64,000 nt of DNA, from positions 80,419-144,418 of the IMG/VR virus record IMGVR_UViG_3300030107_008258; one strand, given 5' to 3'. Made by a program: the position numbers and the translations under genes. Source of the stretch: a virus. The notes under the pieces were generated by a model, which was not told the DNA's origin, did not search any database, and saw nothing but the letters and a program-made list of their open reading frames with translations. Positions 1-64,000 of the stretch are shown here, one piece after another (position 1 is the stretch's first letter; each line of letters starts with the position of its first letter).

Positions 1-26
1 TCGTCTGCAATATCGACAATTTTCAT
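1..26 (-). CDS. 5' end of an unidentified late gene (partial)
   Basis: Only the first eight codons lie in the window; they read MKIVDIAD and then run off the left edge. The start is chosen because a GTGTAATT late-type box sits 8 nt upstream, the same arrangement seen before other lead genes of this phage. It follows the tail-fibre accessory genes on the same strand, so it begins a new transcription unit. The product cannot be identified from eight residues. Confidence 0.6.
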
Positions 27-34
27 ATAGTATA

Positions 35-47
35 AATTACACTATAT
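35..47 (-). promoter_or_regulatory. late-type promoter box (ATATAGTGTAATT)
   Basis: Minus-strand GTGTAATT box with 8 nt to the ATG at 26. It matches the box before many other lead genes in the window. Assignment as a late promoter is inferred from that recurrence. Confidence 0.6.
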
Positions 48-64
48 GGAGTTTTTTTGGAAAA

Positions 65-337
65 TTAAGTATGTTCGGCCGGTCTTTCCCCTAAAACCGA
101 AGTATCCCACACGGCACGAACCTCAACCTCCGAAGTAGCGTCGTTAAGGGCCGTGCTATTTGTCACGTCTCTCAAAGCTTGTTTTTTGGTGGCAACCTCT
201 GTCTTCTTGGATGCATCTCCTGCTTCATCAGCACGTTGATAATCAATATCTAGAGCCTCTAAAAGAGGTTTACGAACTTGACGAAAACGTTCCTTTTGAA
301 GCTCTTTGGCTTTTGGTATATTTACTCCTATTGGCAT
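65..337 (-). CDS. tail-fibre accessory protein, phage assembly-chaperone-like
   Basis: A 90-residue soluble protein. Its N-terminal part (VNIPKAKELQKERFRQVRKPLLEALDIDYQRA) has the recognisable pattern of small phage proteins that follow fibre genes: a short basic helix, then R-x-PLLEALD, then an acidic GD segment and a KKQALRD helix. Such proteins are often annotated as tail assembly or XkdW-like, but their exact role is not settled. It lies just downstream of the companion small gene at 341-580, in a likely operon. No signal peptide or membrane segment is visible. Confidence 0.6.
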   Translation of the reverse strand: MPIGVNIPKAKELQKERFRQVRKPLLEALDIDYQRADEAGDASKKTEVATKKQALRDVTNSTALNDATSEVEVRAVWDTSVLGERPAEHT

Positions 338-340
338 AAC

Positions 341-580
341 TTATGACTCCGAATACTCCCAAGCGTTTCTGAAATACCTATCGGCGGGGAGGTCGCCAGT
401 AGAAATAATTTGAAAAGGAACTCCTGCCGGTACGTCTTTAGCGGCGATTCTGGCCATAAACTCTTCATGGGTTTCGCCTTGTTCAACGGCTTCAGGAGCA
501 GGGACAACTACTGCGACACCGCTGTAACTCTCCCCTTCTGCGGGAGCCGTTGGATAAATAATTCTTCCTGTGATGTCCAT
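341..580 (-). CDS. small tail-fibre accessory protein
   Basis: A 79-residue protein whose C-terminal half (VPAGVPFQIISTGDLPADRYFRNAWEYS) matches a family of short phage proteins encoded beside tail fibres, with the signature LP-x-DR-x-FRNAW. The function is unknown; a role in fibre folding or assembly is inferred from position. A GTGTAATA box lies 7 nt before the ATG and there is no Shine-Dalgarno site, so it probably heads a two-gene late unit with the gene at 65-337. Confidence 0.65.
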   Translation of the reverse strand: MDITGRIIYPTAPAEGESYSGVAVVVPAPEAVEQGETHEEFMARIAAKDVPAGVPFQIISTGDLPADRYFRNAWEYSES

Positions 581-587
581 TTCTTTT

Positions 588-595
588 TATTACAC
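588..595 (-). promoter_or_regulatory. late-type promoter box (GTGTAATA)
   Basis: Minus-strand GTGTAATA, 7 nt before the ATG at 580. Part of the recurrent late box family. Confidence 0.6.
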
Positions 596-629
596 TTATT
601 TTAATTATTTTTGGTTAAAAGTCCATTTT

Positions 630-1751
630 TTAACTCCCGAAAAATAGTAGATGAACAGGACCGCAGTCTCCATCATTTGTGTCATTGTAGTTTAACACGT
701 CTATCCTAAAAGCTGAAGCTGTGGGTAAGCTTGATCCTTGGCTATTAGCTCCGTAAACATGCATACCGCTTCCGTTTGAGCTATTATACTCTCCCATCGC
801 AACGCAGCAATAATCTGTAGCTCCACTCATAGCTGTAGAAAAATTCACCGTAAAGCTACCGGTTGTATTGTCTGTGATAGACGAAACATTATAACTTGAA
901 TTTATCGACCCGTTTGTTCCTACAAAATTCACCCACGCTTTTGCAATCCTATTATTTTCCTCCTTTAACTGCCCTTCTTCTGTTCCGGTTCCATCTGAGT
1001 CAACTACGATATGTTTCGTGGAGCTTCCTGCTACAGCAGCGGTATAATGAGATGATGTCGGAGGAGTGAAGTTTGAAGTATACCGAGCGACACCCTTCGT
1101 AAGTCTAAAATCATCTAAGTATCCCGTCATGTATTCCGTGCTATGAGATTTACCGATATGTATACCTCCATTAGCGTCCAAGCTTGTAGTATGAGTCCAA
1201 GCAGATCCTTTTTCGACACCGTCTCTGTAAACTTTTATATCGCCACTTGACCGGACAACAGCTACGTGATACCAAGTATCAGCAGAAAGAGTATCACCCC
1301 AATTATTTCCTCCCGCAGTATAGCCATAAGACCAATTGCCAGACCCGCCTCCGCCGCCGTCCCATCTAAAAAGAAAAAATCCTGCACTATCTGCATTAGC
1401 CGCAAGAATATAGTACCCACTACTGGTAACAGTGGAAAATCTTACCCAAAATTCCCAAGTGAAGTCGCCTGTGCCAAAAGTCCAGTCAGCATGATCAGCA
1501 AGAGTTAAATGATCGCTTCCATCTAGATATAAACTACTTGACCCATATTTTTTCTGAGCGGTAACAATTTTGGCATCACCGTTAAAAGTTATGGAATGCT
1601 CTGTAGAACTTCCATCTGTAGTGGAGGTGTCGTTATTAGAACCCTCAAAAGGAAGCATGAGAACCGTTTCTGAAGAACCGGGCGAAGCTATAGACGCTGC
1701 TGAAGCGGGTGTTCCATCTACTTTAATTTTATCTAGTTTAAATTCTTTCAT
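630..1751 (-). CDS. virion protein with LamG/concanavalin-like domain
   Basis: A 373-residue protein. Residues about 25-235 form a LamG-type jelly roll: an LPFEGSNND entry strand, SLYLDGSDHLTL, FTWEFWVRF, TWYHVAVVRSSGDIKVYRDG and YLDDFRLTKGVARYTSNFTPP are classic strand signatures of this fold. The C-terminal 110 residues (AKAWVNFVGTNGSINSSYNVSSITDN...) form a second domain common at the tips of phage fibres. It is a close paralogue of the next gene and of the C-terminal part of the 2,720-residue fibre. A receptor- or glycan-binding role is inferred. It lies 3 nt after the upstream gene and has no clear ribosome-binding site. Confidence 0.75.
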   Translation of the reverse strand: MKEFKLDKIKVDGTPASAASIASPGSSETVLMLPFEGSNNDTSTTDGSSTEHSITFNGDAKIVTAQKKYGSSSLYLDGSDHLTLADHADWTFGTGDFTWEFWVRFSTVTSSGYYILAANADSAGFFLFRWDGGGGGSGNWSYGYTAGGNNWGDTLSADTWYHVAVVRSSGDIKVYRDGVEKGSAWTHTTSLDANGGIHIGKSHSTEYMTGYLDDFRLTKGVARYTSNFTPPTSSHYTAAVAGSSTKHIVVDSDGTGTEEGQLKEENNRIAKAWVNFVGTNGSINSSYNVSSITDNTTGSFTVNFSTAMSGATDYCCVAMGEYNSSNGSGMHVYGANSQGSSLPTASAFRIDVLNYNDTNDGDCGPVHLLFFGS

Positions 1752-1754
1752 TTT

Positions 1755-2864
1755 TTAATTCCCGAAAACCATCACGCCGATATAAGCGTCATCTTGAGTT
1801 GAAGAGTCATTATAAGTCACTCTTATTGCTACCCCTGAAGTTGTTCTTGTGCCGTCTAATGATACGTCCCTACCGTTTGTAGTTACGCCGTTATTTCCTG
1901 CACTGCCTGCAAAACAATAATTTGCATCTGTCAAAGCGGTTGAAAAATTAACAGTAAACCTAGCTGTGTCCGTGTCTGTTATGCTACTTACGTTATAACT
2001 AGCATTGATAGAAGGAGTTCCTGACCCGGTAAAGTTCACCCACGCTTTTGCAAGCCGCACTGGATTTATACCACCTGTTCCAACTATGACCCCATCAGCA
2101 TCTTCGTTAACAATGATTTGCTTGAGAGAATCACCTCCAGTAGTTAGATGCGCAGTAGTCGGTGCAGTAAAGTTAGACGTATACCTAGCTAAACCTTTAG
2201 TTATTCTTAAATCGTCCAAATAGTACTTAGCTCGTCCGGACGCGCCCCCACTAAGCTGATCCCCAAAAGCCATACCAGCAGTCCTTCCGAACTGACCCGT
2301 ATGACTTTGTGTGTTAGAATCAGCAGTGCCATTTATGTATATTTTTAAAGTACCACTATGCCTAACTAGGGCTATATGTGTCCACGCCCCAGTAGACACC
2401 GCAGGATTAGCTGAATGAAAAACACTAGTGCCAGCGTAATACCAACTAAGCCTCCCTGCAGTTCCAGCGGAAGTTTTACCCATCCATATTTGGTGTCTAG
2501 TACTACCGCTAGAATCCCATTGGTCAAACAACGCATAACTCTCAGAAAAATCAGTGAAATAGAACCAAGCTTCCATGGTAAATTCTCCAGTGCCCATGTT
2601 AAATCCGTCACTAGAAGAAAGCTCTATGCCGTCAGCAATATATATACTAGTAGCGCCAAACTTTTTTTGGGTGCTGCTTAATTGATCTCCTGTAGCGTAA
2701 GAAAGAGTAAGGTTTTTATTGCTTGCATCTAATCCTGTCGTAGTAGTCGCCGTATCACTACCATCAAAATTGAACATCGCAGTCACTTTTGAAAAATGTG
2801 TATCTCCAGCTTCTGCCGTGTCCGCTGGTTTCAATTGTCCTATTCTTAATTTTTGTAAATTCAT
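1755..2864 (-). CDS. virion protein with LamG/concanavalin-like domain (paralogue)
   Basis: A 369-residue protein with the same plan as its downstream neighbour: a short N-terminal strand (MNLQKLRIGQLKPADTAEAG), a LamG jelly roll at about residues 28-235 (MFNFDGSD, SIYIADGIELSS, FTMEAWFYF, WTHIALVRHSGTLKIYING, YLDDLRITKGLARYTSNFTAP), then an AKAWVNFTGSGTPSINASYNVSSITD terminal domain. Its ATG overlaps the stop of the giant fibre upstream (TAATG), suggesting coupled translation. Likely displayed at the tail tip or on the capsid; the ligand is unknown. Confidence 0.75.
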   Translation of the reverse strand: MNLQKLRIGQLKPADTAEAGDTHFSKVTAMFNFDGSDTATTTTGLDASNKNLTLSYATGDQLSSTQKKFGATSIYIADGIELSSSDGFNMGTGEFTMEAWFYFTDFSESYALFDQWDSSGSTRHQIWMGKTSAGTAGRLSWYYAGTSVFHSANPAVSTGAWTHIALVRHSGTLKIYINGTADSNTQSHTGQFGRTAGMAFGDQLSGGASGRAKYYLDDLRITKGLARYTSNFTAPTTAHLTTGGDSLKQIIVNEDADGVIVGTGGINPVRLAKAWVNFTGSGTPSINASYNVSSITDTDTARFTVNFSTALTDANYCFAGSAGNNGVTTNGRDVSLDGTRTTSGVAIRVTYNDSSTQDDAYIGVMVFGN

Positions 2865-5800
2865 TAGTATATGTGCCTCACCATTATTTTATCTCCGCTT
2901 GCTATTTCCCCATCTGTAAAGTAAAGGCCTGTTCCAGCGGTAACTGAAAAGTTTGCGCCGCTGTCCTGAACCAAGCCATTAACGAAAACAAAAATTTCAT
3001 CCGCGGTTGAAATTGATCGACTCATTTCAAACCCGCTAACCACACCATTTCCGGTAAATCTTTCGGTTAGATAACTAATATCCGCCGAAGCTCCCGCCGT
3101 TCCCGAAGGCCCTAAAGCTAAATGTCGGAAACTAATTTCATGCCCGCTTACAACTCCTGTCGTAAAAGAAACACCGGTTGCCCCTGCTAATGTATAATCT
3201 ATAATTGGGGTTTGAATCAAACCCTCAACTGATACCAGCACATCCCTTGCGTTAGAGACGTTCTCTGAAAGTGCGTAATTAGTCGTGGTTCCATCCCCAG
3301 TATATACTTGATCGAAAGCTATACCGTGCCCTAGTGCGCCTAATTTATTAACATTTACGTAAAGTCTGTCGGGAGTAAAAGTATTATCCGACAACTTCTT
3401 AATCATTAGTTGGGAGTTAGACAGTTTTTCTATGCCATAATCTACATCACTATCGTCTATGCCGCCAATTTGACCAATATACTTATTTTCTGTAATGCCT
3501 GCTGATGTCGGGTGAGCGGCGGACGTAGGGGTAAAATTACTAGTATAACGAGCAAGTCCTTTTGTAACCCTGAAATCGTCTATATAACCTTGGAATCCGT
3601 AACCCCCGTCAAGACTTGCGTTATGAATGTTGCCTATCCTAAATGGTCTGGATCTATCAAAATCAGTAGAGTTAGAGCCGGAACCTCGAGCTGTTCCATC
3701 TATATAAAGAGTCATCGTAGAACCTTCTCTAACTACAGCAAAATGTTGCCATTGGTCATTAGTTTGATGATCTTGATTTATGTCAATGACATTAGAACGA
3801 TTTACAGCGACTCTTAATTCATCGTTCCCGCCGCTCCCCAAGTATAAACCTATTCCATCAGTACTAGTAGTATCCTCTCCTCCTCTTGTTTCAAATATAT
3901 ATCCATAGGCAGTATGAGTCCTATAAACCCACATCTCTATGGTAAAATCACCTGTGCCAAAATTAAAATCAGAACTTCCAGCTATAGTAACGTGGTCGTT
4001 ACTCCCTCCCGGTAAATAAAGACTACTCCCTCCGAACTTACTTTGCGCTGTAGAGATATCGGCGCTACCGTTAAAGCTTACGGTATGATTACTATCACTT
4101 TCGTCCGTGGTTGAAGTGGCGTCATTCGCACCATCAAACGGAAGAAGTAACTCTACTTTATCAAAATTTGAGTCTCCAACAGCCGAGTCTCTCTCCTCTA
4201 TGACACTGACATCAAACTTATTATCTGCAAGATCAAGGTTAGAAATTGTACCACTTGCGTTTTGTAATATCCCAGTTCCTGTCCCTCCTAAAGTTAGACC
4301 GGTAAAATATCCTTGTTCAACAGATTGATGACCAGATAAAGTAGAAGTGTCGAAAGTTGTTTCTACTGCATTTCCTGCTGAGTTAACTGTTAAAACTCTA
4401 TTCGCAGTAAATGATCCCGGCGTATCGCTTAAGCCAACGAATGTAGACGAGCCTCCTCCTCCGCCGCCGCCGCCCTCAAATACAGAACCGCTTTGGTATA
4501 TAGTGCCCGAGATTTCAATATCACCAACAACGTGGAATTTTTTCGAAGGGGTTATTGTACCTACGCCAACGTTCCCATCACCATTTACAATTAAGTTGTT
4601 CGCATGAGCCGTGTCGTTCGGTCCAAAAGCTCTCGCGCCACCTTCGGCGACAATATATGCTGTAGTGTCGTTATCTGAAACGGCAATCTTAGCCCTGTTA
4701 GTTCTACTCTTAACTTTTAAACCTATTTCAGTTCCACCTTCAGAATTGAAAGTGACTACCTTTGTTTGTCCGCTAACAGAATTACCAACTTGAAAATCTA
4801 CTGATGGATCAGTAGTTCCTATACCAATTTTCCCTCCCGGTAGAATTGTAAGGCGATCAACTAAAGTATCATCTGACGCTCCCGGAGTTGCAAAAGCTAT
4901 TTTGGCAGGAGCAGAAACAGTATTTGCCGCTCCATAGCGAGTAACGACTATCGCCGCAGAATTTCTATAAGTAGAACCACTAGGAGCGTAAGCCACATAA
5001 GAAGTTGTCCCAACAATATCTCCATCACTTGTTCCTGTTGGGCTAGCTTCTGTTCCGGTTGACCTTTGGAAAAATTGCCTTACTGCACCCGAACTGTGTC
5101 CAGACCCGCTGTAATGCAACATAAGGTGACTCCCGTCTCCGGCCGAAATTTGTAATGATTTAGCCGGTGCATCAGTTCCTATGCCGACTTTAGCCCCGTA
5201 GGGGTTTATAACTAAATCATCGTTGCTCTTGGTTTGAATCCATGCATAGTTTCCTCCGTCATGCGCCCCAATATTTAACCCATTAGTAGCTGTTCCAAAA
5301 TGTACGCCATGTGTGCTGGCCGATCCATCTGAAGAGTCAACTACCACTTGGAGCTTTGTGCTTGGGCTATCTGTTCCTATACCAATTTTGCCGTCAGCAG
5401 TTATACGCATCGCCTCACTAACAGAAGTTCCGTTATTAGTTGTTAAAAACGACAGGTACCCATTAACCGCACTATCGGTATTGGACTGAACTCCTCCTCG
5501 AACTTCAGAATGGACTATATTAGCCGTACCATCATTATCTTTCCCTAGGAACTGAATGTATCCCAATGCTGCATCATCAGCAGGAGATGCGGCGTTATTG
5601 TATAATTGTAAGGTTACTGCGTTATCAGTTCTTTCGAATTTGATAGCGTCTCCAAGGACATGAAGCTTTTGGGCCGGTGCATTAGTCCCTATGCCAACTA
5701 AGCCATCCGCTTGAACGCGCATTCTTTCTGCTGTGGAATAATAAATAAAATCATTAGAAGCAGAATAAAACATCAAATCGTTAGAAGTACCGCCTACAAG

Positions 5801-8800
5801 AGAGGCTTTAGTTCCAAAAGATCCCACATCAGTAGCACCCCTTAAGAAATTTATATGAGCACCTTTAGCCGAATCGCTTCCTCCTTGTAATTTTACTATA
5901 ACATTAGCGTCGGTAGCGGAATATAAATGAAGCTTCGACGCTGGGGCGTTTGTCCCTATACCGACGCTACCACTTGAATCTATCTTAACTGCTTCAGTAA
6001 TCCCGCTGGTAGTCCCAACAAAAAGTGCTAAATCAGTAGCGGCAGATGCCCCTCCATCCAACGCGTACATTCCAGCGAATTCCTCTCCAGAATTACCTAA
6101 AGAAATACCACCAATTATATTATTGTTCGAGTTAGCTCCCCCACTAAATCCTAATTTAAGCCCGAGGTTTAAGGCGGTTGTGGTGGTTAAGGCAGTAACA
6201 GCTGAACCGTCTTGTCCTACTGCTGGGTAAGAAATATGAAGCTTGGTAGTGGGAGCTGCTATTCCTATACCAACATTACCTCCGGTCATGAAAGAAGCAT
6301 TGTCTGAATCTAAACGAACAGTCTCAGTCCCTCCATCTTTCTTTATAGACAATCTTCCATCGCCCGCCGATTGACGGAACACGAATAAACTATCTCCATC
6401 ATGCGCAGCTATTTGTAAAGGGTTGGTATTATTATCTATACTTTTTATAGAAAAAGCATTGTCAGGATCTGCAGCTTGATTAACTCCAACTACTGCACCA
6501 TTATCTTGCATGGCCCCGGAAGTTAAAGTATTGCTATCAGACCATCTTGCCACGTAGCCTGCGACTCCCGCACCGTCCGTAAAGTTACCAGTCATCGAGG
6601 TATCAATTAAACTACCAGTTTCACTATCTAAAGTAGCAAGACCGCTGAGAGTTGATATCTCCGAAGTAAGAGTTTGACCCGTGGTTATCAAGTTACTGGT
6701 CAGCGTAGTAATATCACTATCATTACTTGTGATCTGCGTTTGCAAAGTTTGACCAGTAGTAATCAGATTCCCGCTAACGTCATCTACAAAACTTCCAGTA
6801 GAGACTAAGTTACTAGTTAACGTAGATATGTCAGAATCGTTACTCGTGATTTGAGTCTGGAGTGTCTGGCCAGTGGTAACTAAGTTTGGAGCAGTCGCTA
6901 CAAGACTTCCATCCGCAGCTAGGGGAAAATTCAGCTCGAATCTATCTGTAGAATCGTTAAATAAAATATTTGCATTTGCCGCGCTTCCCCGATTTATCGT
7001 AATACCCCCAGAAACCAAGGTAATCCCAGCGCCAGATTCACCACTGTTAATTTCAATTAAGTTATCCTTAATAGCAAGATTTGTAGCGGTGATAGTTGTT
7101 TGAGTACCTGTTACATTTAAGTCTCCTATAGTTACTGTATCGCTAAAAGTTTTATTGCCCGCAATAGTCTGGTTAGATGTAAGCTTAACAGTTGTGGTAT
7201 CTAGAGTATTACCTGTTGAAGCCAAATTTGAAGTTAAAGTAGTTATATCACTATCATTTGAAGTGATTTGAGTTTGTAAGGTTTGCCCCGTGGTTATTAG
7301 GTTCCCGCTAATATCATCAACAACTGCCCCGGTTGAAACTAGGTTAGAGGAAACCGTATTAATATTAGTTGTTAAAGTTTGCCCAGTAGTAACCAAGTTA
7401 CTAGTCAAAGTAGAAATATCAGAGTCGTTACTAGTTATCTGCGTCTGTAACGTTTGACCAGTGGTAATCAGATTACCACTAATATCGTCAACAACTGCTC
7501 CGGTTGAAACTAGGTTGCTAGTTAAGGTCGTTATGTCAGAATCATTGCTAGTTATTTGCGTTTGCAGAGTCTGACCACTAGTAATAAGGTTTCCACTAAC
7601 ATCGTCGACTACTGAACCCGTTGAAACCAAATTAGTTGAGACTGTGTTTATATTAGTGGTCAATGTTTGACCAGTCGTGACTAAATTACTTGTTAGCGTC
7701 GATATGTCTGAATCATTACTAGTTATCTGAGTCTGTAATGTCTGCCCTGTTGTTATAAGATTTCCGCTAACATCATCAACCACACTACCTGTTGAAACCA
7801 AATTACTCGATACAGTGTTTGTGTTTGTTGTTAAAGTCTGCCCGGTAGTAACCAAATTAGCGGATGTAGCAAAAACTCCTGTTTCAGCATCTGTGACCAA
7901 AGTTCCCGACTCTAAAAATTCGACAGAATCCCCTGCTGAATTAACAGCGAGCAACCTGCTAGCGGTCAAAGCGCCGGGAGTATCACTCAATCCAACAAAT
8001 GTCGAGCTTCCCCCTCCTCCTCCAGCACTTACTCCTGAAAATATCAATCCATCTCTATCGGCATTTACCACGACAGATTGGCCTACTGCACCCAAACTAC
8101 CCGGAGTATCATCCAAATCTAGGAAGTTTACTGCAAAATCCCCCGTCATGGACGTATCAACTAAATTACCAGTTTCAGAATCGAGCGTTGCGACTCCACT
8201 TAATGTATCAATTTTGGAGTCTAACGTACTTCCAGTTGAAGAGAGATTAGATGTTAATGTTGATATATCTGAATCATTGCTGGTAATTTGTGTTTGCAGC
8301 GTTTGGCCGGTGGTAACCAAATTAGAAGTTAGAGTAGTTATATCACTATCGTTAGAAGTTATTTGGGTCTGCAGAGTTTGGCCCGTTGTTACTAAATTGC
8401 TTGTAATTGTAGATATATCGGAATCGTTAGAAGTAATTTGTGACTGAAGTGTTTGTCCAGTTGTAATTAAATTACTTGTTATAGTTGATATATCTGAATC
8501 ATTGCTTGTTGTTAAACCTGACACTATAGCTATTTCGTCAGTTAATGTTTGTCCGGTAGTTATTAAATTAGAAGTAACGGTAGCTAAATCGGTATCGTTC
8601 CCCTGAGTGAGTCCTGAAACTGTTACTATATCAGCGGCTAAAGTTGAACCTGTAGAAGCTAAATTAGTAGTTAAAGTAGTTACTTCAGAATCCAAGGTTG
8701 AACCTGTAGAAGCGAGGTTGCTAGTTAGGCTTGAAATGTCTGTATCGTTAGAAGTTATTTGTGTTTGTAAAGTCTGCCCTGTCGTAATAAGGTTTGCAGC

Positions 8801-11026
8801 TTCGGCAAAAACTCCTGTTTGACTCTGTTTGACTGCTAGACTTCCCTCAACAGATAAGGGAAAATTAACTTCAAACTGATCGGTAGAATCATTAAATAAG
8901 ATATTGGCGTCGGTAGCGCTTCCCCTGTCTATAACAAGACCTCCTGAAGAAAGCGTTATTCCAGCTCCGTCTTCACCACTATTCAAAACAATAATATTGT
9001 CTTTAATGGCCGTATCGGTTGTTTCAACAATTGTACGAGTACCAGTAACTGTTAAGTTTTTGATTGAGACATCACCAAAAGTAATAGTTCCTGTCGTATC
9101 GAATTTTATTCCTCCTTCTGAAGGAGATGATAAAGTTGCTTCGCTTCCTATTTTAATTGAGTCTGAGGATACAATTAAATCGTCAAAATGTCCGCTCCTA
9201 AACGGTAACGAAGGAGACCCTAAATTAATAGTCCCACTTGCATTAGGTAAGATTTCTCCCGAAATTGTTCCCCCCGCTTTGTTAAGTTTTATATCTTGTA
9301 TCTCTCCTGTAGCAGTTTGTAAGGTAGAAATATCGGAATCGTTACTGGTAATTTGGGATTGTAAATTATTTCCCGTCGATATTAAGTTGCCGCTTACAGT
9401 ATCAATATCATCTTGAAGATTTTGGCCTGTCGTAATTAGGTTTCCGCTTAGGGTATCTCTTTTGCTATCTAGGGTGTTACCAGAAGAAATCAAATTACCG
9501 CTTAGGGTATCTCTCTTTTGATCTAAGGTATTACCTGTTGAAATAATGTTTCCGCTTAAAGTATCCCTTTTCTCGTCTAGAGTATTTCCTGAAGAAATTA
9601 AATTTCCGCTCAATATATCTCTTAACGAATCAAGATGATTACCTGTAGATATAATTGTGTTAGTGAGTGTTGTGCCTGTTGTTATTAAGTTACCACTTAA
9701 TGTAGTTATGTCGGCATCATTACCAATAATCTGATTCTCTAAATTATTTCCTGTAGAAATTATGTTTGTATTAATTGATGCAATGTCTGAATCATTGCTA
9801 TTAATTTGGGCCTGAAGATTATTACCTGTTGAAATAAGATTCCCACTTAAAGTATCACGCGAAGCATCTAGGGCATTTCCCGTCGATATTAAATTCCCAC
9901 TTAAAGTATCCCTTTGTGAATCTAAAGTATTCCCCGTTGCGATTAAATCGGGGTCAGTGGCAAAAGTTCCAGAGTTTAAATATAGAAGAGATTCGCTTGA
10001 TGAATCAACAGCTACTAGCCCTCCATTGGCCGGAAATTGAGTTTGCAAGGAAGAATAATCATTGGGCGCATCAACTAAACCTGTGAACTTGACCGCCCCA
10101 CCACCTTCTCCACCTACTCCCGTAACAGGGGGTATATCGTAGGCAATTCCATCTCCCGCGCTATTTACTTTTAAATATTTTCCTTGGTTTCCTGCTAATG
10201 TTACATCATCCAAATCTTTTATATGAGTGGCAAAATTGCCCGTCATGGAATGAAAAACAGACAAGCCGCTTAAGGTGTTTACTTCTGTAGTAAGGTATGA
10301 TCCTGTTGAAGCAAGATTAGTTGTTAAGGTTTGACCAGTAGTTATTAAATTAGCGGCTACTGTAGACCCTGTCGATTGTAAATTAGTTGTAAGATTAGCG
10401 ATATCTGTGTCATTGGTAGTAATTTGGCCTTGTAATGTTTGTCCTGTTACTACAAGGTTGGGAGCTAGCGCTAACTCGCTCCCGTCTACCGCAACAGGAA
10501 AGTTTAATTCAAACCTATCAGTATTATCGTTAAAAAGTATTGTAGCATTTTCTAGAGTTCCCCTATCTACAACTAATCCTCCCGAAGTAAGAGTAATTCC
10601 CGCTCCAGCTTCACCGCTATTTATTACAATTATATTATCTTTGACCGCGAGATCAGTAGAACTTATTATAGATTGAGTTCCTGTTACAGTTAGATTCTTA
10701 ACCTTAATATCGCCAAAGATAGTTTCTCCCTCGGTATCGAAACTAAACCCCCCTCCCGGTCCTGCCGAAATCGTAGCCTCATCTCCTAATTTTAAAGAGT
10801 CAGCCGCAAGATGAGCTGTCTTTGCATAAAGATTCAAAAACCGCTTGGAAGGTGAACCTAAATCTACCGTATCAGTTTGGTGGGGAAGAAGAGCCCCAGA
10901 AATAATACCTCCCTTTGTCCCCAGTTTATCTTCCTGTAGATTTGTGGTGACGATAGCTGTCGATGTTTTTCCCTCTACCGACGTTTCGGTTTTGCCGCTG
11001 ATTACAACATCTACAGAAATAGCCAT
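2864..11026 (-). CDS. giant tail fibre, 2,720 residues, coiled-coil repeats and LamG tip
   Basis: One intact reading frame of 8.2 kb. The first 1,450 residues hold two kinds of repeat: about 30-residue units such as NLITTGQTLQTQITSNDSDI that look like trimeric coiled-coil shaft, and longer blocks with LVITGTQT-IKDNIIVINSGE-AGITLxSGG-RGS repeated three times. Residues about 1,500-2,150 carry beta-rich modules with the GxVGIGTxxP motif, often followed by a KLHV-like strand. About residues 2,270-2,500 form a LamG domain (FTIEMWVYRT, YIDDFRVTKGLARYTSNF) like those of the two small genes downstream. The last 160 residues contain two copies of a DGxxTxYxLS / VSGFEMSRS module. This is probably a host-recognition fibre. 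Confidence 0.85.
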   Translation of the reverse strand: MAISVDVVISGKTETSVEGKTSTAIVTTNLQEDKLGTKGGIISGALLPHQTDTVDLGSPSKRFLNLYAKTAHLAADSLKLGDEATISAGPGGGFSFDTEGETIFGDIKVKNLTVTGTQSIISSTDLAVKDNIIVINSGEAGAGITLTSGGLVVDRGTLENATILFNDNTDRFELNFPVAVDGSELALAPNLVVTGQTLQGQITTNDTDIANLTTNLQSTGSTVAANLITTGQTLTTNLASTGSYLTTEVNTLSGLSVFHSMTGNFATHIKDLDDVTLAGNQGKYLKVNSAGDGIAYDIPPVTGVGGEGGGAVKFTGLVDAPNDYSSLQTQFPANGGLVAVDSSSESLLYLNSGTFATDPDLIATGNTLDSQRDTLSGNLISTGNALDASRDTLSGNLISTGNNLQAQINSNDSDIASINTNIISTGNNLENQIIGNDADITTLSGNLITTGTTLTNTIISTGNHLDSLRDILSGNLISSGNTLDEKRDTLSGNIISTGNTLDQKRDTLSGNLISSGNTLDSKRDTLSGNLITTGQNLQDDIDTVSGNLISTGNNLQSQITSNDSDISTLQTATGEIQDIKLNKAGGTISGEILPNASGTINLGSPSLPFRSGHFDDLIVSSDSIKIGSEATLSSPSEGGIKFDTTGTITFGDVSIKNLTVTGTRTIVETTDTAIKDNIIVLNSGEDGAGITLSSGGLVIDRGSATDANILFNDSTDQFEVNFPLSVEGSLAVKQSQTGVFAEAANLITTGQTLQTQITSNDTDISSLTSNLASTGSTLDSEVTTLTTNLASTGSTLAADIVTVSGLTQGNDTDLATVTSNLITTGQTLTDEIAIVSGLTTSNDSDISTITSNLITTGQTLQSQITSNDSDISTITSNLVTTGQTLQTQITSNDSDITTLTSNLVTTGQTLQTQITSNDSDISTLTSNLSSTGSTLDSKIDTLSGVATLDSETGNLVDTSMTGDFAVNFLDLDDTPGSLGAVGQSVVVNADRDGLIFSGVSAGGGGGSSTFVGLSDTPGALTASRLLAVNSAGDSVEFLESGTLVTDAETGVFATSANLVTTGQTLTTNTNTVSSNLVSTGSVVDDVSGNLITTGQTLQTQITSNDSDISTLTSNLVTTGQTLTTNINTVSTNLVSTGSVVDDVSGNLITSGQTLQTQITSNDSDITTLTSNLVSTGAVVDDISGNLITTGQTLQTQITSNDSDISTLTSNLVTTGQTLTTNINTVSSNLVSTGAVVDDISGNLITTGQTLQTQITSNDSDITTLTSNLASTGNTLDTTTVKLTSNQTIAGNKTFSDTVTIGDLNVTGTQTTITATNLAIKDNLIEINSGESGAGITLVSGGITINRGSAANANILFNDSTDRFELNFPLAADGSLVATAPNLVTTGQTLQTQITSNDSDISTLTSNLVSTGSFVDDVSGNLITTGQTLQTQITSNDSDITTLTSNLITTGQTLTSEISTLSGLATLDSETGSLIDTSMTGNFTDGAGVAGYVARWSDSNTLTSGAMQDNGAVVGVNQAADPDNAFSIKSIDNNTNPLQIAAHDGDSLFVFRQSAGDGRLSIKKDGGTETVRLDSDNASFMTGGNVGIGIAAPTTKLHISYPAVGQDGSAVTALTTTTALNLGLKLGFSGGANSNNNIIGGISLGNSGEEFAGMYALDGGASAATDLALFVGTTSGITEAVKIDSSGSVGIGTNAPASKLHLYSATDANVIVKLQGGSDSAKGAHINFLRGATDVGSFGTKASLVGGTSNDLMFYSASNDFIYYSTAERMRVQADGLVGIGTNAPAQKLHVLGDAIKFERTDNAVTLQLYNNAASPADDAALGYIQFLGKDNDGTANIVHSEVRGGVQSNTDSAVNGYLSFLTTNNGTSVSEAMRITADGKIGIGTDSPSTKLQVVVDSSDGSASTHGVHFGTATNGLNIGAHDGGNYAWIQTKSNDDLVINPYGAKVGIGTDAPAKSLQISAGDGSHLMLHYSGSGHSSGAVRQFFQRSTGTEASPTGTSDGDIVGTTSYVAYAPSGSTYRNSAAIVVTRYGAANTVSAPAKIAFATPGASDDTLVDRLTILPGGKIGIGTTDPSVDFQVGNSVSGQTKVVTFNSEGGTEIGLKVKSRTNRAKIAVSDNDTTAYIVAEGGARAFGPNDTAHANNLIVNGDGNVGVGTITPSKKFHVVGDIEISGTIYQSGSVFEGGGGGGGGSSTFVGLSDTPGSFTANRVLTVNSAGNAVETTFDTSTLSGHQSVEQGYFTGLTLGGTGTGILQNASGTISNLDLADNKFDVSVIEERDSAVGDSNFDKVELLLPFDGANDATSTTDESDSNHTVSFNGSADISTAQSKFGGSSLYLPGGSNDHVTIAGSSDFNFGTGDFTIEMWVYRTHTAYGYIFETRGGEDTTSTDGIGLYLGSGGNDELRVAVNRSNVIDINQDHQTNDQWQHFAVVREGSTMTLYIDGTARGSGSNSTDFDRSRPFRIGNIHNASLDGGYGFQGYIDDFRVTKGLARYTSNFTPTSAAHPTSAGITENKYIGQIGGIDDSDVDYGIEKLSNSQLMIKKLSDNTFTPDRLYVNVNKLGALGHGIAFDQVYTGDGTTTNYALSENVSNARDVLVSVEGLIQTPIIDYTLAGATGVSFTTGVVSGHEISFRHLALGPSGTAGASADISYLTERFTGNGVVSGFEMSRSISTADEIFVFVNGLVQDSGANFSVTAGTGLYFTDGEIASGDKIMVRHIY
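6600..10440 (-). repeat. tandem coiled-coil coding repeats inside the giant fibre gene
   Basis: More than twenty near-repeats of a 75-100 bp unit encode variations of TTGQTLQTQITSNDSDI and STGxxLDxxRDTLSGNLI. Repeats are similar but not identical at DNA level, so they are likely to change copy number by slippage or recombination. Confidence 0.85.
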
Positions 11027-11027
11027 T

Positions 11028-11411
11028 TTAAGAATTAGATGGTTGAGTCACTTCAGGAAAGACATTGAAATCGCCTTTCATTAATTTTACTACAGCGCCA
11101 TTAGCGTCTTCTCCGGCTCCTGTTGGGTATCTTTCTATATCATAAACAAATTGACCCACGGGCAAGTCTACAGTTTGAGTTCCACTTAAATAAATGTCAA
11201 TTAAACCACTTATCCATGCGTCTCCATTATTTCCCGAAACAATAGTAGGCGAAAGATCTATAAGAGAAGAAGCGCTACTGTAACGATATTTAACTACTCC
11301 TCGAGCTCCATAACCGCTCAAATCTATAGCGTTTCCGTTCGTGTCCTTTACATTTAACCGAACACTTAATTCCGAACCTTGAGAAGCGTCAAAATTATAA
11401 ACCGTTGCCAT
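11028..11411 (-). CDS. small baseplate/fibre-associated virion protein
   Basis: A 127-residue beta-rich protein: FDASQGSELSVRLNVKDTNGNAIDLSGYGARGVVKYRY resembles the N-terminal module often found in small phage structural proteins (a ligand such as G-S-x-L-x-V-x-L-K-D-x-x-G-N-x-I-D-L-T/S-G-Y). It ends one base before the giant fibre start, so the two are probably co-expressed. A late GTGTAATA box lies 7 nt before the ATG and there is no Shine-Dalgarno site. A role in anchoring the fibre is inferred from position only. Confidence 0.6.
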   Translation of the reverse strand: MATVYNFDASQGSELSVRLNVKDTNGNAIDLSGYGARGVVKYRYSSASSLIDLSPTIVSGNNGDAWISGLIDIYLSGTQTVDLPVGQFVYDIERYPTGAGEDANGAVVKLMKGDFNVFPEVTQPSNS

Positions 11412-11418
11412 ATAGTTT

Positions 11419-11426
11419 TATTACAC
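11419..11426 (-). promoter_or_regulatory. late-type promoter box (GTGTAATA)
   Basis: Minus-strand GTGTAATA within ATATAGTGTAATA, 7 nt before the ATG at 11411. It would drive the fibre operon down to about 630. Confidence 0.65.
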
Positions 11427-11450
11427 TATATGCAGGTTTTTTTTGAAATA

Positions 11451-11816
11451 TTATCTTCCTTCTGAAAGTATTTTCATGCCTTCGGCATTTATCTTCGCAT
11501 TAGCATCCGGTTCTGTGATGGGTTTTTTATAAGCGGATACATGTTTTCTAAATTCTCGCATTAACCTTTCCCTTAACATTCCTCTATTATCAATAGGAAT
11601 AATACCTACCCTAGAAGCATGACTTTGCAGGTCTGACATGTTCATGTCGTCTAAACGCTTTTGATATTGCATGTCATCCATCGTACCATACATACTGCTT
11701 CCATCGTCTCCCCATATTTGGTCTAGAGTAGTTGCCTCAAATTTTTCTACTTTTGCATGAGTTTGAGACATTTTTTTAACAGAAGTCTTTTTTGAAGTTT
11801 TCCTTTTTGCTGCCAT
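11451..11816 (-). CDS. unknown protein with basic N-terminus, next to capsid genes
   Basis: A 121-residue protein. The first 25 residues are very Lys/Ser/Thr-rich (AAKRKTSKKTSVKK), then comes an acidic segment (DQIWGDDGSSMYGTMDDMQYQKRLDDM) and a helical region, MSDLQSHASRVGIIPIDNRGMLRERLMREFRKH, that resembles a SAP/HeH-type helix-extension-helix. Its position after the capsid gene suggests a head-completion or head-tail role, but this is a guess. AAGGA lies 8 nt before the ATG, and a GTGTATTT box lies 24 nt upstream. Confidence 0.5.
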   Translation of the reverse strand: MAAKRKTSKKTSVKKMSQTHAKVEKFEATTLDQIWGDDGSSMYGTMDDMQYQKRLDDMNMSDLQSHASRVGIIPIDNRGMLRERLMREFRKHVSAYKKPITEPDANAKINAEGMKILSEGR

Positions 11817-11840
11817 AATCTTATTCCTTATAGTAGTAGA

Positions 11841-11848
11841 AAATACAC
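11841..11848 (-). promoter_or_regulatory. possible late-type promoter box (GTGTATTT)
   Basis: Minus-strand GTGTATTT 24 nt before the ATG at 11816. It is a weaker match than most, with a true Shine-Dalgarno between box and start. Confidence 0.35.
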
Positions 11849-11861
11849 TTTTTTTCCAAAA

Positions 11862-11893
11862 AATAGAAAACCCCGACCCTTACGGGCCGGGGT
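11862..11893 (-). terminator. terminator after the major capsid gene
   Basis: Stem AACCCCG-GCCC / GGGT-CGGGGTT on the minus strand, followed by a T-rich tract (TTTTCTATTTTTT), directly downstream of the capsid stop codon. Confidence 0.8.
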
Positions 11894-11916
11894 TGCTAAA
11901 TGTTATTTATTAGCGA

Positions 11917-13008
11917 TTATGGACGCTCAAACACTAAACCAACCAAAACACGAGCATCAAGAAGGACACGTCCTTCTTCGATACCGCCGTAAAAGCCGGT
12001 CTTGTCTTGACGTTGAGCGAATTGGTCATCCGGAAGAGCGGTGAAAGTACCACCTGTCTCAGAATTCCGAGCAACTGGACGAACCAATGCTTCACGAGAA
12101 CGATCCACACCTACAACAACCTGATCATCACCAGTAAAGGTACCTCCATAAAAGGTGCCAAACAAAGTGTTGTACTTCTGGCCATTACCGAATTCGATAA
12201 GATCAATAACATTGATACCGAAAAGGTTCTGGAATCCAGCGGTGCGATACATTTCGTCCTTCACGCCGTCTCCAACCTGCTCAGCACTAGAGCTAAACGG
12301 ATTGAAGGCAAGGTGACGGATGTCTCCTACGATCTCTGGAGAAACGAACAAGTCCGTAATTCCACGAGAATAAGGAGCAGCTGGAGTACCACCAGCATAA
12401 GAAGTATTAAGCCTCTTCATCTTTACCATCATATCGTTAAGATAAGCTAAGCTAAACTTAGCGTCACTCTCAGATGTCTTATCAACAACGTTATCGCCAG
12501 CAGAACCACTACCAGTGGCGCCTTTAGCTTCTGCAAGGCCCTTCAAAAGAACTGCCCAAGCGTTACGATCCTGCTTGACCAATACTTCGTTAGCCATACG
12601 CTCAACTGATTTGCTTACGACGTCCAAGCGACTCTTACGAGCATACTTTTTAAGGAAGCTTACCGCACTATCAAGTTTGTAAGTTGAGATTTTCAACTCA
12701 GCGTTACCTGCAATTTGAGAAGATGGAAGACCACCTGCCATTTGCTGGGACCAAATAGTAACGTAGTTATCAGTTCCACGTTGATCATAGAACAAATCTA
12801 GCGGATAACTAGGATTGTCGTCTTCATCATACTCTACGTTAGTATAAACATACGCAGCCGTATTTGCTTGATCTAGAACCTGCTGAACAACTGGTCCGAT
12901 AAAAGCGGCAAAAGCCTCTGTTGCCGGACGAGAAATATCTGGGTTCTTGGAGCCCATAGCCTTGATTAGTTCGACCTGCTCCGGAGTATTTTTAAGTTTT
13001 AATTTCAT
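11917..13008 (-). CDS. major capsid protein (HK97-fold type)
   Basis: A 363-residue protein, a normal length for a phage major capsid protein without a long delta domain. Features that fit: a helical N-terminus, FAAFIGPVVQQVLDQANTAAYVYTNVEYDEDDNPSYPLDLF, then a YKLDSAVSFLKKYARKSRLDVVSKSVERMANEVLVKQDRNAWAVLLKGLAEAKG helix like the spine helix, and a C-terminal KTGFYGGIEEGRVLLDARVLVGLVFERP beta segment. It follows the protease-scaffold and decoration-like genes, the standard head order, and is followed by a strong terminator. AAGGAG is 9 nt before the ATG. Family assignment is from order and pattern, not a database match. Confidence 0.8.
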   Translation of the reverse strand: MKLKLKNTPEQVELIKAMGSKNPDISRPATEAFAAFIGPVVQQVLDQANTAAYVYTNVEYDEDDNPSYPLDLFYDQRGTDNYVTIWSQQMAGGLPSSQIAGNAELKISTYKLDSAVSFLKKYARKSRLDVVSKSVERMANEVLVKQDRNAWAVLLKGLAEAKGATGSGSAGDNVVDKTSESDAKFSLAYLNDMMVKMKRLNTSYAGGTPAAPYSRGITDLFVSPEIVGDIRHLAFNPFSSSAEQVGDGVKDEMYRTAGFQNLFGINVIDLIEFGNGQKYNTLFGTFYGGTFTGDDQVVVGVDRSREALVRPVARNSETGGTFTALPDDQFAQRQDKTGFYGGIEEGRVLLDARVLVGLVFERP

Positions 13009-13026
13009 ATCAATTTTCTCCTTTTA

Positions 13027-13614
13027 TTAACCTTGGGTGAAGTCGAATTTAACCAAAACTGAACCGTCCGCATCTGGACCGCCCAAAGTTCTGCCGATTC
13101 TGTTATTAGTAGCCTTGGCTCCCAAATTGGTTACCTGACCACTACCTGTAGCGAAAACGTCTTGATCCTGAAGGATGCCTGCAGAACTAGCCCATGCACC
13201 AGTTGCCATAAGGAAAATTCCTCGTGTAGCAATTGGAACTGCCTGACCTGTTAAACTGCACTGCAATTCAGCCTGCTTACGCGGGTTGAACTTCAAAGCT
13301 TCTCCGTTTTCGTCATATTCCCGAACGTCATAAAGCATAATGCCTAGAGCAGCTTCATCAGCTCCTCCATCAGTATACTGAACGTCCGCCGCCACTCCCC
13401 ACCGTGTAGAAACGGTGTTTGCGTATCCAGCACCAACATTGCCAATTTGGCTTAGCTCATTGGTATTGCTCCAACCTGTCAAAACCTTAACACATGATCC
13501 AGCATAAACTACATCACTTGTGCCAAGTGCTTGATTGGGGTCACCAAAAGCGAACAAATTGATAACATCGTGCTCACTGTAATCCCTAAAGGGCTTTAGT
13601 CTTTCGTTTGCCAT
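13027..13614 (-). CDS. capsid decoration-like protein
   Basis: A 195-residue beta- and Gly-rich protein (VYAGSCVKVLTGWSNTNELSQIGNVGAGYANTVSTRWGVAADVQYTDGGADEAALGIMLYDVREYDENG). It lies between the scaffold/protease and the major capsid genes, where head-decoration proteins are usually encoded. No signal peptide or coiled coil. AGGAG is 10 nt upstream of the ATG. The role is inferred from gene order; a minor head protein is also possible. Confidence 0.55.
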   Translation of the reverse strand: MANERLKPFRDYSEHDVINLFAFGDPNQALGTSDVVYAGSCVKVLTGWSNTNELSQIGNVGAGYANTVSTRWGVAADVQYTDGGADEAALGIMLYDVREYDENGEALKFNPRKQAELQCSLTGQAVPIATRGIFLMATGAWASSAGILQDQDVFATGSGQVTNLGAKATNNRIGRTLGGPDADGSVLVKFDFTQG

Positions 13615-13634
13615 AATGTATATCTCCTAATTAT

Positions 13635-14315
13635 TTATTTACTAAAATCGAATTGATCCATAGCAAAAGCTTTGCTATACTTTTCGAAAACCGTAGGTTC
13701 TTCAGCAGGAGAAGATGTCGGAATATTTTCCGTTTCACTTTTAGCGTTATCTACTGCATGCTCAACAACCTCCTTAACTGCAGAAGCGGAAGCTTCTGCG
13801 GGTGCTTCTTCAGCTGGTGTCTCAGCTGGTGCTTCAGCAGGAGCCTCAGCCGGAGCTGCTTCTTCTGCTGGCGCTTCCTCATCCTCATCAGAGTTAGCTT
13901 TTGAGGATAAAAGAACTGAAAGCGTTTTATCCAATTCAGTGAAAGCCTCTTCGTCAAGGTCTCGAATCTGAGAGGCGATAACCTTGCGGTCTTCGTCTGT
14001 CAATTTAAAACGCTCATCGTAAGATGCCATTCTCTGATTGAATGCTTCCAATTTTTCAGCTTCGGCTTTTTCAGCCTCAAGCTTTTCTAATTGAGCCTTA
14101 ATATCTTCCAACTGCGTCTTCAAGGAATCGTGTTCCTTGGAGAGCGTCTCGTGCTGTTCACGAGCGTCTTTCAAGGACTCCTCTTTTTCAGCTTGCTCGG
14201 AGGAATACTCCTCCGAAGCTTTCTTGAGGCTCTCCTGAATAAACTCATGAATAGCAGAAGCAGTTAGCGTTTGTAAAGACTCGTCCGTTATGTCTTTCAA
14301 GTTTTCTATTTTCAT
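13635..14315 (-). CDS. possible internally started scaffold protein
   Basis: Same frame as the protease-scaffold gene. The ATG at 14315 begins MKIENLKDITDESLQTLTAS and would produce 226 residues containing only coiled coil, Pro/Ala linker and C-terminal capsid-binding segment. The upstream sequence is AG-rich (AAAGAAAGTAGAAGCT) but lacks a strong Shine-Dalgarno site. Nested scaffold genes are established in lambda-type phages; here it is only inferred. Confidence 0.35.
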   Translation of the reverse strand: MKIENLKDITDESLQTLTASAIHEFIQESLKKASEEYSSEQAEKEESLKDAREQHETLSKEHDSLKTQLEDIKAQLEKLEAEKAEAEKLEAFNQRMASYDERFKLTDEDRKVIASQIRDLDEEAFTELDKTLSVLLSSKANSDEDEEAPAEEAAPAEAPAEAPAETPAEEAPAEASASAVKEVVEHAVDNAKSETENIPTSSPAEEPTVFEKYSKAFAMDQFDFSK

Positions 14316-15152
14316 AGCTTCTACTTTCTTTGTTTTTACAGTATTATTTGTATTTTGGGAAATCGTTTCTTCCTCAAGAGACTCTTCCGCCAAAGCTTTT
14401 TGTTCAGCAACGCCATTTTCAGTAAGGACACCTTTAACATCCGCAGCTGGATTTTCGGTCAACCCTATACCTAATGGCACTACATTATTGATAACCTTTC
14501 TATAAACATTCGAGTTATCATCAAATTTTCCTTCTCCCCCAAAACCTTTAAGTTTATCCATATGTTTTTCTACTTCTTCGGGGTCAGTTATTTCAAGGGC
14601 GTTTTCTATATTCTTTTCCTCTCCCTCTAAAACGACTAAATTATATTCGCTAAAACCAAGTTCCCAACTTGCGCTAATACCCATATACTCTTCACTAGTA
14701 GGGTCACTAGAGCTTTCAATTTTATCAGCTAAAGTTTCGTTTACTACTTTCCATATAACTCCACCTAGAGTTACATTGAAAGGTTCTTTTAAATTCTTAA
14801 CTTCTTCTTTCTTTAATGGCTCATCACTTCCGAAACGAGAAAACCCTGCGGTTAAAATAGTGCCCACTACTGATTTTCGATTGTGTTCAATATTAATAGG
14901 TTTATTGACAAAGTTATCATACATTGCCACCGCTGTATCAGTATCCACCACGTCCCCATTTTTATTTACTCTGTTAGCTACAAAAGCATTAAAGGCTACG
15001 GGGAGAAGGTCTACGTTTTTTTCTACATCAACGTCAGGAAGAAACTTTTCCAGCTCTACCATTGAAGCCAGAGCTAAATATTTATCCTTTTCTTCGGAAA
15101 CTACCGGTTTGATAACCGAACTAAAAGTAGTAGTATATTTAGGTTTTTTCAT
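13635..15152 (-). CDS. prohead protease fused to scaffold domain
   Basis: A 505-residue protein. Residues about 45-235 resemble a prohead maturation serine protease: FVANRVNKNGDVVDTD, KPINIEHNRKSVVGTI (His90 as likely catalytic His) and EEYMGISASWELGFSEY (Ser160 or Ser162 as likely nucleophile). Residues about 280-405 form a long charged coiled coil (EEYSSEQAEKEESLKDAREQ...), followed by a Pro/Ala/Glu linker (APAEAPAETPAEE) and a short C-terminal segment (VFEKYSKAFAMDQFDFSK), all typical of scaffolding proteins that bind capsid subunits. An in-frame ATG at codon 280 (14315) begins the scaffold part, as in the nested protease/scaffold genes of lambda (C and Nu3). It cleaves itself and capsid precursors by family knowledge. 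Confidence 0.75.
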   Translation of the reverse strand: MKKPKYTTTFSSVIKPVVSEEKDKYLALASMVELEKFLPDVDVEKNVDLLPVAFNAFVANRVNKNGDVVDTDTAVAMYDNFVNKPINIEHNRKSVVGTILTAGFSRFGSDEPLKKEEVKNLKEPFNVTLGGVIWKVVNETLADKIESSSDPTSEEYMGISASWELGFSEYNLVVLEGEEKNIENALEITDPEEVEKHMDKLKGFGGEGKFDDNSNVYRKVINNVVPLGIGLTENPAADVKGVLTENGVAEQKALAEESLEEETISQNTNNTVKTKKVEAMKIENLKDITDESLQTLTASAIHEFIQESLKKASEEYSSEQAEKEESLKDAREQHETLSKEHDSLKTQLEDIKAQLEKLEAEKAEAEKLEAFNQRMASYDERFKLTDEDRKVIASQIRDLDEEAFTELDKTLSVLLSSKANSDEDEEAPAEEAAPAEAPAEAPAETPAEEAPAEASASAVKEVVEHAVDNAKSETENIPTSSPAEEPTVFEKYSKAFAMDQFDFSK

Positions 15153-15153
15153 A

Positions 15154-15642
15154 TTAAAATTCTCTTTCTAACCTATAGTTTATAATGTTTTGAATTGACT
15201 CTTTACGTGTTTCTATATAAAGATCATTAACACTTTCAAAGTTAAATTCTAAATTAAGCTCTTTAAGCTCTTCTTTTGCTTGTGTAACATATGAATCCAT
15301 AGTGGACACATTAAAATCTTTTCCTTCCGCTACGCTTAAAAAACGATTAACGTTAGCCATACACCATGTAGGAAGATTATAGGTAGAGTTGGGCACGTAG
15401 GATTCTTCTGCGCTTTTATAAGTCTCTATTAGTGAATCGACTCGTAACTTTGCAGGACTCTTTTTTACCTTTGATTTAAAACACTTTATTAAATCAGAAG
15501 AAAAAACAATATATTCATCAATCTCAACTTCTTTACTTATAGAAGGCGAAGACTTACCATAGACATCAATCATTTTAACATTTTCCCCTTTTGGAAAGGC
15601 GTCGCCCGTAATGTCAAAATCTAGTCTGTCTAAATTACCCAT
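15154..15642 (-). CDS. unknown protein preceding head protease
   Basis: A 162-residue acidic, mainly helical protein without signal peptide or membrane segment. It contains VNRFLSVAEGKDFNVSTMDSYVTQAKEELKELNLEF. It ends 2 nt after the start of the protease-scaffold gene, so the stop and start regions overlap and translation may be coupled. A GTGTAGAA box 12 nt before the ATG suggests it leads the head operon (15642 down to the terminator at 11862). The function is not recognised; a head-tail connector or a portal-side protein would fit this position. Confidence 0.5.
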   Translation of the reverse strand: MGNLDRLDFDITGDAFPKGENVKMIDVYGKSSPSISKEVEIDEYIVFSSDLIKCFKSKVKKSPAKLRVDSLIETYKSAEESYVPNSTYNLPTWCMANVNRFLSVAEGKDFNVSTMDSYVTQAKEELKELNLEFNFESVNDLYIETRKESIQNIINYRLEREF

Positions 15643-15654
15643 TGTTACTATATA

Positions 15655-15662
15655 TTCTACAC
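15655..15662 (-). promoter_or_regulatory. late-type promoter box (GTGTAGAA)
   Basis: Minus-strand GTGTAGAA, 12 nt before the ATG at 15642; the head operon promoter candidate. Confidence 0.5.
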
Positions 15663-15678
15663 ATTCTTTTACAAAAAT

Positions 15679-15716
15679 GGAAAAAAAGAAAGCCCTAGAC
15701 CCCCGGCCTAGAGCTT
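15679..15716 (-). terminator. terminator upstream of the head operon
   Basis: Minus-strand stem AGCTCTAG / CTAGGGCT with GC-rich loop, followed by TTTCTTTTTTT. It ends the lysis/secreted-protein unit. Confidence 0.75.
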
Positions 15717-15740
15717 CCTCACAAAGGAATTGTATTTAAA

Positions 15741-16046
15741 TTACTTCTTCCCGATAGTAACCTTTTTGTCTCCCCTACCTAAAGACACACCGGGAAATTC
15801 CCAATCGAACTTAAAATAAGGAAGCTTGAAGGTGACGCCGCTTTTGCTGCATTTGAAATCGAAAGATGCGGAAACATCTTTACCAGCACAAGCAGTTGGT
15901 AACGGGGCTTTTACCCCTAGAAAAGGAATGGTGAAATGGGGATCAGGCTTAACGCCTGCGCCAAACCACTTTTCCTTTTTACCCTCAGCTGCTGAGAGAC
16001 TAGTAGTCAATCCCAGCAGTATTATTAATGCGATAATGTTTTTCAT
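15741..16046 (-). CDS. small secreted protein with signal peptide
   Basis: A 101-residue protein with a clear Sec signal peptide (MKNIIALIILLGLTTSLSAAEG, likely cut after Ala-Ala). The mature part has two Cys residues (CAGKDVSASFDFKC) that could form a disulfide and three similar aromatic strands (PHFTIPFLGVKAP, VTFKLPYFKFDWEFPGVSLG). The protein should act in the periplasm. It sits in the operon with the putative spanin genes, so a part in lysis or superinfection control is possible, but the fold is not recognised. Confidence 0.55.
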   Translation of the reverse strand: MKNIIALIILLGLTTSLSAAEGKKEKWFGAGVKPDPHFTIPFLGVKAPLPTACAGKDVSASFDFKCSKSGVTFKLPYFKFDWEFPGVSLGRGDKKVTIGKK

Positions 16047-16050
16047 ATTA

Positions 16051-16287
16051 TTATTCGTTATCTATGTTATTCAACTCAATCCTTGCGGCTTGATCTGAAA
16101 TTGTTTTTAAAGCGTCGCGAGTAAATTCAGGGACATGTTCCCAAGCTTGTTCAATTTGCGGATGGGTCATCATCCTTTGAACTATGTTTTGGGGAACCTC
16201 AGGAATAGAAGTGACTTCAGCTTTCGTCGTTTTGCACCCGCTCACGAGAACGAGACTTAGCAGCGTTAAAAGCGCGGTCAATTTCAT
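16051..16287 (-). CDS. small lipoprotein, candidate outer-membrane spanin (o-spanin)
   Basis: Starting at MKLTALLTLL (16287), the protein has a lipoprotein signal with lipobox LVSGC at residues 14-18, then a 60-residue soluble tail (TKAEVTSIPEVPQNIVQRMM...). An earlier ATG at 16308 is possible. The gene begins inside the upstream gene in another frame, overlapping by 71 nt. Such an embedded or overlapping lipoprotein is the classic Rz1 arrangement, which disrupts the outer membrane at the end of lysis. The proline content is lower than in typical Rz1, so this remains a candidate. Confidence 0.5.
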   Translation of the reverse strand: MKLTALLTLLSLVLVSGCKTTKAEVTSIPEVPQNIVQRMMTHPQIEQAWEHVPEFTRDALKTISDQAARIELNNIDNE

Positions 16288-16432
16288 CTTGAGTATGCGT
16301 CCAATCATCTTTTACTTGCTTTTTCTCCTCTTTCTTAATTCTCGCTATTTTCTCCTCCTCCGTCAATGTTTTTTTATCTAAAACACTAAAAAAGGATTTA
16401 AGTATAGATAGAATAGAGGATAGCCAACTCAT
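16217..16432 (-). CDS. small amphipathic protein, candidate inner-membrane spanin
   Basis: A 71-residue protein: an N-terminal hydrophobic/amphipathic helix (MSWLSSILSILKSFFSVL) followed by a charged helix (KKTLTEEEKIARIKKEEKKQVKDDW...). That layout and the out-of-frame lipoprotein gene overlapping its 3' end suggest an Rz/Rz1-like pair. The hydrophobic part contains a Lys and is short for a membrane anchor, which weakens the call. Its ATG overlaps the stop of the two-helix membrane protein upstream (TAATG). Confidence 0.4.
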   Translation of the reverse strand: MSWLSSILSILKSFFSVLDKKTLTEEEKIARIKKEEKKQVKDDWTHTQDEIDRAFNAAKSRSRERVQNDES

Positions 16433-16626
16433 TACTCAGCAGGCTTATCCGTTGTTTTAGCGGCCTCCGAAGTAACTCCTTTACGAAGGAATACTACCAT
16501 AAGGGCCGCAAAACAGCTTTGAATAGTAACTGTGAGATCTACCTCTCCAGCGAAATATGCGCCGAGAGCCGTTAAAACCGCTGCACCAGCGGTAAAATAG
16601 GTTTTTTTGCCTGAAAGTGCTTTCAT
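16432..16626 (-). CDS. two-helix membrane protein, candidate holin
   Basis: A 64-residue protein with two predicted membrane helices (FTAGAAVLTALGAYFAG at about 11-27 and IQSCFAALMVVFLRK at about 35-49) and a charged tail. Size and position at the head of a small cluster with a lipoprotein gene fit a holin, which would let endolysin or spanins act. The cell-wall hydrolase itself lies far away at 54.7 kb. A GTGTAAGA box 9 nt before the ATG makes it a transcription-unit leader. Confidence 0.45.
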   Translation of the reverse strand: MKALSGKKTYFTAGAAVLTALGAYFAGEVDLTVTIQSCFAALMVVFLRKGVTSEAAKTTDKPAE

Positions 16627-16635
16627 ATCAGATTA

Positions 16636-16643
16636 TCTTACAC
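16636..16643 (-). promoter_or_regulatory. late-type promoter box (GTGTAAGA)
   Basis: Minus-strand GTGTAAGA, 9 nt before the ATG at 16626. Confidence 0.5.
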
Positions 16644-16651
16644 ATTGGAAA

Positions 16652-17158
16652 TTAAGTCATCCACTTTTTTTTGATCTTCTCAATATACTCATAACTATCA
16701 GAAATAGCTTCTACATAGTCTTTTCCTTTATACTGAACAAAAGAATCCATTGTATATTTTAAAATTTTATGGACTTGAGGGGCTGACATTTGAGCCGCCA
16801 TATCATCTGAGAAAAAAGAGGCTAATGTGAAAAAATACTGAGCGTTTTCCTCTGTATGCTTTCGCGGCACTTTAGTCTTTATTCGTTTAGCCATCATAAT
16901 CTGAGGATAAAAAACTCCTAGAAAATCAGAAATATAATTTTTATATTTTTGATCTATAGTTTTAGCCTCTTTATTCACTAATAATTTAATAAAAAGGGGA
17001 AAGGACAATTCAATCAGCTCTTTTCGAGTGAGTCTTTTAGTGCCGAGTTGCTCTAAAACTAAATCACCATCTCCTTTTTCCTCGAAAAGAAGATGGGTTC
17101 TTTCCTTACTCAATTTTGTTTTCTTGCTCAGAAAACTAATGTCGCTGACCGTCAGCAT
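16652..17158 (-). CDS. unknown helical protein
   Basis: About 168 residues from MLTVSDISFLSKKTKLSKERTHLLFEE. A TTG start at 17239 would add 27 residues with an odd composition (HCERVEPHPVGGDGSKKNKRV), so I prefer the ATG at 17158. The protein is helical and basic (IMMAKRIKTKVPRKHTEENAQYFF). No signal, membrane segment or known motif. A GTGTAATT box lies at 17300-17307, which gives a leader of roughly 130 nt, unusual in this phage where most lead mRNAs have almost none. Confidence 0.5.
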   Translation of the reverse strand: MLTVSDISFLSKKTKLSKERTHLLFEEKGDGDLVLEQLGTKRLTRKELIELSFPLFIKLLVNKEAKTIDQKYKNYISDFLGVFYPQIMMAKRIKTKVPRKHTEENAQYFFTLASFFSDDMAAQMSAPQVHKILKYTMDSFVQYKGKDYVEAISDSYEYIEKIKKKWMT

Positions 17159-17168
17159 AATAAAGTGG

Positions 17169-17216
17169 CTCACCCTTTTGTTTTTTTTGCTACCGTCGCC
17201 GCCAACTGGGTGAGGC
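17169..17216 (-). other. hairpin-forming 5' leader
   Basis: Inverted repeat CTCACCC / GGGTGAG separated by about 34 nt, directly before the preferred start at 17158. It could control translation of that gene or be the coding start of a longer protein; neither is shown. Confidence 0.3.
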
Positions 17217-17299
17217 TCTACTCGCTCGCAATGAGCCAAGTAGCAATAGGTTGCGTCAGCTTTGATTTAAGGTAGCTCAAGTTGCAACTACTACTTTTA

Positions 17300-17307
17300 A
17301 ATTACAC
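17300..17307 (-). promoter_or_regulatory. late-type promoter box (GTGTAATT)
   Basis: Minus-strand GTGTAATT in a divergent intergenic space. No start codon lies within 15 nt, unlike most other copies. Confidence 0.4.
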
Positions 17308-17313
17308 TATTGT

Positions 17314-17342
17314 TTGACATATTTCTAAATTACCGCTAAAAT
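17314..17342 (+). promoter_or_regulatory. sigma70-type promoter for glycosyltransferase
   Basis: TTGACA, 17-nt spacer, TAAAAT, then only 8 nt to the ATG at 17351. The transcript would be nearly leaderless, like those of the early region. Confidence 0.65.
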
Positions 17343-17350
17343 AATTACGC

Positions 17351-18004
17351 ATGAAGAATATTGTTTTTGCGATTCCGGGTAGGGAGTTTTCAGGAAATTT
17401 TTTACAGTGTTGGACTGACACGGTTTTAAAATGTATGAAGAACGGAATCAACCCATTGCTTTCTAATAGGTTTTCTTCAATGGTAAGTTATGCACGATGC
17501 CTGTGTCTTGGTGCTGATGTAAGACGAGGTATTCATCAGGCGCCATTTGATGGCAAAATCGATTACGAATATATAATGTGGATTGACTCGGATATAGTTT
17601 TTAGCTTCGATCAAATTCAAAAATTAATTTCCTACGATAAAGATATTGTATCAGGCATTTACAAAACCGAGAACGGGCAAAGCTTCGCCTGTGTCAAAGA
17701 CTGGGATCAAGATTTTTACAGAAAGCATGGGTCATTTTATTTTCTGCAGCAAGAGGACGTAGTAAATCATCGCGGCCTTATGGAAGTCGATTATAATGGC
17801 ATGGGTTTTATGTTAATTAAAAAAGGAGTATTTGAAAAAGTTGAGTACCCATGGTTTTGCCAACTTAAAAAACAAATTGGTGACCTAGAAGATTACTGCT
17901 CCGAAGATGTTGCCTTTTGTCACCTTGCAAAAAAAGCTGGATTTAAAATTTTTATTGATCCACAAATTGTTGTGGGTCACGAGAAAATGAGGATACTAAC
18001 TTGA
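17351..18004 (+). CDS. GT-A type glycosyltransferase
   Basis: A 217-residue protein with a GT-A fold pattern. It starts MKNIVFAIPGREFSGNFLQCWTDTV (nucleotide-binding N-terminus like anp1/GT2-type enzymes), has the metal-binding DxD motif in YIMWIDSDIVF (Asp79, Asp81), and a VDYNGMGFMLIKKGVFEKV segment and an acidic EDYCSEDVAFCHLAKKAGFKIFID region near the C-terminus, common in phage and capsule GT2 members. It likely transfers a sugar to DNA, a virion protein or host surface glycan; the acceptor is unknown. It is the only plus-strand gene among the late genes, with its own sigma70-type promoter, and its 3' end overlaps the opposing gene by 9 nt. Confidence 0.75.
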   Translation: MKNIVFAIPGREFSGNFLQCWTDTVLKCMKNGINPLLSNRFSSMVSYARCLCLGADVRRGIHQAPFDGKIDYEYIMWIDSDIVFSFDQIQKLISYDKDIVSGIYKTENGQSFACVKDWDQDFYRKHGSFYFLQQEDVVNHRGLMEVDYNGMGFMLIKKGVFEKVEYPWFCQLKKQIGDLEDYCSEDVAFCHLAKKAGFKIFIDPQIVVGHEKMRILT

Positions 18005-18367
18005 TTTAGGGTACGTAGCTTTTACGCCACTACAGCTCTGAAACCATTGAGAGCTCTTAGCGCTTTCGCCGAAAACTCCTGACTGTATATCCCAATAAAG
18101 CATATCTAATTGATCCGAAACTGGGGCATACCCTGACACCGCTTCAACTCGTTGATTTCTATACTGCGCGGCTTCTATTTCTGCTTCTATAATATCCCAC
18201 GTAGACTCAAACTCTTCCTTTGATTTTAAGGGCGCGTTTCCCGTAGGCCAATTGGCAGCTAGGTCTTCGTATGTATTGTCACTAGTTGAACAAGGACCCC
18301 ACCATGTTTTAGGTCCGACATAATATCCCAATCTTCTTAGGACAAGTGGTAAATGCATTTTTCCCAT
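17996..18367 (-). CDS. small structural or fibre-associated protein
   Basis: A 123-residue protein. LVLRRLGYYVGPKTWWGPCSTSDNTYEDLAANW is followed by YAPVSDQLDMLYWDIQSGVFGESAKSSQWFQSCSGVKATYPK. The QLDMLYxDIxxGxFG motif recurs in marine phage proteins near fibre genes, usually annotated as hypothetical or fibre assembly. It begins just after the 1,555-residue fibre gene. The function is not known; an accessory role in the tail fibre is inferred. Confidence 0.55.
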   Translation of the reverse strand: MGKMHLPLVLRRLGYYVGPKTWWGPCSTSDNTYEDLAANWPTGNAPLKSKEEFESTWDIIEAEIEAAQYRNQRVEAVSGYAPVSDQLDMLYWDIQSGVFGESAKSSQWFQSCSGVKATYPKSS

Positions 18368-18386
18368 AATTATTTATATCTGTTTA

Positions 18387-21300
18387 TCAAGCTACTCTCC
18401 AAATTTGTACACTAACATAAGTGTCGTAATCGTAATCTATTCCTGCAGTAGGAGATTGAGTACCACCTTCTAAAGGTCTTCCTCCTCCATAAGTGTTTGT
18501 CTCGGCAGTGTTCGCCCAGTGGTAAGCTATTACCTCGTGACCGTTCGTGGTAATAGCGAAAGTACCTTCGGACATAGCCACTGCTGGATTCGAAGGTGAA
18601 GTACCTTTAGTGCTCATAGGGGCTGTCAGCAATAAAGTATTACCGGTAGTTACGTTGGCTAAATTAATTTGTTGTTCATCTATATCGTAAGCTACAGCCC
18701 AAACTCTAGCGTAATAAGTTCCCGCTTGGAGACTGATCTTATTACTACTTAAGGAAGCCCAAGCACTACCGGTGGTATAATTGTTTACAACAGTAGTATT
18801 TAAAATTCTAGTGTTCCATTGTCCCCCAGAAAGAGCCCCTCCTGAACTTCCGTCATCATAACGTTGAGCAAATAATGCGTAGTCACCATAATTTAAGAGA
18901 CCTCCTGCCCATTCAGCTGTTCCCGCGCTTGCATACGCTAAGAATTTAAGGTCGGCGCCATCTGCTGGTATATGTTTATAGCCGTTTGCAGTGCTGTGCG
19001 TTATTGTTCCGCTAGTGGTTATAGTGCCGCCGGTTATAGCGCCAGAAGTTGCCACTGAAGTAACTGTACCACTTCCTCCGCTTACTGTAGCCCATGTATT
19101 ATCTCCTCTTAAATAGGTAGAAGAACTAGCTGTCCCCGAACCTAATCGAGCAGTGGGAACTGTCCCCGAGCCTAAATTACTTGCATTTAAACTGGTTAAG
19201 CTCGCGCCGCTTCCACTAAATGTCGTAGCAGTGGCCGTGCCGGTAATAGTGACCCCTCCAGTATTAGATATTGACAACACGTTTGTGCCGCCACTGATTG
19301 CCGTGGCTCTTGCACCCAAATAATTAATGTTAAATGAATTTGGATTAGCGTCAGCAAATATGCCCCAAGTTTTATCCGCACTGCCAGAACTTGCGTGGAT
19401 CTGTAGCCCGCCCTCACGAGTTGTTCCGTCAATTGTCGTTGGGCCAAAATTGGCATAAACTGTAGCACTAGCCGTATTGTCAATTACGGATAACGGATTG
19501 GTGGGGTCATTTGTTCCTATACCAACTAACTTACTGTTAGTGATTGACATTGAAGGGACGCTAGAACTTCCTGTAAAAAATTCTAAAGTATTCTCACCTG
19601 TCGCTCCGTCATTACCAATCTCGGCCCAGTTATTATTAGAATCATTAGCGATTTTATAACGAAGGTTTGTGGCACCACGTAACGTCATGTTACCTTTTAC
19701 TTCGAGTAACTCTGACGGTGCATTTGTTCCTATGCCAACATTACCGTCACCCTGAATGGTCATCTGATCTGTGCCCTGCAGATCAAAATGCAGGGTAGCA
19801 TTCGTATACAATCTACTTATATAAGCGTGTTCAGCATTTTCGGAATCATACTTAATTTCCAATGCGCTGTTACTTGCCTTCCCTCTTCCTAATTTTAGAG
19901 CCGCTACATAATTGTTCCCACTTGGAGAAGTTCCGCTATAAAAATCAACTTGTTTTTGAGAGGCAAAATATATATTAAGGGCAGACCCCGGACCAGTTGT
20001 TCCTATACCAACATTACCGTCGCCAATAATCCGCATTGATTCCCCCGTATCGCCAGTAACAATTGCCAACTCTGAATCATCGGCTCCGCTATCGATACTA
20101 ACAATACGGCACCCACCTACACTTGATGACCTATTACGTAAAAGAAGTTGCGAAAACGATCCAGCCGTTGTGGATTCGTTGTTAATCATTAAGGTTGAAC
20201 CCTCATCTCGTTGATGACTCGCTTGACTTGCGTCATAAACGGTATTATCGGAGTTGCTTACCATTAACTTACCGCCATTAGTAGTTGCGGACCCTATAAG
20301 AACTTGGCCTCCGTCTACGAATTTTACATGTTGAGTTATACCAGTTTCTACAAATTTAAGTCCGCCGTCATAGGCCATGTACCATTCCTGCCCACCTGTA
20401 TCATGAAAGTATAGAAGATTACTAGTAGTTGCGTTTGCTCCTCCTATTATCACGTCGTCATCAAAAGCTGTAGTGCTTCCCGAATACGACGTAATAGAAT
20501 TTACTGTAAGATTCCCAGTAACGCTAGTAGTAGGGGCATCCAGAACTACCTGCGAACCACTATGGCCATTCTTAATAGTTAGATGTGTATTTCCGCTGGA
20601 CCCATATCCCATCCATCCTTTTTCAGCTCCCGCTGAATCGAGAAAACTAACATACCCCACCTGAGAAGCGCCAGTGTGGTCGGTGTCCTTCATTATTAGT
20701 ATAGGGGAACCAGTATTTATTTGAACTTGGGTAGCATATGCTGTGGTACAAGCCATAGTCCCTGCGAATGTGGCGTTTTGTGATGCATTTATAGTCAAGG
20801 CGGCTGTGCCGCCGTTAGTGCGGAGAATCCATTGGTTTCCCGCGCCATAAACGGTTTGGTAAACGTCATTAGCCCCATCTAATTCTGTGCGGAATATGTT
20901 TGTTCCACCTTGGGATAGATCAATTGCAGGATTGGTGCCAGAGACCTCTAATTGAACTGTAGGATCAGTTGTTCCTATGCCGACATAGCCATTGTTCAAC
21001 ATTGATACTTTGTGCGTAGCGCCGTAACCGAAACGTAATGCGGTTGAATCATCAGCTAATATATGATAATAATCTCCCCCAGATATATCTCCATTAACTC
21101 CATCCAACCAAATGACTGCGCCATTAGACCACTCTCCCAAAGAAACTGAGCTACTTCCTTCCCATACCATTAGCTGCTGCGTTGGATCATTTGTTCCTAT
21201 ACCAACCTCGCCATCGGAATTAATAGTTAACTTAGCATCGCTATTCTCTACGTTGTCGTCATTGGCTGTGTTTTCAGTAGCGAAAATCAGCGAACCTCGT

Positions 21301-23054
21301 CCGTAATTCGCAGTACGCTTAAAAAAGATTCCCCCTTTATTAGCGTTATCATTTCCCGCAAAACCAAATCTTATTGCAGCGGAGTCACCATCCGTGTTGT
21401 GGGTGTTCTGTATGTATAACGCTTTATTATCACCAGTTGCAGAGTCGTCAATGTGCAGCTTTGCAACGGGAGAATTAATCCCTATACCGACTTTGCCTCC
21501 TGTATCTATGTTTAAATTTGTAGAAGCAAAAGAATTACTGAAGCCAAGTGACATTATATCAGCAGAAGCATCTAGACCTACATAGACAGCATCCGTATCA
21601 TCTTTGATAGATATTAAAGCATCATTATCTGAAGATTGAAAACGTGCTATCTCGTTAGTAGTTCCCGAGTTAACAGTCAATGTATAGTCGGGGCTATCTG
21701 TTCCTATACCAACTTTACCACCTTTCGGGTTTAGTATTATAGCCTGTGCTACGGGAGAGGTAGAATTTTGCGCTTGAAACCAAAAATTATTAGTCGCACT
21801 ATCAATATCAATACTTAATCCAATATGTCCGTCTGCTCGACGCAAATTAAAAAGGCTTCCGTAAGTACCTAAATTGGGAATGGCTGCCGATCCCCCACGT
21901 ACCTCTAATTTAGCTCCCGGAGCTGTTGTTCCTATTCCAACATTGCCTCCCTCTTCTATAAAAACTTTTACTGATGAGGTACTTGCGTCATAAAAACTAA
22001 AACCGCCGGGAGCACCATTATAATGGCCTACATACCATTTACCTGTGCCAGCGTTTTCATACACGATTCCCGCACTGTAAGTATCCGAAGACGTAATAGA
22101 AACCCAGTTATTTGCGCTGCCTCCATCAAATCTAGCCAGTGTAGTGGAGGTTGCGGAAACATGAAGTTTGTAGGTAGGACTCTCTATCCCTATACCAACA
22201 TTACCGTCACCCAAGATAGTCATATTAGTGCCGCCACCGTCCTTAAACTTAATTGGTAGTCCAGTGTCAGTATTGAATGAAAACGCTCCTCCACGCATAC
22301 TAATATACCCTCTTTGGGTATTAGCGGAACGCTCAATAATTATTCCGCTTGCGTCGGAGTTATCAACTTTATCTTTGACGTGCAACGGAGCAAGTGGATC
22401 AGTAATACCGTTAACACCAACATTCCCCCCGCTCTTTAATCTTAAATTTTCTACACCTGCACTAACGCCATCGTAGGTGACCAAGCGCATATGGTAACCG
22501 CTTACGCTTTGAATATAACAGTCACCGTTACTCCATGTTATTGTTCCACTGCTTCCCGGTAACCATATATTACCGTTTACTGTTAATGTCTGATATTTAC
22601 CGCTTGTATTAACAGATAAATAATCATCAAATCTACCGTTGCCGTTAACATGAAATAACTCTGCTGGATCAGTTGTGCCTATTCCAACTTTGCCGTCAGC
22701 AGCTATACGCATTCGTTCACTACTACCAGTTTTAATAATGAGCGCTCTACTGGTTCCCCCGTCAGCTGCATCACAGACATTAAACGTAACATCTGAGTTC
22801 TCTGATGACGTAATGTCCAATCTAGTATCTCCTGTAGTATTGCCTACGGTCAAGCCTACTGAGCCAGTAGCAGATTTAAAGGTTCCGGCTAAACCATAAA
22901 GAGCCCCATTATTTCTAATATTAAGAACGGTTGAATCAGAATTATTTTTTAAGTCCAGTAATATATTATCGACAATATCATTACCGCCTTTTGCAGTCAG
23001 AGCTACCGCAGACCCTGCTGCCGAAGTTACAGTTGTGTTTACTAGTGATGCCAT
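18387..23054 (-). CDS. giant tail fibre, 1,555 residues, GIGT-type repeats
   Basis: A 4.7-kb reading frame made mostly of 60-90 residue modules, each starting with a GNVGIGTTxPxxxLxV signature (for example DGNVGIGTNAPSELLEV, GGKVGIGTDSPDYTLTV). The C-terminal 200 residues change to a GSGTVTSVATSGAITGGTIT linker and a jelly-roll-like tip (ISLQAGTYYARVWAVAYDIDEQQINL... DTYVSVQIWRVA) resembling C1q-like receptor-binding tips. No S74 peptidase is present. It directly follows the 2,748-residue fibre gene (stop and start touch) and shares the same repeat type. Confidence 0.8.
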   Translation of the reverse strand: MASLVNTTVTSAAGSAVALTAKGGNDIVDNILLDLKNNSDSTVLNIRNNGALYGLAGTFKSATGSVGLTVGNTTGDTRLDITSSENSDVTFNVCDAADGGTSRALIIKTGSSERMRIAADGKVGIGTTDPAELFHVNGNGRFDDYLSVNTSGKYQTLTVNGNIWLPGSSGTITWSNGDCYIQSVSGYHMRLVTYDGVSAGVENLRLKSGGNVGVNGITDPLAPLHVKDKVDNSDASGIIIERSANTQRGYISMRGGAFSFNTDTGLPIKFKDGGGTNMTILGDGNVGIGIESPTYKLHVSATSTTLARFDGGSANNWVSITSSDTYSAGIVYENAGTGKWYVGHYNGAPGGFSFYDASTSSVKVFIEEGGNVGIGTTAPGAKLEVRGGSAAIPNLGTYGSLFNLRRADGHIGLSIDIDSATNNFWFQAQNSTSPVAQAIILNPKGGKVGIGTDSPDYTLTVNSGTTNEIARFQSSDNDALISIKDDTDAVYVGLDASADIMSLGFSNSFASTNLNIDTGGKVGIGINSPVAKLHIDDSATGDNKALYIQNTHNTDGDSAAIRFGFAGNDNANKGGIFFKRTANYGRGSLIFATENTANDDNVENSDAKLTINSDGEVGIGTNDPTQQLMVWEGSSSVSLGEWSNGAVIWLDGVNGDISGGDYYHILADDSTALRFGYGATHKVSMLNNGYVGIGTTDPTVQLEVSGTNPAIDLSQGGTNIFRTELDGANDVYQTVYGAGNQWILRTNGGTAALTINASQNATFAGTMACTTAYATQVQINTGSPILIMKDTDHTGASQVGYVSFLDSAGAEKGWMGYGSSGNTHLTIKNGHSGSQVVLDAPTTSVTGNLTVNSITSYSGSTTAFDDDVIIGGANATTSNLLYFHDTGGQEWYMAYDGGLKFVETGITQHVKFVDGGQVLIGSATTNGGKLMVSNSDNTVYDASQASHQRDEGSTLMINNESTTAGSFSQLLLRNRSSSVGGCRIVSIDSGADDSELAIVTGDTGESMRIIGDGNVGIGTTGPGSALNIYFASQKQVDFYSGTSPSGNNYVAALKLGRGKASNSALEIKYDSENAEHAYISRLYTNATLHFDLQGTDQMTIQGDGNVGIGTNAPSELLEVKGNMTLRGATNLRYKIANDSNNNWAEIGNDGATGENTLEFFTGSSSVPSMSITNSKLVGIGTNDPTNPLSVIDNTASATVYANFGPTTIDGTTREGGLQIHASSGSADKTWGIFADANPNSFNINYLGARATAISGGTNVLSISNTGGVTITGTATATTFSGSGASLTSLNASNLGSGTVPTARLGSGTASSSTYLRGDNTWATVSGGSGTVTSVATSGAITGGTITTSGTITHSTANGYKHIPADGADLKFLAYASAGTAEWAGGLLNYGDYALFAQRYDDGSSGGALSGGQWNTRILNTTVVNNYTTGSAWASLSSNKISLQAGTYYARVWAVAYDIDEQQINLANVTTGNTLLLTAPMSTKGTSPSNPAVAMSEGTFAITTNGHEVIAYHWANTAETNTYGGGRPLEGGTQSPTAGIDYDYDTYVSVQIWRVA

Positions 23055-26000
23055 TTAAATCCTTTTTTTCAATTCTTGAACCTCTTTATAGAGTTCTTTA
23101 AACCCGCCTAATAATACAGTCACTGCTCGACTATAATTTACACTGGAAGGATTACCTTTTTCGTCCTTCTCGACCAATTCCGGGAACAATTCCGCAAGTT
23201 CTTCCGCGATTAAACCGATTTCTTTTTTCTTATTTTCTTTTCTATTGTATTTTACTGGGCGGATTTTATTTATTATATCTAAGCTTGGAGTATAAGTTTC
23301 AACGTTTTCTTTTATAGCGATACTTGAAGTTTCAGTTAAGGTTCCTGTTACCGTAACGCCAGCTGATGTTGTAGCTATTTTAGTACTACCTTGATACAGT
23401 AAACTAGTAACTCCCGCTTGAGTCATGACTACGTGATAATAACTTGCCGTCCCTAATTTATAGGTCTCATCAGCCAAAACCAATACGCTACCCATAATTG
23501 TGGTAGTTCCCGGTTTATCTATAACAATACCAGACCTCGTACTTGCTGAAGTAAACCTTGCGTTATAATCGGACCCTCCGTTAACATGAAACAGTCTACT
23601 TGGATTAGTTATACCTATGCCGACATTACCTGTAGTCTTAGCAATCGTAAAAGGATCTTTAGTACTGGTAACATCCGTTATTCTAAAGCCATTTGTAAAG
23701 TCACAACTAATGTCGTAGACATAATTTGAGCTTGTAGAATCTTCAAGCCGAAGTGCCGCAGTTCCTCCGTACTTAATGTGAATTGGTTTAGCGGCGACAT
23801 TAGCCACTGACGAGTTACCAAACATTCCAGTCGTAGCCCTAGCTTGGCCATTTACTTCTAGTAAATTAGCGGCATTTGGAGAGACATTAATTCCCACTGA
23901 TGTTCCGTCATCAGTTATTTGAGAGTTCCCTATTGCACTCCCTCCTGTGAATTTAGCTACTTTGTTAGTGGAACCACTTCCGCTTATACTCCCAGCGCCG
24001 GGAGAAGCTTCCCACGCAATTCCTCCTGCGCCATCTGTTGTTAAAACATAACCATCAGTTCCGGCGCTGCCTCCTATCTTCATTTTAGAGGAAGCGATAT
24101 TTACTACTCCATCCCCAGTAATATCCAAAACTGCCCCACTAGAATTTTCAACGTAAAGTAAAGACTTAGTAGCGCTGCTAGTATTCATATAGGAGTGAAT
24201 TGCCTTATTAGTCCCGTATGCGGTTCCTACTACTTTAAGAGCAGCTGCGCCTGATTGGTCTGATGCTACTTGGTTAACTTGAAGCCTGCCTGCTGGATTA
24301 GTTACCCCTATACCGACATTACCCTCTTTATTAATAACCATCCTTTGCCGGATGCCATTAGTCGCAGCTCCAGCTGTGGCAAAAATTAATTCACCATCAA
24401 TCCAACTATCACCATCTCCTGTGCCTAATGGTGATCTAGTATAAATAGCTGCCGTCGCTGCCTTATAAGGACTAGATCCAGCTTCCCTTTTCGCGAAAAG
24501 AAGCATTGGGGAGAACCCGCCTGCGGTAGTGTCGTCATTATATAACACTAAACCGGGTTTTGTTGGGCCAGTCGCACCATTATCTGAAATGGTGATTAAC
24601 GCCCCGAAATCATCAGTATTAGTAACGTAAGGATCGTAGCTGGCATGAGACCCTGTACTAGCAATATAAATGTCATCATTACCATAACTGGCATTGATGG
24701 TATAGTTATTTCCTATTTGTAAGTTACCGGTGGGGTTATCTGTGCCGATGCCGACATTACCTGCAGAGGTAATACGCATATGCTCCGTGTTTGAAGTTAC
24801 AGCAAATCGGATATAATCATCATTCTTACATTGAATCGTCCAACTCCCCCCTGAATCTAAAAACCCTACGTTTCCATTTATGGCATATATATAACCATCT
24901 GTAGTGCCACCACTGTCCTCAAATTGTATTCCTGTCTCACTACCCGAACTTTTTATTTTAAGCGATGAATTCCAACCTCCGCCTACGATTTCTAACTTTG
25001 AATCTGGTGTAGTTGTTCCTATACCAACATTACCAGTAGAGACTATACGCATTGCTTCGTTAGGCCCACCGCCACCTGAAGTACCCAACTTAAATATAAT
25101 ATTACTATTCGCACCTAAATTAGCTGGATTCCCATTAGATATTAATTGTAAATCTGCGCCACCCACCACCTGACTATAAGTATAAGTAGAGCTACCTAAT
25201 GCGATAGCGCTGTTAACATGTATTTTGCTACCTGTATTAAGATCACTTGTCAGTCCCACTAATAACTCACCATCAGCATTTATTCGAGCTCGTTCAGTAG
25301 CATTTGTAATAAAATTTAACGTACTGGTAGTTGGTCGACTCATACCAGTGGTAGTATCGTTGGTGAAAGAAAAAGACGGAGCAGTCACAGCTCCTGAAAG
25401 AGACCGTATTTGCCCACCACTTTCTATAGTAGCTACCTGAGTACTCTCGTATCTTACGCTTAAAACAGTACCAGCTGAAGAATGACGCCCTAGTTCTAAA
25501 GCCGTAGTTTCGTCTGCTGCTATCTGCAATTGACCAGCGCTCTTATCAAATCCCATCCCAGTTTGATTACTAAAACCTGAAGCTATATTAAGAACAGTAT
25601 TACCAAAAAATACATCGTCGCGTAAGTATGCAGTTCCGTTAAGGTCTAGTAATTTACTTGGCGCAGTTATTCCTATACCAACACTTCCACCCCACGGACT
25701 TATTGCTATAGGTTTCTTGGGCGCTCTGTCTGCGCTAGTATCCCAAGCTTCCATGAAAGCGTAATCAGCATAAGTTCCGAACTGAAGTTCGCTATCTTCA
25801 CGAACAGATATTCTTCCTCTAACATCTAGTTTTGCACTATTGGCTGGAGCATTTGTCCCTATACCAACGTTAGCACCAACAATATGCATGGTTTCGGTAT
25901 CGGTGCCCGCCACCATAGTACTAAACGTTAAACGACCATCTTCTTCTGTATCAGTATTATCAACGATAAATGATTCGATAGAAGAATAACGAACGTTATT

Positions 26001-29000
26001 GCCCCCATCATCAGCCGCGTCAAAATATATGAAATTAGCACGACCAGCATCAGTAGCAAAGTCTGTCCTAAAAGTCATGCCCATTGCTCCAGTTCCATCA
26101 TTGTCGAAAAATAACTCTTGAGTAGAAGCTGAATCTGCATGTATATGGAAAATACTTGCGGGTGCATTTGTCCCTATACCGACACTACCCCCTTGAGTCA
26201 AAATCATTACCTCAGTAGCAGGGCTTCCATCGCCATCTAAACCAAAACCTAAATAAATTTTAGCATTAGCGCCGCCAGTATTATTTAATGATGAAATAGT
26301 TAAGCGCCCAGAGCTAGTAGAGTTATATCCAAAATATCCACCTAAAGAGGCGCTACTTCCTCCGGCCTGTAACGCTCCTTCAAAATTATCACTATCAGCT
26401 GCTTGGTAAATGTGAGCATTACGGTAAGGCGTAACGGTTCCTATGCCAACATTGCCGCCTCTAAAATATGAATTCCCGTTTGAATTTAAATTTACTTGTG
26501 TGCCGCCAGTATTGGAGCCGACCTGAAAAACACCGTCAGAGCCGTTGCTATAGACTCCAGCAATTAAATTCCCACTTGAGTTGTCCCATTCTTGAACATA
26601 AGCACTAGTCGCGGCAGCTTTAACATGAAGCGGACTGTCTGGCGCCGTATTCCCAATGCCAACTTTACCTCCGGAAGTCACTATCATTCTTACAGCACCA
26701 TTTGTTCCGAACTGTAAAGGATAATCCCCTGTCCCGGCTACTACCGTTGCGTAGGCTAACGCTCCCGTAACGGTTCCTCCCCCTGAGCTAGACTCTCTAT
26801 AAAAATAACTTGTTCCACCGGTATTGGCCGCTTGGAAACCTGTACGATTAGTCCCCGTGGTGGAACTAACAAATACATCTCCAGCAGCCTGTCTTATATC
26901 AAGCGAATAAGCCGGATCAGTTGTTCCTATACCAATTAAACCACCAACAGGATCAATGCACATTCTTTCTAAAGGTACATCGCTTGAGGTTAGCCCACTC
27001 CCACTTTTAGTTGAGAAAACTAAAAATGCTCGTTCAGACCCCGAAGTGTCATGCAGTCTTGTACCTATCCATGCTTGTGGATGATTATTCCAAGTTGTTG
27101 CTCCACCATTATTTAATAAATGATTAAACGCTATACCGGGGTAGTATGTATTAGCAGTAGTAGACCTAGTGTGCTCTGGCCCCATCATTATTCCCCATGT
27201 CCCAGTGCCGAGAGTTGTAGCTCCCGTGCTTGGACCTTGAGTTGTGAGCATACCCGGGGGAGCTTGAGTATATGCGTTGATGGAAATTAATTGTTTAGCA
27301 CCCGTGATTACAATATCTCCGGCATTAACATGAAGCTTTGCGCTGGGTGTAGTTATTCCTATACCAACGTTGCCGTCATACTGGATCGTCATACGCGAGT
27401 CTGCCAAGGTTGCGCTATTAGAACCGTTTTGAGCGTTGTTAAGGATGTGTATCTTCCCCCTAGCCGCGCCATCCTCTCTTTCAAATGCCAATATAGATTT
27501 TCGGTAATTGGCATTGTTCTCACGATAGCCAAAATGAATACCCTGCCATTTCCCAGCCGCAATTGTTCCTGCGAATGTTACATATTGACCATCTGTGGTT
27601 CCTGTATCTACTTCTAATACTTTTTGTGGATTATTCGTCCCTATTCCAATATCTCCATCATCATATATTACTGAGTCGCCAAGAGTATCCGAATCAACCC
27701 ACTTCGGTACATAATTAGCTGTTCCGTTTCCTCCTACGCCCGAAAGCACATCCTCAATCATCTTCCATTGAGGACCATCTTCTTTGCTTGTTAAAACATA
27801 ACCATCAACTCCTGTGGAGTTTGTTGAGTCATAAAGATAACCGCTGATTATGGCATCGCCAGCAACATGAAGTCTGTGCTCTGGTGATGTATTATTGATT
27901 CCGACATTACCATCTGTATTTATTAAAAACTGAGAGCTTCCACCTTTTTGTATTTGAAAATTATTGTCGCCGTTGCCTGCGAATGATCTATCTAGAATAA
28001 AGTTGTGGTTACCATCACTATCTGAATCTTGATCTGCTACTATTTTACAATTAAGGTCGTCTACATAAAATTCTATATCTTGAGCTGTATCTCTTCCAAC
28101 TACTAATCTAGCTCCATAACTAGGAGATGCTGTAGAGTCTAATATTCTAACTTGCCCACCGTAAACATGAAGATTCCCGACAGGAGCCGTTGTTCCTATA
28201 CCAACGTTACCATCAGTTAAAACAGTTATTTTATCACTAGTTCCCGGCACACCGCTAGTGTTGGAAATCTTAAAAGCTCCCGACTCCGACCTGTCAACCC
28301 CCACCGCCCAGTTGGTATTGTTGTCTCCAAACGAAATATAGGGATCATCATTCCCAGAAAAGAGACGTAGCTTTGTGGCTCCGCTGCTTTTAGTAATGGT
28401 AGTGTCCCCGGCGACCTCTAATTTTGCAGAAGGTGCATTTGTTCCTATACCTACATTACCGTCAGCCTTTATCCGCATATACTCCGTTAGAGTATCTCCA
28501 GAGCCGTTTGCTGAAGTAGAGAACGTAATTAAGCCGTCATCTGCTCCATCGGTAAGGGCTTTAATCGCAGCTATGGAATTTCCACTATTAGCAAATAGAA
28601 CTTGAGCCGTGTCATTTGCACTTGTCCTTTTACCTTCTAGTTTTAAAACAGCAGCATCATCATTTTTATCGTTATGAATATAAATCTGCGTATTACCTGC
28701 GCTTGAATCATCTTCGTAAACAGTTAATAAAGAAGCGGGATCGTTTGTTCCTATGCCAACATTACCGGCTTGATTAATTGAAATATTAGCGGCTCCTGCA
28801 CTGGTGAAAGTTAATGTATGATCTGTCCCACCTGTAACTTGAGTATCATTTTTAATTCTCCATTTTGTGGCGCCTGCCGCTTCCCATCTTAAGGTAACGT
28901 CAGTGGTTGCGCCGGAAGAGTTCAATGTAGCGTCGCCATAAACCTCAAGAAGATATTGAGGATCAGTTGTTCCTATACCCACCTTTCCATCAGCGGCAAT

Positions 29001-31301
29001 ACGAACTCTTTCCTCAGCAACTGCGCTTTGAGGACGAGTTACAAAAGCTAACCCAGCTCCGTAGTCACTCGACCCAACTTCCTTAACTGCGGCTATACCT
29101 GCGGCCGCATTCGCATGATAAGTTCCATTAAGTTCAAAAGCTAAACCAACTGCCGCATTCTGAGTATTGTTGGGGTTACGTACAATTAAGTCGTGCCATG
29201 TAGCGCCGTTGCTCGGGGCAAATGTCGTGCTACGAGATGGAGTAAGTACGTCTACTTTGCTATTAGGGGCACCTGATCCTATCCCTACATTGCCATCAGT
29301 TCTTTTTATAACCAATGCGTTAGTAACGTCGCTTGTATCTATAATAAATTTATTGTTAGCTCCATCGTATCTAAGGTCAACCCCTGTAGTTCCTCCAGCA
29401 TTTTCCCTATAACTTATCTTTCCAGAGTTTGCGCTATCAACAGTAACAGGACGAATTAAAATTGTGGGATCAGAATCGCTCACAACTTCTAATATTTCGG
29501 CGGGCGCATTTGTTCCTATACCAACATTCCCCACACTATTTAAAGTCACCTGCTGCGTTAGCGTTCCCCCTTCCATTGTCCATAACGCTAACTCACCATC
29601 CTCGCTTCCATCAGTTGAGTCTTTTATTTGACTTGTAATTGCGCCATATTCAACATCTTCTGGGGTTCCATTATCATTTTTCCCACGAAACCTAATGACA
29701 CCAATATAATCGTTATCTGCCGCAGACGTAGAACTACGATATAAAACTAGGTCAGGTGCGGTTGACCCTCCTGTTTCGCTGCTTTCAAGTATTAAATTGT
29801 TATTAAGATCTGAGCTAAGGATATGCAATTTACCAGCAGGTGAATTTGTTCCTATGCCAACATTACCGTCGCCAATAATACGCACTTTTTCTGAAGATGT
29901 ACCAGCATTGTCTGTGGAGAACGAAATGTAACCGGTATTGTTAGCTCCCGTAGTCCCCCCTTGAATCATTGCTACTCCACCGACATTATTTCCAAAAAGT
30001 ATTGTACCAACAATATCTGTGGTATTGTTATTGGCATGTTTTAAGAATATTTCCGCCCCTTCGTCATGCGCCCCATCACTTAAAAGTTGTAATAGCGCAG
30101 CTGGAGTATTTGTTCCTATACCGACATTACCGTTAGGCTTTACCACGAACCTATAAGTACCGTTGGCGTTCGCCCCTAAAATAATTCCAGTGCTTGAAGG
30201 GTTGTCTATACGGACCAAAAGGCCGCTATGATTACCTGTAGTCGCAGTGTTATAAATTCTTGAAAGCCAATCTCCCGTAATTGAAGCTTTAACTTCAAGT
30301 CTATAGGCAGGATCAGTTGTCCCTATGCCAACGTTGCCATCGCGCTTAATGACCATGTCGTCATTAGTGCCATCAGGTCTAAATGAAATATATTTTAAAT
30401 CACTATAACCTCCCTGTGCCCCTAGTACGAAATAATGGTTGGCGTGATCTAAAGCGAGAAAAGTTTTATTAGTATCATTATTGGCAAAATTAAGCTGAGT
30501 CCATGTATCGCCATCATTATCTAGTTTTAACTGATCCCCATTATCCCCAACTATATGAAGTTTGTTATCTGGATAAGCCGTACCTAATCCAAGGCTACCA
30601 GTAATATAAGAATCCCCATCCGAATGAAGTTGTATGGTTTGCGTTCCTCCATTTTTATAAGCCCGTATTAAAGCATCGTTAGAACTTTGACGCACATTAA
30701 ATAAAGCATCATTAGAACTATGAACTAAATTTAAAACATTAGTTCCGTCACCGGTAGACTTTACAGCAAGATTTCCGTCTGGAGCCATGTTTATCCCCAC
30801 GCCCCATAAACCGTTATCTTGACTCACTCCAGAAGTTAGAGTATCCTCATCAGACCAACGAGCTACATAATTAGCAACGCCGGAACCCCCAACGCCCGAA
30901 AGAACTGACTCAATATTTTTCCAATTAACACCAGTTGTTCCCTCGTTAGTGAGAACCATACCTCCATTACCTACGGAGTTGTTAGAATCATAAATGATTC
31001 CACTCATGGCAATAGTGTTAACTGAGAGCTTACTGCCATCAAAAGTTAAATTGGCATTAGCCCCGAAAACCCCATTATCATTAAACTGAACTTGGTGGTC
31101 AGCTCCCGCCGGATCAGTACTCCCGCCCCCTCCGCCACCCGCTACTTGAGCCCAGCCCGCGGCCCTTTTAACAAAGGTTTTAAGGTTACCAGTAGATACG
31201 TAGAAAGCGCCATCAAGTACTCCCGTTACTTGAGAGTCGAGGGCCGTAGTAGTATTAACATCTCCTACAAATCTATCTCCTGCGTATCTTGTGATTGCCA
31301 T
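23055..31301 (-). CDS. giant tail fibre, 2,748 residues, with S74 intramolecular chaperone/peptidase
   Basis: An 8.2-kb reading frame. After a short Gly-rich N-terminus (WAQVAGGGGGGSTDPAGADHQVQFNDNG), it repeats an ISGIxYDSNNSxGxxGxVLT / VLSGVGGxGxANYVxRWSDxDTL module and dozens of GNVGIGTTxPxxxLxV beta modules. The last 90 residues (SSIAIKENVETYTPSLDIINKIRPVKYNRKENKKKEIGLIAEELAELFPELV...) match Peptidase S74, the endosialidase-type intramolecular chaperone that helps trimerise fibres and then cuts itself off; SIAIKEN holds the candidate Ser/Lys pair. The long DNA repeats within the gene may recombine. Confidence 0.85.
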   Translation of the reverse strand: MAITRYAGDRFVGDVNTTTALDSQVTGVLDGAFYVSTGNLKTFVKRAAGWAQVAGGGGGGSTDPAGADHQVQFNDNGVFGANANLTFDGSKLSVNTIAMSGIIYDSNNSVGNGGMVLTNEGTTGVNWKNIESVLSGVGGSGVANYVARWSDEDTLTSGVSQDNGLWGVGINMAPDGNLAVKSTGDGTNVLNLVHSSNDALFNVRQSSNDALIRAYKNGGTQTIQLHSDGDSYITGSLGLGTAYPDNKLHIVGDNGDQLKLDNDGDTWTQLNFANNDTNKTFLALDHANHYFVLGAQGGYSDLKYISFRPDGTNDDMVIKRDGNVGIGTTDPAYRLEVKASITGDWLSRIYNTATTGNHSGLLVRIDNPSSTGIILGANANGTYRFVVKPNGNVGIGTNTPAALLQLLSDGAHDEGAEIFLKHANNNTTDIVGTILFGNNVGGVAMIQGGTTGANNTGYISFSTDNAGTSSEKVRIIGDGNVGIGTNSPAGKLHILSSDLNNNLILESSETGGSTAPDLVLYRSSTSAADNDYIGVIRFRGKNDNGTPEDVEYGAITSQIKDSTDGSEDGELALWTMEGGTLTQQVTLNSVGNVGIGTNAPAEILEVVSDSDPTILIRPVTVDSANSGKISYRENAGGTTGVDLRYDGANNKFIIDTSDVTNALVIKRTDGNVGIGSGAPNSKVDVLTPSRSTTFAPSNGATWHDLIVRNPNNTQNAAVGLAFELNGTYHANAAAGIAAVKEVGSSDYGAGLAFVTRPQSAVAEERVRIAADGKVGIGTTDPQYLLEVYGDATLNSSGATTDVTLRWEAAGATKWRIKNDTQVTGGTDHTLTFTSAGAANISINQAGNVGIGTNDPASLLTVYEDDSSAGNTQIYIHNDKNDDAAVLKLEGKRTSANDTAQVLFANSGNSIAAIKALTDGADDGLITFSTSANGSGDTLTEYMRIKADGNVGIGTNAPSAKLEVAGDTTITKSSGATKLRLFSGNDDPYISFGDNNTNWAVGVDRSESGAFKISNTSGVPGTSDKITVLTDGNVGIGTTAPVGNLHVYGGQVRILDSTASPSYGARLVVGRDTAQDIEFYVDDLNCKIVADQDSDSDGNHNFILDRSFAGNGDNNFQIQKGGSSQFLINTDGNVGINNTSPEHRLHVAGDAIISGYLYDSTNSTGVDGYVLTSKEDGPQWKMIEDVLSGVGGNGTANYVPKWVDSDTLGDSVIYDDGDIGIGTNNPQKVLEVDTGTTDGQYVTFAGTIAAGKWQGIHFGYRENNANYRKSILAFEREDGAARGKIHILNNAQNGSNSATLADSRMTIQYDGNVGIGITTPSAKLHVNAGDIVITGAKQLISINAYTQAPPGMLTTQGPSTGATTLGTGTWGIMMGPEHTRSTTANTYYPGIAFNHLLNNGGATTWNNHPQAWIGTRLHDTSGSERAFLVFSTKSGSGLTSSDVPLERMCIDPVGGLIGIGTTDPAYSLDIRQAAGDVFVSSTTGTNRTGFQAANTGGTSYFYRESSSGGGTVTGALAYATVVAGTGDYPLQFGTNGAVRMIVTSGGKVGIGNTAPDSPLHVKAAATSAYVQEWDNSSGNLIAGVYSNGSDGVFQVGSNTGGTQVNLNSNGNSYFRGGNVGIGTVTPYRNAHIYQAADSDNFEGALQAGGSSASLGGYFGYNSTSSGRLTISSLNNTGGANAKIYLGFGLDGDGSPATEVMILTQGGSVGIGTNAPASIFHIHADSASTQELFFDNDGTGAMGMTFRTDFATDAGRANFIYFDAADDGGNNVRYSSIESFIVDNTDTEEDGRLTFSTMVAGTDTETMHIVGANVGIGTNAPANSAKLDVRGRISVREDSELQFGTYADYAFMEAWDTSADRAPKKPIAISPWGGSVGIGITAPSKLLDLNGTAYLRDDVFFGNTVLNIASGFSNQTGMGFDKSAGQLQIAADETTALELGRHSSAGTVLSVRYESTQVATIESGGQIRSLSGAVTAPSFSFTNDTTTGMSRPTTSTLNFITNATERARINADGELLVGLTSDLNTGSKIHVNSAIALGSSTYTYSQVVGGADLQLISNGNPANLGANSNIIFKLGTSGGGGPNEAMRIVSTGNVGIGTTTPDSKLEIVGGGWNSSLKIKSSGSETGIQFEDSGGTTDGYIYAINGNVGFLDSGGSWTIQCKNDDYIRFAVTSNTEHMRITSAGNVGIGTDNPTGNLQIGNNYTINASYGNDDIYIASTGSHASYDPYVTNTDDFGALITISDNGATGPTKPGLVLYNDDTTAGGFSPMLLFAKREAGSSPYKAATAAIYTRSPLGTGDGDSWIDGELIFATAGAATNGIRQRMVINKEGNVGIGVTNPAGRLQVNQVASDQSGAAALKVVGTAYGTNKAIHSYMNTSSATKSLLYVENSSGAVLDITGDGVVNIASSKMKIGGSAGTDGYVLTTDGAGGIAWEASPGAGSISGSGSTNKVAKFTGGSAIGNSQITDDGTSVGINVSPNAANLLEVNGQARATTGMFGNSSVANVAAKPIHIKYGGTAALRLEDSTSSNYVYDISCDFTNGFRITDVTSTKDPFTIAKTTGNVGIGITNPSRLFHVNGGSDYNARFTSASTRSGIVIDKPGTTTIMGSVLVLADETYKLGTASYYHVVMTQAGVTSLLYQGSTKIATTSAGVTVTGTLTETSSIAIKENVETYTPSLDIINKIRPVKYNRKENKKKEIGLIAEELAELFPELVEKDEKGNPSSVNYSRAVTVLLGGFKELYKEVQELKKRI

Positions 31302-31304
31302 AAC

Positions 31305-32210
31305 TTATGAAAAACTAAATTTAAATCCGTAAAAAGCCCCACTGTTATATATTCCATCATTACTATTAAAATAAATTTTTATTTGATGTTCTCCCGCACT
31401 TAATGACGCAGAAGTAAAAGTTCCTTGACCTGCTGTTGTAGTATAGCCAAATCTTCTAGAGTCTTGATCAACAAATTGCGAACCAGCCTCCCCAAAAACA
31501 AAATTTCTATCCGGAGCGGGATTAGGTGTTTGCGTTCCTGCCGAATTAAAGAGTTTTACTTGATTCATGTCCCAATCGTAATAATCATTAGCGGTCCAAT
31601 CTGCAGGAGCCTCGCCTTTGCATAAATGGGTTGAATCTATTCCTAAATGCATTCTATCATGAATTGTAGCTTGATAGATTCTTTCGCCTAATCCTGATAC
31701 TTTAACCTGTAAGGTCTTGGGCGAGTTTAAAGTGAAAGTCCCCACGGCACTACCGCTTTGTATAAATTTATTAAACTGTTCTTGATAGTTTAAATGACCT
31801 GAGTCTGGATAAAGATCATCTCTCTGCAATACTTCACAAGTATCTACATCCGCCTCAAAATAAAAGTTTAACTCTCCGTTAGGTACTGTGTCATTATCAT
31901 TAATAATAAATGGACTAGCCCGGTGATATCCGTTAGTAGGAAACTCACTATTACCATGTAAGAACCATCCCCAATAAGCATCGTCTTCATCCGGTGTCGT
32001 GTTTGTTCCTATATGCCAGTATTCCGGGTGAAAACTTTCCCATGCGTCAGAATAGGTATTATATTCAATAAAAGGAAAATTTCTGGTTGTGCCAACGTTA
32101 GCGATACCATCACCGCTATAGTAAAGATTAAATGACCAATCTATTTCAATGACTCCATCGTCAACCTCAGTAGAGTCTTTCCAAAAAGCTGTTGGAAAAT
32201 TTAATGACAT
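31305..32210 (-). CDS. virion structural protein, possible carbohydrate-binding module
   Basis: A 301-residue, Trp/Tyr-rich beta protein: FIEYNTYSDAWESFHPEYWHIGTNTTPDEDDAYWGWFLHGNS, then GTFTLNSPKTLQVKVSGLGE and a final GTFTSASLSAGEHQIKIYFNSNDGIYNSGAFYGFKFSFS segment, which resembles a carbohydrate-binding jelly-roll strand pattern. It lies between a fibre gene and another small structural gene; its start overlaps the upstream stop (TAATG). A fibre adaptor or baseplate role is inferred. Confidence 0.5.
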   Translation of the reverse strand: MSLNFPTAFWKDSTEVDDGVIEIDWSFNLYYSGDGIANVGTTRNFPFIEYNTYSDAWESFHPEYWHIGTNTTPDEDDAYWGWFLHGNSEFPTNGYHRASPFIINDNDTVPNGELNFYFEADVDTCEVLQRDDLYPDSGHLNYQEQFNKFIQSGSAVGTFTLNSPKTLQVKVSGLGERIYQATIHDRMHLGIDSTHLCKGEAPADWTANDYYDWDMNQVKLFNSAGTQTPNPAPDRNFVFGEAGSQFVDQDSRRFGYTTTAGQGTFTSASLSAGEHQIKIYFNSNDGIYNSGAFYGFKFSFS

Positions 32211-33160
32211 TAGCCAGATGGGTTAACATATCCAGTAATCGCGGAAGCAAAAAGCATTCCATCATAACATGCGAAAGTATAAACGTTCGTCCTGCCGTTG
32301 TCTAAATGAGGAGGGCCTCCCGTCCCTCCCCACAATACTGTAGACCCAGATGTAAAAGTAGGTATAAGTGGAGCGCTGTGTGTATTTTTAACATACATAG
32401 TTAAAGTCTGCCCTGCTAAAGCTTCGGAAAAAGTATACGCAGGTGAAGTAGTGTCTGTTAATGTGTCATATTGTATATTAGAATCACTCCAGTTAACCGT
32501 AAAATCCGTTTCATGAGGCAAGTGTCTAGAGGTTTTATTTATAACTATATTATCTCCAGTCAAGCCTTGGCCATCCGGTATGGTTATCCCCCCATCTTTC
32601 ATGGTCATGTCTCCTGAAACGGGAGTCTCGGTAAGTCGTAGAACTTGACCGCTAATCTCAACGTGACGTCTTCCAGAAAGAATTAGGTCCTCTTGTGCTC
32701 TGAGTAAAATATCAGTAGTATCATTTTTTTGAATCAAAGAATAAGAAGTCCCCTGAAAACGAATCCTGTTTGCAAGAATTATATCATTCCCATTCATGTT
32801 AATATTTTCCGTAGCGTCATAATCCCAAGGAACAGTAGTTGAATCAAACGCTACCCCACTACCCGTCATCAAAAGTCCATCAGATTCTCTAATTTGAAGG
32901 AAAGGATAAGAAGCTACACTTTGATTTGAAGCATTGCCCCAGTTACTTTTATCAATATAAACATCATCACTCCCAGTGAATCCAATAGCGTTTGAATCGG
33001 TATTCCATCCATCAAGAATAAAATTCTTAAGCTTTTGAGCACTTACTTGACAAGTGGTGTAAGTAGAAGGTCCTGTGCCGGAAACTATAGGAAACACCAT
33101 ATCGGTTCCTACTCCTACTGGGCCAAGTTCACTTAATTGAGATATTTTTTTATTCGCCAT
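32210..33160 (-). CDS. tail fibre-like structural protein
   Basis: A 316-residue protein. Its start, MANKKISQLSELGPVGVGTDMVFPIVSGTGPSTY, has the NKKISQLxE...D.FPIVxGxxT pattern typical of the N-terminal attachment part of phage tail fibres. The middle is beta-rich (IMANRIRFQGTSYSLIQKNDTTDILLRAQEDLIL), and the end has a TMYVKNTHSAPLIPTFTSG segment. Probably a short fibre or adaptor for the giant fibres. AAGGAAA lies just before the ATG, and a GTGTATAT box is 21 nt upstream. Confidence 0.6.
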   Translation of the reverse strand: MANKKISQLSELGPVGVGTDMVFPIVSGTGPSTYTTCQVSAQKLKNFILDGWNTDSNAIGFTGSDDVYIDKSNWGNASNQSVASYPFLQIRESDGLLMTGSGVAFDSTTVPWDYDATENINMNGNDIILANRIRFQGTSYSLIQKNDTTDILLRAQEDLILSGRRHVEISGQVLRLTETPVSGDMTMKDGGITIPDGQGLTGDNIVINKTSRHLPHETDFTVNWSDSNIQYDTLTDTTSPAYTFSEALAGQTLTMYVKNTHSAPLIPTFTSGSTVLWGGTGGPPHLDNGRTNVYTFACYDGMLFASAITGYVNPSG

Positions 33161-33181
33161 TTTTCCTTAAACCTTATTATA

Positions 33182-33189
33182 ATATACAC
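33182..33189 (-). promoter_or_regulatory. possible late-type promoter box (GTGTATAT)
   Basis: Minus-strand GTGTATAT, 21 nt before the ATG at 33160, with a Shine-Dalgarno site between. Weaker than most boxes. Confidence 0.4.
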
Positions 33190-33193
33190 TATT

Positions 33194-34618
33194 TTAATAG
33201 GGAGGAATTAGATTTGTTACAAATAGGCTTTCGGTTTCATTTTGAAGGTAAAAACCGTCATCTTCTCCTCCTTCTAACAATATAAAATCTTCTAATTTCT
33301 CCATTCCTAATACCCCGCTTATGAAAAGTCCGTAAGACGATTGGTCATCAGGATTTATTTCAACATCAAAAGAAGCGTCAAAAATTTTATTAGAGCCAAT
33401 AGATGTCTCGTATCCAAAATTATTTAATTTAGCTCCTTTAAAGGTGTATCTCAACGCTTCGTCTTGTCTATTTATCGGAATAGCTCCGGCATTAATGGGA
33501 GCGTCCGTGCTTTTTACACATCCCTGCGGGTCAACTTTTATAGTAAAATCGTAACCACTATTTATAGAAATAACATCCACTAAAGATCCACTACTTCCCG
33601 ACTCTACTACTCCCCCTAAGGCTAAATTAGCAAAAATAGGGCTAGTAGCCTTATTATCTACAGGAAATTTATATCCTAAATTATCAAGAGGCTCGCGGTT
33701 TAAATTAATAGAAATATTGTAACTCTGAATATGAAGCTTATCAAAATCTACTCCCAGTCCCGAAAATGAATCAGTAGTTATAGTAATGTCTCCGGGCTTA
33801 AGCGCAGGATAGCCTTCTTCAGAAAGGATTCTTGGTATTACTACATTTTTTTCTGGACTAACCGTTCCGCTTTGAGTTTCGATACATGGAGCCTTAAAAC
33901 CGCTTCCACTCATATCAAAACTAGCGTTATAAGCTGTATACGAGACAGAAGCTCCGGGAACCCTTCCTACCGCGCCTTGAGTTTGATAAGAATTTAGATA
34001 ACAATTACCAAAACTTATAACATGATAGCCGCTTGCATTAGGATCTATAGATTGATAAATATCAGGTGCAGTAAAGTCTTCTTTAAAATAAGCACTATCT
34101 ACATCATCTCCCTCTTGGTTAACAACAAGATATATATTCTTACAATCTCGATATTGATTGACTCCAAAATCTTCCCATGGCTGCCTTAAAACATAATTTT
34201 TATTCTCCTCAAAAAACCCTTCCAGAAGAGATACGTCTTCATTTACTGTATAATAAGGCGCCCCTTCTTTGGGAAAGGTAAAAACAGGATGATTTACATT
34301 TAAACCTAATCGAGCCTCATTCTTTGTACCACACAATAAATAACTAAAATTTAGGTCAACTGTAGGATGATTGATAATTGGCCTGTCTACCGTTCCTCTC
34401 TGATTTAATTTAAGGACATCGGTATGTGGTACATTAATAGAATAAGATACGCTCTGAACTCTATCTATGGGTTTTAGCCTATTAAGCTTGCGAACTAAAG
34501 AGCTATAATCATTAGTAGGAGGGCTTCCCGGCCTATAGGATAAAAAGTTATCCCCAGTTTCAGGCGTCGGTCCGACGAACAAGGCCTGACAATTGTAAAT
34601 TACCGTTGGCCTTGCCAT
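33194..34618 (-). CDS. major virion structural protein, possibly tail tube
   Basis: A 474-residue protein with an internal duplication: RVQSVSYSINVPHTDVLKLNQ...RPIINHPTVDLNFSYLL near the N-terminus and LHIQSYNISINLNREPLDNLGYKFPVDNKATSPIFANLAL in the second half share the QSxxxSIN-(V/L) then P-(I/T)-x-x-x-L pattern. Long, beta-rich and Gly-poor, it sits right after the portal gene (TAATG overlap) where a tail tube or sheath protein can lie. I do not recognise a named family; tail tube is the best inference. Confidence 0.45.
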   Translation of the reverse strand: MARPTVIYNCQALFVGPTPETGDNFLSYRPGSPPTNDYSSLVRKLNRLKPIDRVQSVSYSINVPHTDVLKLNQRGTVDRPIINHPTVDLNFSYLLCGTKNEARLGLNVNHPVFTFPKEGAPYYTVNEDVSLLEGFFEENKNYVLRQPWEDFGVNQYRDCKNIYLVVNQEGDDVDSAYFKEDFTAPDIYQSIDPNASGYHVISFGNCYLNSYQTQGAVGRVPGASVSYTAYNASFDMSGSGFKAPCIETQSGTVSPEKNVVIPRILSEEGYPALKPGDITITTDSFSGLGVDFDKLHIQSYNISINLNREPLDNLGYKFPVDNKATSPIFANLALGGVVESGSSGSLVDVISINSGYDFTIKVDPQGCVKSTDAPINAGAIPINRQDEALRYTFKGAKLNNFGYETSIGSNKIFDASFDVEINPDDQSSYGLFISGVLGMEKLEDFILLEGGEDDGFYLQNETESLFVTNLIPPY

Positions 34619-36492
34619 TATTTATCTCCTTCATAAATACTTGAATACAATATCCCTGCTAAAAAATCATCTACTTGGTGCTCGAGAGCAACGTCTTGAA
34701 TTTTTTTAACCCTTTCATGATTCCTATCTGTTGGTTCGGCCGCATATCTCCCTGCTTTAGCCAGCCAGTTTTGAGGCTCTTCGTTAGCTATAACAATATT
34801 GGTTATTTCGCGAGCCACCTCTTTCTGCTGTTTACTCAGTCTTTTGCGATTATGAAGTTGCCTTAAGGAAGACTCCACTTCCAAATTAAGCTTATCAGAA
34901 AGATTTAAATTATCCTGTATTTTTGATAAACTAAAATTTAAGGCAGCTTTAGTTCCAACTGGAGTTTTTGTATCATTTTCTTTAGGCTTTTTGCTCCCAG
35001 ATGGTCTTCCACTCATTTGAGGAGCTTTAGCTCCCCCTATGAGGGGTTCATACAAACCCTCATTTTTAAGCTCTTTAAAACGTTTTTGAGCTTCTACAGA
35101 TTCTTCAGGAGTAGGAAACCGTCCTGACTCTATAGCTTGCATTCCTTCTTCCGCTGTAAGAACCCCAAGCTCAATTAAACGACTATAAATTCTAGAGTAT
35201 ACTGAAGTATCCCTTAAATCTACGTCTTCAAAATGAGCAGTAGGATAATTCTTAAAACCTAATTCTTTAGAAACTCGTCTTATTTCAGGCATTAAGAAGT
35301 TTTCTAAAAAGACCCTTCGACCTTGCTTCAGTCTCTCCATGAATACTTGCACTTTAATACTTGTGTTCGCAAACTTTTCATCACTAAGCAAGATGTTATT
35401 TAATCCCATTTGAATGTCTTGATTAACTACATCATATTTTTTAGGGTCAAGAATATTGCCAATATCTGGAATTACAAATTTAGCATCTGTGGTATAGTCA
35501 GAAATTAAAACACGACCTACAGATTCATTTTCAAAGAGCTTTTGCATGGCCATCAAATTTCTTTGATTGACTCCTCCATCAGCTGGCTTTGCTCCCATTG
35601 TGACTAATAAAATAGCTTGATTAGTGGTTCTGGCTACAGCCATATCCATTTGTTTCATCTCTTGTTTCCAGTTTATATCCTCCAAAACTGGATAACCCAT
35701 TGGAACAGCAAAAGGTTCGTAATCCTGTTTTTTGTAAAAAACGGCTACTAACTTTTTAGTATTGAGGGGTATAGTCACTGCTGACATCCCCACGTTTTTA
35801 GTATCCTCTATAAGTTTTTTAGTTTCATCTGGAAGACTGTCAAAAACTTCTTTATCCTCTTCTGTCTGGGGATACCTTAAACGTTGCAACTCGTAATCAG
35901 TAACGACTTTATAATAAACGCCGCTACTAAATGAAATACTTCCTTGTAATTGAATATCCGAAGGATTTAAAATGATATATTTTGACGGAATTTCAAGATC
36001 TTCAGCTGCCTGACTTATGCCAAAAGTCTGGTTGATTTTAAAAACATCAGACTTTTCCATTTTTGCATTAAAACGATAAATAAAAACATTCCCAGAACGA
36101 TAATATTCTCTAAAGAAACGGCTCTGTAAATCATCTATATTTATTTTTTTAAATAGGGTCTCAAAAAAGTCTCTCGATTTTTTACTACCTCCAGTGTAGT
36201 AAAGATCGCTAATAGAAAACTCGGTCATTAAATCGATAGTGTTTCTAAAAACGGAAAAGTTATAATAAGCTTTTTGACATAGAATAATAGTGTCCCTAAC
36301 GTCAATGTTAGAATTGTTAGAAACTCCATGGGAATATTTGAACGGAATCATTCCGTTTTCGATATTTCTAAAACGATCAGTCCGAGGAATATCAGCGGCC
36401 TTGTTACGTCGCGTGCGAGTGGAGTTAGCCACCGCCTCCTGCATCGCCATCAAAGGCTCCGCGCCTTGTTCCGTTTTCTTCCTTACAGCCAT
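34618..36492 (-). CDS. portal protein
   Basis: A 624-residue protein fitting a phage portal: an N-terminal tail, then NFSVFRNTIDLMTEFSISDLYYTGG...RDFFETLFKKINIDDLQSRFFREYYRSGNVFIYRFNAKM (the wing/stem region common in portals), a long central beta part, a helix-rich crown (EESVEAQKRFKELKNEGL...) and a basic C-terminal helix. It forms the dodecameric ring at the head vertex by family knowledge. It follows TerL on the same strand, the usual phage order. A GTGTAAAT box 12 nt before the ATG, right behind the TerL stop, suggests a separate late promoter. Confidence 0.75.
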   Translation of the reverse strand: MAVRKKTEQGAEPLMAMQEAVANSTRTRRNKAADIPRTDRFRNIENGMIPFKYSHGVSNNSNIDVRDTIILCQKAYYNFSVFRNTIDLMTEFSISDLYYTGGSKKSRDFFETLFKKINIDDLQSRFFREYYRSGNVFIYRFNAKMEKSDVFKINQTFGISQAAEDLEIPSKYIILNPSDIQLQGSISFSSGVYYKVVTDYELQRLRYPQTEEDKEVFDSLPDETKKLIEDTKNVGMSAVTIPLNTKKLVAVFYKKQDYEPFAVPMGYPVLEDINWKQEMKQMDMAVARTTNQAILLVTMGAKPADGGVNQRNLMAMQKLFENESVGRVLISDYTTDAKFVIPDIGNILDPKKYDVVNQDIQMGLNNILLSDEKFANTSIKVQVFMERLKQGRRVFLENFLMPEIRRVSKELGFKNYPTAHFEDVDLRDTSVYSRIYSRLIELGVLTAEEGMQAIESGRFPTPEESVEAQKRFKELKNEGLYEPLIGGAKAPQMSGRPSGSKKPKENDTKTPVGTKAALNFSLSKIQDNLNLSDKLNLEVESSLRQLHNRKRLSKQQKEVAREITNIVIANEEPQNWLAKAGRYAAEPTDRNHERVKKIQDVALEHQVDDFLAGILYSSIYEGDK

Positions 36493-36504
36493 AATTTACT
36501 TTAA

Positions 36505-36512
36505 ATTTACAC
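36505..36512 (-). promoter_or_regulatory. late-type promoter box (GTGTAAAT)
   Basis: Minus-strand GTGTAAAT, immediately after the TerL stop and 12 nt before the portal ATG. Confidence 0.5.
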
Positions 36513-38345
36513 TTAACCAAGCATTCTGGGAGTAAATGTATGGTTAATTTGTTGCACTTCTGTATTTTTAAGATCATTATAGGCTTTAACGGCCCAATTT
36601 CCTAACATTAAAGTGGTGTAATTATCCTTACGAGCACGATTAGCCGAAGTACTTCTTTTAAGGTGCTGGGGCAGGTCAAAGGTTTGAATTCCTTTGGCTG
36701 TAGTCTTAACTTCAACTAACGCACATTGCTTTCTGGTTTGATAAATAATGTCATCTTGGAACTCTATCAAATCACCTTTATTTTCATAAGGCATTAATTT
36801 AATAGGAACGGCTTGAGACGAAACTTTGTCAAAAAAACTTCCACATGCTGCCGTACGAGAACCAAACCAAATCCTCTTATGGTCGATTGAAGCTTGAAGA
36901 TATTCATTAGCTTCTCGCAAAAAAGTACTAGAAAACAACTGTTTAAAACAAATAACATTCTCTTTTTTATTATACTGCTGTTTCGCTGTGAGTAGCATTT
37001 TCTGATAATCTGTTCCTTCCTTATCGCTATTAAAACTAAAAAACTTTAAGTTGATATGAGAATCTCGAAATAGCTCTGACTCATTAGCGCTATCTATAAA
37101 TTGATATCCAGCATTATCAATTATAATCAGTGAAAAATTAAAATGAGTCACTAGATAGTGAAGGTACTTTATGTGGTCTTTAAGATCCCCTCCAGCAACC
37201 GCATAAGCATGAACCAGAGTAGACTCGTTTTTCTTTTCGGGATCCAACTCTAAAACAGACATTGCAAAATAGTCGGAGCTAGGACTATTACTGAAACTAG
37301 GGTCAATACCTAGAATGTATTCTTTATCTTTCTCCCCCTTGATTAAAGTGTGTTGTTTTTCTCCGTCAGGAATGGTGCAGTCGTGCATTTTTTTAGCGCT
37401 AAAGTAGCTGTCGCTACCATCAGTGAATTGAGCACAATATTCCCGTTGAAAAGAAGAATTAGAAGAACCTCCAGATTGAGCTTCCTCAATAACTGTGCTA
37501 TCAATCATGTCGCTAGGGATTGAATCGAACGCCATCTGCGATATGAAGTAATTAGACTGTTGAACGTCTTCAGAATAGATATTGTTCATCCATTCCTTGT
37601 AAGTCTTAAAAAGATTTTCAAAACTAAAACTAGCTGAAGAAAGTGCAATCATTTTAGAATTGTTCTCAAATTGAATTCTATCTTCTTCCTTCATTTGTCC
37701 TTTTTTAATTAAATCGTCTTCCATCTCACGTATTTTAATACGTTCGGCCATATCTTGAGGAGCGACCAAAAAAGGCATTAGAACTGTTTTAATAGTTTCT
37801 TCGGGTAATAATAAAAATTCATCAAGCACTAATATGTTTGCGCGAAAACCACGAATCTTTTCACCGCTTAAAGGTATAGCTGTGATAGTCCCTTCGTTTA
37901 TCTTCCACTCAAACTGATCATTACGTTTAGATTTAGCCCCAAAGGCATGAGCAAGCATTTGAGCTTCTTTAGATTCAACTATTTTTTCAAGGTTATTAAA
38001 TATAAACCTTGCAGTACGAAAAGTAGGTCCCGCAATAAGGATCTTGGTTCGGGGCTCAAAAATACATTGAAGAAAACAATATACTGCAGCGATGAAACTT
38101 TTTCCACAACCACGACCCCACACGCACATGCTAAAATTTCGATTGAAAAAAGCTTTTAAAGTAATTTCTTGGTACAGGGCTAATTTTATACCCGAAAGAA
38201 GTTCGGTAGTGAATCCCAAGTTAGACCGCATGAATTTAGCTAAACTTATTTTAGCCTGACGATCAGGAAGCTCCCCTTTTAAATTAAGAAATTCTTCATT
38301 TAAATTAGGAATAGATTTTTTGTATTTATCTGGACAGTACCACAT
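36513..38345 (-). CDS. terL: terminase large subunit
   Basis: A 610-residue packaging motor. The ATPase domain has Walker A GRGCGKS (about residues 77-83), Walker B ILVLDEF (about 171-177) and a SLSSASFSFE-type coupling motif after it. The C-terminal nuclease (RNase H-like) has KEYILGIDPSFSNSPSSDY, LIIIDNAGYQF and EFQDDIIYQTR, giving the expected acidic residues. It pumps DNA into the prohead through the portal encoded downstream and cuts it. The reading frame is full length for the family. Confidence 0.9.
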   Translation of the reverse strand: MWYCPDKYKKSIPNLNEEFLNLKGELPDRQAKISLAKFMRSNLGFTTELLSGIKLALYQEITLKAFFNRNFSMCVWGRGCGKSFIAAVYCFLQCIFEPRTKILIAGPTFRTARFIFNNLEKIVESKEAQMLAHAFGAKSKRNDQFEWKINEGTITAIPLSGEKIRGFRANILVLDEFLLLPEETIKTVLMPFLVAPQDMAERIKIREMEDDLIKKGQMKEEDRIQFENNSKMIALSSASFSFENLFKTYKEWMNNIYSEDVQQSNYFISQMAFDSIPSDMIDSTVIEEAQSGGSSNSSFQREYCAQFTDGSDSYFSAKKMHDCTIPDGEKQHTLIKGEKDKEYILGIDPSFSNSPSSDYFAMSVLELDPEKKNESTLVHAYAVAGGDLKDHIKYLHYLVTHFNFSLIIIDNAGYQFIDSANESELFRDSHINLKFFSFNSDKEGTDYQKMLLTAKQQYNKKENVICFKQLFSSTFLREANEYLQASIDHKRIWFGSRTAACGSFFDKVSSQAVPIKLMPYENKGDLIEFQDDIIYQTRKQCALVEVKTTAKGIQTFDLPQHLKRSTSANRARKDNYTTLMLGNWAVKAYNDLKNTEVQQINHTFTPRMLG

Positions 38346-39284
38346 TTATAATAATTTTAAATCATAGGCCAACTGTAAGTCGTACCTTTCCCTTAAGGCT
38401 CCCGAAAGTAAAAGCTTTTTTACTATTCTTACGCACTCATTCCTGCCGTTTACGAAAAGAAATTGTATGTGAGGAAATTCTTGAATTAAGTCTCTAACGT
38501 TATGAAAAATGAAATCAGGAGTAACTCGTGTATTCTTTTTGTAAACATGTTTAAGTCGATTAAAAGCTAAACAGTCAGAAAGATTTCTTTCCACTAAAAC
38601 TACCATATAAGCTTTTTCTTCCGCAGCTCTATTTATTTCATTTTTAAATCTTTCGAGACCTGAACTTAAAGTCCCTATCAAGTCTGGAACAGATTTTCTT
38701 TCTATATAAGTATTGCGGGTTTTTTTCTTATCGTTTAAACAATAATCACCAAATTTGAGTCCTTTAACTTCTGTGGGAAAATCATTTATACGTAAAGGAT
38801 TTTGCTCGCGTGAATCAATATAAATAAGGTGGTCTTTATTAAAAGTTTCTCTGTAATTTTTTTTGATTGGAATTTTTTTAAATTTATTTTTATATCCTAT
38901 CTCCTCACATAATTTATAGTAGCTACCGAATAATTCTTCATAAAAAGGAATAGGTGGCATCGGTAATGTACGTAGTTCTACTTCAGTCGGAGAATAAAGA
39001 AGTCCTTTTTCTTTCTTTCTATTAACAAGGAGATCCCTACAATAAGCTTTGGCATCAGCCAGTGGAATTTTTTTGAGCCAATTTTTTAAATTTCTTTTAT
39101 TATTAAAGTCAGAAGAAAAATACTGTTCTTTATTTTTAAATTTAATTAATTCTTTTGTATACTTATCGTAACGAGGAAAATACTTATGGTAATAGTTCTT
39201 AATAGATAATTTATGCGCTTTAATATGAAGGTGGAGCCCCCTATCTTTATCAAACTCTTTATTACAACTTCTGCATTTAACCAT
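38346..39284 (-). CDS. zinc-finger ERCC4-type nuclease
   Basis: A 312-residue protein. Residues 4-24 are a C2H2 zinc finger (C-x2-C-x12-H-x3-H). A linker region (residues about 30-170) is followed by an ERCC4 nuclease core: LIYIDSREQNPL (catalytic Asp), GLKFGDYCLN, YIERKSVPDLIGTL (the ERK motif) and RFKNEINRAAEEKAYMVVLVE. Such nucleases cut branched or flapped DNA in XPF/Mus81 relatives. The close coupling to TerL suggests a role in resolving concatemer branches before packaging; that is inferred. Confidence 0.8.
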   Translation of the reverse strand: MVKCRSCNKEFDKDRGLHLHIKAHKLSIKNYYHKYFPRYDKYTKELIKFKNKEQYFSSDFNNKRNLKNWLKKIPLADAKAYCRDLLVNRKKEKGLLYSPTEVELRTLPMPPIPFYEELFGSYYKLCEEIGYKNKFKKIPIKKNYRETFNKDHLIYIDSREQNPLRINDFPTEVKGLKFGDYCLNDKKKTRNTYIERKSVPDLIGTLSSGLERFKNEINRAAEEKAYMVVLVERNLSDCLAFNRLKHVYKKNTRVTPDFIFHNVRDLIQEFPHIQFLFVNGRNECVRIVKKLLLSGALRERYDLQLAYDLKLL

Positions 39285-40386
39285 TTAAAACCTCTTCTTC
39301 GCTAATGCCCATAATACGCGATTTGATATCTTCCATTGAAGATAATCTTTCTATTTCAGATGATATGTTCTTTTTACGTATTTCAGCTATCTTTATCATT
39401 TTATTCCTTGACTCTTCATCTTTCCAAAGTTCTACAAGGTTTAAAATAGAAGCGGATTCTTGAAGCACTTTACTTAGGCGTTGACTTCTCTTTTCTTTTA
39501 ATTCGTTAAGAAGTTTGGTCTGTCGATTAACGCATTGGTTGTATTCTGTTTGAGCTGTATTAATGGCTTCCACTAAACTCATCGCCATGCGTCTCCCCTC
39601 TGTGTCTTCGGCATTTTGATCTAATAAAGTCTGTAGTCTCTCAACCCTTCGTTGGATATTTGAAGCTATGACGACTTCCGCAGAAAGAACTATATATTGA
39701 TCTACCTCTTCTTGAGAAAGATCCGATTTATCCCATGTATACCTTACAAAGCTACTCTCAAAAAGCTCCCTATCAGTTTCAACTGAATAGGTACTAATTT
39801 GATGTAAAAAACGAAAAGTATGCATATAGGCAATTAACGTAGATAAATTCTTTTTTATTTTAGGAGTAATCTTTTCTTTATCAATTCCATTATGTACGTA
39901 CTTATTAACTCTCACGACAGCGCGTGATTCTGATTTTGGTGGAGCGTATCCTCCTTCAGCTGGAATCTCTTCGCTGTTATCGCTATATTTAACTTGATTA
40001 GGTATAGTGTTTATAAAGTCCGCCACGACTTTGTAACGCAAGTCTAGTGCTGAAATTTTATTATCATCAAAAATGAGTCTTGCCATATCCATTGGTTTCA
40101 TGGCGCTGCAATTATTGGTAATAAATTCTTTTTGATCTTCGGTGAGTTCTACTTTCTCCTTGGGATAATACTTATGAGAGACTTTTGCTGATAGACTTTT
40201 TTTAGCAAGAAATTTCTTAACAGCCCTCCCGTATTTAGACCTACCGTCTCTTTTGTTTTCGGGAATATCGGGGAAAACAAGTTCTATTAATTCTGCAATG
40301 TAAGGAGGGTCGTCCACCCTTTTATTCCACTCTTCTAGAATAGCTAATTCTTGATCTTCATTTAATTGTATAGTATTCTCTTTCAC
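39277..40386 (-). CDS. possible terminase small subunit
   Basis: A 369-residue mainly helical protein starting at a GTG (GTGA overlap with the sigma gene stop). The first half has helix-turn-helix-like segments (DQELAILEEWNKRVDDPPYIAELIELVFP, EDQKEFITNNCSAMKPMDMARLIF). The second half is strongly coiled coil (RVERLQTLLDQNAEDTEGRRMAMSLVEAINTAQTEYNQ...). HTH plus coiled coil beside TerL fits a DNA-recognising TerS, but the protein is longer than most, so it could instead be a distinct DNA-packaging or transcription factor. Confidence 0.4.
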   Translation of the reverse strand: MKENTIQLNEDQELAILEEWNKRVDDPPYIAELIELVFPDIPENKRDGRSKYGRAVKKFLAKKSLSAKVSHKYYPKEKVELTEDQKEFITNNCSAMKPMDMARLIFDDNKISALDLRYKVVADFINTIPNQVKYSDNSEEIPAEGGYAPPKSESRAVVRVNKYVHNGIDKEKITPKIKKNLSTLIAYMHTFRFLHQISTYSVETDRELFESSFVRYTWDKSDLSQEEVDQYIVLSAEVVIASNIQRRVERLQTLLDQNAEDTEGRRMAMSLVEAINTAQTEYNQCVNRQTKLLNELKEKRSQRLSKVLQESASILNLVELWKDEESRNKMIKIAEIRKKNISSEIERLSSMEDIKSRIMGISEEEVLNG

Positions 40387-41066
40387 AACATTTCTATTTC
40401 TCCATTAGAAATAATCTTTTTAACTTTTTGTATAATAGCTTTTTTTACATTTTTAATTTGTTTATAACCCGGGACCCTGTTTTTTTCATTAGTCTTATAC
40501 CCCATGAGGGAAGCTGCTTTTTCTTCAGATAAATTGTCTATATAAAGCGCTTTATAAATTTTCCATTCGGCAGGCTTAAGCACTTCTTTCATTTTCTCAT
40601 TTAGCTTTACCATTAAAGAAATAATATCTATATCATTATATTCAGCAGCATTAATTTCTGTAGAATGTTCGTTAATAGAAACTGGGAGCTTAGCATCGTA
40701 AGCTTGTTTTTTAGTTCTTACCCAATTAGCAAAAAGGGGACACGTTTCAGATTGTTTCCCATAAATATAGCACAAATCTCCCGATTCTGCAGCTGCGCAC
40801 TTTAAACATGGCCTACAATAATTACCGTAATTGTTACGTATTAGATTTTTAATCTGATTGGATATAATCCTATTGATCCACGGATTAAGTGGCTTTTTAG
40901 TGTCATAAAGATGCCACTTTTTAAATATATGAATTCTTAGAATTTGGGAAACGTCATCGAAATCCATCCACGAAAGCGCAGTCAAGTTCCACTTGGATTT
41001 TCTTTTTTTTATTTCTGCATCTATCTGTTCTATATAATCTTCAAATTTAGGTTTAGGTGTCGGCAT
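40383..41066 (-). CDS. phage late sigma factor (gp55-like)
   Basis: A 227-residue protein. Residues about 34-80 (MDFDDVSQILRIHIFKKWHLYDTKKPLNPWINRIISNQIKNLIRNN) match sigma70 region 2, which binds core RNA polymerase and the -10 region. About 165-215 (LKPAEWKIYKALYIDNLSEEKAASLMGYKTNE...YKQIKNVKKAII) look like region 4/HTH. Between them lies a Cys-rich insert (Cys84, 87, 90, 99, 109) that may bind zinc. A T4-gp55-type role, directing host polymerase to -10-only late promoters, fits the recurrent GTGTAATA boxes. It overlaps the upstream zinc-ribbon gene by 14 nt. Confidence 0.75.
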   Translation of the reverse strand: MPTPKPKFEDYIEQIDAEIKKRKSKWNLTALSWMDFDDVSQILRIHIFKKWHLYDTKKPLNPWINRIISNQIKNLIRNNYGNYCRPCLKCAAAESGDLCYIYGKQSETCPLFANWVRTKKQAYDAKLPVSINEHSTEINAAEYNDIDIISLMVKLNEKMKEVLKPAEWKIYKALYIDNLSEEKAASLMGYKTNEKNRVPGYKQIKNVKKAIIQKVKKIISNGEIEML

Positions 41067-41442
41067 TATCGCGGCGAGATGAGCCAGCGTCCCGAAGGAA
41101 GTCCTGTTGTATAGTGTCCTTTGAGTAACTGGGGTCTACCTCCCTCTGATAGCCGTCGTCTAAAGCGTTAGGATTGGATCCTGCAATATCTTGAATTTTA
41201 TGAGAACTAAGTCCTATTTGGCCCTCTAGTTCAAAATCTAATTTATTAATCCTCGGAGGCGAAAATTTCTCTTCTTCCTCGATAACACTATCTTTTGTAA
41301 TCTTTGGTGAGTTAGTTTTAAAAACTTTTGGAGTAGTGGACTGACCCATTGAACCAAACAAACTACCGCAAGAACCACAAAACTTAGGTTTCTGAAGAGA
41401 ATACTCTGTCCCGGACCCACAAGTTGGACAATATTGTTTCAT
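41053..41442 (-). CDS. zinc-ribbon protein next to the late sigma factor
   Basis: A 129-residue protein with an N-terminal zinc ribbon (C5-x2-C8 and C22-x2-C25: YCPTCG...FCGSCG), followed by a low-complexity linker and an acidic region. Coupled by overlap to the late sigma gene, it could be a late-transcription accessory factor analogous in role to T4 gp33, but there is no sequence evidence of homology. A GTGTAATA box lies 6 nt upstream of the ATG. Confidence 0.55.
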   Translation of the reverse strand: MKQYCPTCGSGTEYSLQKPKFCGSCGSLFGSMGQSTTPKVFKTNSPKITKDSVIEEEEKFSPPRINKLDFELEGQIGLSSHKIQDIAGSNPNALDDGYQREVDPSYSKDTIQQDFLRDAGSSRRDNADT

Positions 41443-41448
41443 GAATGA

Positions 41449-41456
41449 TATTACAC
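41449..41456 (-). promoter_or_regulatory. late-type promoter box (GTGTAATA)
   Basis: Minus-strand GTGTAATA, 6 nt before the ATG at 41442. It would lead the transcription unit for the zinc-ribbon, sigma, TerS-like, nuclease and TerL genes. Confidence 0.65.
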
Positions 41457-41494
41457 TAAATATATTATTAAAAAATATAGGTTTTTCAAAAAAA

Positions 41495-41502
41495 GTGTAT
41501 AC
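41495..41502 (+). promoter_or_regulatory. possible late-type promoter box (GTGTATAC)
   Basis: Plus-strand GTGTATAC, 4 nt before the ATG at 41507 and 10 nt before a second ATG at 41513. Confidence 0.4.
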
Positions 41503-41506
41503 CTAT

Positions 41507-41782
41507 ATGGATATGGAAAATGTCAAATTCAAGACTTCGGATGGTGTAGAATACGAGTTAATATGGAAAAAACCCCACCATACTTATAATGCTGATGGCT
41601 TATGTTATTCTCCAGAAGCTGATAATCCTAAAATTCTTGTTGACCCAAAACTTAAAAAAAGACGTAAAATGAGCACTCTTATAGAAGAGGTTACTCATGC
41701 ATTCTTTTGGGACAAGACAGAAAAAGAAGTAAGAAAATTCTCCTCTGTTCTTGCCGGGTTAATAAATAAACAAATTAAATAG
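41507..41782 (+). CDS. small protein with degenerate zinc-peptidase motif
   Basis: About 91 residues starting MDMENVKFKTSDGVEYELIWK; the reading frame opens earlier, but this start is preferred because of the GTGTATAC box just upstream. It contains TLIEEVTHAFFWDKTEKEVRKFSSVLAGLIN, where EEVTH replaces the HExxH of zinc peptidase-like phage proteins, so the first metal-binding His is missing. It is therefore probably not an active peptidase. It converges with PhoH, overlapping by 8 nt at the 3' ends. Confidence 0.5.
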   Translation: MDMENVKFKTSDGVEYELIWKKPHHTYNADGLCYSPEADNPKILVDPKLKKRRKMSTLIEEVTHAFFWDKTEKEVRKFSSVLAGLINKQIK

Positions 41783-42536
41783 TGTCACAATCTGCTAATT
41801 TTGAAACGATAAATTTAGTCAACTCTGATCGAACAATATCTTCTTCACTAAATTCAAAAGTGTGAATGCCCATGTCCCTGCTCTCTTTATTATTGAAAAT
41901 ATCATAAAGTTTGACAAACCCTCCCCGATTTCCATTTTTTAAATCGGTTTGCATGGGATCTGCCATAATAATGCATCTTGAATACTTACCGATTCTGGTA
42001 AGAACAGTTACTATTTCCCTAAAAGAGCTGTTTTGGGCCTCGTCCATCAATATAGCTTTTCCGTTCCAGCTCATTCCTCGAGCAAAATTAACAGGATGAA
42101 TGGAAACTCTTTTTTCTTTCTGAAGTTTTCGCACGGTATCTTCACTAAGTAATTCGTCCAATTTATCCATAAAAGGCAAGTTATAATAATGAAGCTTTTC
42201 ATCAGCGTCTCCGGGAAGAAACCCAAGACGAGAGTCTGAACTTTCTACCGCTGAACGCATATATATAACATCTGAAACTTTTGATTGATTAAGTAAGCTT
42301 AAAGATGAATATACTGCCGTTAAAGTTTTTGAGCTCCCTGCCGGACCTTTACATAAAATAAGACGAGTATTTTTGTCTTGAGAAATTTCAATAAAACGTT
42401 TCTGTTTTTCCGTCCAAGGTAATTCTTCTATGTAGAAATTATCCTTAGGTTTAATTGGATCTCGTTGATGAATCTTGATCCGTCCGTCCGCAACTTCGAG
42501 AGAATCAAAATTCCCTGCGCTTTTTACTTTTGGCAT
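41775..42536 (-). CDS. phoH: PhoH-like ATPase
   Basis: A 253-residue P-loop NTPase of the PhoH family, common in marine phages. Walker A GPAGSSKT (64-71), Walker B ILMDEAQ (about 162-168), the YMRSAVESSDSRLGFLPGDADEKL segment and CIIMADPMQTD sensor region are all present. PhoH enzymes have been linked to RNA metabolism; the substrate in phage is not known. Its divergent promoter shares a palindrome with the MscS-like gene. Confidence 0.85.
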   Translation of the reverse strand: MPKVKSAGNFDSLEVADGRIKIHQRDPIKPKDNFYIEELPWTEKQKRFIEISQDKNTRLILCKGPAGSSKTLTAVYSSLSLLNQSKVSDVIYMRSAVESSDSRLGFLPGDADEKLHYYNLPFMDKLDELLSEDTVRKLQKEKRVSIHPVNFARGMSWNGKAILMDEAQNSSFREIVTVLTRIGKYSRCIIMADPMQTDLKNGNRGGFVKLYDIFNNKESRDMGIHTFEFSEEDIVRSELTKFIVSKLADCDTI

Positions 42537-42545
42537 TATAGTAAA

Positions 42546-42564
42546 TTACACTAAATTAGTGTAA
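42546..42564. promoter_or_regulatory. palindromic divergent late promoter
   Basis: TTACACTAAATTAGTGTAA is a 19-bp palindrome with one central base. Each strand reads GTGTAA; the minus copy is 7 nt from the PhoH start, the plus copy 14 nt from the MscS-like start. Confidence 0.6.
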
Positions 42565-42580
42565 CATAAATAGAAAAGTT

Positions 42581-43072
42581 ATGAATGAATTAACAAACGC
42601 TATTCCCGATATCGTAAATTTAACCTCTAATATACAAAAAGAAGAGGTAAAGGGCTTTTTGGAAAATTTAATCGGCGAATATGGATGGCTCTTGTTTGCG
42701 GCGGTACTAACAATCTTGGCTAAAGATATGATTATGAATTTTGTTCAGGGATTGCTTGTTTTTATGGGGAATGATTTTAATAATGACGACATTATTTATA
42801 TTTCCGGCCGTCAAGCACGTATAGTTCGCGTCGGAATTCGTAATACGGTTTTTTACATGACAGACCGCCGGACTAAAATGTTGGTTCCCAACGAACAATT
42901 AAAATTACTAACTATTGAAAAAAGATTACCTAAAAACGGGGGAGAGCCCTATCTTGCCAAAGGTAGTGATTCTAATTTCATGGGATTTGAAGAAGTTCCC
43001 ATAGCTCCCTCTCCTATGCAGGTGGAAGTAGTAGAGGCACCTTCTCCTCCCTCCAAAAGAACAAGAAAATGA
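42581..43072 (+). CDS. MscS-like membrane protein
   Basis: A 163-residue protein: a short cytoplasmic/periplasmic N-terminus, a predicted membrane helix (LIGEYGWLLFAAVLTILAKDMIMNFVQGLLVF, about residues 30-61), then NDDIIYISGRQARIVRVGIRNTVFYMTDRRTKMLVPNEQLKLLTIEKR, which closely follows the TM3-to-beta-domain pattern of mechanosensitive channel MscS (G-x-E-G-x-V-x-x-I-x-x-R-x-T, then V-I-P-N). Only one membrane helix and one beta domain are kept. It ends with an ATGA overlap into a lipoprotein gene. Confidence 0.65.
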   Translation: MNELTNAIPDIVNLTSNIQKEEVKGFLENLIGEYGWLLFAAVLTILAKDMIMNFVQGLLVFMGNDFNNDDIIYISGRQARIVRVGIRNTVFYMTDRRTKMLVPNEQLKLLTIEKRLPKNGGEPYLAKGSDSNFMGFEEVPIAPSPMQVEVVEAPSPPSKRTRK

Positions 43073-43299
43073 AAAAAATAACAGCATTAGCATCTATCTT
43101 TCTCATGGGATGTACTAGCGTCCCCAACCTTAAAGAAGTTGATTTAAGCATAACAGGATTAGAAATGGAGTTCTATGACAACCGAGAAGCTCCCATCATT
43201 TTTGATTATAATGCGGACATAGAAAGAAGATACCAAGAAAGAAAAAATCGCAATAAAGTCACTAATTATGGAAAATTAATGCCCATGACTAAAAAATAA
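43069..43299 (+). CDS. small lipoprotein
   Basis: A 76-residue protein with a lipoprotein signal (MKKITALASIFLMGCTSVPN, lipobox LMGC, lipidated Cys15) and a short charged tail. It overlaps the MscS-like gene by 4 nt (ATGA), so the two are probably made together; one may work in the inner and the other in the outer membrane. The function is unknown. Confidence 0.55.
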   Translation: MKKITALASIFLMGCTSVPNLKEVDLSITGLEMEFYDNREAPIIFDYNADIERRYQERKNRNKVTNYGKLMPMTKK

Positions 43300-43307
43300 G
43301 TGTAAAG
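43300..43307 (+). promoter_or_regulatory. late-type promoter box (GTGTAAAG)
   Basis: Plus-strand GTGTAAAG, overlapping the preceding gene's stop region, 9 nt before the ATG at 43317. Confidence 0.5.
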
Positions 43308-43316
43308 ATTATTGAA

Positions 43317-43859
43317 ATGAAAGAGATAGATTTTACAGAGCAGATCATTAAATGGCGCGAAGAAGAAGCTGCTAAAACAAAGAAGCAGTGGGAAAAGATC
43401 GATACTAAAGAACTTAAACGTGACACTAAAAAAGAAAAGAAGGAGCACGAAAAAGACGCCATTAAAGACGACGAGAGTAAAATCAAAAAACTTAAAAAAG
43501 GAAAGCCATCCGAAAAAAAGAGCGTTGAAATTCACGACATTAAAAAGGACGAGAAGTACGATAAAGCTAAAGCTGCCAAACTAAGCAGTAAGCAAAAAAA
43601 CGATTTGCCTGATTCTGATTTCGCTTATATAGAGCCCGGTGGAAAAAAAGATTCCGAAGGAAAAACAACTCCTCGGTCATTACGTCATCTTCCTATTAAT
43701 GACGCAGCACATGTGCGAAATGCTTTAGCCAGACTCGATCAAACTGATATTAGTGCAGAGGCTAAAAAAGCGGCTCTGAAAAAAATTAAAGCCGCAGCCA
43801 AAAAATTCGGTATTAAGGTTAGCGCGTCAGCTCAAATCGACTATTCTGACTTATACTAA
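43317..43859 (+). CDS. Lys-rich protein with a DUF6582-like C-terminus
   Basis: A 180-residue protein. The first 95 residues are an extremely charged Lys/Glu helix. The C-terminal 75 residues (LPDSDFAYIEPGGKKDSEGKTTPRSLRHLPINDAAHVRNALARLDQTDISAEAKKAALKKIKAAAKKFGI) match a domain usually found at the end of phage head proteases and portals, here free-standing. The N-terminus may bind DNA or RNA. It is followed by a strong terminator. Confidence 0.6.
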   Translation: MKEIDFTEQIIKWREEEAAKTKKQWEKIDTKELKRDTKKEKKEHEKDAIKDDESKIKKLKKGKPSEKKSVEIHDIKKDEKYDKAKAAKLSSKQKNDLPDSDFAYIEPGGKKDSEGKTTPRSLRHLPINDAAHVRNALARLDQTDISAEAKKAALKKIKAAAKKFGIKVSASAQIDYSDLY

Positions 43860-43882
43860 TCTTTCTTTTAGTTTCGCTAAAG

Positions 43883-43915
43883 AAAAAGCCCCGCGACGGC
43901 GGGGCTTTTGTTTTA
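43883..43915. terminator. bidirectional terminator
   Basis: Stem GCCCCGC / GCGGGGC with a GACG loop, with T tracts on both strands (TTTTGTTTT on plus, TTTTTCTTT on minus). It separates the convergent genes at 43317 and 43927. Confidence 0.85.
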
Positions 43916-43926
43916 TAGAGTTGTGA

Positions 43927-44163
43927 TTATTTAATGCGACGTCTTAAAAGCAGTGGATCGAAGTTATCGTTGCTATCCCAAGCAAAAGGTTCCCATCCTT
44001 TGGGGATATTTTTGCCAGTAGAAGTTTTGAATTCCCACTGTTGATTTGTGTCCCAAGGGGTAATTTCAAGTTTCGATGCACCTGTTCCGAGAACTACAGT
44101 AGCAGTTAATAAAACGCCAATCGCGAACGATTTCCAGTCGAGTAGTCTCATATTCATTATCAC
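43927..44163 (-). CDS. small membrane-anchored or secreted protein
   Basis: A 78-residue protein with an N-terminal hydrophobic segment (WKSFAIGVLLTATVVLGTGAS) and a short aromatic periplasmic tail (EITPWDTNQQWEFKTSTGKNIPKGWEPFAWDS). It overlaps the stop of the upstream secreted basic protein by 4 nt. The function is unknown; with its neighbour it may form a small periplasmic module. Confidence 0.5.
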   Translation of the reverse strand: MIMNMRLLDWKSFAIGVLLTATVVLGTGASKLEITPWDTNQQWEFKTSTGKNIPKGWEPFAWDSNDNFDPLLLRRRIK

Positions 44164-44675
44164 TCCCCGGGCTCGTTGCCGTCAATAACCTTGTCTCTAT
44201 TGTTTTTAAACTCTTCGCGGATTTCTTTAATCCTTGAATGAACTTCTTTTTGGTGAGCCCTCATTGCTTCAGCCCATTCTTTGCGAGAAGCCTTCATTTG
44301 TTCCCGAAGCGCTGCTTTTTCTTCGTCAGTAGCATCTTTCCATTTGTTTTTGTCGAATCCGACTTTCATTTTTTCAGTAGCTTGTTTAAACGCTTCCTTC
44401 AACTCTTTGATTTTTGCGTCGTCTCTAATAAGCTTGCCAAAAGCCTTGCCTCTATGGTTGACTTTATGACCGCGTTTCTTAGCGTCTCCTCTACGCTTCT
44501 TTCTTTTATCAAAAGCGGCTTTAAGGCGTTCTTTAATCTTCTCGCGATCAATTTTATTTTCAGGACGTGGCTTCTCTGGTTTTTCCTTGTCTTTTTTAGG
44601 TCGAGCTTCCGCGGTTGATAACACTGATGCAATAACTGCGACCAGTCCGTATTTTAGTATACGAGATGTAAACAT
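44160..44675 (-). CDS. secreted, highly charged basic protein
   Basis: A 171-residue protein with a signal peptide (MFTSRILKYGLVAVIASVLSTAEARP) followed by a long Lys/Arg/Glu-rich helix (KERLKAAFDKRKKRRGDAKKRGHKVNHRGKAF..., then KDATDEEKAALREQMKASRKEWAEAMRAHQ). Periplasmic helical charged proteins of this type are seen in some marine bacteria, so it may have been acquired from a host. A GTGTAAAG box lies 6 nt before the ATG. Confidence 0.55.
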   Translation of the reverse strand: MFTSRILKYGLVAVIASVLSTAEARPKKDKEKPEKPRPENKIDREKIKERLKAAFDKRKKRRGDAKKRGHKVNHRGKAFGKLIRDDAKIKELKEAFKQATEKMKVGFDKNKWKDATDEEKAALREQMKASRKEWAEAMRAHQKEVHSRIKEIREEFKNNRDKVIDGNEPGE

Positions 44676-44681
44676 AACATT

Positions 44682-44689
44682 CTTTACAC
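44682..44689 (-). promoter_or_regulatory. late-type promoter box (GTGTAAAG)
   Basis: Minus-strand GTGTAAAG, 6 nt before the ATG at 44675. Confidence 0.55.
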
Positions 44690-44805
44690 TGCAGGAAATG
44701 TGCCAAACAATAAATGGGCATTTGTTGGGAATTTAATATATTTGCAAACAAAGCGCGGGTAATAATTCCCACTTAATTAAAATGAGCGGGAAATGTTCCC
44801 CACTA

Positions 44806-44813
44806 GTGTAATA
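44806..44813 (+). promoter_or_regulatory. late-type promoter box (GTGTAATA) deciding a GTG start
   Basis: Plus-strand GTGTAATA inside the longer open frame that begins at 44793. It is 6 nt before an in-frame GTG at 44820, so the GTG is the likely start. Confidence 0.6.
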
Positions 44814-44819
44814 AATAAA

Positions 44820-45032
44820 GTGAAAAAGAAACATGTCGTTATAGGCGCTATAGTGGCTGCTGTGGCCGTTTTAGCTTTCTGGTTAGTCCGTGGTGAAGAA
44901 ATTAAAGAAAAAGCCGCAGAGACAGCAAAGGAGGCCGCAAAAGAAGCTATTGTAAACAAGGTAGTGGACGAGGCCGCTGACAAAGCTAAAGAAAAACTTA
45001 AAGAAGAAGTTTTAGATAAGTTGCTTCCGTGA
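44820..45032 (+). CDS. small membrane-anchored amphipathic protein
   Basis: About 70 residues from a GTG start (MKKKHVVIGAIVAAVAVLAFWLVRG...): one N-terminal membrane helix followed by a long amphipathic Ala/Lys/Glu helix (KEKAAETAKEAAKEAIVNKVVDEAADKAKEKLKEEV). An ATG at 44793 would include the promoter box in the gene, so the GTG is preferred. Its stop directly abuts the XRE-type gene downstream. The function is unknown. Confidence 0.5.
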   Translation: MKKKHVVIGAIVAAVAVLAFWLVRGEEIKEKAAETAKEAAKEAIVNKVVDEAADKAKEKLKEEVLDKLLP

Positions 45033-45380
45033 ATGAAGTTTCATCTCTATTTAAGAGAACTGCGGCAACGTAGATTTAAAGACACTCGCAAACTATGCCT
45101 TATGTTAGGAGTGAGTAAGGATATGTGGCGCAAATTAGAACGTGGAATTAATCCTCCCCCTAGAAGATCAATACTGAGAAAATTTTGCATTTTAGTAAAC
45201 GCTTTAAGCTACGAAGAAAATCAATTATATACTTTAGCTAGAAGATGGGAGCCTCACGAAGATACTAATACCGCCAACCACATTTTAATGGATTCTCGAT
45301 CTAAGCCAGAATGGAAAGAAGCACTTATGGATCAAAACCGTCCCGACTATGCTCATAAATATTGGAAACCTCTAGATTAG
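45033..45380 (+). CDS. XRE-like helix-turn-helix protein
   Basis: A 115-residue basic protein. Residues about 5-70 fit an HTH of the Cro/CI type: LRELRQRRFKDTRKLCLMLGVSKDMWRKLERGINPPPRRSILRKFCILVNALSYEE, with the GVSKDMWRKLERG recognition helix. It may regulate late or middle genes. It follows the amphipathic protein by 0 nt. Confidence 0.6.
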   Translation: MKFHLYLRELRQRRFKDTRKLCLMLGVSKDMWRKLERGINPPPRRSILRKFCILVNALSYEENQLYTLARRWEPHEDTNTANHILMDSRSKPEWKEALMDQNRPDYAHKYWKPLD

Positions 45381-45691
45381 CGAATACGAGTTAATAAATC
45401 GTTCAGATTTTCAAAGGCTATACGATCTACCCTTATAGAAGGTGGCCTTACTCTAGTGTTGGCTATACGAAGCCCAAAAATATCATCTGAAGGAGAAATT
45501 ATATCTTCTACAAAATCCCACAGGCCGGTGTGCTTAGCCCAGTTGTAGTAAAGATCAGTATTGTCTTTCTCAGCTTCTAATAATATCTGCCGCTCTTTTT
45601 GAAATATACTTAAATAAAGACATACTCCCCGAATGGCTAATGAGTCACTGGGAGGTTCCACAACACTTTCGTAGAAAATGAGCGAATGCAC
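45377..45691 (-). CDS. unknown protein with GTG start
   Basis: A 104-residue acidic protein, starting at a GTG (minus-strand CAC complement at 45689-45691) because a GTGTAAAA box lies only 6 nt upstream. It contains LYLSIFQKERQILLEAEKDNTDLYYNWAKHTGLWDFVEDIISPSDD. No known motif. It converges with the XRE-like gene by 4 nt. Confidence 0.5.
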   Translation of the reverse strand: MHSLIFYESVVEPPSDSLAIRGVCLYLSIFQKERQILLEAEKDNTDLYYNWAKHTGLWDFVEDIISPSDDIFGLRIANTRVRPPSIRVDRIAFENLNDLLTRIR

Positions 45692-45697
45692 TCAATG

Positions 45698-45705
45698 TTT
45701 TACAC
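45698..45705 (-). promoter_or_regulatory. late-type promoter box (GTGTAAAA)
   Basis: Minus-strand GTGTAAAA, 6 nt before the GTG start at 45691. Confidence 0.55.
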
Positions 45706-45706
45706 T

Positions 45707-46417
45707 TTATATATCGTGGTATATTTTAGACCTTAATGGGGATGGCTTTTTATTCAATTCCGTTTTCTTTTCTTCGTCCGGATAATGGTTGTAAAAAAAA
45801 TAAGGACTATTACCATATGATCGATCAATATCTTCTGAAGTCATTTCTTTATCATAGATTCTAACTCTTGGAGGCTTTTCCTTATCATACGGAATAATAA
45901 AATCAGGATTATGCCAGCGCAAAAGATTATTGGGAGGTATGGCATAGTTTCCATCATCCATTTCCAGAAAGTGATAACATTTTGAATCTTGGTCGTTAGC
46001 GTATCCAATATTGAGCTCATTAAGGTCCCCCTCGTAATCGTCAATAGTAAATACATACTTACCAGAACGCCATACTCTGTCGCGGCAGAATACGTCCACG
46101 CGACGGTTTTGCAAAAAACCGAATGTCGTAACTGCGATATCATTATCTTGGCAATCCCACGTCTGTAGGAGCGACAATCTTGTTTGCTCATCTTCAGATA
46201 AAACATCGTAGTCCTCTTTATGACAAAAGGCCGAAATTGGCATCTGCCAAAAAATCGCCCCAAAGCACGATTGGAAATGAAAGTGCATAGGACGATTGAT
46301 CATTGATTTTACACCAAATATGTACCCTTCTGTCAATCCAGAGCTTTCGGGGCCAAAAATATAACTGTTTCTTATAAAACATCCAATGTAGGGAGTGTTA
46401 GCGTTTAGTTGAGCCAT
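45707..46417 (-). CDS. conserved-looking protein of unknown function
   Basis: A 236-residue protein with an aromatic/acidic composition: MHFHFQSCFGAIFWQMPISAFCHKEDYDVLSEDEQTRLSLLQTWDCQDNDIAVTTFGFLQNRRVDVFCRDRVWRSGKYVFTIDDYEGD. It has no signal peptide, and its beta pattern suggests a small globular enzyme or structural protein. It is divergent from the membrane protein at 46450. The protein is not recognised. Confidence 0.5.
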   Translation of the reverse strand: MAQLNANTPYIGCFIRNSYIFGPESSGLTEGYIFGVKSMINRPMHFHFQSCFGAIFWQMPISAFCHKEDYDVLSEDEQTRLSLLQTWDCQDNDIAVTTFGFLQNRRVDVFCRDRVWRSGKYVFTIDDYEGDLNELNIGYANDQDSKCYHFLEMDDGNYAIPPNNLLRWHNPDFIIPYDKEKPPRVRIYDKEMTSEDIDRSYGNSPYFFYNHYPDEEKKTELNKKPSPLRSKIYHDI

Positions 46418-46431
46418 TTTTAGTTAATCTC

Positions 46432-46439
46432 GTGTAATA
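46432..46439 (+). promoter_or_regulatory. late-type promoter box (GTGTAATA)
   Basis: Plus-strand GTGTAATA, 10 nt before the ATG at 46450. Confidence 0.6.
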
Positions 46440-46449
46440 TTATTCTATA

Positions 46450-46737
46450 ATGCCAAGTGATAATAAAAAAATTACTTTTGCGGATCTGGATGGGTTCCTC
46501 AAAATTGCGCCAATATTAGGTATATGTGTTTTAGCTTATCTTCAAACTATGTTTCCAAGTAAAGTGGAATTTGAAAAACTAGAGAATCATTTAATCCAAA
46601 TGGATAAGAAACTAACTGAAATGGCGGTAGTCAATAAAACCATAACTAATAACTCAAGTGAAATAAGAAATATTAACGACAGAGTAAGACAATTAGAAAT
46701 TCAACTAGCAAAACACGATAATCACGACAAATCATGA
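46450..46737 (+). CDS. membrane-anchored coiled-coil protein
   Basis: A 95-residue protein with one membrane helix (FLKIAPILGICVLAYLQTMF, about 15-34) followed by a coiled coil (KVEFEKLENHLIQMDKKLTEMAVVNKTITNNSSEIRNINDRVRQLEIQLAKHD). The arrangement resembles inner-membrane spanins and other phage membrane tethers, but there is no partner lipoprotein nearby. It heads a three-gene cluster with the metal-binding protein. Confidence 0.5.
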   Translation: MPSDNKKITFADLDGFLKIAPILGICVLAYLQTMFPSKVEFEKLENHLIQMDKKLTEMAVVNKTITNNSSEIRNINDRVRQLEIQLAKHDNHDKS

Positions 46738-47045
46738 AATGGGCACTACCTCTTCTTTTCGTCGTTAGCTTATACGCGTCCCCCACTATAGATCCAGATA
46801 TAGAAATCAAGATACCGGGTTTGGTTTGTCAATCTTGCGCTATTGGCGTTAAAAGAGGACTAAAGAAGACTAACCTTATTAAAGATATAAAATTTAACGT
46901 CGAAAAAGAAATATGCCTTGTTGAGTACATCAGTATAGAAATTCACCCGAGCCAAATTAAAAAAATTGTTAAAGACGCCGGGTATGAAGTGAGATACATT
47001 AAATGGCTTAAAGACAAAAAACCAAATAGGTACAACAAGCCATGA
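46734..47045 (+). CDS. secreted heavy-metal-associated (HMA) domain protein
   Basis: A 103-residue protein with a signal peptide (MKWALPLLFVVSLYASP) and an HMA fold: IEIKIPGLVCQSCAIGVKRGLKKTNLIKDIKFNVEKEICLVEY...IHPSQIKKIVKDAGYEV. The metal-binding CxxC is Cys32-Gln-Ser-Cys35. HMA proteins such as MerP and CopZ bind Cu, Hg or Zn; the metal and target here are unknown. It starts with an ATGA overlap with the membrane gene and is followed by a Cys-rich small gene with another overlap, suggesting a three-gene translational unit. Confidence 0.7.
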   Translation: MKWALPLLFVVSLYASPTIDPDIEIKIPGLVCQSCAIGVKRGLKKTNLIKDIKFNVEKEICLVEYISIEIHPSQIKKIVKDAGYEVRYIKWLKDKKPNRYNKP

Positions 47046-47170
47046 TCTGCAAAAACAGATATTGTTTCGACGATACCTGTAAAGGCGAATGCACAAAAAA
47101 ACAAACTAAAAAAAACCTCCCACCAGTTAAGGTGAGAGGTTCTGATTATAAGCTACTCTCAGACAACTAA
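47042..47170 (+). CDS. 42-residue Cys-rich peptide gene (too short for standard calls)
   Basis: ATG at 47042 overlaps the HMA stop (ATGA). It encodes MICKNRYCFDDTCKGECTKK followed by a basic tail ending KLLSDN. Four Cys residues in the first 17 residues suggest metal binding or disulfides. The opposite strand carries a terminator within this gene, which makes the coding call less certain. Confidence 0.4.
   Translation: MICKNRYCFDDTCKGECTKKQTKKNLPPVKVRGSDYKLLSDN
47108..47142 (-). terminator. terminator for the gene at 47174-47500
   Basis: Minus-strand stem AACCTCTCACC / GGTGGGAGGTT followed by TTTTTTTT. It lies within the opposite-strand Cys-rich peptide gene. Confidence 0.75.
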
Positions 47171-47173
47171 AAA

Positions 47174-47500
47174 TTATTTAGTCTCAATAGTTAGTCCGTT
47201 GGTGAAATGAAGCACCCAGTTAGCAATCCACGCATAAACTGCGCCTCCTACCCAGCCGCCAATTCCAAATGCTGCGATACTACCTAAGTCAGCAGAAACC
47301 GCCTCACTAATCTTATTTATTCCACCATCAACATCACCTAATGCTCCAGCGCCGATTAAAGCCAACACAGGGAGCACTACGCCTTTGATAGCGCCAGTAG
47401 CTACTCCGAGCAAACCTAAAAAGTTAGCAGCAGAGCGTGTATGTATTTTTGTAATAGTCATTTTTTTCATAACAGAAACAAACTGTTTAATCACAATCAT
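47174..47500 (-). CDS. multi-helix small membrane protein
   Basis: A 108-residue protein with about three hydrophobic stretches (FLGLLGVATGAIKGVVLPVLALIGAGAL; IAAFGIGGWVGGAVYAWIANWVLHF) and a basic N-terminus. Possibly a holin or small membrane protein; a start at MTITKIHT is an alternative. A GTGTAATA box 13 nt before the ATG marks it as a lead gene. Confidence 0.45.
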   Translation of the reverse strand: MIVIKQFVSVMKKMTITKIHTRSAANFLGLLGVATGAIKGVVLPVLALIGAGALGDVDGGINKISEAVSADLGSIAAFGIGGWVGGAVYAWIANWVLHFTNGLTIETK

Positions 47501-47513
47501 AAACAGTTAATAC

Positions 47514-47521
47514 TATTACAC
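47514..47521 (-). promoter_or_regulatory. late-type promoter box (GTGTAATA)
   Basis: Minus-strand GTGTAATA, 13 nt before the ATG at 47500. Confidence 0.55.
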
Positions 47522-47551
47522 GGCTTAGTTCCTTGAGAGAGAAGGCTGTAT

Positions 47552-47582
47552 AAAAAAATCGCAGCCCCCGAAGAGGCTGCGA
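47552..47582 (-). terminator. terminator after the small GNVGAGT protein
   Basis: Minus-strand stem GCAGCC / GGCTGC followed by a T tract (ATTTTTTTA), just downstream of the gene ending at 47606. Confidence 0.8.
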
Positions 47583-47605
47583 CTAAGGAACTTATATATT
47601 GATTA

Positions 47606-47812
47606 TTAAGTTGTTCCAGCGCCAACGTTGCCGTCTTCACTAGTACCAATTCCTACATTGCCTTCCGGTTCTGCTTCCGGGGTTGGCTCTGGGTCTGGAG
47701 TAGGCTCCGGCGTGGGAGCGCTTGTACCAGCTCCTACATTGCCACCTACTGGCTTTCCATCTTCATCCACCCCGGGAATTATATTTCCATGTTGATCTAC
47801 GTTATCATTCAT
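47606..47812 (-). CDS. small Pro/Gly-rich protein with fibre-like GNVGIGT motifs
   Basis: A 68-residue protein of low complexity: GGNVGAGTSAPTPEPTPDPEPTPEAEPEGNVGIGTSEDGNVGAGTT. The GNVGIGT motif is the signature repeated in the giant tail fibres, here between a PTPE linker. GGAGA precedes the ATG. It could be a peptide that joins or caps a fibre, but this is a guess. Confidence 0.5.
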   Translation of the reverse strand: MNDNVDQHGNIIPGVDEDGKPVGGNVGAGTSAPTPEPTPDPEPTPEAEPEGNVGIGTSEDGNVGAGTT

Positions 47813-47829
47813 ATTTTTTATCTCCTAAA

Positions 47830-48264
47830 TTAATCTGGGTAAACTTGCCCTGTTACTACTGCTCCTGAGAAGGCAGGAACACAAGCTAAAGCCCATGCTT
47901 GAGCGCCGTTACGAATATCGGAGCTATTAGCCATCCAGCCAGAAACACTATTAGCTGTCCAACTCCAACCCGAAGGAAGAGCTGGGCCGAGTCTCTTGGT
48001 TCCGGTTACTTCGCCGGAAGCCCCAGTTAAATCTTCATAAGGGTAGTGATCAGTACCACTAACCATACCACAAGAGTAACTATTCCATCTTTCGATAGGT
48101 GGTTTCTTTTGGTTGTAGTAATCTACATCGTGATAACCCCAAATATTTACACTTGCAGATTGGTCAGCTTTTGCTGATGAAGATGTATTAACCTCAACAA
48201 TACCAAAATCCCAATAACTAAGTGTCGAGCCAGCGTCCGTTGTAATTGCTTTATAAAGTCCCAT
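47830..48264 (-). CDS. virion-associated protein, tandem paralogue A
   Basis: A 144-residue beta-rich protein. The C-terminal half (YEDLTGASGEVTGTKRLGPALPSGWSWTANSVSGWMANSSDIRNGAQAWALACVPAFSGAVVTG) is almost the same as in the next upstream gene, while the N-terminal half differs. That pattern suggests a conserved anchor and variable head, typical of attachment or decoration proteins. The function is not recognised. AGGAG is 9 nt upstream of the ATG. Confidence 0.5.
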   Translation of the reverse strand: MGLYKAITTDAGSTLSYWDFGIVEVNTSSSAKADQSASVNIWGYHDVDYYNQKKPPIERWNSYSCGMVSGTDHYPYEDLTGASGEVTGTKRLGPALPSGWSWTANSVSGWMANSSDIRNGAQAWALACVPAFSGAVVTGQVYPD

Positions 48265-48268
48265 TATA

Positions 48269-48697
48269 TTATTCTCCTGCTGTTAATGCATCGGTTGCTC
48301 CAGAAAAGAAAGGTACACAGTTCTTTAACCAAACGTATGCTCCACTTCTAAGGTCGTCACTTCTCTGCATCCATCCGGACACACCGTTCTCAGCCCAATC
48401 CCAACCAGCAGGGAGATCAGGTCCGAGGCGCTTCGATCCGGTTACTTCTCCAGATACACCCGTAAGGTCCTCATATTCATAGTAATCTTTTGCGCCAGAA
48501 TAGGGACAGTTATACATATTACCATCAACCGAGGGAGCTCCTTGATTACGAAAGGTTTCATTAGTGAATCCCAAGGTATTGATATTGGACCCGTAGTCAG
48601 TGCCCTGTGTGCCTTGGAACCAGTTTTCAACTCGGCTAATTTTCCAATAGTTAGCCTGTTGTCCATCATCCTTGGAAAAATTTACATTTAGTCCCAT
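48269..48697 (-). CDS. virion-associated protein, tandem paralogue B
   Basis: A 142-residue protein (MGLNVNFSKDDGQQANYWKISRVENWF...) sharing the LTGxSGEVTGxKRLGPxLPxGWxW...VSGWM...DxRxGAxxWxxxCVPxFSGA C-terminal half with its neighbour. The N-terminal KDDGQQANYWKISRV resembles a short phage tail protein module. A GTGTAATA box lies 9 nt before its ATG, so it leads the operon of both paralogues and the small Pro/Gly-rich gene. Confidence 0.5.
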   Translation of the reverse strand: MGLNVNFSKDDGQQANYWKISRVENWFQGTQGTDYGSNINTLGFTNETFRNQGAPSVDGNMYNCPYSGAKDYYEYEDLTGVSGEVTGSKRLGPDLPAGWDWAENGVSGWMQRSDDLRSGAYVWLKNCVPFFSGATDALTAGE

Positions 48698-48706
48698 GTT
48701 AAAGAA

Positions 48707-48714
48707 TATTACAC
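48707..48714 (-). promoter_or_regulatory. late-type promoter box (GTGTAATA)
   Basis: Minus-strand GTGTAATA, 9 nt before the ATG at 48697. Confidence 0.6.
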
Positions 48715-48748
48715 ATTAAAAAAGAAAAGTTCTACTTTTTTTGAAATC

Positions 48749-49714
48749 TTACTTAATAAAGCTATTCAAAACAAGGTCGAGGTCTTTGATAAATTTACTA
48801 TTACTTACTAGGCTTTGGCGGCTTTGTAAATAATCAGATGTTTCTTGTATTAAATCATCGTCTTCGAGCTTTTCCGCCGCTTCATCTAATGAGTAGTAAT
48901 AGAAGGGATAATCTTTACCGAGATACTCTACCACAGAATCAATAGGGTTAACCAAAATGGGAGTCTGGCGAGATATGCATTCAACAACTGCGTTATTTGC
49001 AATAGCATCATATAAATCGAGAAATACTACAGAACGCGACATAATTTCATCGTATTTATCATTAGAGAGCCGATGGTTTATTAAATGCGTGTGATTTTGT
49101 TTATGTCTTGTTTTAAGATTAATTTTACTTAAGAAGTAATCATCCTCCCCATAGCTTCCGGGGCCTTGAAGTAATATTTTTTTGTATTTGGTTTTAAGCC
49201 TAAAAAAAGAATCAAAATTCCTCATCCACCATCCGACATGTATTACCTGACGCCGAAAGTTCTTTATATTAAATTTTACGTCACATTTTGCGGATGGATG
49301 ATGCACAAACCCCACTGGGATATCTACATCCAAATGAGTCAAGGAGTTTTTAGCTTTCAAAGCGTAGTATTTACTAAAAGTAATAAGACCAATACAATTC
49401 TCCATAAAAGCCCTATAGTGTTTATTACCGTACAGGGAAAATATGTTCTGCTCCCATCTTGTGTTCATAGAGCCTAAAGAAGTACAAGGATTATGAAACA
49501 TATTAATCCATTTCTTCTTCATGTGGGGGAAGTAAGTAAAATCCATTTTTTTACCCCTTCCAACGTTAAAAGTGTGTTCGATCATTCCATCTAACATCAC
49601 CTCCGCGTTATCATTATGGAAATGTTCGGCAATTAATGCGCAAACCCCGTTCCAACCCCACCTATGTATTGTCTTCGGGAATGGTTGGTGGTTGTATAGG
49701 TTTATTTTTGCCAT
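48749..49714 (-). CDS. GT-B type glycosyltransferase
   Basis: A 321-residue protein with a GT4-like C-terminal half: RQVIHVGWWMRNFDSFFRLK, KKILLQGPGSYGEDDYF, then SVVFLDLYDAIANNAVVECISRQTPILVNPIDSVVEYLGKDYPFYY (the donor-binding E-x7-E-like motif). It may glycosylate virion proteins, DNA or host surface. It overlaps the 3' end of the upstream zinc-finger gene by 53 nt in another frame. Confidence 0.65.
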   Translation of the reverse strand: MAKINLYNHQPFPKTIHRWGWNGVCALIAEHFHNDNAEVMLDGMIEHTFNVGRGKKMDFTYFPHMKKKWINMFHNPCTSLGSMNTRWEQNIFSLYGNKHYRAFMENCIGLITFSKYYALKAKNSLTHLDVDIPVGFVHHPSAKCDVKFNIKNFRRQVIHVGWWMRNFDSFFRLKTKYKKILLQGPGSYGEDDYFLSKINLKTRHKQNHTHLINHRLSNDKYDEIMSRSVVFLDLYDAIANNAVVECISRQTPILVNPIDSVVEYLGKDYPFYYYSLDEAAEKLEDDDLIQETSDYLQSRQSLVSNSKFIKDLDLVLNSFIK

Positions 49715-49928
49715 AATATGATTTTTTGTAGCCTTTTACCTTTTCTGGATTGTTTTTTTGCCACTCCTTGACTTTACCTACTATTTTATTTTTGTTTTTC
49801 TCGTAATAAGATTTAGCTGTTTTGTTATCGCAACTTTTACAATAATATTTCAAACCGTCCTTAGTACTACTTTGTTTCCTAAATTCGGATAAAGGAAGAG
49901 TCTCCTTACATTTAGTACAAGTTTTCAT
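49662..49928 (-). CDS. zinc-finger protein related to HNH endonuclease N-termini
   Basis: An 88-residue protein. CTKCKETLPLSEFRKQSSTKDGLKYYCKSC is the zinc-binding first part of many phage HNH nucleases (CxxC...CxxC). The HNH core itself is absent, so it is either a truncated nuclease or a stand-alone zinc protein. The basic tail (KVKEWQKNNPEKVKGYKKSYYGKNK) could bind DNA. No clear promoter. Confidence 0.6.
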   Translation of the reverse strand: MKTCTKCKETLPLSEFRKQSSTKDGLKYYCKSCDNKTAKSYYEKNKNKIVGKVKEWQKNNPEKVKGYKKSYYGKNKPIQPPTIPEDNT

Positions 49929-50075
49929 TATAGAGCATTGTATACTTCCAGCGCCGATTATTCTAAAAGTATTTTTGAAAAAAATACTTGGGAGGCGTAC
50001 CGGGTATTTTTGAAAAAGTAGAATAAAAAAGGTTGCGGAGAATGAAATTAGACACCCCCCGCTCCCCCCGTCTAT

Positions 50076-50285
50076 TTAGAGGCTTTCCCCTTTTAGAAAA
50101 GGGGGGGCTTTCCCTGAGGGGGTAGGGGGTAGGGTACTCAGGAGGCCGGACTCGGTTGGCTCGCTATAGTCCATCTCGTTATCTTCCAGCTTGGGGGGTG
50201 CACCATAGGGAAAATTATTGGATGCGTGCATTGGTAAGTGGTTGCTGGTGTTATCTGTTAAGGCGTGAAATCTCATCTCAGTCAT
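50076..50285 (-). CDS. small unknown early protein
   Basis: A 69-residue low-complexity protein (MTEMRFHALTDNTSNHLPMHASNNFPYGAPPKLEDNEMDY...). Its start overlaps the stop of the MRDERTF gene by 8 nt. A strong stem (CCCCTTTT / AAAAGGGG) lies inside its 3' end. The function is unknown. Confidence 0.35.
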   Translation of the reverse strand: MTEMRFHALTDNTSNHLPMHASNNFPYGAPPKLEDNEMDYSEPTESGLLSTLPPTPSGKAPPFLKGESL

Positions 50286-50571
50286 GCGTAATCCTCAAAT
50301 CATTGTCGGCAATCGAATCCTCGTAAAAGGAAACCTCAACTACTCGGTGAATGTCACCAGCCAGCACCTTGTTTCCGTCAATGTCTTTCTCTAACACCAC
50401 GCTGTTGTGGTACTTGTCAATCATCTCTTGCTCTGTTGTACCAACCGGATAAGTGCAGCTTGACACTCGGTTGACACGGGCCAAGAAGTGGTTGCCGGTA
50501 TAGGTTGGGTTCTTCTCCACCTTAAAGGTGGCGTTTAAGAATGAATGGTAGAATGTTCTCTCGTCTCTCAT
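50278..50571 (-). CDS. small early protein (MRDERTF...)
   Basis: A 97-residue protein from the ATG at 50571, chosen because TATTAT lies exactly 10 nt upstream in the early cassette form. It contains FYHSFLNATFKVEKNPTYTGNHFLARVNRVSSCTYPVGTTEQEMIDKYHNSVV. The function is unknown. It is one of a group of early genes starting MR(D/H/N/E). Confidence 0.55.
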   Translation of the reverse strand: MRDERTFYHSFLNATFKVEKNPTYTGNHFLARVNRVSSCTYPVGTTEQEMIDKYHNSVVLEKDIDGNKVLAGDIHRVVEVSFYEDSIADNDLRITHD

Positions 50572-50581
50572 AACTTGGTAA

Positions 50582-50610
50582 ATAATATCAGTTCTTTTCG
50601 CTCTTGTCAA
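50582..50610 (-). promoter_or_regulatory. early promoter cassette
   Basis: TTGACA, 17 nt, TATTAT, then exactly 10 nt to AGTT-ATGAGAGAC. Confidence 0.75.
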
Positions 50611-50818
50611 GCCATTCCGTTTCCTCACTCCATTCAATCTCGGTGAGTTTGTTCTGGATGTTGGACAGCTTTTCCTCCATGTCAGAGATGCGTCTCTGGA
50701 GGTACTTGACGTGTTCGTAGTCGTTGCCCCATGACTCGGCGAGAGCTTGGAGGGTTCCACGTACGCTGGCAATCTCTGCCCCTTGTTTGCCTAGATTGGC
50801 TCTTGTTTCATGTCTCAT
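50588..50818 (-). CDS. small early coiled-coil protein (MRHETRA...)
   Basis: A 76-residue protein from the ATG at 50818, set by the early promoter. Helical and coiled coil (LGKQGAEIASVRGTLQALAESWGNDYEHVKYLQRRISDMEEKLSNIQNKLTEIEW). The next promoter sits inside its 3' end. The function is unknown. Confidence 0.55.
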   Translation of the reverse strand: MRHETRANLGKQGAEIASVRGTLQALAESWGNDYEHVKYLQRRISDMEEKLSNIQNKLTEIEWSEETEWLDKSEKN

Positions 50819-50828
50819 AACTTGGTAA

Positions 50829-50857
50829 ATCGTATCAGATGAATCGGTGAATGTCAA
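50829..50857 (-). promoter_or_regulatory. early promoter cassette
   Basis: TTGACA, 17 nt, TACGAT, 10 nt, AGTT-ATGAGACAT. Confidence 0.7.
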
Positions 50858-50861
50858 GTGC

Positions 50862-51023
50862 TTATTCGCACCACTCAACTACTCGGAACCATTCCCCTTG
50901 TACTCGCCTGTTCAATGGCGTGTAGCTCGTCCACTCATCCAAAGGAATCTCCTTGACTGTCTGCACTCCATCAACCCAAGGCCCCTTGACCTTAACCGTC
51001 TTTACTTTCTTCTTATCCCTCAT
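50862..51023 (-). CDS. 53-residue early protein (MRDKKKV...)
   Basis: The frame from ATG at 51023 encodes 53 residues: MRDKKKVKTVKVKGPWVDGV followed by an acidic/aromatic part ending WFRVVEWCE. The start is fixed by TAGTAT exactly 10 nt upstream. The basic N-terminus and Trp-rich end are distinctive, but no family is recognised. Confidence 0.5.
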   Translation of the reverse strand: MRDKKKVKTVKVKGPWVDGVQTVKEIPLDEWTSYTPLNRRVQGEWFRVVEWCE

Positions 51024-51033
51024 AACTGGAAAA

Positions 51034-51062
51034 ATACTATCTTAAATCTCAGATCTTTGCAA
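51034..51062 (-). promoter_or_regulatory. early promoter cassette
   Basis: TTGCAA, 17 nt, TAGTAT, 10 nt, AGTT-ATGAGGGAT. Confidence 0.65.
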
Positions 51063-51085
51063 GTAAAAAATAAAAAAAAGGTGGC

Positions 51086-51298
51086 CTAGTTGGCCACCAT
51101 GCTTAGGATTCTGTCCCAGCGGAACCGCTTCCACTCTCCGGTTTCGGTACACTTGGCGGTAATGCCAGCGCACTTGTCCTGCTCCGAGTAGTTCGCAAAC
51201 TGCTCCTCAACCTCAACGTTGTAGTTGAATGCCAAGCCCTTGATGTTTTCACGCCCTTGGTGGACGTCCGGTCTGTAGTAAATAAGGAAGTTCCTCAT
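51086..51298 (-). CDS. small early protein (MRNFLIYY...)
   Basis: A 70-residue protein (YYRPDVHQGRENIKGLAFNYNVEVEEQFANYSEQDKCAGITAKCTETGEWKRFRWDRILSMV). The start follows CATACT by 9 nt. The small aromatic/basic fold is unknown; it may belong to the host-takeover set. Confidence 0.5.
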   Translation of the reverse strand: MRNFLIYYRPDVHQGRENIKGLAFNYNVEVEEQFANYSEQDKCAGITAKCTETGEWKRFRWDRILSMVAN

Positions 51299-51307
51299 AA
51301 CGCAAAT

Positions 51308-51336
51308 AGTATGCCTTAAATCTCAGAAGATTGCAA
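51308..51336 (-). promoter_or_regulatory. early promoter cassette
   Basis: TTGCAA, 17 nt, CATACT, 9 nt, CGTT-ATGAGGAAC. Confidence 0.65.
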
Positions 51337-51347
51337 GCCCTAAATGC

Positions 51348-51423
51348 AAAAAAAATAAAAAAAATTTTTATAGTGATTCCCTTGTGGTTGGCATAGCCCC
51401 TGCTACCTCCAACTCCAAGCCTT
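51348..51423 (-). ncRNA. possible short RNA from a strong promoter
   Basis: A minus-strand transcript starting near 51423 would form a stem TTGG-GTAGC / GCTAT-CCAA and run into ATTTTTTTTATTTTTTTT. No coding frame fits the start. The hairpin is about 20 nt from the T tract, so termination is uncertain. Confidence 0.35.
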
Positions 51424-51429
51424 ACTACC

Positions 51430-51458
51430 ATTATACCTCAGCCCCGTGCTTGAGTCAA
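51430..51458 (-). promoter_or_regulatory. strong sigma70 promoter without an adjacent gene
   Basis: TTGACT, 17 nt, TATAAT, a near-consensus promoter. Its -10 overlaps an ATG, so it does not drive the local open frame. Confidence 0.65.
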
Positions 51459-51508
51459 CTAAAAAAATAACTTTTTTCAAAAAAAAGTTTTTTTAAAAAC
51501 TAATATTG

Positions 51509-51585
51509 TAAGTCGTTGACTATCAAGGACTTACGCCCTCGGCGCCCCCCGCGCAGCGCCTAAGTCGTTGTCAATCAGTGACTTA
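51509..51585. repeat. paired-palindrome element, copy A
   Basis: Two 25-bp imperfect palindromes (half-site TAAGTCRTTGA, 3-nt centre) starting at 51509 and 51561, 52 bp apart, around a 27-bp GC-rich core with CGGCGCCCCCC. It lies upstream of the gene at 51725. Core is in the C-rich orientation. Confidence 0.9.
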
Positions 51586-51612
51586 CGACTTGAAAAATCA
51601 AAAAAAATGCTT

Positions 51613-51643
51613 TTTTAGGATGGGTTTCCGTGCCAACTCTGCC
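51613..51643 (+). repeat. GTGCCAA block, copy A
   Basis: Conserved block TTTTAGGAT-GGTTTCCGTGCCAAC, found again after element B and in weaker form after C and F, between the palindromic element and the promoter. Confidence 0.6.
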
Positions 51644-51686
51644 GAAAAATAAAAATAAAAAAAATGAAAAAAAATGACTTTTATGC

Positions 51687-51714
51687 TTGCGTTTTTCTGT
51701 GGCTGTGCTATACT
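51687..51714 (+). promoter_or_regulatory. early promoter cassette
   Basis: TTGCGT, 16 nt, TATACT, 10 nt, AGTT-ATGAGAGAT. The -35 is weaker than in other copies. Confidence 0.7.
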
Positions 51715-51724
51715 GTTTCCAGTT

Positions 51725-51871
51725 ATGAGAGATATGAACAACACAGATAAGGTTGAGCAGGGTTACGAGGAAGTTTGCACCGGATGCGGCGAAACGGTTT
51801 GCTTGTCAAAGGAAGAGCATGGTCAATGGGATCACGGGTTCGATGCGTTTATGTGCTGGGAATGCGAGTAA
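51725..51871 (+). CDS. 48-residue early zinc-ribbon protein
   Basis: From the ATG at 51725 (fixed by TATACT 10 nt upstream): MRDMNNTDKVEQGYEEVCTG, then CGETVC...FDAFMCWECE. The Cys pattern CxxC...CxxC suggests zinc binding. Probably an early regulatory or host-takeover protein. Confidence 0.55.
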   Translation: MRDMNNTDKVEQGYEEVCTGCGETVCLSKEEHGQWDHGFDAFMCWECE

Positions 51872-51875
51872 ACGC

Positions 51876-51903
51876 TTGACTTTCCTTTAAAATCTGATAA
51901 GAT
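51876..51903 (+). promoter_or_regulatory. early promoter cassette
   Basis: TTGACT, 16 nt, TAAGAT, 10 nt, CGTT-ATGAGAGAT. Begins 5 nt after the preceding stop. Confidence 0.75.
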
Positions 51904-51913
51904 AATTCCCGTT

Positions 51914-52147
51914 ATGAGAGATATGAAAACGTACACGTTGTACTGGAAGAATGAGGATACCAACAGGGTGAGCAGCAAAGACTTCACCAATGAATCTGGT
52001 GTTGACCATTCGGCAATGGACAAGGCTTTGGAGTTGGCCCAAGAAGCTGACACCAATATGTGGCCTTGGATACTGGAAGAGGACGGTTGCGAAATCGCCC
52101 ACGGTTGGGGTGGTGATATGTTGGGAGCCTACCGCTTTCAAGGTTAA
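51914..52147 (+). CDS. small early protein (MRDMKTYT...)
   Basis: A 77-residue acidic protein (LYWKNEDTNRVSSKDFTNESGVDHSAMDKALELAQEADTNMWPWILEEDGCEIAHGWGG). No known motif. Cassette start ATGAGAGATATG. Confidence 0.55.
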   Translation: MRDMKTYTLYWKNEDTNRVSSKDFTNESGVDHSAMDKALELAQEADTNMWPWILEEDGCEIAHGWGGDMLGAYRFQG

Positions 52148-52160
52148 AAAAATAATTTTA

Positions 52161-52189
52161 TTGACAAGTGGCTGAATTGGCCTTAGTTT
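52161..52189 (+). promoter_or_regulatory. sigma70-type promoter with a longer leader
   Basis: TTGACA, 17 nt, TAGTTT. About 40 nt separate the likely start of transcription from the ATG at 52237, unlike the near-leaderless neighbours. The leader contains a stem GGGGGGAAG / CTTCTCCCC. Confidence 0.5.
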
Positions 52190-52236
52190 AGAAGAAGAGG
52201 GGGGAAGCAAACCTTCTCCCCATTAACCCAAAATAA

Positions 52237-52806
52237 ATGAAACGGATGAAAAATCCACAAACACAAGATGATTGGGCTGCGACAAGAGCAGCGTTATCCA
52301 TCCTGCCGCAAGAGCAACACGCCGACTACTTGGCGATGCTCAACGACACCAAAACGAGAGCCAAGGGGATTATGGCCAAAGCCGTCACCCTTGAGGTCAA
52401 GCCCGATAAGGCAACCGGCAGCAAGGTTCAGGAAAAGGCCAACAAGGCCAAGTCCTCGACCAAAGCCAAGTCCTCCAGCAAGAGGGCTGCTGTCGTCCAG
52501 AAGAAGGCGAAGGTCAACGGGGCCTTCATTACCTTCCACCAGTACTCAATGCTCCAGACGGTGCGTGAGTTAGTGGCCAACGGCGTTAACGGTGCAGAGG
52601 GGCTATCCTCAAGCGAGATCGCCGAATACCGCGACTGCGGCGAGACGGGGAGCGAGGTCTCCACCGTCCTTGACCGCCTCAAGGCCTACCGCATCATCGA
52701 TTGGCGGCTAGTCGAGGTGAGCAAGAAGCCGGACGAAAGCCAAACTTGGCCAAGCCGGAACTTCCCTAGTTCCACCAAGCGGCGGGAATTCACCCTATTG
52801 GGCTGA
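52237..52806 (+). CDS. GC-rich early protein, possible winged helix
   Basis: A 189-residue protein, GC-rich compared with most neighbours. N-terminus: QTQDDWAATRAALSILPQEQHADYLAMLNDT. Middle: a basic AKSSTKAKSSSKRAAVVQKKAKVNG stretch. C-terminus: TFHQYSMLQTVRELVANGVNGAEGLSSSEIAEYRDCGETGSEVSTVLDRLKAYRIIDWRLV, which looks like a winged helix DNA-binding domain. It could be a transcription factor for the phage or host. The base composition suggests a different recent origin. Confidence 0.55.
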   Translation: MKRMKNPQTQDDWAATRAALSILPQEQHADYLAMLNDTKTRAKGIMAKAVTLEVKPDKATGSKVQEKANKAKSSTKAKSSSKRAAVVQKKAKVNGAFITFHQYSMLQTVRELVANGVNGAEGLSSSEIAEYRDCGETGSEVSTVLDRLKAYRIIDWRLVEVSKKPDESQTWPSRNFPSSTKRREFTLLG

Positions 52807-52814
52807 TCACTATA

Positions 52815-52843
52815 CCCCTCCCCCTTTGGGGGGAGGGATTTTG
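52815..52843 (+). terminator. terminator
   Basis: CCCTCCCCC / GGGGGGAGGG stem followed by ATTTTGA, directly after the gene at 52237-52806. Confidence 0.75.
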
Positions 52844-52848
52844 ATATC

Positions 52849-53385
52849 ATGGAAATTTATAGCTTCGACGAAGTAGAGGAAGGCCAGAATGCTGTCAAGA
52901 CGGCTATGGCTGAAGCCGGTTGCTTTGGGCCGGAAATGGAGAAACATTGTGCAGGTCAATCGCCAGAGAAGGATTTAATATCCTCGTTTATTCGATGGCG
53001 TAAAAAAATAACAACCATGCGAATGACGGTAACGGTCACGCAGGGACTAGGCAAGTACTTGGCTAACCTACTGAACAATGGGGATACTACCGGCATCCCG
53101 CCCAAGACTAAACCAAACATCAAGAAGGTGAATAAACCAGCTAATTGGCTGCGCCAGATGGAAGTTGAAGGCCTGTACAAACAATTCGGCGCGGATGACG
53201 TTGATGAAGTCATTGAACGCGTATTCAAGGCCTGTAAGGGCGGCGAGGTGGTCGATATCTCGGACGATGGTGAAAACATCGTCGAAACGGATCTCGACGG
53301 CTTAGACGTCAATCTAGACGTATTGGCGAGAAGCGAACAAATCCAAGCGTTCAATGTTCACTTTACCCCCAAGAAAAAAAGTTGA
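52849..53385 (+). CDS. unknown protein
   Basis: A 178-residue acidic protein (MEIYSFDEVEEGQNAVKTAM...). AGGGA before the ATG sits at the terminator base, so translation may depend on readthrough. An alternative start is MRMTVTVTQGLGKYLANLL at about 53017. The acidic C-terminus (VDISDDGENIVETDLDGLDVNLD) is notable. No known family. Confidence 0.45.
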   Translation: MEIYSFDEVEEGQNAVKTAMAEAGCFGPEMEKHCAGQSPEKDLISSFIRWRKKITTMRMTVTVTQGLGKYLANLLNNGDTTGIPPKTKPNIKKVNKPANWLRQMEVEGLYKQFGADDVDEVIERVFKACKGGEVVDISDDGENIVETDLDGLDVNLDVLARSEQIQAFNVHFTPKKKS

Positions 53386-53394
53386 AAATAGTTG

Positions 53395-53422
53395 TTGACT
53401 TTTCCTGAAATTCTGATATACT
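53395..53422 (+). promoter_or_regulatory. early promoter cassette
   Basis: TTGACT, 16 nt, TATACT, 10 nt, CGTT-ATGAGAGAT. A reference example of the cassette. Confidence 0.8.
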
Positions 53423-53432
53423 AGTTTCCGTT

Positions 53433-53615
53433 ATGAGAGATACGTTTGATAACTTAAGTTGTGAAGAGGTTTTTGAGTTGAACGCGGTTTGTGACCAGTG
53501 GCAGCAAGAGGCCATCAAGGCTCAAGAGGCTGAGCTTGCCGAGCGCAAGCGCAAGGCCGCTGCTGAAATGTTCTGGTTTATCCAAAAACGCCGCCAGCAA
53601 GGGGATTGGTTCTAA
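53433..53615 (+). CDS. small early protein, CEEVFELNA family
   Basis: A 60-residue helical protein: MRDTFDNLSCEEVFELNAVC, then DQWQQEAIKAQEAELAERKRKAAAEMFWFIQKRRQQ. It shares SCEExFELNAxCD with the gene at 55815 and TCEEVFEM with the gene at 56235. An early takeover role is inferred. Confidence 0.6.
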   Translation: MRDTFDNLSCEEVFELNAVCDQWQQEAIKAQEAELAERKRKAAAEMFWFIQKRRQQGDWF

Positions 53616-53632
53616 TAAAAAAAACCAAGTCG

Positions 53633-53709
53633 TAAGTCGTTGAACATCAATGACTTAGGCGCCCGGCGCCCCGCGCCGAAATCGTAAGTGCTTGATAATC
53701 AGTAACTTA
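53633..53709. repeat. paired-palindrome element, copy B
   Basis: Palindromes starting at 53633 and 53685, exactly 52 bp apart, around a core containing CGGCGCCCCGCGCC (C-rich orientation). It lies between the gene at 53433 and the promoter at 53821. Confidence 0.9.
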
Positions 53710-53736
53710 CGCATCCGTTTTTTAAAAAAAGTGATG

Positions 53737-53767
53737 TTTTAGGATAGGTTTCCGTGCCAACCTGTGC
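53737..53767 (+). repeat. GTGCCAA block, copy B
   Basis: TTTTAGGAT-GGTTTCCGTGCCAAC, nearly the same as after element A. Confidence 0.6.
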
Positions 53768-53820
53768 AAATTATTAAAAAAACTTTCTTGAATAAAAATA
53801 AAAAAAATGACTTTTTAGGG

Positions 53821-53848
53821 TTGACTTTTTCAGAGTTTATGCTATACT
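53821..53848 (+). promoter_or_regulatory. early promoter cassette
   Basis: TTGACT, 16 nt, TATACT, 10 nt, CGTT-ATGAGGGAT. Confidence 0.8.
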
Positions 53849-53858
53849 GTTTTCCGTT

Positions 53859-53981
53859 ATGAGGGATAAGATAGAAATGGAAGAGGTGTTCACCGAAAAT
53901 TGGGAACAGTTAATCGATGAGATCATGGGCGACATGGACATGGTCTGGAATGAAGAAGCTAAAAAATTCGAAATAAACTGA
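53859..53981 (+). CDS. 40-residue acidic early protein
   Basis: From the cassette ATG at 53859: MRDKIEMEEVFTENWEQLID followed by EIMGDMDMVWNEEAKKFEIN. Acidic helix, no known family. Its stop overlaps the next ATG (TGATG), so the two are coupled. Confidence 0.55.
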   Translation: MRDKIEMEEVFTENWEQLIDEIMGDMDMVWNEEAKKFEIN

Positions 53982-54145
53982 TGACAGACATAGAAAAAAA
54001 GATCCACAAGTTAAATGTGGATATCGTGCTGAACGGCCCGATCACCTGCCTTGACCCGATCAAGGATCATCGCCTGAAGGTTGCCAAGTTCAACATCGCC
54101 AAGCGGGAATTACTCGCAAAAGAATTTCAAAAAAGTGAGATTTAA
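53981..54145 (+). CDS. 54-residue early protein
   Basis: From ATG 53981: MTDIEKKIHKLNVDIVLNGP, then ITCLDPIKDHRLKVAKFNIAKRELLAKEF. The start overlaps the upstream stop; the 3' end runs into the next early promoter's upstream element (GTGAGATTTAAGG). Confidence 0.5.
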   Translation: MTDIEKKIHKLNVDIVLNGPITCLDPIKDHRLKVAKFNIAKRELLAKEFQKSEI

Positions 54146-54148
54146 GGG

Positions 54149-54177
54149 TTGACCTTGAGCGTAAAGTGTGATTTAAT
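54149..54177 (+). promoter_or_regulatory. early promoter cassette
   Basis: TTGACC, 17 nt, TTTAAT, 10 nt, AGTT-ATGAGGGAA. The upstream element overlaps the previous gene. Confidence 0.65.
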
Positions 54178-54187
54178 AAACGGAGTT

Positions 54188-54358
54188 ATGAGGGAAACCT
54201 TAAAAGAAAACAAAAAGTTGGTCTGCCAAGAGTGTGGTAGAGAGGACGGAGCCAAGAGCGATTGGGAAGGCTTCATCAGCGTATCGGAGTGGGGCAATGA
54301 GCATGACTTCGGAACGATCTGCGACGAGTGCCAAGAGGATCAAATTGATAGCCTTTAA
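54188..54358 (+). CDS. 56-residue zinc-ribbon early protein
   Basis: MRETLKENKKLVCQECGRED, then WEGFISVSEWGNEHDFGTICDECQEDQIDSL. CQECG...CDEC forms a zinc ribbon. Likely a small regulatory or RNA/DNA-binding protein. The start is fixed by TTTAAT 10 nt upstream. Confidence 0.55.
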   Translation: MRETLKENKKLVCQECGREDGAKSDWEGFISVSEWGNEHDFGTICDECQEDQIDSL

Positions 54359-54365
54359 AAAGGGC

Positions 54366-54393
54366 TTGACTTTTTCAAAAAATCTGATAGAAT
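54366..54393 (+). promoter_or_regulatory. early promoter cassette
   Basis: TTGACT, 16 nt, TAGAAT, 10 nt, TGTT-ATGAGAGAA. Confidence 0.75.
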
Positions 54394-54403
54394 AATTTTT
54401 GTT

Positions 54404-54706
54404 ATGAGAGAAACATATAAACACCCCGAAACCGGAGCCGCCATCTACTACGCCCCATGCGTAGACCACGAAGATGATGTTAGTAAAATCTGGCACGACT
54501 TTCGCGATTGCGAAACCAAAACTTATGCAAACCTGAGCATGGATTGGTCGCCTTACAGAGACCCATCAAAGAACGACATCAAGATGTGGTTCGCTCTTGG
54601 TTGCCCTGACCGCCGCACCATAGGAGACGGCAAAACGGTTGGCTCGCTCGATTCTGACAGACTCGTCGAGGCTCTTGGTAAACAACTTTGTATCGGAGGA
54701 TTCTAA
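54404..54706 (+). CDS. unknown early protein (MRETYKHP...)
   Basis: A 100-residue protein (PETGAAIYYAPCVDHEDDVSKIWHDFRDCETKTYANLSMDWSPYRDPSKNDIKMWFALGCPDRRTIGDGKTV). Not recognised. It precedes the lysin gene by 1 nt. Confidence 0.5.
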   Translation: MRETYKHPETGAAIYYAPCVDHEDDVSKIWHDFRDCETKTYANLSMDWSPYRDPSKNDIKMWFALGCPDRRTIGDGKTVGSLDSDRLVEALGKQLCIGGF

Positions 54707-54707
54707 T

Positions 54708-55163
54708 ATGAGAAAAATAATAATAACTTTCGCCGCTGCTGCTACTGCTTTAAGCCTTTATGCAAACACACACAAAAATCACACGCTTTCAAGGGAAACC
54801 AAGGTCATCGCAATTACTATACTGGCGGAAGCCAGAGGGGAAGGACACGCAGGAATGTACGCGGTGGGTGCTGTCATTGCTCAACGAGCATTTGAAAGAA
54901 AACAAACGCCCACAGAGGTATGCCTTAAAAAATGGCAATTTAGTTGTTGGAACGGAAAAAAACTCAAAGACCTTGAGCATTTGCTCAAGGGATCGCAAGC
55001 CAAATACGCAATAACAGTTGCGAAAAATGTGAAAACATTAAGCCGCGAATATGTTGGCTATGCTAACCACTACCACGCGACTTGGATGAAGAAAAAGCCT
55101 TACTGGGCAAAAGGTCAAAAGCCTGTTAAGACAATCGGGCAACACGTTTTTTATAAACTTTAA
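54708..55163 (+). CDS. secreted SleB/CwlJ-type cell-wall hydrolase
   Basis: A 151-residue protein with a Sec signal peptide (MRKIIITFAAAATALSLYAN) and a Hydrolase_2 (SleB/CwlJ) domain: ITILAEARGEGHAGMYAVGAVIAQRAF with the catalytic-type Glu41 and NHYHATWMKKKPYWAKGQKPVKTIGQHVFYKL at the C-terminus. It cuts peptidoglycan and is the likely endolysin of this phage. GGAGGA is 7 nt before the ATG, so unlike the cassette genes it is read from inside an operon. Confidence 0.8.
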   Translation: MRKIIITFAAAATALSLYANTHKNHTLSRETKVIAITILAEARGEGHAGMYAVGAVIAQRAFERKQTPTEVCLKKWQFSCWNGKKLKDLEHLLKGSQAKYAITVAKNVKTLSREYVGYANHYHATWMKKKPYWAKGQKPVKTIGQHVFYKL

Positions 55164-55182
55164 TCTTTCATCCTCATAACAC

Positions 55183-55228
55183 AGCCCCGTCGAGTTCTCT
55201 CTCTGCTCGGCGGGGCATTTTTCTTTTT
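55183..55228 (+). terminator. terminator after the hydrolase gene
   Basis: GCCCCG-CGAG / CTCG-CGGGGC stem followed by ATTTTTCTTTTTG. Confidence 0.8.
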
Positions 55229-55273
55229 GTCAAGTGAAAAAGATAAAAAAAAGTTTTTTAAAAAATAAAGTCG

Positions 55274-55350
55274 TAAGTGACTGATATTCAATGACTTACG
55301 GCAGCGGCGCCCTGCGCCCAAATCGTAAGTAACTGATATTCAATGACTTA
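55274..55350. repeat. paired-palindrome element, copy C
   Basis: Palindromes starting at 55274 and 55326, 52 bp apart; core contains CGGCGCCCTGCGCC (C-rich orientation). The left half-sites are TAAGTGACTGA and TAAGTAACTGA. Confidence 0.9.
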
Positions 55351-55380
55351 TGAACTCGTTTTTCTAAAAACTAAGACTTT

Positions 55381-55406
55381 TAAAAGGGATTCCATGCCAA
55401 GTAGTG
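55381..55406 (+). repeat. GTGCCAA block, diverged copy C
   Basis: AAGGGATTCCATGCCAAGTAG, a weaker version of the conserved block. Confidence 0.4.
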
Positions 55407-55449
55407 TAAAAAATAAAAATAAAAAAAATAAAAAAGTGAGTTTTTTCTG

Positions 55450-55478
55450 TTGACTTTTCCCGGAAAGTGTGGTTTAAT
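55450..55478 (+). promoter_or_regulatory. early promoter cassette
   Basis: TTGACT, 17 nt, TTTAAT, 10 nt, TGTT-ATGAGGGAT. Confidence 0.7.
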
Positions 55479-55488
55479 AATTTCTGTT

Positions 55489-55758
55489 ATGAGGGATATG
55501 TTTGATAATATGTACGAGGTTCGGATCGCCAACTCTGGCGATGTTGCTGGTTTCCCGCGTTCTCACGATGGTCTTGAAAAGGCCATCATGTTGGCCTCGC
55601 GTGAGGGTACTGAGGTCACCTTTGATGGTGATGTCGTCTGGCCGGAGGAGGAGCCGGATATGGATGAGTCCATGGACGGGGATCATGAGTCCGCCTTGGC
55701 CAGTGCCGGTTTCGGCACGGATGAGGATTACGGCTGCTACGGTGGCGATGAGTGGTAA
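55489..55758 (+). CDS. acidic early protein (MRDMFDN...)
   Basis: An 89-residue, highly acidic protein (NMYEVRIANSGDVAGFPRSHDGLEKAIMLASREGTEVTFDGDVVWPEEEPDMDESMDGDHESALASAGFGTDEDYG). It is GC-rich compared with most of the genome. Acidic DNA-mimic proteins are common among phage early proteins, but this is only a possibility here. Confidence 0.5.
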   Translation: MRDMFDNMYEVRIANSGDVAGFPRSHDGLEKAIMLASREGTEVTFDGDVVWPEEEPDMDESMDGDHESALASAGFGTDEDYGCYGGDEW

Positions 55759-55775
55759 AAAACTCATTTTTTTTG

Positions 55776-55804
55776 TTGACTTTTAAATCTGATTGTTTTA
55801 TACT
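55776..55804 (+). promoter_or_regulatory. early promoter cassette
   Basis: TTGACT, 17 nt, TATACT, 10 nt, TGTT-ATGGGAATT. Confidence 0.75.
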
Positions 55805-55814
55805 GTTTTTTGTT

Positions 55815-56009
55815 ATGGGAATTATGAAATCACTATTCATGGAACTCTCCTGCGAGGAGGAGTTTGAACTCAACGCGTGGTGCGACGAACGCCGTGAGGC
55901 CGACATCGCCGCGCAGGATCGCGACATGGTCGACGAGGAAATGGCCCGTCAGTCCGACGCGCAACTCGCCGAGGACGCCGCGTTGGATCTGTTGATCGCC
56001 GCCGGTTAA
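55815..56009 (+). CDS. small early protein, CEEVFELNA family (GC-rich member)
   Basis: A 64-residue protein: MGIMKSLFMELSCEEEFELN followed by AWCDERREADIAAQDRDMVDEEMARQSDAQLAEDAALDLL. It shares the SCEExFELNAxCD core with the gene at 53433. The DNA is unusually GC-rich. Followed by a terminator. Confidence 0.55.
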   Translation: MGIMKSLFMELSCEEEFELNAWCDERREADIAAQDRDMVDEEMARQSDAQLAEDAALDLLIAAG

Positions 56010-56026
56010 TCACGAACCGTGCCAAC

Positions 56027-56058
56027 CAACCCCGCCAAGGCGGGGTTTTTTTGTTTTT
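56027..56058 (+). terminator. terminator
   Basis: ACCCCGCC / GGCGGGGT stem followed by TTTTTTTGTTTTT. Confidence 0.85.
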
Positions 56059-56080
56059 AGTTTTTTAAAAAGTGAAGTCG

Positions 56081-56157
56081 TAAGTCGTTGGGTAGCAATG
56101 ACTTAAGGGCCGGGCGGGGGGCGCCGACCCCTTAACTTGTTGATTATCAATGACTTA
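56081..56157. repeat. paired-palindrome element, copy D
   Basis: Palindromes starting at 56081 and 56133, 52 bp apart; core contains GGGCGGGGGGCGCC (G-rich, reversed relative to copies A-C). Confidence 0.9.
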
Positions 56158-56196
56158 GGAATACAAAAAATAATTTAAAAAAGTGAGATTTAAAGG

Positions 56197-56224
56197 TTGA
56201 CATTTTCTGATTCTGTGGTATGCT
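56197..56224 (+). promoter_or_regulatory. early promoter cassette
   Basis: TTGACA, 16 nt, TATGCT, 10 nt, TGTT-ATGAGAGAT, with GTGAGATTTAAAG upstream. Confidence 0.7.
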
Positions 56225-56234
56225 CATTTCTGTT

Positions 56235-56402
56235 ATGAGAGATAATGTTACTTGTGAAGAGGTGTTCGAGATGGAGTCCGACGCATGGGTCGCTGATGTG
56301 ACCGTCGCCAACGGTTTCGACGATGTCGAGGTCGAGGAGGTCGAGGAGGTTTGCTGGTGCAAGTTTTTCGAGTCGTGCCCTGAATGTTTTGGCAAAAAAT
56401 AA
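56235..56402 (+). CDS. acidic early protein, CEEVFE family
   Basis: A 55-residue protein: MRDNVTCEEVFEMESDAWVA, then an acidic DVEVEEVEEV region and CWCKFFESCPEC at the end. It shares the CEEVFE start with the genes at 53433 and 55815 and ends in a CxC...CxxC pattern. Confidence 0.5.
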   Translation: MRDNVTCEEVFEMESDAWVADVTVANGFDDVEVEEVEEVCWCKFFESCPECFGKK

Positions 56403-56407
56403 AAACG

Positions 56408-56484
56408 TAAGTCTTTGCGCTGCAGTGACTTAGGGCTCGGGCAGGGGGCGCCGCGTGCGTAAGTGACTGGTAATCAAAGGGTTA
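56408..56484. repeat. paired-palindrome element, copy E
   Basis: Palindromes starting at 56408 and 56460, 52 bp apart; core contains GGGCAGGGGGCGCC (G-rich). The right palindrome is the most diverged (right arm AGGGTTA). It overlaps the 3' end of the minus-strand gene at 56474. Confidence 0.85.
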
Positions 56485-56656
56485 CGCGCATAAAATCTGA
56501 AATTGGAGTAACGTAAGTTTTTCTTTTTCGGCAAGTCTCACATTGCCCCTTCTTCCAAGAGCCGCACCTATCAGTTATTTGAGGCTGACGGTTTTCCTTT
56601 TTAGCTGCTCTTATTTCACGGTTCTGCGCTTTGATTCCGCAAGCATAACAAATCAT
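56474..56656 (-). CDS. small zinc-finger-like protein
   Basis: A 60-residue protein (MICYACGIKAQNREIRAAKK...) with a CxxC near the N-terminus and RCGSWKKGQCETCRK later, giving a four-Cys zinc-binding layout. The basic charge suggests DNA or RNA binding. Its 3' end overlaps repeat element E. Confidence 0.5.
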   Translation of the reverse strand: MICYACGIKAQNREIRAAKKENRQPQITDRCGSWKKGQCETCRKRKTYVTPISDFMRVTL

Positions 56657-56703
56657 TATTTATTAAAATCTTATTTCTTATTTGATTAATTCCAAATCCG
56701 AAT

Positions 56704-56919
56704 CTAGGAGAGTATTTGTCGAATTTGACCTCTGTATTTATTTATCTCCGAAGCTGTCTCGCTATGGGAAGCGATGTTTCGTAAAGTCTCACGCGTTACG
56801 CTTTCGATCCGCCTTCTTAAAGTCTCTTTGACGGACTCCAAACTTTTAGCATCTTTTATTTTGATGCTGCGAGTTTTCTTTTTCTTCTCTGCCTTTTTCT
56901 TTAAATGTTTAGTTTTCAT
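56704..56919 (-). CDS. small basic helical protein
   Basis: A 71-residue, Lys-rich protein (MKTKHLKKKAEKKKKTRSIK..., then ESVKETLRRRIESVTRETLRNIASHSETASEINKYRGQIRQ). It begins about 11 nt downstream of the terminator of the large RNA, so it may be made by readthrough. Possibly nucleic-acid binding. Confidence 0.4.
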   Translation of the reverse strand: MKTKHLKKKAEKKKKTRSIKIKDAKSLESVKETLRRRIESVTRETLRNIASHSETASEINKYRGQIRQILS

Positions 56920-56929
56920 TATTTTAAAT

Positions 56930-57730
56930 TAAAAAATGGTGGTTGGATTAATTGTTTACCAACACCTTTTCAGTACCCAGAAAACAATGTTTCTATCTAC
57001 TTACTTCGGACTCCCCCACGGTTTTCCTCTGCCACTAGGCCGCTGTACTTCCCGCAGTTGCTGCGTTATCCCTTTGGGAGGGATTATTCCGCCACACCGA
57101 TCTCTCTCCGTCGAGAGAGAAAATTGATAGGTTGCTGCCGCACCACCAGCAGTAAAACGGGCGCGAGATCATCAAAACACAGAAAAACTCGCAGGGGTAT
57201 TTAACTCCGTCAACCTAAAAGAATCATTTTAAACGGATCACCCACACATTACAAACTATTAACGTCTTGTTGATCTTTTTCGTAAACAATGGTTAGGAGG
57301 CTTCTACTCCCAAGACTGATTTAATAATGCCCTGCTAGATTACTCTAACAAATCTAAAACAATTCAAATTGATCGCTTTTGAGAAACTTCTCATTCTTAA
57401 CCGTTTCAAGTCGAGTTAACGACTGTCATGCTTTCAACGCGTTTATAGCTCAGAAAGACGTGATTAAGTGCATGGCCCAAGTTTTTTGGTGTTATGAGAG
57501 AGAGTCCCTTTGCGGGACAGTCTTTAGACCGCAAAACTCAAAAGCAAATTTTCAAAGAGCATGGTCGCTTTTTACAGGTGCTACCTTAACTAGGGGGCTA
57601 CCCTAGACGCGACCAAAATTGTCAGGGGTTAACTAGCATTGTATTCCTACCCTAGTCTTTTAAGTCTGCCCTGCCAGACTACCTTACCCAAACACATGAA
57701 CGTATAACTTACAAACATTCCCCGAAGGGA
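56930..57730 (-). ncRNA. large structured orphan RNA, about 800 nt (GOLLD/ROOL-class candidate)
   Basis: A gene-free stretch read on the minus strand with its own early-type promoter (57737-57765) and a terminator hairpin (56938-56966) followed by a T tract. Within it are many stem-loops: TTCCC-CGAA-GGGAA near the 5' end, AGTCTG-CAGACT, CTAGGG-CCCTAG, GTCCC-GGGAC, TCTCTC-GAGAGA, CGCAG-CTGCG and ATCCC-GGGAT. Two segments share GCCCTGCYAG in a loop (around 57340 and 57670 on the plus strand). Size, lack of coding and closeness to a tRNA fit the large ornate phage RNAs GOLLD and ROOL, but I cannot test the consensus. Function unknown. Confidence 0.6.
56931..56966 (-). terminator. terminator of the large RNA
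   Basis: Minus-strand GGTGTTGG / CCAACCACC stem followed by ATTTTTTAATTT. Confidence 0.75.
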
Positions 57731-57736
57731 AAAACC

Positions 57737-57765
57737 AGTATATCAGCAACGGTCTGGCAATGCAA
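57737..57765 (-). promoter_or_regulatory. promoter of the large RNA
   Basis: TTGCAT, 17 nt, TATACT (same GCTGATATACT context as the early cassettes). The -35 and spacer lie inside the 3' end of the gene at 57743; the -10 starts across its stop. Confidence 0.7.
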
Positions 57766-58006
57766 CCTTTTTCTCAACTTTTTTTTGCTGATCTTCAATC
57801 AACTCTCCATCCTCCAAACAAGCATCCCAAGTCTTTTCCCAATCAAAAGAAAAATACTCATCAAATACCTTTGAAGCTATCCGACCCTCCATGCTTTGAG
57901 TCGCTGCTTCTTTCAGCATCGATCTCATAACTTTGAGTCTTTTCCGCATTTCTTCAGTTCCCGCTTTTGTTCGCGGCCTCAACCAATGGTCATCCATTTC
58001 TTTCAT
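57743..58006 (-). CDS. unknown helical early protein
   Basis: An 87-residue protein (MKEMDDHWLRPRTKAGTEEM, then RKRLKVMRSMLKEAATQSMEGRIASKVFDEYFSFDWEKTWDACLED). It follows the MREPKG gene with 1 nt between stop and start. The promoter of the large RNA lies in its 3' end. Confidence 0.45.
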   Translation of the reverse strand: MKEMDDHWLRPRTKAGTEEMRKRLKVMRSMLKEAATQSMEGRIASKVFDEYFSFDWEKTWDACLEDGELIEDQQKKVEKKVALPDRC

Positions 58007-58007
58007 A

Positions 58008-58652
58008 CTATAATACCTTTCGGTTTTTTTTATCTTTTAACTTAAATCCCATTTCTTTGAAGGTGTACTTCTTTCCTTTATTCCAAGGCACTCTCTTTGG
58101 CTTTGGCTCTGGAATGTAAAAAATGTTATAGTGCGGCCCTAGTGCTGTCCTATCCCGAAGGACAACCCGCTCCGACTTATAGACCGGCTTCTTGGTTATA
58201 TCCTCCACAAAAGTCTTATACTTATAAGGGTTATAAGTTGCACCCTTAAACTCATCACCTGACTCTGGGATGCATTTGTCGCACCACTCAAACTCTCCAT
58301 CTCCGCAGTCGCAGATGTTATACTTCTCTACCTTACCACGAACTAGACGATGCCGCTCCTTTTGAACGTCTCCGATGTTGTGGCACTTGCCTACGACATA
58401 AGCGTGAACATTCTTCCGCTTATCCCGAAGTACTCGCTGCCGCCCTGCCTCTTGAACGCGAAACTTTGCATCGTACAACTCAACACGGTGAGCATGGCAA
58501 TAAAGTAGACCCGTCTCCGCATCTATGACTGACAAGCAATCAAGATTTAGATTGTAGTAAACTTTCACACGATCCGGTGCAACCTCGATGCCGTCCATCA
58601 TTTTACGCGGCCCTGCCTTCTCCCAGCTAATGAATCCTTTTGGTTCCCTCAT
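58008..58652 (-). CDS. conserved phage protein with zinc motif and NUMOD3-like tail
   Basis: A 214-residue protein. Residues about 20-90 (DGIEVAPDRVKVYYNLNLDCLSVIDAETGLLYCHAHRVELYDAKFRVQEAGRQRVLRDKRKNVHAYVVG) match a family of phage proteins with the RVxVYYNLxxxCxSV...EAGRQRVLRxxRKNVHA pattern. A CDCGDGEFEWCDKC zinc cluster follows. The C-terminus (RVPWNKGKKYTFKEMG) looks like a NUMOD3 DNA-binding motif of homing endonucleases. Role unknown. Cassette start 10 nt after TATACT. Confidence 0.6.
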   Translation of the reverse strand: MREPKGFISWEKAGPRKMMDGIEVAPDRVKVYYNLNLDCLSVIDAETGLLYCHAHRVELYDAKFRVQEAGRQRVLRDKRKNVHAYVVGKCHNIGDVQKERHRLVRGKVEKYNICDCGDGEFEWCDKCIPESGDEFKGATYNPYKYKTFVEDITKKPVYKSERVVLRDRTALGPHYNIFYIPEPKPKRVPWNKGKKYTFKEMGFKLKDKKNRKVL

Positions 58653-58662
58653 AACTTCAAAC

Positions 58663-58691
58663 AGTATAATCTAGTCGGTCTCTAATGTCAA
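58663..58691 (-). promoter_or_regulatory. early promoter cassette
   Basis: TTGACA, 17 nt, TATACT, 10 nt, AGTT-ATGAGGGAA. Upstream AAATGTTTTTTACT matches the arfA promoter module. Confidence 0.8.
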
Positions 58692-58716
58692 CAGTAAAAA
58701 ACATTTTTTTTTAAAT

Positions 58717-58790
58717 TGGACGCGAGGGAGGGAGTCGAACCCTCAATTGTTCTTTTGCAGAGAACCGTCTTGCCGTTTGACCACCCCGCG
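58717..58790 (-). tRNA. tRNA-Cys (GCA), CCA encoded
   Basis: Complete cloverleaf: acceptor CGCGGGG / CCTCGCG (one G-T pair), D arm GTC / GAC with GG in the loop, anticodon stem GTTCT / AGAAC with loop CTGCAAA (anticodon GCA), 4-nt variable loop, T arm GAGGG-TTCGACT-CCCTC, discriminator T73 and encoded CCA. U73 is a known tRNA-Cys identity base. Its first 48 nt overlap the arfA-like gene's last 15 codons and stop. Confidence 0.9.
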
Positions 58791-58883
58791 ATTGTAGGAG
58801 CCTTTGCCCTTCTTCGGACGATGCACCCGCTCGCCAGTGTTCCACCTGACTACTGCGCGGGGCTTTTTAGACTTCTCATTCAC
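58743..58883 (-). CDS. arfA: ArfA-like ribosome-rescue factor overlapping tRNA-Cys
   Basis: A 46-residue basic protein from a GTG at 58883, placed by TATTAT exactly 10 nt upstream. ERVHRPKKGKGSYNR aligns without gaps to the ArfA core (E. coli QRVEKNKKGKGSYMR), including RV, a 3-residue spacer and the KKGKGSY motif. ArfA recruits RF2 to ribosomes stalled on truncated mRNA. Codon 32 onward (RGVVKRQDGSLQKNN) is encoded by the tRNA-Cys gene itself: RNase P cutting at the tRNA 5' end (58790/58791) would leave exactly 31 codons with no stop. E. coli arfA is similarly made from a truncated message (through RNase III), which ties its production to failed tmRNA rescue. The tRNA-based cut here is inferred. 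Confidence 0.8.
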   Translation of the reverse strand: MNEKSKKPRAVVRWNTGERVHRPKKGKGSYNRGVVKRQDGSLQKNN

Positions 58884-58893
58884 AACGGGGTTA

Positions 58894-58921
58894 ATAATAT
58901 CATATTTTACACATATGTCAA
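58894..58921 (-). promoter_or_regulatory. early promoter for arfA and tRNA-Cys
   Basis: TTGACA, 16 nt, TATTAT, 10 nt to the GTG (CGTT-GTG). Upstream AAATGTTTTTTACT matches the module before the promoter at 58663. Confidence 0.7.
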
Positions 58922-58945
58922 TAGTAAAAAACATTTTTTTAGGGG

Positions 58946-58974
58946 TTGACAAGTACCCCCATTTACCCTATACT
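58946..58974 (+). promoter_or_regulatory. early promoter cassette
   Basis: TTGACA, 17 nt, TATACT, 10 nt, GGTT-ATGAAACTT; divergent from the arfA promoter. Confidence 0.8.
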
Positions 58975-58984
58975 CATCTTGGTT

Positions 58985-59230
58985 ATGAAACTTAAAGATA
59001 TCAAAAACGGATCAATATACTACAACACCAAGAAAAATCGCTCTGAGCGGGTAATTTCTAATACTTTTAGCTCATCGCGGGTGGTGACTGAATTCCACGG
59101 AAAGCAGCAGAGTGCAGTAGGTACTAAATACCTTCGGCTCGCTAATTCTCAAGAAGTGGAAAACTACTTGACAAAACCATCGAAAGGCGGTATTCTGTCT
59201 TTTCTGTTCGGTAGGCTCAGCCGAGCATAA
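58985..59230 (+). CDS. conserved small early phage protein
   Basis: An 81-residue protein (MKLKDIKNGSIYYNTKKNRS, then ERVISNTFSSSRVVTEFHGKQQSAVGTKYLRLANSQEVENYL). The DLKxGxIYYNxxKxRxERV pattern recurs in small phage proteins of unknown function. It is followed by two terminators. Confidence 0.55.
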   Translation: MKLKDIKNGSIYYNTKKNRSERVISNTFSSSRVVTEFHGKQQSAVGTKYLRLANSQEVENYLTKPSKGGILSFLFGRLSRA

Positions 59231-59246
59231 CGTTGTTGTCGCAACG

Positions 59247-59320
59247 CCCCGTCTTGGGTTGTTTGGTGTTAGGTTTTTTATTACTTTTTCCTAGCATTTT
59301 TTTTACCAAGGCGGGGTTTT
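59247..59320 (+). terminator. long-loop hairpin, possible terminator
   Basis: CCCCGTCTTGG pairs with CCAAGGCGGGG across a roughly 48-nt T-rich loop, then TTTTC. Unusual for a simple terminator. Confidence 0.5.
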
Positions 59321-59355
59321 CTATCTCCTGAGAGCTAGTTTCTCTACTAGCCCAA

Positions 59356-59388
59356 CCCTCCAGCCCACGCTGGGGGGTTGTTTTTTAA
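59356..59388 (+). terminator. terminator
   Basis: CCCTCCAGC / GCTGGGGGG stem followed by TTGTTTTTT. Confidence 0.8.
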
Positions 59389-59400
59389 ATTCCTGAGTCG

Positions 59401-59477
59401 TAAGTTGTTGATTATCAAGAGTTTAGGAGCGCAGCGCCCCCCGCGCAAAACGTAAATCTTTGGTAATCAGTGACTTA
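59401..59477. repeat. paired-palindrome element, copy F
   Basis: Palindromes starting at 59401 and 59453, 52 bp apart; core contains GCGCAGCGCCCCCCGCGC (C-rich). It lies before the DUF932 gene. Confidence 0.9.
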
Positions 59478-59506
59478 CAACATTAAATTTTTAAAAATTA
59501 AGATTT

Positions 59507-59535
59507 TTGAGAAAGAATCGTGCCAAATTCGGGCT
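59507..59535 (+). repeat. GTGCCAA block, diverged copy F
   Basis: TTGAGAAAGAATCGTGCCAA, a weaker version of the block after elements A and B. Confidence 0.4.
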
Positions 59536-59577
59536 AAATAAAAAAATAATTTTTTTTAAATAATGATGATTTAGGGG

Positions 59578-59618
59578 TTGACTTGAGAGCTTAAATATGA
59601 GAAGATATTTCTGTTCTG
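59578..59618 (+). promoter_or_regulatory. decayed early cassette before the DUF932 gene
   Basis: TTGACT, 17 nt, weak GAAGAT, 9 nt, then TGTT-CTGAGGGAGAAC: the cassette start context with CTG in place of ATG. The DUF932 ATG is 23 nt further down, and GAGGGAG could serve as a distant Shine-Dalgarno. Confidence 0.5.
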
Positions 59619-59638
59619 AGGGAGAACTAAAAAACGTT

Positions 59639-60535
59639 ATGGCTAGAAACACAAAACCTACAAGCGACCAGTTCGACTTCACAGTCCAACAGTCGCCTCT
59701 GTTTGACCGGAACGGCAAAGCCGTTAAGGTCGGCGGATCTCCCATTATGGGAAACTTCCGCCAAGACAACGGTGTTTGTCTGGGTACGTCTACTGAGGCG
59801 TACGAAATCGTTAACAACGGCGACGTTGTTAAAGTTGTTGAAGACGCCTTCGGCTCTGCCGGTTTGGGCGACTTTAATCGCGAAATCGTGGTTGCTCGTG
59901 AGGGTGCGCGGTTTTATGGAGTCTATGACTTCCCCACGCAGGAACGCCACATTGCCAACGTCGGCGATGTTGTTTCCTTGCGCCTCACCCTTAACAACTC
60001 ATTTGATAGGAGTTGCGGTCTCAACTGGGCCGTGGGCATGATGCGTAAGGTCTGCTCGAACGGTATGTGTTCGCTGGTGGCTGACACCAACGTCACTAAA
60101 AAGCACAGCTCAAAGCTGGATCTATCCTTCATCAAGGAAGGAATCGACGCATCGGTTGAAAAATTCGATGCATCTGTCGCGGCATTCCAAAACCTCGGCA
60201 AGCGTGAGATCACCCAACAAGAGGGCGGTCTTATCCTCGATAACCTCGCCATTAAAAAGGTGCTTTCCGAATCTCTTCGGGACTCCATCCAGATGGTCTG
60301 GGACTCGCCCACCTTCGTTAAGGAGGATGAAGGTCGCAACCTGTACAACCTGTACAACGCGACCACGGAACACCTCACCCGCGAGGTGCAACCAACCCGT
60401 TTTGAATATGCAAATCGGGTCAATCGGAGCGTTCTTACTAATCTGTCGCGTGCAGAGCAGAACGCAGCTCATTTCGCCAAACTGACTGCCAAGGTTCCTG
60501 AAAGGGAAAAGGCGGTCAAGGTGGTTACTCTGTAA
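59639..60535 (+). CDS. DUF932 family phage protein
   Basis: A 298-residue protein starting MARNTKPTSDQFDF. FRQDNGVCLGTSTEAYEIVNNGDVVKVVEDAF, VGDVVSLRLTLNNSFDRSCGLNWAVGMMRKVCSNGMCSL and the later RVNRSVLTNLSRAEQNAAHFAKL match the widespread DUF932 (phage/plasmid-like) family. Members are found near replication genes; the biochemical role is unknown. GC-rich compared with most neighbours. It ends with a strong terminator. Confidence 0.7.
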   Translation: MARNTKPTSDQFDFTVQQSPLFDRNGKAVKVGGSPIMGNFRQDNGVCLGTSTEAYEIVNNGDVVKVVEDAFGSAGLGDFNREIVVAREGARFYGVYDFPTQERHIANVGDVVSLRLTLNNSFDRSCGLNWAVGMMRKVCSNGMCSLVADTNVTKKHSSKLDLSFIKEGIDASVEKFDASVAAFQNLGKREITQQEGGLILDNLAIKKVLSESLRDSIQMVWDSPTFVKEDEGRNLYNLYNATTEHLTREVQPTRFEYANRVNRSVLTNLSRAEQNAAHFAKLTAKVPEREKAVKVVTL

Positions 60536-60550
60536 GGGGAACACAAGCAA

Positions 60551-60582
60551 CCCCCACCCTTAGGGGTGGGGGTATTTTTTTT
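60551..60582 (+). terminator. terminator after the DUF932 gene
   Basis: CCCCCACCC / GGGTGGGGG stem followed by TATTTTTTTT. Confidence 0.85.
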
Positions 60583-60602
60583 AATTTAAAACTTGACAAC
60601 CC

Positions 60603-60679
60603 TAAGTGACTGACTATCAACGACTTACGGCCGCGGCGGGGGGCGCCGAGGCGCTAAGTCACTGGTATTCAATGACTTA
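60603..60679. repeat. paired-palindrome element, copy G
   Basis: Palindromes starting at 60603 and 60655, 52 bp apart; core contains GCGGCGGGGGGCGCC (G-rich). It lies between the DUF932 terminator and the 3' end of the minus gene at 60694. Confidence 0.9.
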
Positions 60680-60693
60680 GGCCATGGATTTTT

Positions 60694-60888
60694 TCAAAAA
60701 ACTGAGTGTTCGCTTTCCTCGTACCCCGCCTCCCGCAAAAGTTGCGGGATAAGATTAACTTGGTTGGGGTTATCACAAACCAACCCGCTAGAGTTATTTA
60801 AATCTTTACGCCATGCAATCAAGTAACGAGTTGACGTATAACCATCACGCTTTTTAATGTCGTGAACTGTTACGCTATATTTTTTCAT
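60694..60888 (-). CDS. small unknown early protein
   Basis: A 64-residue protein (MKKYSVTVHDIKKRDGYTST, then RYLIAWRKDLNNSSGLVCDNPNQVNLIPQLLREAGY). The start overlaps the upstream stop by 4 nt. Part of a three-gene minus operon. Confidence 0.45.
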   Translation of the reverse strand: MKKYSVTVHDIKKRDGYTSTRYLIAWRKDLNNSSGLVCDNPNQVNLIPQLLREAGYEESEHSVF

Positions 60889-61067
60889 TCTTTTTCTTTA
60901 TTTCCATATTGGAGCTTTCGTTTTTTCCATCCGACTTGAATTCCCCTCTTCTTTGCCCATTTTTCGTAGGCGTTGTCGAATTCTTTTTTCATTCCCACGG
61001 CGACATTGTATGCCTCGTCGAAGGAGTCCGCTTGTTGTGTGTGTGTATTATTATTTCCTTGAATCAT
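60885..61067 (-). CDS. small unknown early protein
   Basis: A 60-residue protein (MIQGNNNTHTQQADSFDEAY, then NVAVGMKKEFDNAYEKWAKKRGIQVGWKKRK). Helical with a basic end; start within the upstream gene's 3' end. Function unknown. Confidence 0.4.
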   Translation of the reverse strand: MIQGNNNTHTQQADSFDEAYNVAVGMKKEFDNAYEKWAKKRGIQVGWKKRKLQYGNKEKE

Positions 61068-61473
61068 AATCGGTCAAGTTCTCTGCTGTAATTCGGCCCA
61101 AGTCATAAAAATCATATTTATTCTTTGTGGCCAAAAATCTCATTGGTTTGAATTCTGTAAATTTGAGGTCGGCCCACTCCCTAGCGTAAGGCATGACCCC
61201 ACCCTTCTTCCCCTTAAATAATGATAAGTTTCCCTCATTAAAGATTGCGTTAAGTGACAAGCTAACTAATGCTTTTTTTAATCTCGTTTGGCTTGTCCAA
61301 AAATATCCCAAGTAAGGTTTGACGCTATCGTTCGCCCATAATATGTTGCCGCTTGATGTGGCGGCATGATTCCAAAATCCCCAGTAGTGATGGGTGATTT
61401 CGTCCTTGTCATCACCTCTTATGCCTACGGCTACTTTTTTCTCTCCCTCTTGCTGTATAACATATTCAATCAT
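61051..61473 (-). CDS. unknown early protein
   Basis: A 140-residue protein (MIEYVIQQEGEKKVAVGIRG, DDKDEITHHYWGFWNHAATSSGNILWANDSVKPYLGYFWTSQTRLKKALVSLSLNAI...). Aromatic and beta-rich; not recognised. It leads the minus operon with the two small genes downstream. Confidence 0.45.
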   Translation of the reverse strand: MIEYVIQQEGEKKVAVGIRGDDKDEITHHYWGFWNHAATSSGNILWANDSVKPYLGYFWTSQTRLKKALVSLSLNAIFNEGNLSLFKGKKGGVMPYAREWADLKFTEFKPMRFLATKNKYDFYDLGRITAENLTDYDSRK

Positions 61474-61545
61474 TTTTTATTTTTTTGGTCTAATATGATT
61501 CCAATAAGGATTCCCACCAGAATCAAAACGAGTGTTTCCACGGGC

Positions 61546-62280
61546 CTACATCTTAACAGTTGCGTTATACCCAGTAAAGCCTTTTTTCTTGTTTGCCATG
61601 AGAGCTTTGCTGGCTTCGCTCCCTGCTGGCTGGCTCCCGTGAATCACCAAAGCGAAATCATCCGAGCCAGAGATGGCCAAGTCATCGGTGTGGTCAATAT
61701 CCAAGCCGAGGGCTTCGGCTTCTTCTGTTGAAAAGAAAACCTTTGCAGTCTTGGTTTTTGACTTCGGGATTAACTTATCATACTTTCCACCACGGGAACA
61801 AGTGAAAACAAAATTGTCAGGCAAATCTTCCCCGACTAAAAAATTGATGCTTTTAGTATAGGAATAAAAAGTAATCTGCGGAAAAAACTTTGCAGCTATC
61901 ATCCACGCTCTGAAATAAGCCCGTGAAAAGTAATCGCCGCCGATATGCACCCGCAACGTACCGCCACGCCGTAGGCCAGAGGATTTGATACTTCTGATAA
62001 TCAAAGCAGCCATTGCCTTTGTTGTCTTGCAAGCCTTTAACAAGTCGAAATTGTGCCAGCGTGTTGCCCTAACATTAGGCCGTCTGGCTTCGTCCATCGC
62101 TGCGTAACAACGAAAGATAACACCGTCAACGGCTTTCTGTGCGTCCATGATCTTGCCTGTGATCTTGTCGGCAAAAGTCTTACAACTTTCAGCACCGGGG
62201 CAGGTGTGGCCGCTAGGAAGGGAGAAGTGCCAAATACCTTTTAGCTTGGCGTTTTCAAATGTGAATCGTAGTAAACTCAT
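61546..62280 (-). CDS. phage gp88-family protein
   Basis: A 244-residue protein matching the gp88 family: HFSLPSGHTCPGAESCKTFADKITGKIMDA...FRCYAAMDEARRPNVRATRWHNFDLLKACKTTKAMAALIIRSIKSS, VRVHIGGDYFSRAYFRAWMIAAKFFPQITFYSYTKSI, and C-terminal GLDIDHTDDLAISGSDDFALVIHGSQPAG. Family function is not established; conserved Cys and His residues suggest metal binding. The start is set by TACTAT 11 nt upstream. Confidence 0.7.
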   Translation of the reverse strand: MSLLRFTFENAKLKGIWHFSLPSGHTCPGAESCKTFADKITGKIMDAQKAVDGVIFRCYAAMDEARRPNVRATRWHNFDLLKACKTTKAMAALIIRSIKSSGLRRGGTLRVHIGGDYFSRAYFRAWMIAAKFFPQITFYSYTKSINFLVGEDLPDNFVFTCSRGGKYDKLIPKSKTKTAKVFFSTEEAEALGLDIDHTDDLAISGSDDFALVIHGSQPAGSEASKALMANKKKGFTGYNATVKM

Positions 62281-62291
62281 AACGTGAGAAG

Positions 62292-62320
62292 ATAGTACCC
62301 TGTTCGGTGGTTCAAGTCAA
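62292..62320 (-). promoter_or_regulatory. early promoter cassette
   Basis: TTGACT, 17 nt, TACTAT, 11 nt, CGTT-ATGAGTTTA. Confidence 0.7.
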
Positions 62321-62335
62321 TCATAAAAATTTTTT

Positions 62336-62575
62336 TTATGAAAAAAGTTTGTCCCATCCCGCCGGACTAGTTCCAGAAATTAAAAATTCCCTATCCTCCA
62401 TACTTAATGATTTAAAAGCATGAATATTATCAGAGTTGCGAAAATCCCATAACTCTGACCCTTTAACGGTGACGCTGTAGGTTTCCCCTGTGACTAAACA
62501 CGCCCCACTAAACGTGTAAGTATGCTCTGGCTCATAACTCTCCGTATACTTTAGTCTGTCGATAGCTCTTTCCAT
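62336..62575 (-). CDS. conserved small early phage protein
   Basis: A 79-residue protein from the ATG at 62575. CLVTGETYSVTVKGSELWDF and MEDREFLISGTSPAGWDKLF match a widespread small phage family (vTGxxYsVxV ... REFLISGxxPxGWDxLF) of unknown function. Confidence 0.6.
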   Translation of the reverse strand: MERAIDRLKYTESYEPEHTYTFSGACLVTGETYSVTVKGSELWDFRNSDNIHAFKSLSMEDREFLISGTSPAGWDKLFS

Positions 62576-62585
62576 AACGCCGTTA

Positions 62586-62614
62586 ATTATAATATGATAA
62601 ATAAGGCTTGTCAA
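62586..62614 (-). promoter_or_regulatory. early promoter cassette (near-consensus)
   Basis: TTGACA, 17 nt, TATAAT, 10 nt, CGTT-ATGGAAAGA; GATTTAAGGGG upstream. Confidence 0.8.
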
Positions 62615-62656
62615 CCCCTTAAATCATAAAAATATCTTTTTTTAAAACTTGACACC

Positions 62657-62733
62657 TAAGTCGTTGAGTATCAATGACTTACGGCGGGCGCGGGGGTCGC
62701 CGCGGCCCTAAGTGCTTGGTAATCAGTGACTTA
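62657..62733. repeat. paired-palindrome element, copy H
   Basis: Palindromes starting at 62657 and 62709, 52 bp apart; core contains GGCGCGGGGGTCGCC (G-rich). Confidence 0.9.
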
Positions 62734-62739
62734 CGTCTT

Positions 62740-62918
62740 TAAATTTAATTTTATCTTTTTTTATATAGTATTATTATCCCCCTTTATTTGTTATTTATTT
62801 ATTTGAGATTCATTATTTCGCCTATATATATTTCGCCTTCTATTATTTGTATTTGATTATTTAGCAATCCTTATTTCGCATTTATTTATTACTCTTTATT
62901 TGGCAATTTAAAAATTTG
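62740..62918. other. AT-rich gene-free stretch with TTATTT repeats
   Basis: About 180 nt, very AT-rich, with repeated TTATTTCGC / TTATTTxGC segments (GCGAAATAA on the other strand). No gene or promoter seen. A replication origin or DNA-unwinding element is possible. Confidence 0.4.
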
Positions 62919-62923
62919 CCGAC

Positions 62924-62952
62924 AAAAAAACCCCACTCTTTCGAGTGGGGTT
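62924..62952 (-). terminator. terminator after the RuvB-like operon
   Basis: Minus-strand AACCCCACTC / GAGTGGGGTT stem followed by TTTTTTG. Confidence 0.85.
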
Positions 62953-62987
62953 CGTAGTGTTATGAGGACTACTACTGAGGGGGGATT

Positions 62988-63173
62988 CTACTTACGCTTC
63001 CGCTTGGAAAACTTCAGCGTGGTTGCATCTTTATTTGAAGCGGTAAAGGTAGACTTTGCTACCTTCTCCCACTCACTACGATGCTGATTAAACTTACGCA
63101 ATTTCTCTACCGAATCCACTGTTAGAGAATTGCCCTCTTGAGTTACATTAACACGATACGTTGTATTTCTCAT
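62988..63173 (-). CDS. small basic protein (MRNTTYRV...)
   Basis: A 61-residue basic protein (NVTQEGNSLTVDSVEKLRKFNQHRSEWEKVAKSTFTASNKDATTLKFSKRKRK). It follows the RuvB-like gene by 14 nt and ends in KRKRK. Start ATGAGAAAT resembles the early start context. Confidence 0.5.
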   Translation of the reverse strand: MRNTTYRVNVTQEGNSLTVDSVEKLRKFNQHRSEWEKVAKSTFTASNKDATTLKFSKRKRK

Positions 63174-63187
63174 ACAATAATATAGTA

Positions 63188-64000
63188 TTAACTTAACTTT
63201 CTTTTTTCCAATAATTCTGGATTTTTCTCAAACATTTCTTTCGCATCATTAGATAATGCCCTGCCATGAGTCGATACATCAATAAAGTTAAGTTTTTGCA
63301 GATAGGTTTCCGCATCAGATTGAATTGCTGCTCTGGTCATCTGTAATTTGGCGGCGAGGTTGTATAGACGCACCGTACCTTCCCGATGTAGAGTACGCAA
63401 GTAACGTAGCTCAATCTTATTCAAACCATGCGGCATTATATCCAATATGCGGCAAAGTTCATTCCAATCTGATAACTTAAAAGTTTTAGTTTTATTCGCC
63501 GCTACATAAGATTTTATATTAGTTGCCATCTTTTGTGCTGCCCGACCATTGCCCCGTAGTGCTGGTGCGATATGTTTTGATACAATATCACCAGAGAACT
63601 TAATCTTCTCAGTATTAAGCAGAAGTATCTGACCTAATTCATCATAAGAATAATCATCCAAGTCGATACGTTCCATGCGGTCAATCAAAGCATGGAATAC
63701 CTCTTGTGGCTCAGTAGTGGCGAACAAAAAAGTTAATTTTTTGAAATCAATATCAATATCAGAACCCTCATAACTAAAAGTATTAAAGTTATGTTTATTG
63801 GGATTAGTGATAGTTAATAGTGCCATTGTTACATCCTTGGGTAACATATGACATTCATCAAAGAGAAATGTAGCATCCTCATTCTGCATATAAGGAATCA
63901 TTATCATTTCCACGAATTGTCTGAGATTTTTAATCGTAGCACAATTTAACTCAATGTACTTTTTAGGTTCCATTGTGTTAGGCATGATAAGATTACGAGC
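63188..64000 (-). CDS. RuvB-like AAA+ ATPase (partial, 5' end outside window)
   Basis: The frame continues past the right edge (ARNLI before MPNTMEPKKYIELNCATIKN). The visible part has Walker B FLFDECHMLP, sensor region TFLFATTEPQEV and IDLDDYSYDELGQIL..., and ALRGNGRAAQKMATNIKSYV, like the C-terminal part of RuvB/clamp-loader AAA+ proteins. The C-terminus (LRYLRTLHREGTVRLYNLAAKLQMTRAAIQSDAETYL) is a winged helix, as in RuvB. The Walker A must lie outside the window. A DNA branch-migration or replication role is likely. Confidence 0.7.
   Translation of the reverse strand, partial: ARNLIMPNTMEPKKYIELNCATIKNLRQFVEMIMIPYMQNEDATFLFDECHMLPKDVTMALLTITNPNKHNFNTFSYEGSDIDIDFKKLTFLFATTEPQEVFHALIDRMERIDLDDYSYDELGQILLLNTEKIKFSGDIVSKHIAPALRGNGRAAQKMATNIKSYVAANKTKTFKLSDWNELCRILDIMPHGLNKIELRYLRTLHREGTVRLYNLAAKLQMTRAAIQSDAETYLQKLNFIDVSTHGRALSNDAKEMFEKNPELLEKRKLS

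What the first reader, a model, noticed from the sequence alone, without database searches (positions are those of the whole stretch)
56930..57765. An 800-nt orphan RNA with its own promoter and terminator
A gene-free 0.8-kb stretch has a TTGCAT-17-TATACT promoter on the minus strand, many stem-loops, two related GCCCTGCYAG loop modules and a hairpin-plus-T-tract terminator. It is about 1 kb from a tRNA gene. Large phage RNAs of this size (GOLLD, ROOL) often lie near tRNAs, and some are reported to form multimeric cages. If it matches neither, it is a new class.
Basis: partly seen in the sequence, partly recalled or inferred. Interest (0 to 1): 0.85.

Follow-up and report, generated by a model that had tools for sequence, protein, structure and literature searches.

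The report
Phage RNA chain ending in manA
A 0.8-kb gene-free stretch of a virus genome encodes not one giant RNA but a string of separately folding RNA units behind one promoter; related phages add, drop and reorder the units, and the last one is a divergent relative of the known but unexplained manA RNA.

Summary
A structured RNA is really there, on the minus strand, but it is neither a single orphan RNA nor GOLLD or ROOL. Its last 183 nt (56938-57120, unit M) are a divergent relative of manA RNA (RF01745): full-length match, E 2e-11, below Rfam's cut-off, bridged by relatives that pass it. Upstream lie further self-closed units, A (57621-57680), D, E, G and B (57129-57216), mostly joined by AAUUU linkers. 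About 18 other uncultivated phages carry these units in different combinations: M alone, A-B-M, A-E-B-M, A-M-B. Compensatory changes support M (14 of 43 pairs), B (8 of 19) and A (7 of 20, including a pseudoknot). None of the units but M matches Rfam.

Most likely mechanism: one transcript folds as beads, is perhaps cut at the AAUUU linkers, and ends in a manA-type leader of the downstream gene. The architecture is well supported; cutting and function are inferred.

The parts
57737..57765 (-). promoter TTGCAT-17-TATACT, overlapping the end of the 87-aa ORF
   Evidence: aligned TTGACA / TAnnnT in five relatives, TTGCAT in L028
57716..57734 (-). short hairpin with UUCG loop at the expected 5' end of the transcript
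   Evidence: sequence; similar hairpin in L028, L029, L040
57621..57680 (-). unit A: hairpin with CAGGG loop, second hairpin with GGAA loop, pseudoknot CAGGG/CCCUG
   Evidence: 7 sequences, 99.3% of cells paired, 7 of 20 pairs changed on both sides; model R3 finds 12 loci
57563..57614 (-). unit D, closed by GGUCGC/GCGACC
   Evidence: folds with z -3.1; one relative, L041; weakly tested
57375..57545 (-). unit E, closed by GCUUUUGAG/CUCAAAAGC
   Evidence: compensatory closing stem in L028, L038, L042; z -2.7
57221..57365 (-). unit G, closed by a long A/U-rich stem, with the second CAGGG
   Evidence: z -3.2; no relative found, covariation untested
57129..57216 (-). unit B, closed by AGGUUG/CAACCU, with hairpin loop UGGUGGUGCG
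   Evidence: 7 sequences, all cells paired, 8 of 19 pairs changed on both sides; model R2 finds 14 loci
57121..57128 (-). linker with AAUUU before unit M
   Evidence: AAUUU directly before M in all or nearly all of 17 loci; 32 of 38 junctions overall, 5.4 expected from shuffles
   Evidence: RF01745 49.7 bits, E 2.1e-11; 14 of 43 pairs changed on both sides; reciprocal hits to cyanophage manA
56704..56919 (-). 71-aa basic protein (pI 10.7, KTKH family) starting 18 nt after M; probably in the same transcript
   Evidence: homologues behind M in most relatives; two helices predicted

Best explanation
The region is a promoter-driven chain of separately folding RNA units (A, D, E, G, B, M) on the minus strand, reshuffled among related phages. 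The last unit, M, is a divergent manA-type RNA that runs directly into a small basic-protein gene. Shown by sequence comparison: the strand, the promoter, the self-closed folds of M, B and A, the modular reshuffling and the relationship to manA. Inferred: the chain is one transcript; the single-stranded AAUUU linkers let a host endonuclease of RNase E type (motif RN|WUU) release or mature single units; M acts in cis as leader of the gene behind it, setting its mRNA stability or translation, while the upstream units are co-transcribed small structured RNAs that protect the 5' end or act in trans.
For: manA match in the window and in six relatives; L055/L056 above cut-off and L081 at 103 bits; reciprocal model R1. 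Covariation of M, B and A. Unit orders differ between phages. Promoter aligned in relatives, and directly before M in L033, L034, L039, L049, L072. An ORF starts about 8-20 nt after M in 12 of 17 loci, and 46 of 64 canonical manA copies stand before an ORF. AAUUU in 32 of 38 junctions; RNase E motif RN|WUU from PMC5222698.
Against: No transcript data. The manA score is below Rfam's cut-off and the central GUGGUG hairpin is absent. L054, L055, L056 and L060 have M without an ORF behind it, and some cyanophages have manA inside tRNA arrays, which a pure leader role does not explain. AAUUU may be only an unpaired spacer, and the junctions share ancestry. D and G are supported by folding energy and at most one relative.
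Confidence: 0.6

Rival explanations
1. Trans-acting RNA operon: all units, M included, are excised from the chain and act as stable small RNAs (for example binding ribosomes, nucleases or host regulators); the downstream gene is merely co-transcribed.
For: manA between tRNAs with 0-1 nt spacing in S-CREM1, also in RN05-S and L081; M followed by an intrinsic terminator and no gene in L055/L056; M followed by unit B in L054/L060; AAUUU at most junctions.
Against: Most canonical manA copies stand before an ORF and only 4 of 64 lie next to a tRNA; M and the KTKH gene stay together while the upstream neighbours change.
Confidence: 0.25
2. Pure riboswitch-like control: M switches between its closing stem and an extended P8 hairpin followed by the T-tract (attenuation), and the upstream units are further sensors.
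For: In the close group the 3' CACC can pair with the 5' GGUG (P2) or with the GGU before P8, and a T-tract follows; manA was proposed as a riboswitch candidate (PMC2864571).
Against: The competing GGU is lost in L054-L057 while P2 is kept; no ligand or common pathway among the downstream genes (gp32, transaldolase, small basic protein).
Confidence: 0.08
3. A single large RNA of GOLLD/ROOL type that assembles into a cage.
For: Size, phage origin, a tRNA within 1 kb, a more variable 5' part and a conserved 3' part.
Against: No Rfam match to either at the thresholds used; units reordered or absent in relatives; M alone with its own promoter in five phages.
Confidence: 0.03
4. Chance folding or non-functional intergenic DNA.
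For: The whole region folds only modestly better than shuffles (z -2.3).
Against: Strong two-sided covariation in three units with slid-partner controls and a conserved promoter.
Confidence: 0.01

Closest known systems
manA RNA (Rfam RF01745; Weinberg et al. 2010, PMC2864571)
   Same: P1 hairpin with GACG loop, closing stem, GAAUAA motif, 3' hairpin; full-length match to the model; marine phages; position before an ORF
   Different: Window scores 49.7 bits against a cut-off of 55.2; the central GUGGUG hairpin is missing; it is the last unit of a chain of other folded RNAs
GOLLD RNA and ROOL RNA (PMC12286853)
   Same: Length of about 0.8 kb, phage, a tRNA nearby, conserved 3' part
   Different: No sequence or structure match; separate self-closed units whose order and presence vary
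wcaG RNA (RF01761)
   Same: Cyanophage RNA found near manA (L081, S-CREM1); contains a UGGUGCGG string like the loop of unit B
   Different: No Rfam match to wcaG in the window; the shared letters are a resemblance only
Phage tRNA arrays
   Same: Several folded RNAs in a row with short linkers; some manA copies are members of such arrays
   Different: The units here are not tRNAs, and a common AAUUU linker takes the place of tRNA-type ends

Membership tests
manA RNA (RF01745) | bit score at or above the gathering cut-off (55.2) | tested here: not met
   49.7 bits, E 2.1e-11; relatives L055 56.3 and L056 58.4 pass
manA RNA (RF01745) | P1 hairpin with GACG loop, GAAUAA motif and 3' hairpin with two-sided changes shared with cyanophage manA | tested here: met
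manA RNA (RF01745) | long closing stem between 5' and 3' parts | tested here: inconclusive
   GGUG/CACC present in all 19 sequences but never varies
manA RNA (RF01745) | central hairpin with conserved GUGGUG loop | tested here: not met
   absent from the core of the window and its close relatives
manA RNA (RF01745) | position in the 5' leader of a gene | tested here: met
   ORF starts 18 nt downstream; 46 of 64 canonical copies before an ORF; transcript itself not shown
GOLLD and ROOL | match to the family covariance model | tested here: not met
   no match at gathering level or at E up to 10
GOLLD and ROOL | one conserved overall secondary structure | tested here: not met
   units are added, lost and reordered between relatives
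GOLLD and ROOL | homo-oligomeric RNA cage | not testable with these tools
   needs cryo-EM; the modular reshuffling argues against a fixed cage fold

The most novel reading that the evidence does not exclude
Marine phages carry a previously unrecognised modular RNA operon: a string of independently folding, exchangeable structured RNAs (A, B, C, E, manA and others) joined by AAUUU cutting sites and released as separate trans-acting RNAs during infection; manA is one bead of this system rather than a stand-alone riboswitch.
Probability: 0.3. Interest if true: 0.85.

Novelty: new variant of a known kind. Interest (0 to 1): 0.6.

Why it matters
manA has been an unexplained riboswitch candidate since 2010. 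Here a divergent form is tied to a set of covarying RNA units that phages recombine like cassettes, and none of those other units matches Rfam. This gives a concrete way to ask what manA does: the same unit can be studied alone with its own promoter, inside a chain, before a terminator, inside a tRNA array, or as a gene leader. It also shows how a composite RNA can look like a single giant RNA when only one genome is read.

Tried and rejected
GOLLD and ROOL (no match). Coding sequence in the region (non-triplet indels between relatives). The hairpin plus T-tract as terminator. Relatives in annotated phage genomes: blastn of the region and of units M, A, B and C found nothing useful in INPHARED. 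A core M pattern in 84,980 bacterial and archaeal genomes: none. The idea that manA is mainly a tRNA-array RNA was weakened by my own survey: 4 of 64 next to a tRNA, 46 of 64 before an ORF. The lack of a Shine-Dalgarno sequence as a special feature of the downstream gene was dropped, because only 10 of 34 genes in the window have one. Pairing of unit A's CAGGG loop with unit B's CCCCUG was dropped: A's loop changes to CUGGG while B stays the same, and the real partner inside A covaries. Pairing of B's loop UGGUGGY with M's 3' end GCCACCA is possible but untested, since both strands barely vary. A first bracket string for unit A was wrongly placed and replaced. A fold search with the KTKH protein model was not run because the model is only two helices with pTM 0.51.

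Full report
What was checked. The window is the right-hand 64 kb of a 144,418-base virus record. The region 56930-57765 holds no convincing gene; it lies between an 87-aa ORF (57743-58006) and a 71-aa ORF (56704-56919), both on the minus strand. A tRNA-Cys gene is at 58717-58790. No Rfam family other than tRNA passes its cut-off in the window.

The 3' end is manA-like. With an E-value search, 56932-57118 minus matches manA over the full model (1-192) at 49.7 bits, E 2.1e-11, below the cut-off of 55.2. Related contigs were fetched with the neighbouring proteins and with conserved DNA patterns. The homologous stretch in L002 and L004-L008 matches manA at 38-46 bits. Two relatives, L055 and L056, pass the cut-off (56.3 and 58.4 bits), and a cyanophage-like contig, L081, scores 103. 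A covariance model built only from the window's close group (R1) finds L055, L056 and L054 at 1e-26 or better, L081 at 2e-6 and the annotated manA of Synechococcus phage S-CREM1 (L089) at 3e-5. The homology is therefore supported in both directions. The central GUGGUG hairpin of manA is missing, so I call unit M a divergent relative and not a plain member.

Structure of unit M. In 13 sequences, 43 pairs form in 97.9% of cells, against 41-50% when the partner is slid, and 14 pairs change on both sides. Across 19 sequences that include cyanophage manAs, 756 of 775 cells pair, on an alignment fitted to the model. P1, the two-pair RC/GY, P3, P4, P6 and P8 all show two-sided changes. The closing stem GGUG/CACC never varies in these sequences, so it rests on the Rfam model alone. 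A fixed U-G pair (columns 68 and 109 of A2) would be A-C on the other strand, which supports the minus strand as the RNA strand.

Upstream units. Just upstream, unit B is closed by AGGUUG/CAACCU (GAGUUG/CAACUC and AAGUUG/CAACUU in relatives) and holds a hairpin with the loop UGGUGGYGCG. All cells pair in 7 sequences and 8 of 19 pairs change on both sides. Unit A has a hairpin whose CAGGG loop pairs with a downstream CCCUG (CUGGG with CCCAG in others), and 7 of 20 pairs change on both sides. Unit E is closed by CUUGAG/CUCAAG with compensatory changes in four sequences and folds with z -2.7; D and G fold with z about -3.1 but have one relative and none. None of these units has a credible Rfam match in the window.

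The units are modular. Orders seen: window A-D-E-G-B-M; L028 A-E-B-M; L029, L037, L055, L056 and L057 A-B-M; L038 A-C-E-B-M; L040 A-B-C-M; L041 A-D-B-M; L042 A-E-B-M; L054 A-M-B; L082 C-B-C without M. M occurs without the other units in L031, L033, L034, L039, L049 and L072. In five of these (all but L031) a TTGACA-17 promoter stands directly before it, and in L049 the gene upstream is RecA-like. Each searched uncultivated-virus record has one M, except that of L082 with none. Junctions carry AAUUU in 32 of 38 cases against 5.4 expected from shuffled letters, though many junctions share ancestry and the linker ends were placed by hand.

Promoter and terminator. It is not listed by the scan, and in L054 and L060 unit B follows it. 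In L055 and L056 a proper intrinsic terminator lies some 70 nt further on and no gene follows directly.

Downstream gene. In 12 of 17 loci an ORF begins about 8-20 nt after M. It is usually a small basic protein (pI about 10) with a KTKH motif, predicted as two helices (pLDDT 85, pTM 0.51), without Pfam or PHROG match. L042 and L038 have other ORFs in that place. The ORF lacks a Shine-Dalgarno sequence, but so do most genes of this phage that were checked.

What manA does elsewhere. Among 64 canonical manA copies with both flanks in virus contigs, 46 have an ORF start within 80 nt and 4 lie within 30 nt of a tRNA (the manA ends were estimated from the closing stem). Genes behind manA include a gp32 single-strand DNA-binding protein and a transaldolase. 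In S-CREM1 manA sits between tRNA-Leu and tRNA-Asn with 0-1 nt spacing; RN05-S and L081 also have it inside tRNA arrays. The published view is a cis-regulatory candidate of unknown function (PMC2864571; PMC9964418). No paper found gave a tested function.

Reading. The best-supported picture is a promoter-driven chain of small RNA folds ending in a manA-type leader. Cutting at AAUUU fits the RNase E motif RN|WUU (PMC5222698), but the host and its enzymes are unknown and no transcript data exist. Whether M works in cis or in trans cannot be settled from sequence. I favour a cis role for M because of its position, and leave the roles of A, B, D, E and G open between 5'-end protection and trans-acting RNAs. 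The confidence of 0.6 refers to the whole statement including mechanism; for the architecture alone (modular chain, promoter, manA relationship) I would put about 0.9.

Noticed in passing
window 51507/51559, 53631/53683, 55272/55324, 56079/56131, 56406/56458, 59451: Pairs of 29-bp inverted-repeat-like sites (CGTAAGT..TTGATNATCAATGACTTACG) spaced exactly 52 bp apart in intergenic cassettes with a G+C-rich centre; they look like paired operator or binding sites.
   Followed up: no
window 51678-56245, seven copies: Repeated promoter-plus-start cassette TTGACtttt..TATACT..CCGTTATGAGAGA in front of many small genes that begin with MRD.
   Followed up: no
L040, L082, L112-L114, L117, L118, L128, L132, L137, L151, L154, L158, L160, L161, L164: Unit C (closing stem, GGUACANA, hairpin CUGC-UAUUAAGAU-GCAG, UUGAUCGCC) recurs in many other virus contigs, sometimes in tandem with AUUUAAUUU linkers and sometimes right before a start codon; no Rfam match and no INPHARED match.
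   Followed up: partly
L089 1979-2193, L091 near 2001-2152, L081 10404-10614: Canonical manA embedded in cyanophage tRNA arrays with 0-1 nt spacing to the neighbouring tRNAs in S-CREM1, which a purely cis-regulatory role does not explain.
   Followed up: partly
L168-L247: Canonical manA copies in virus contigs often stand before phage gp32 (single-strand DNA-binding protein) and transaldolase genes.
   Followed up: partly
window 2864-11026, 18387-23054, 23055-31301: Three giant repetitive ORFs (2720, 1555 and 2748 aa) with many VGIGT-type repeats, probably tail fibre or adhesin proteins by eye.
   Followed up: no
window, 34 genes checked: Only 10 of 34 genes have a Shine-Dalgarno-like sequence, a hint at a host that uses it little.
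   Followed up: no
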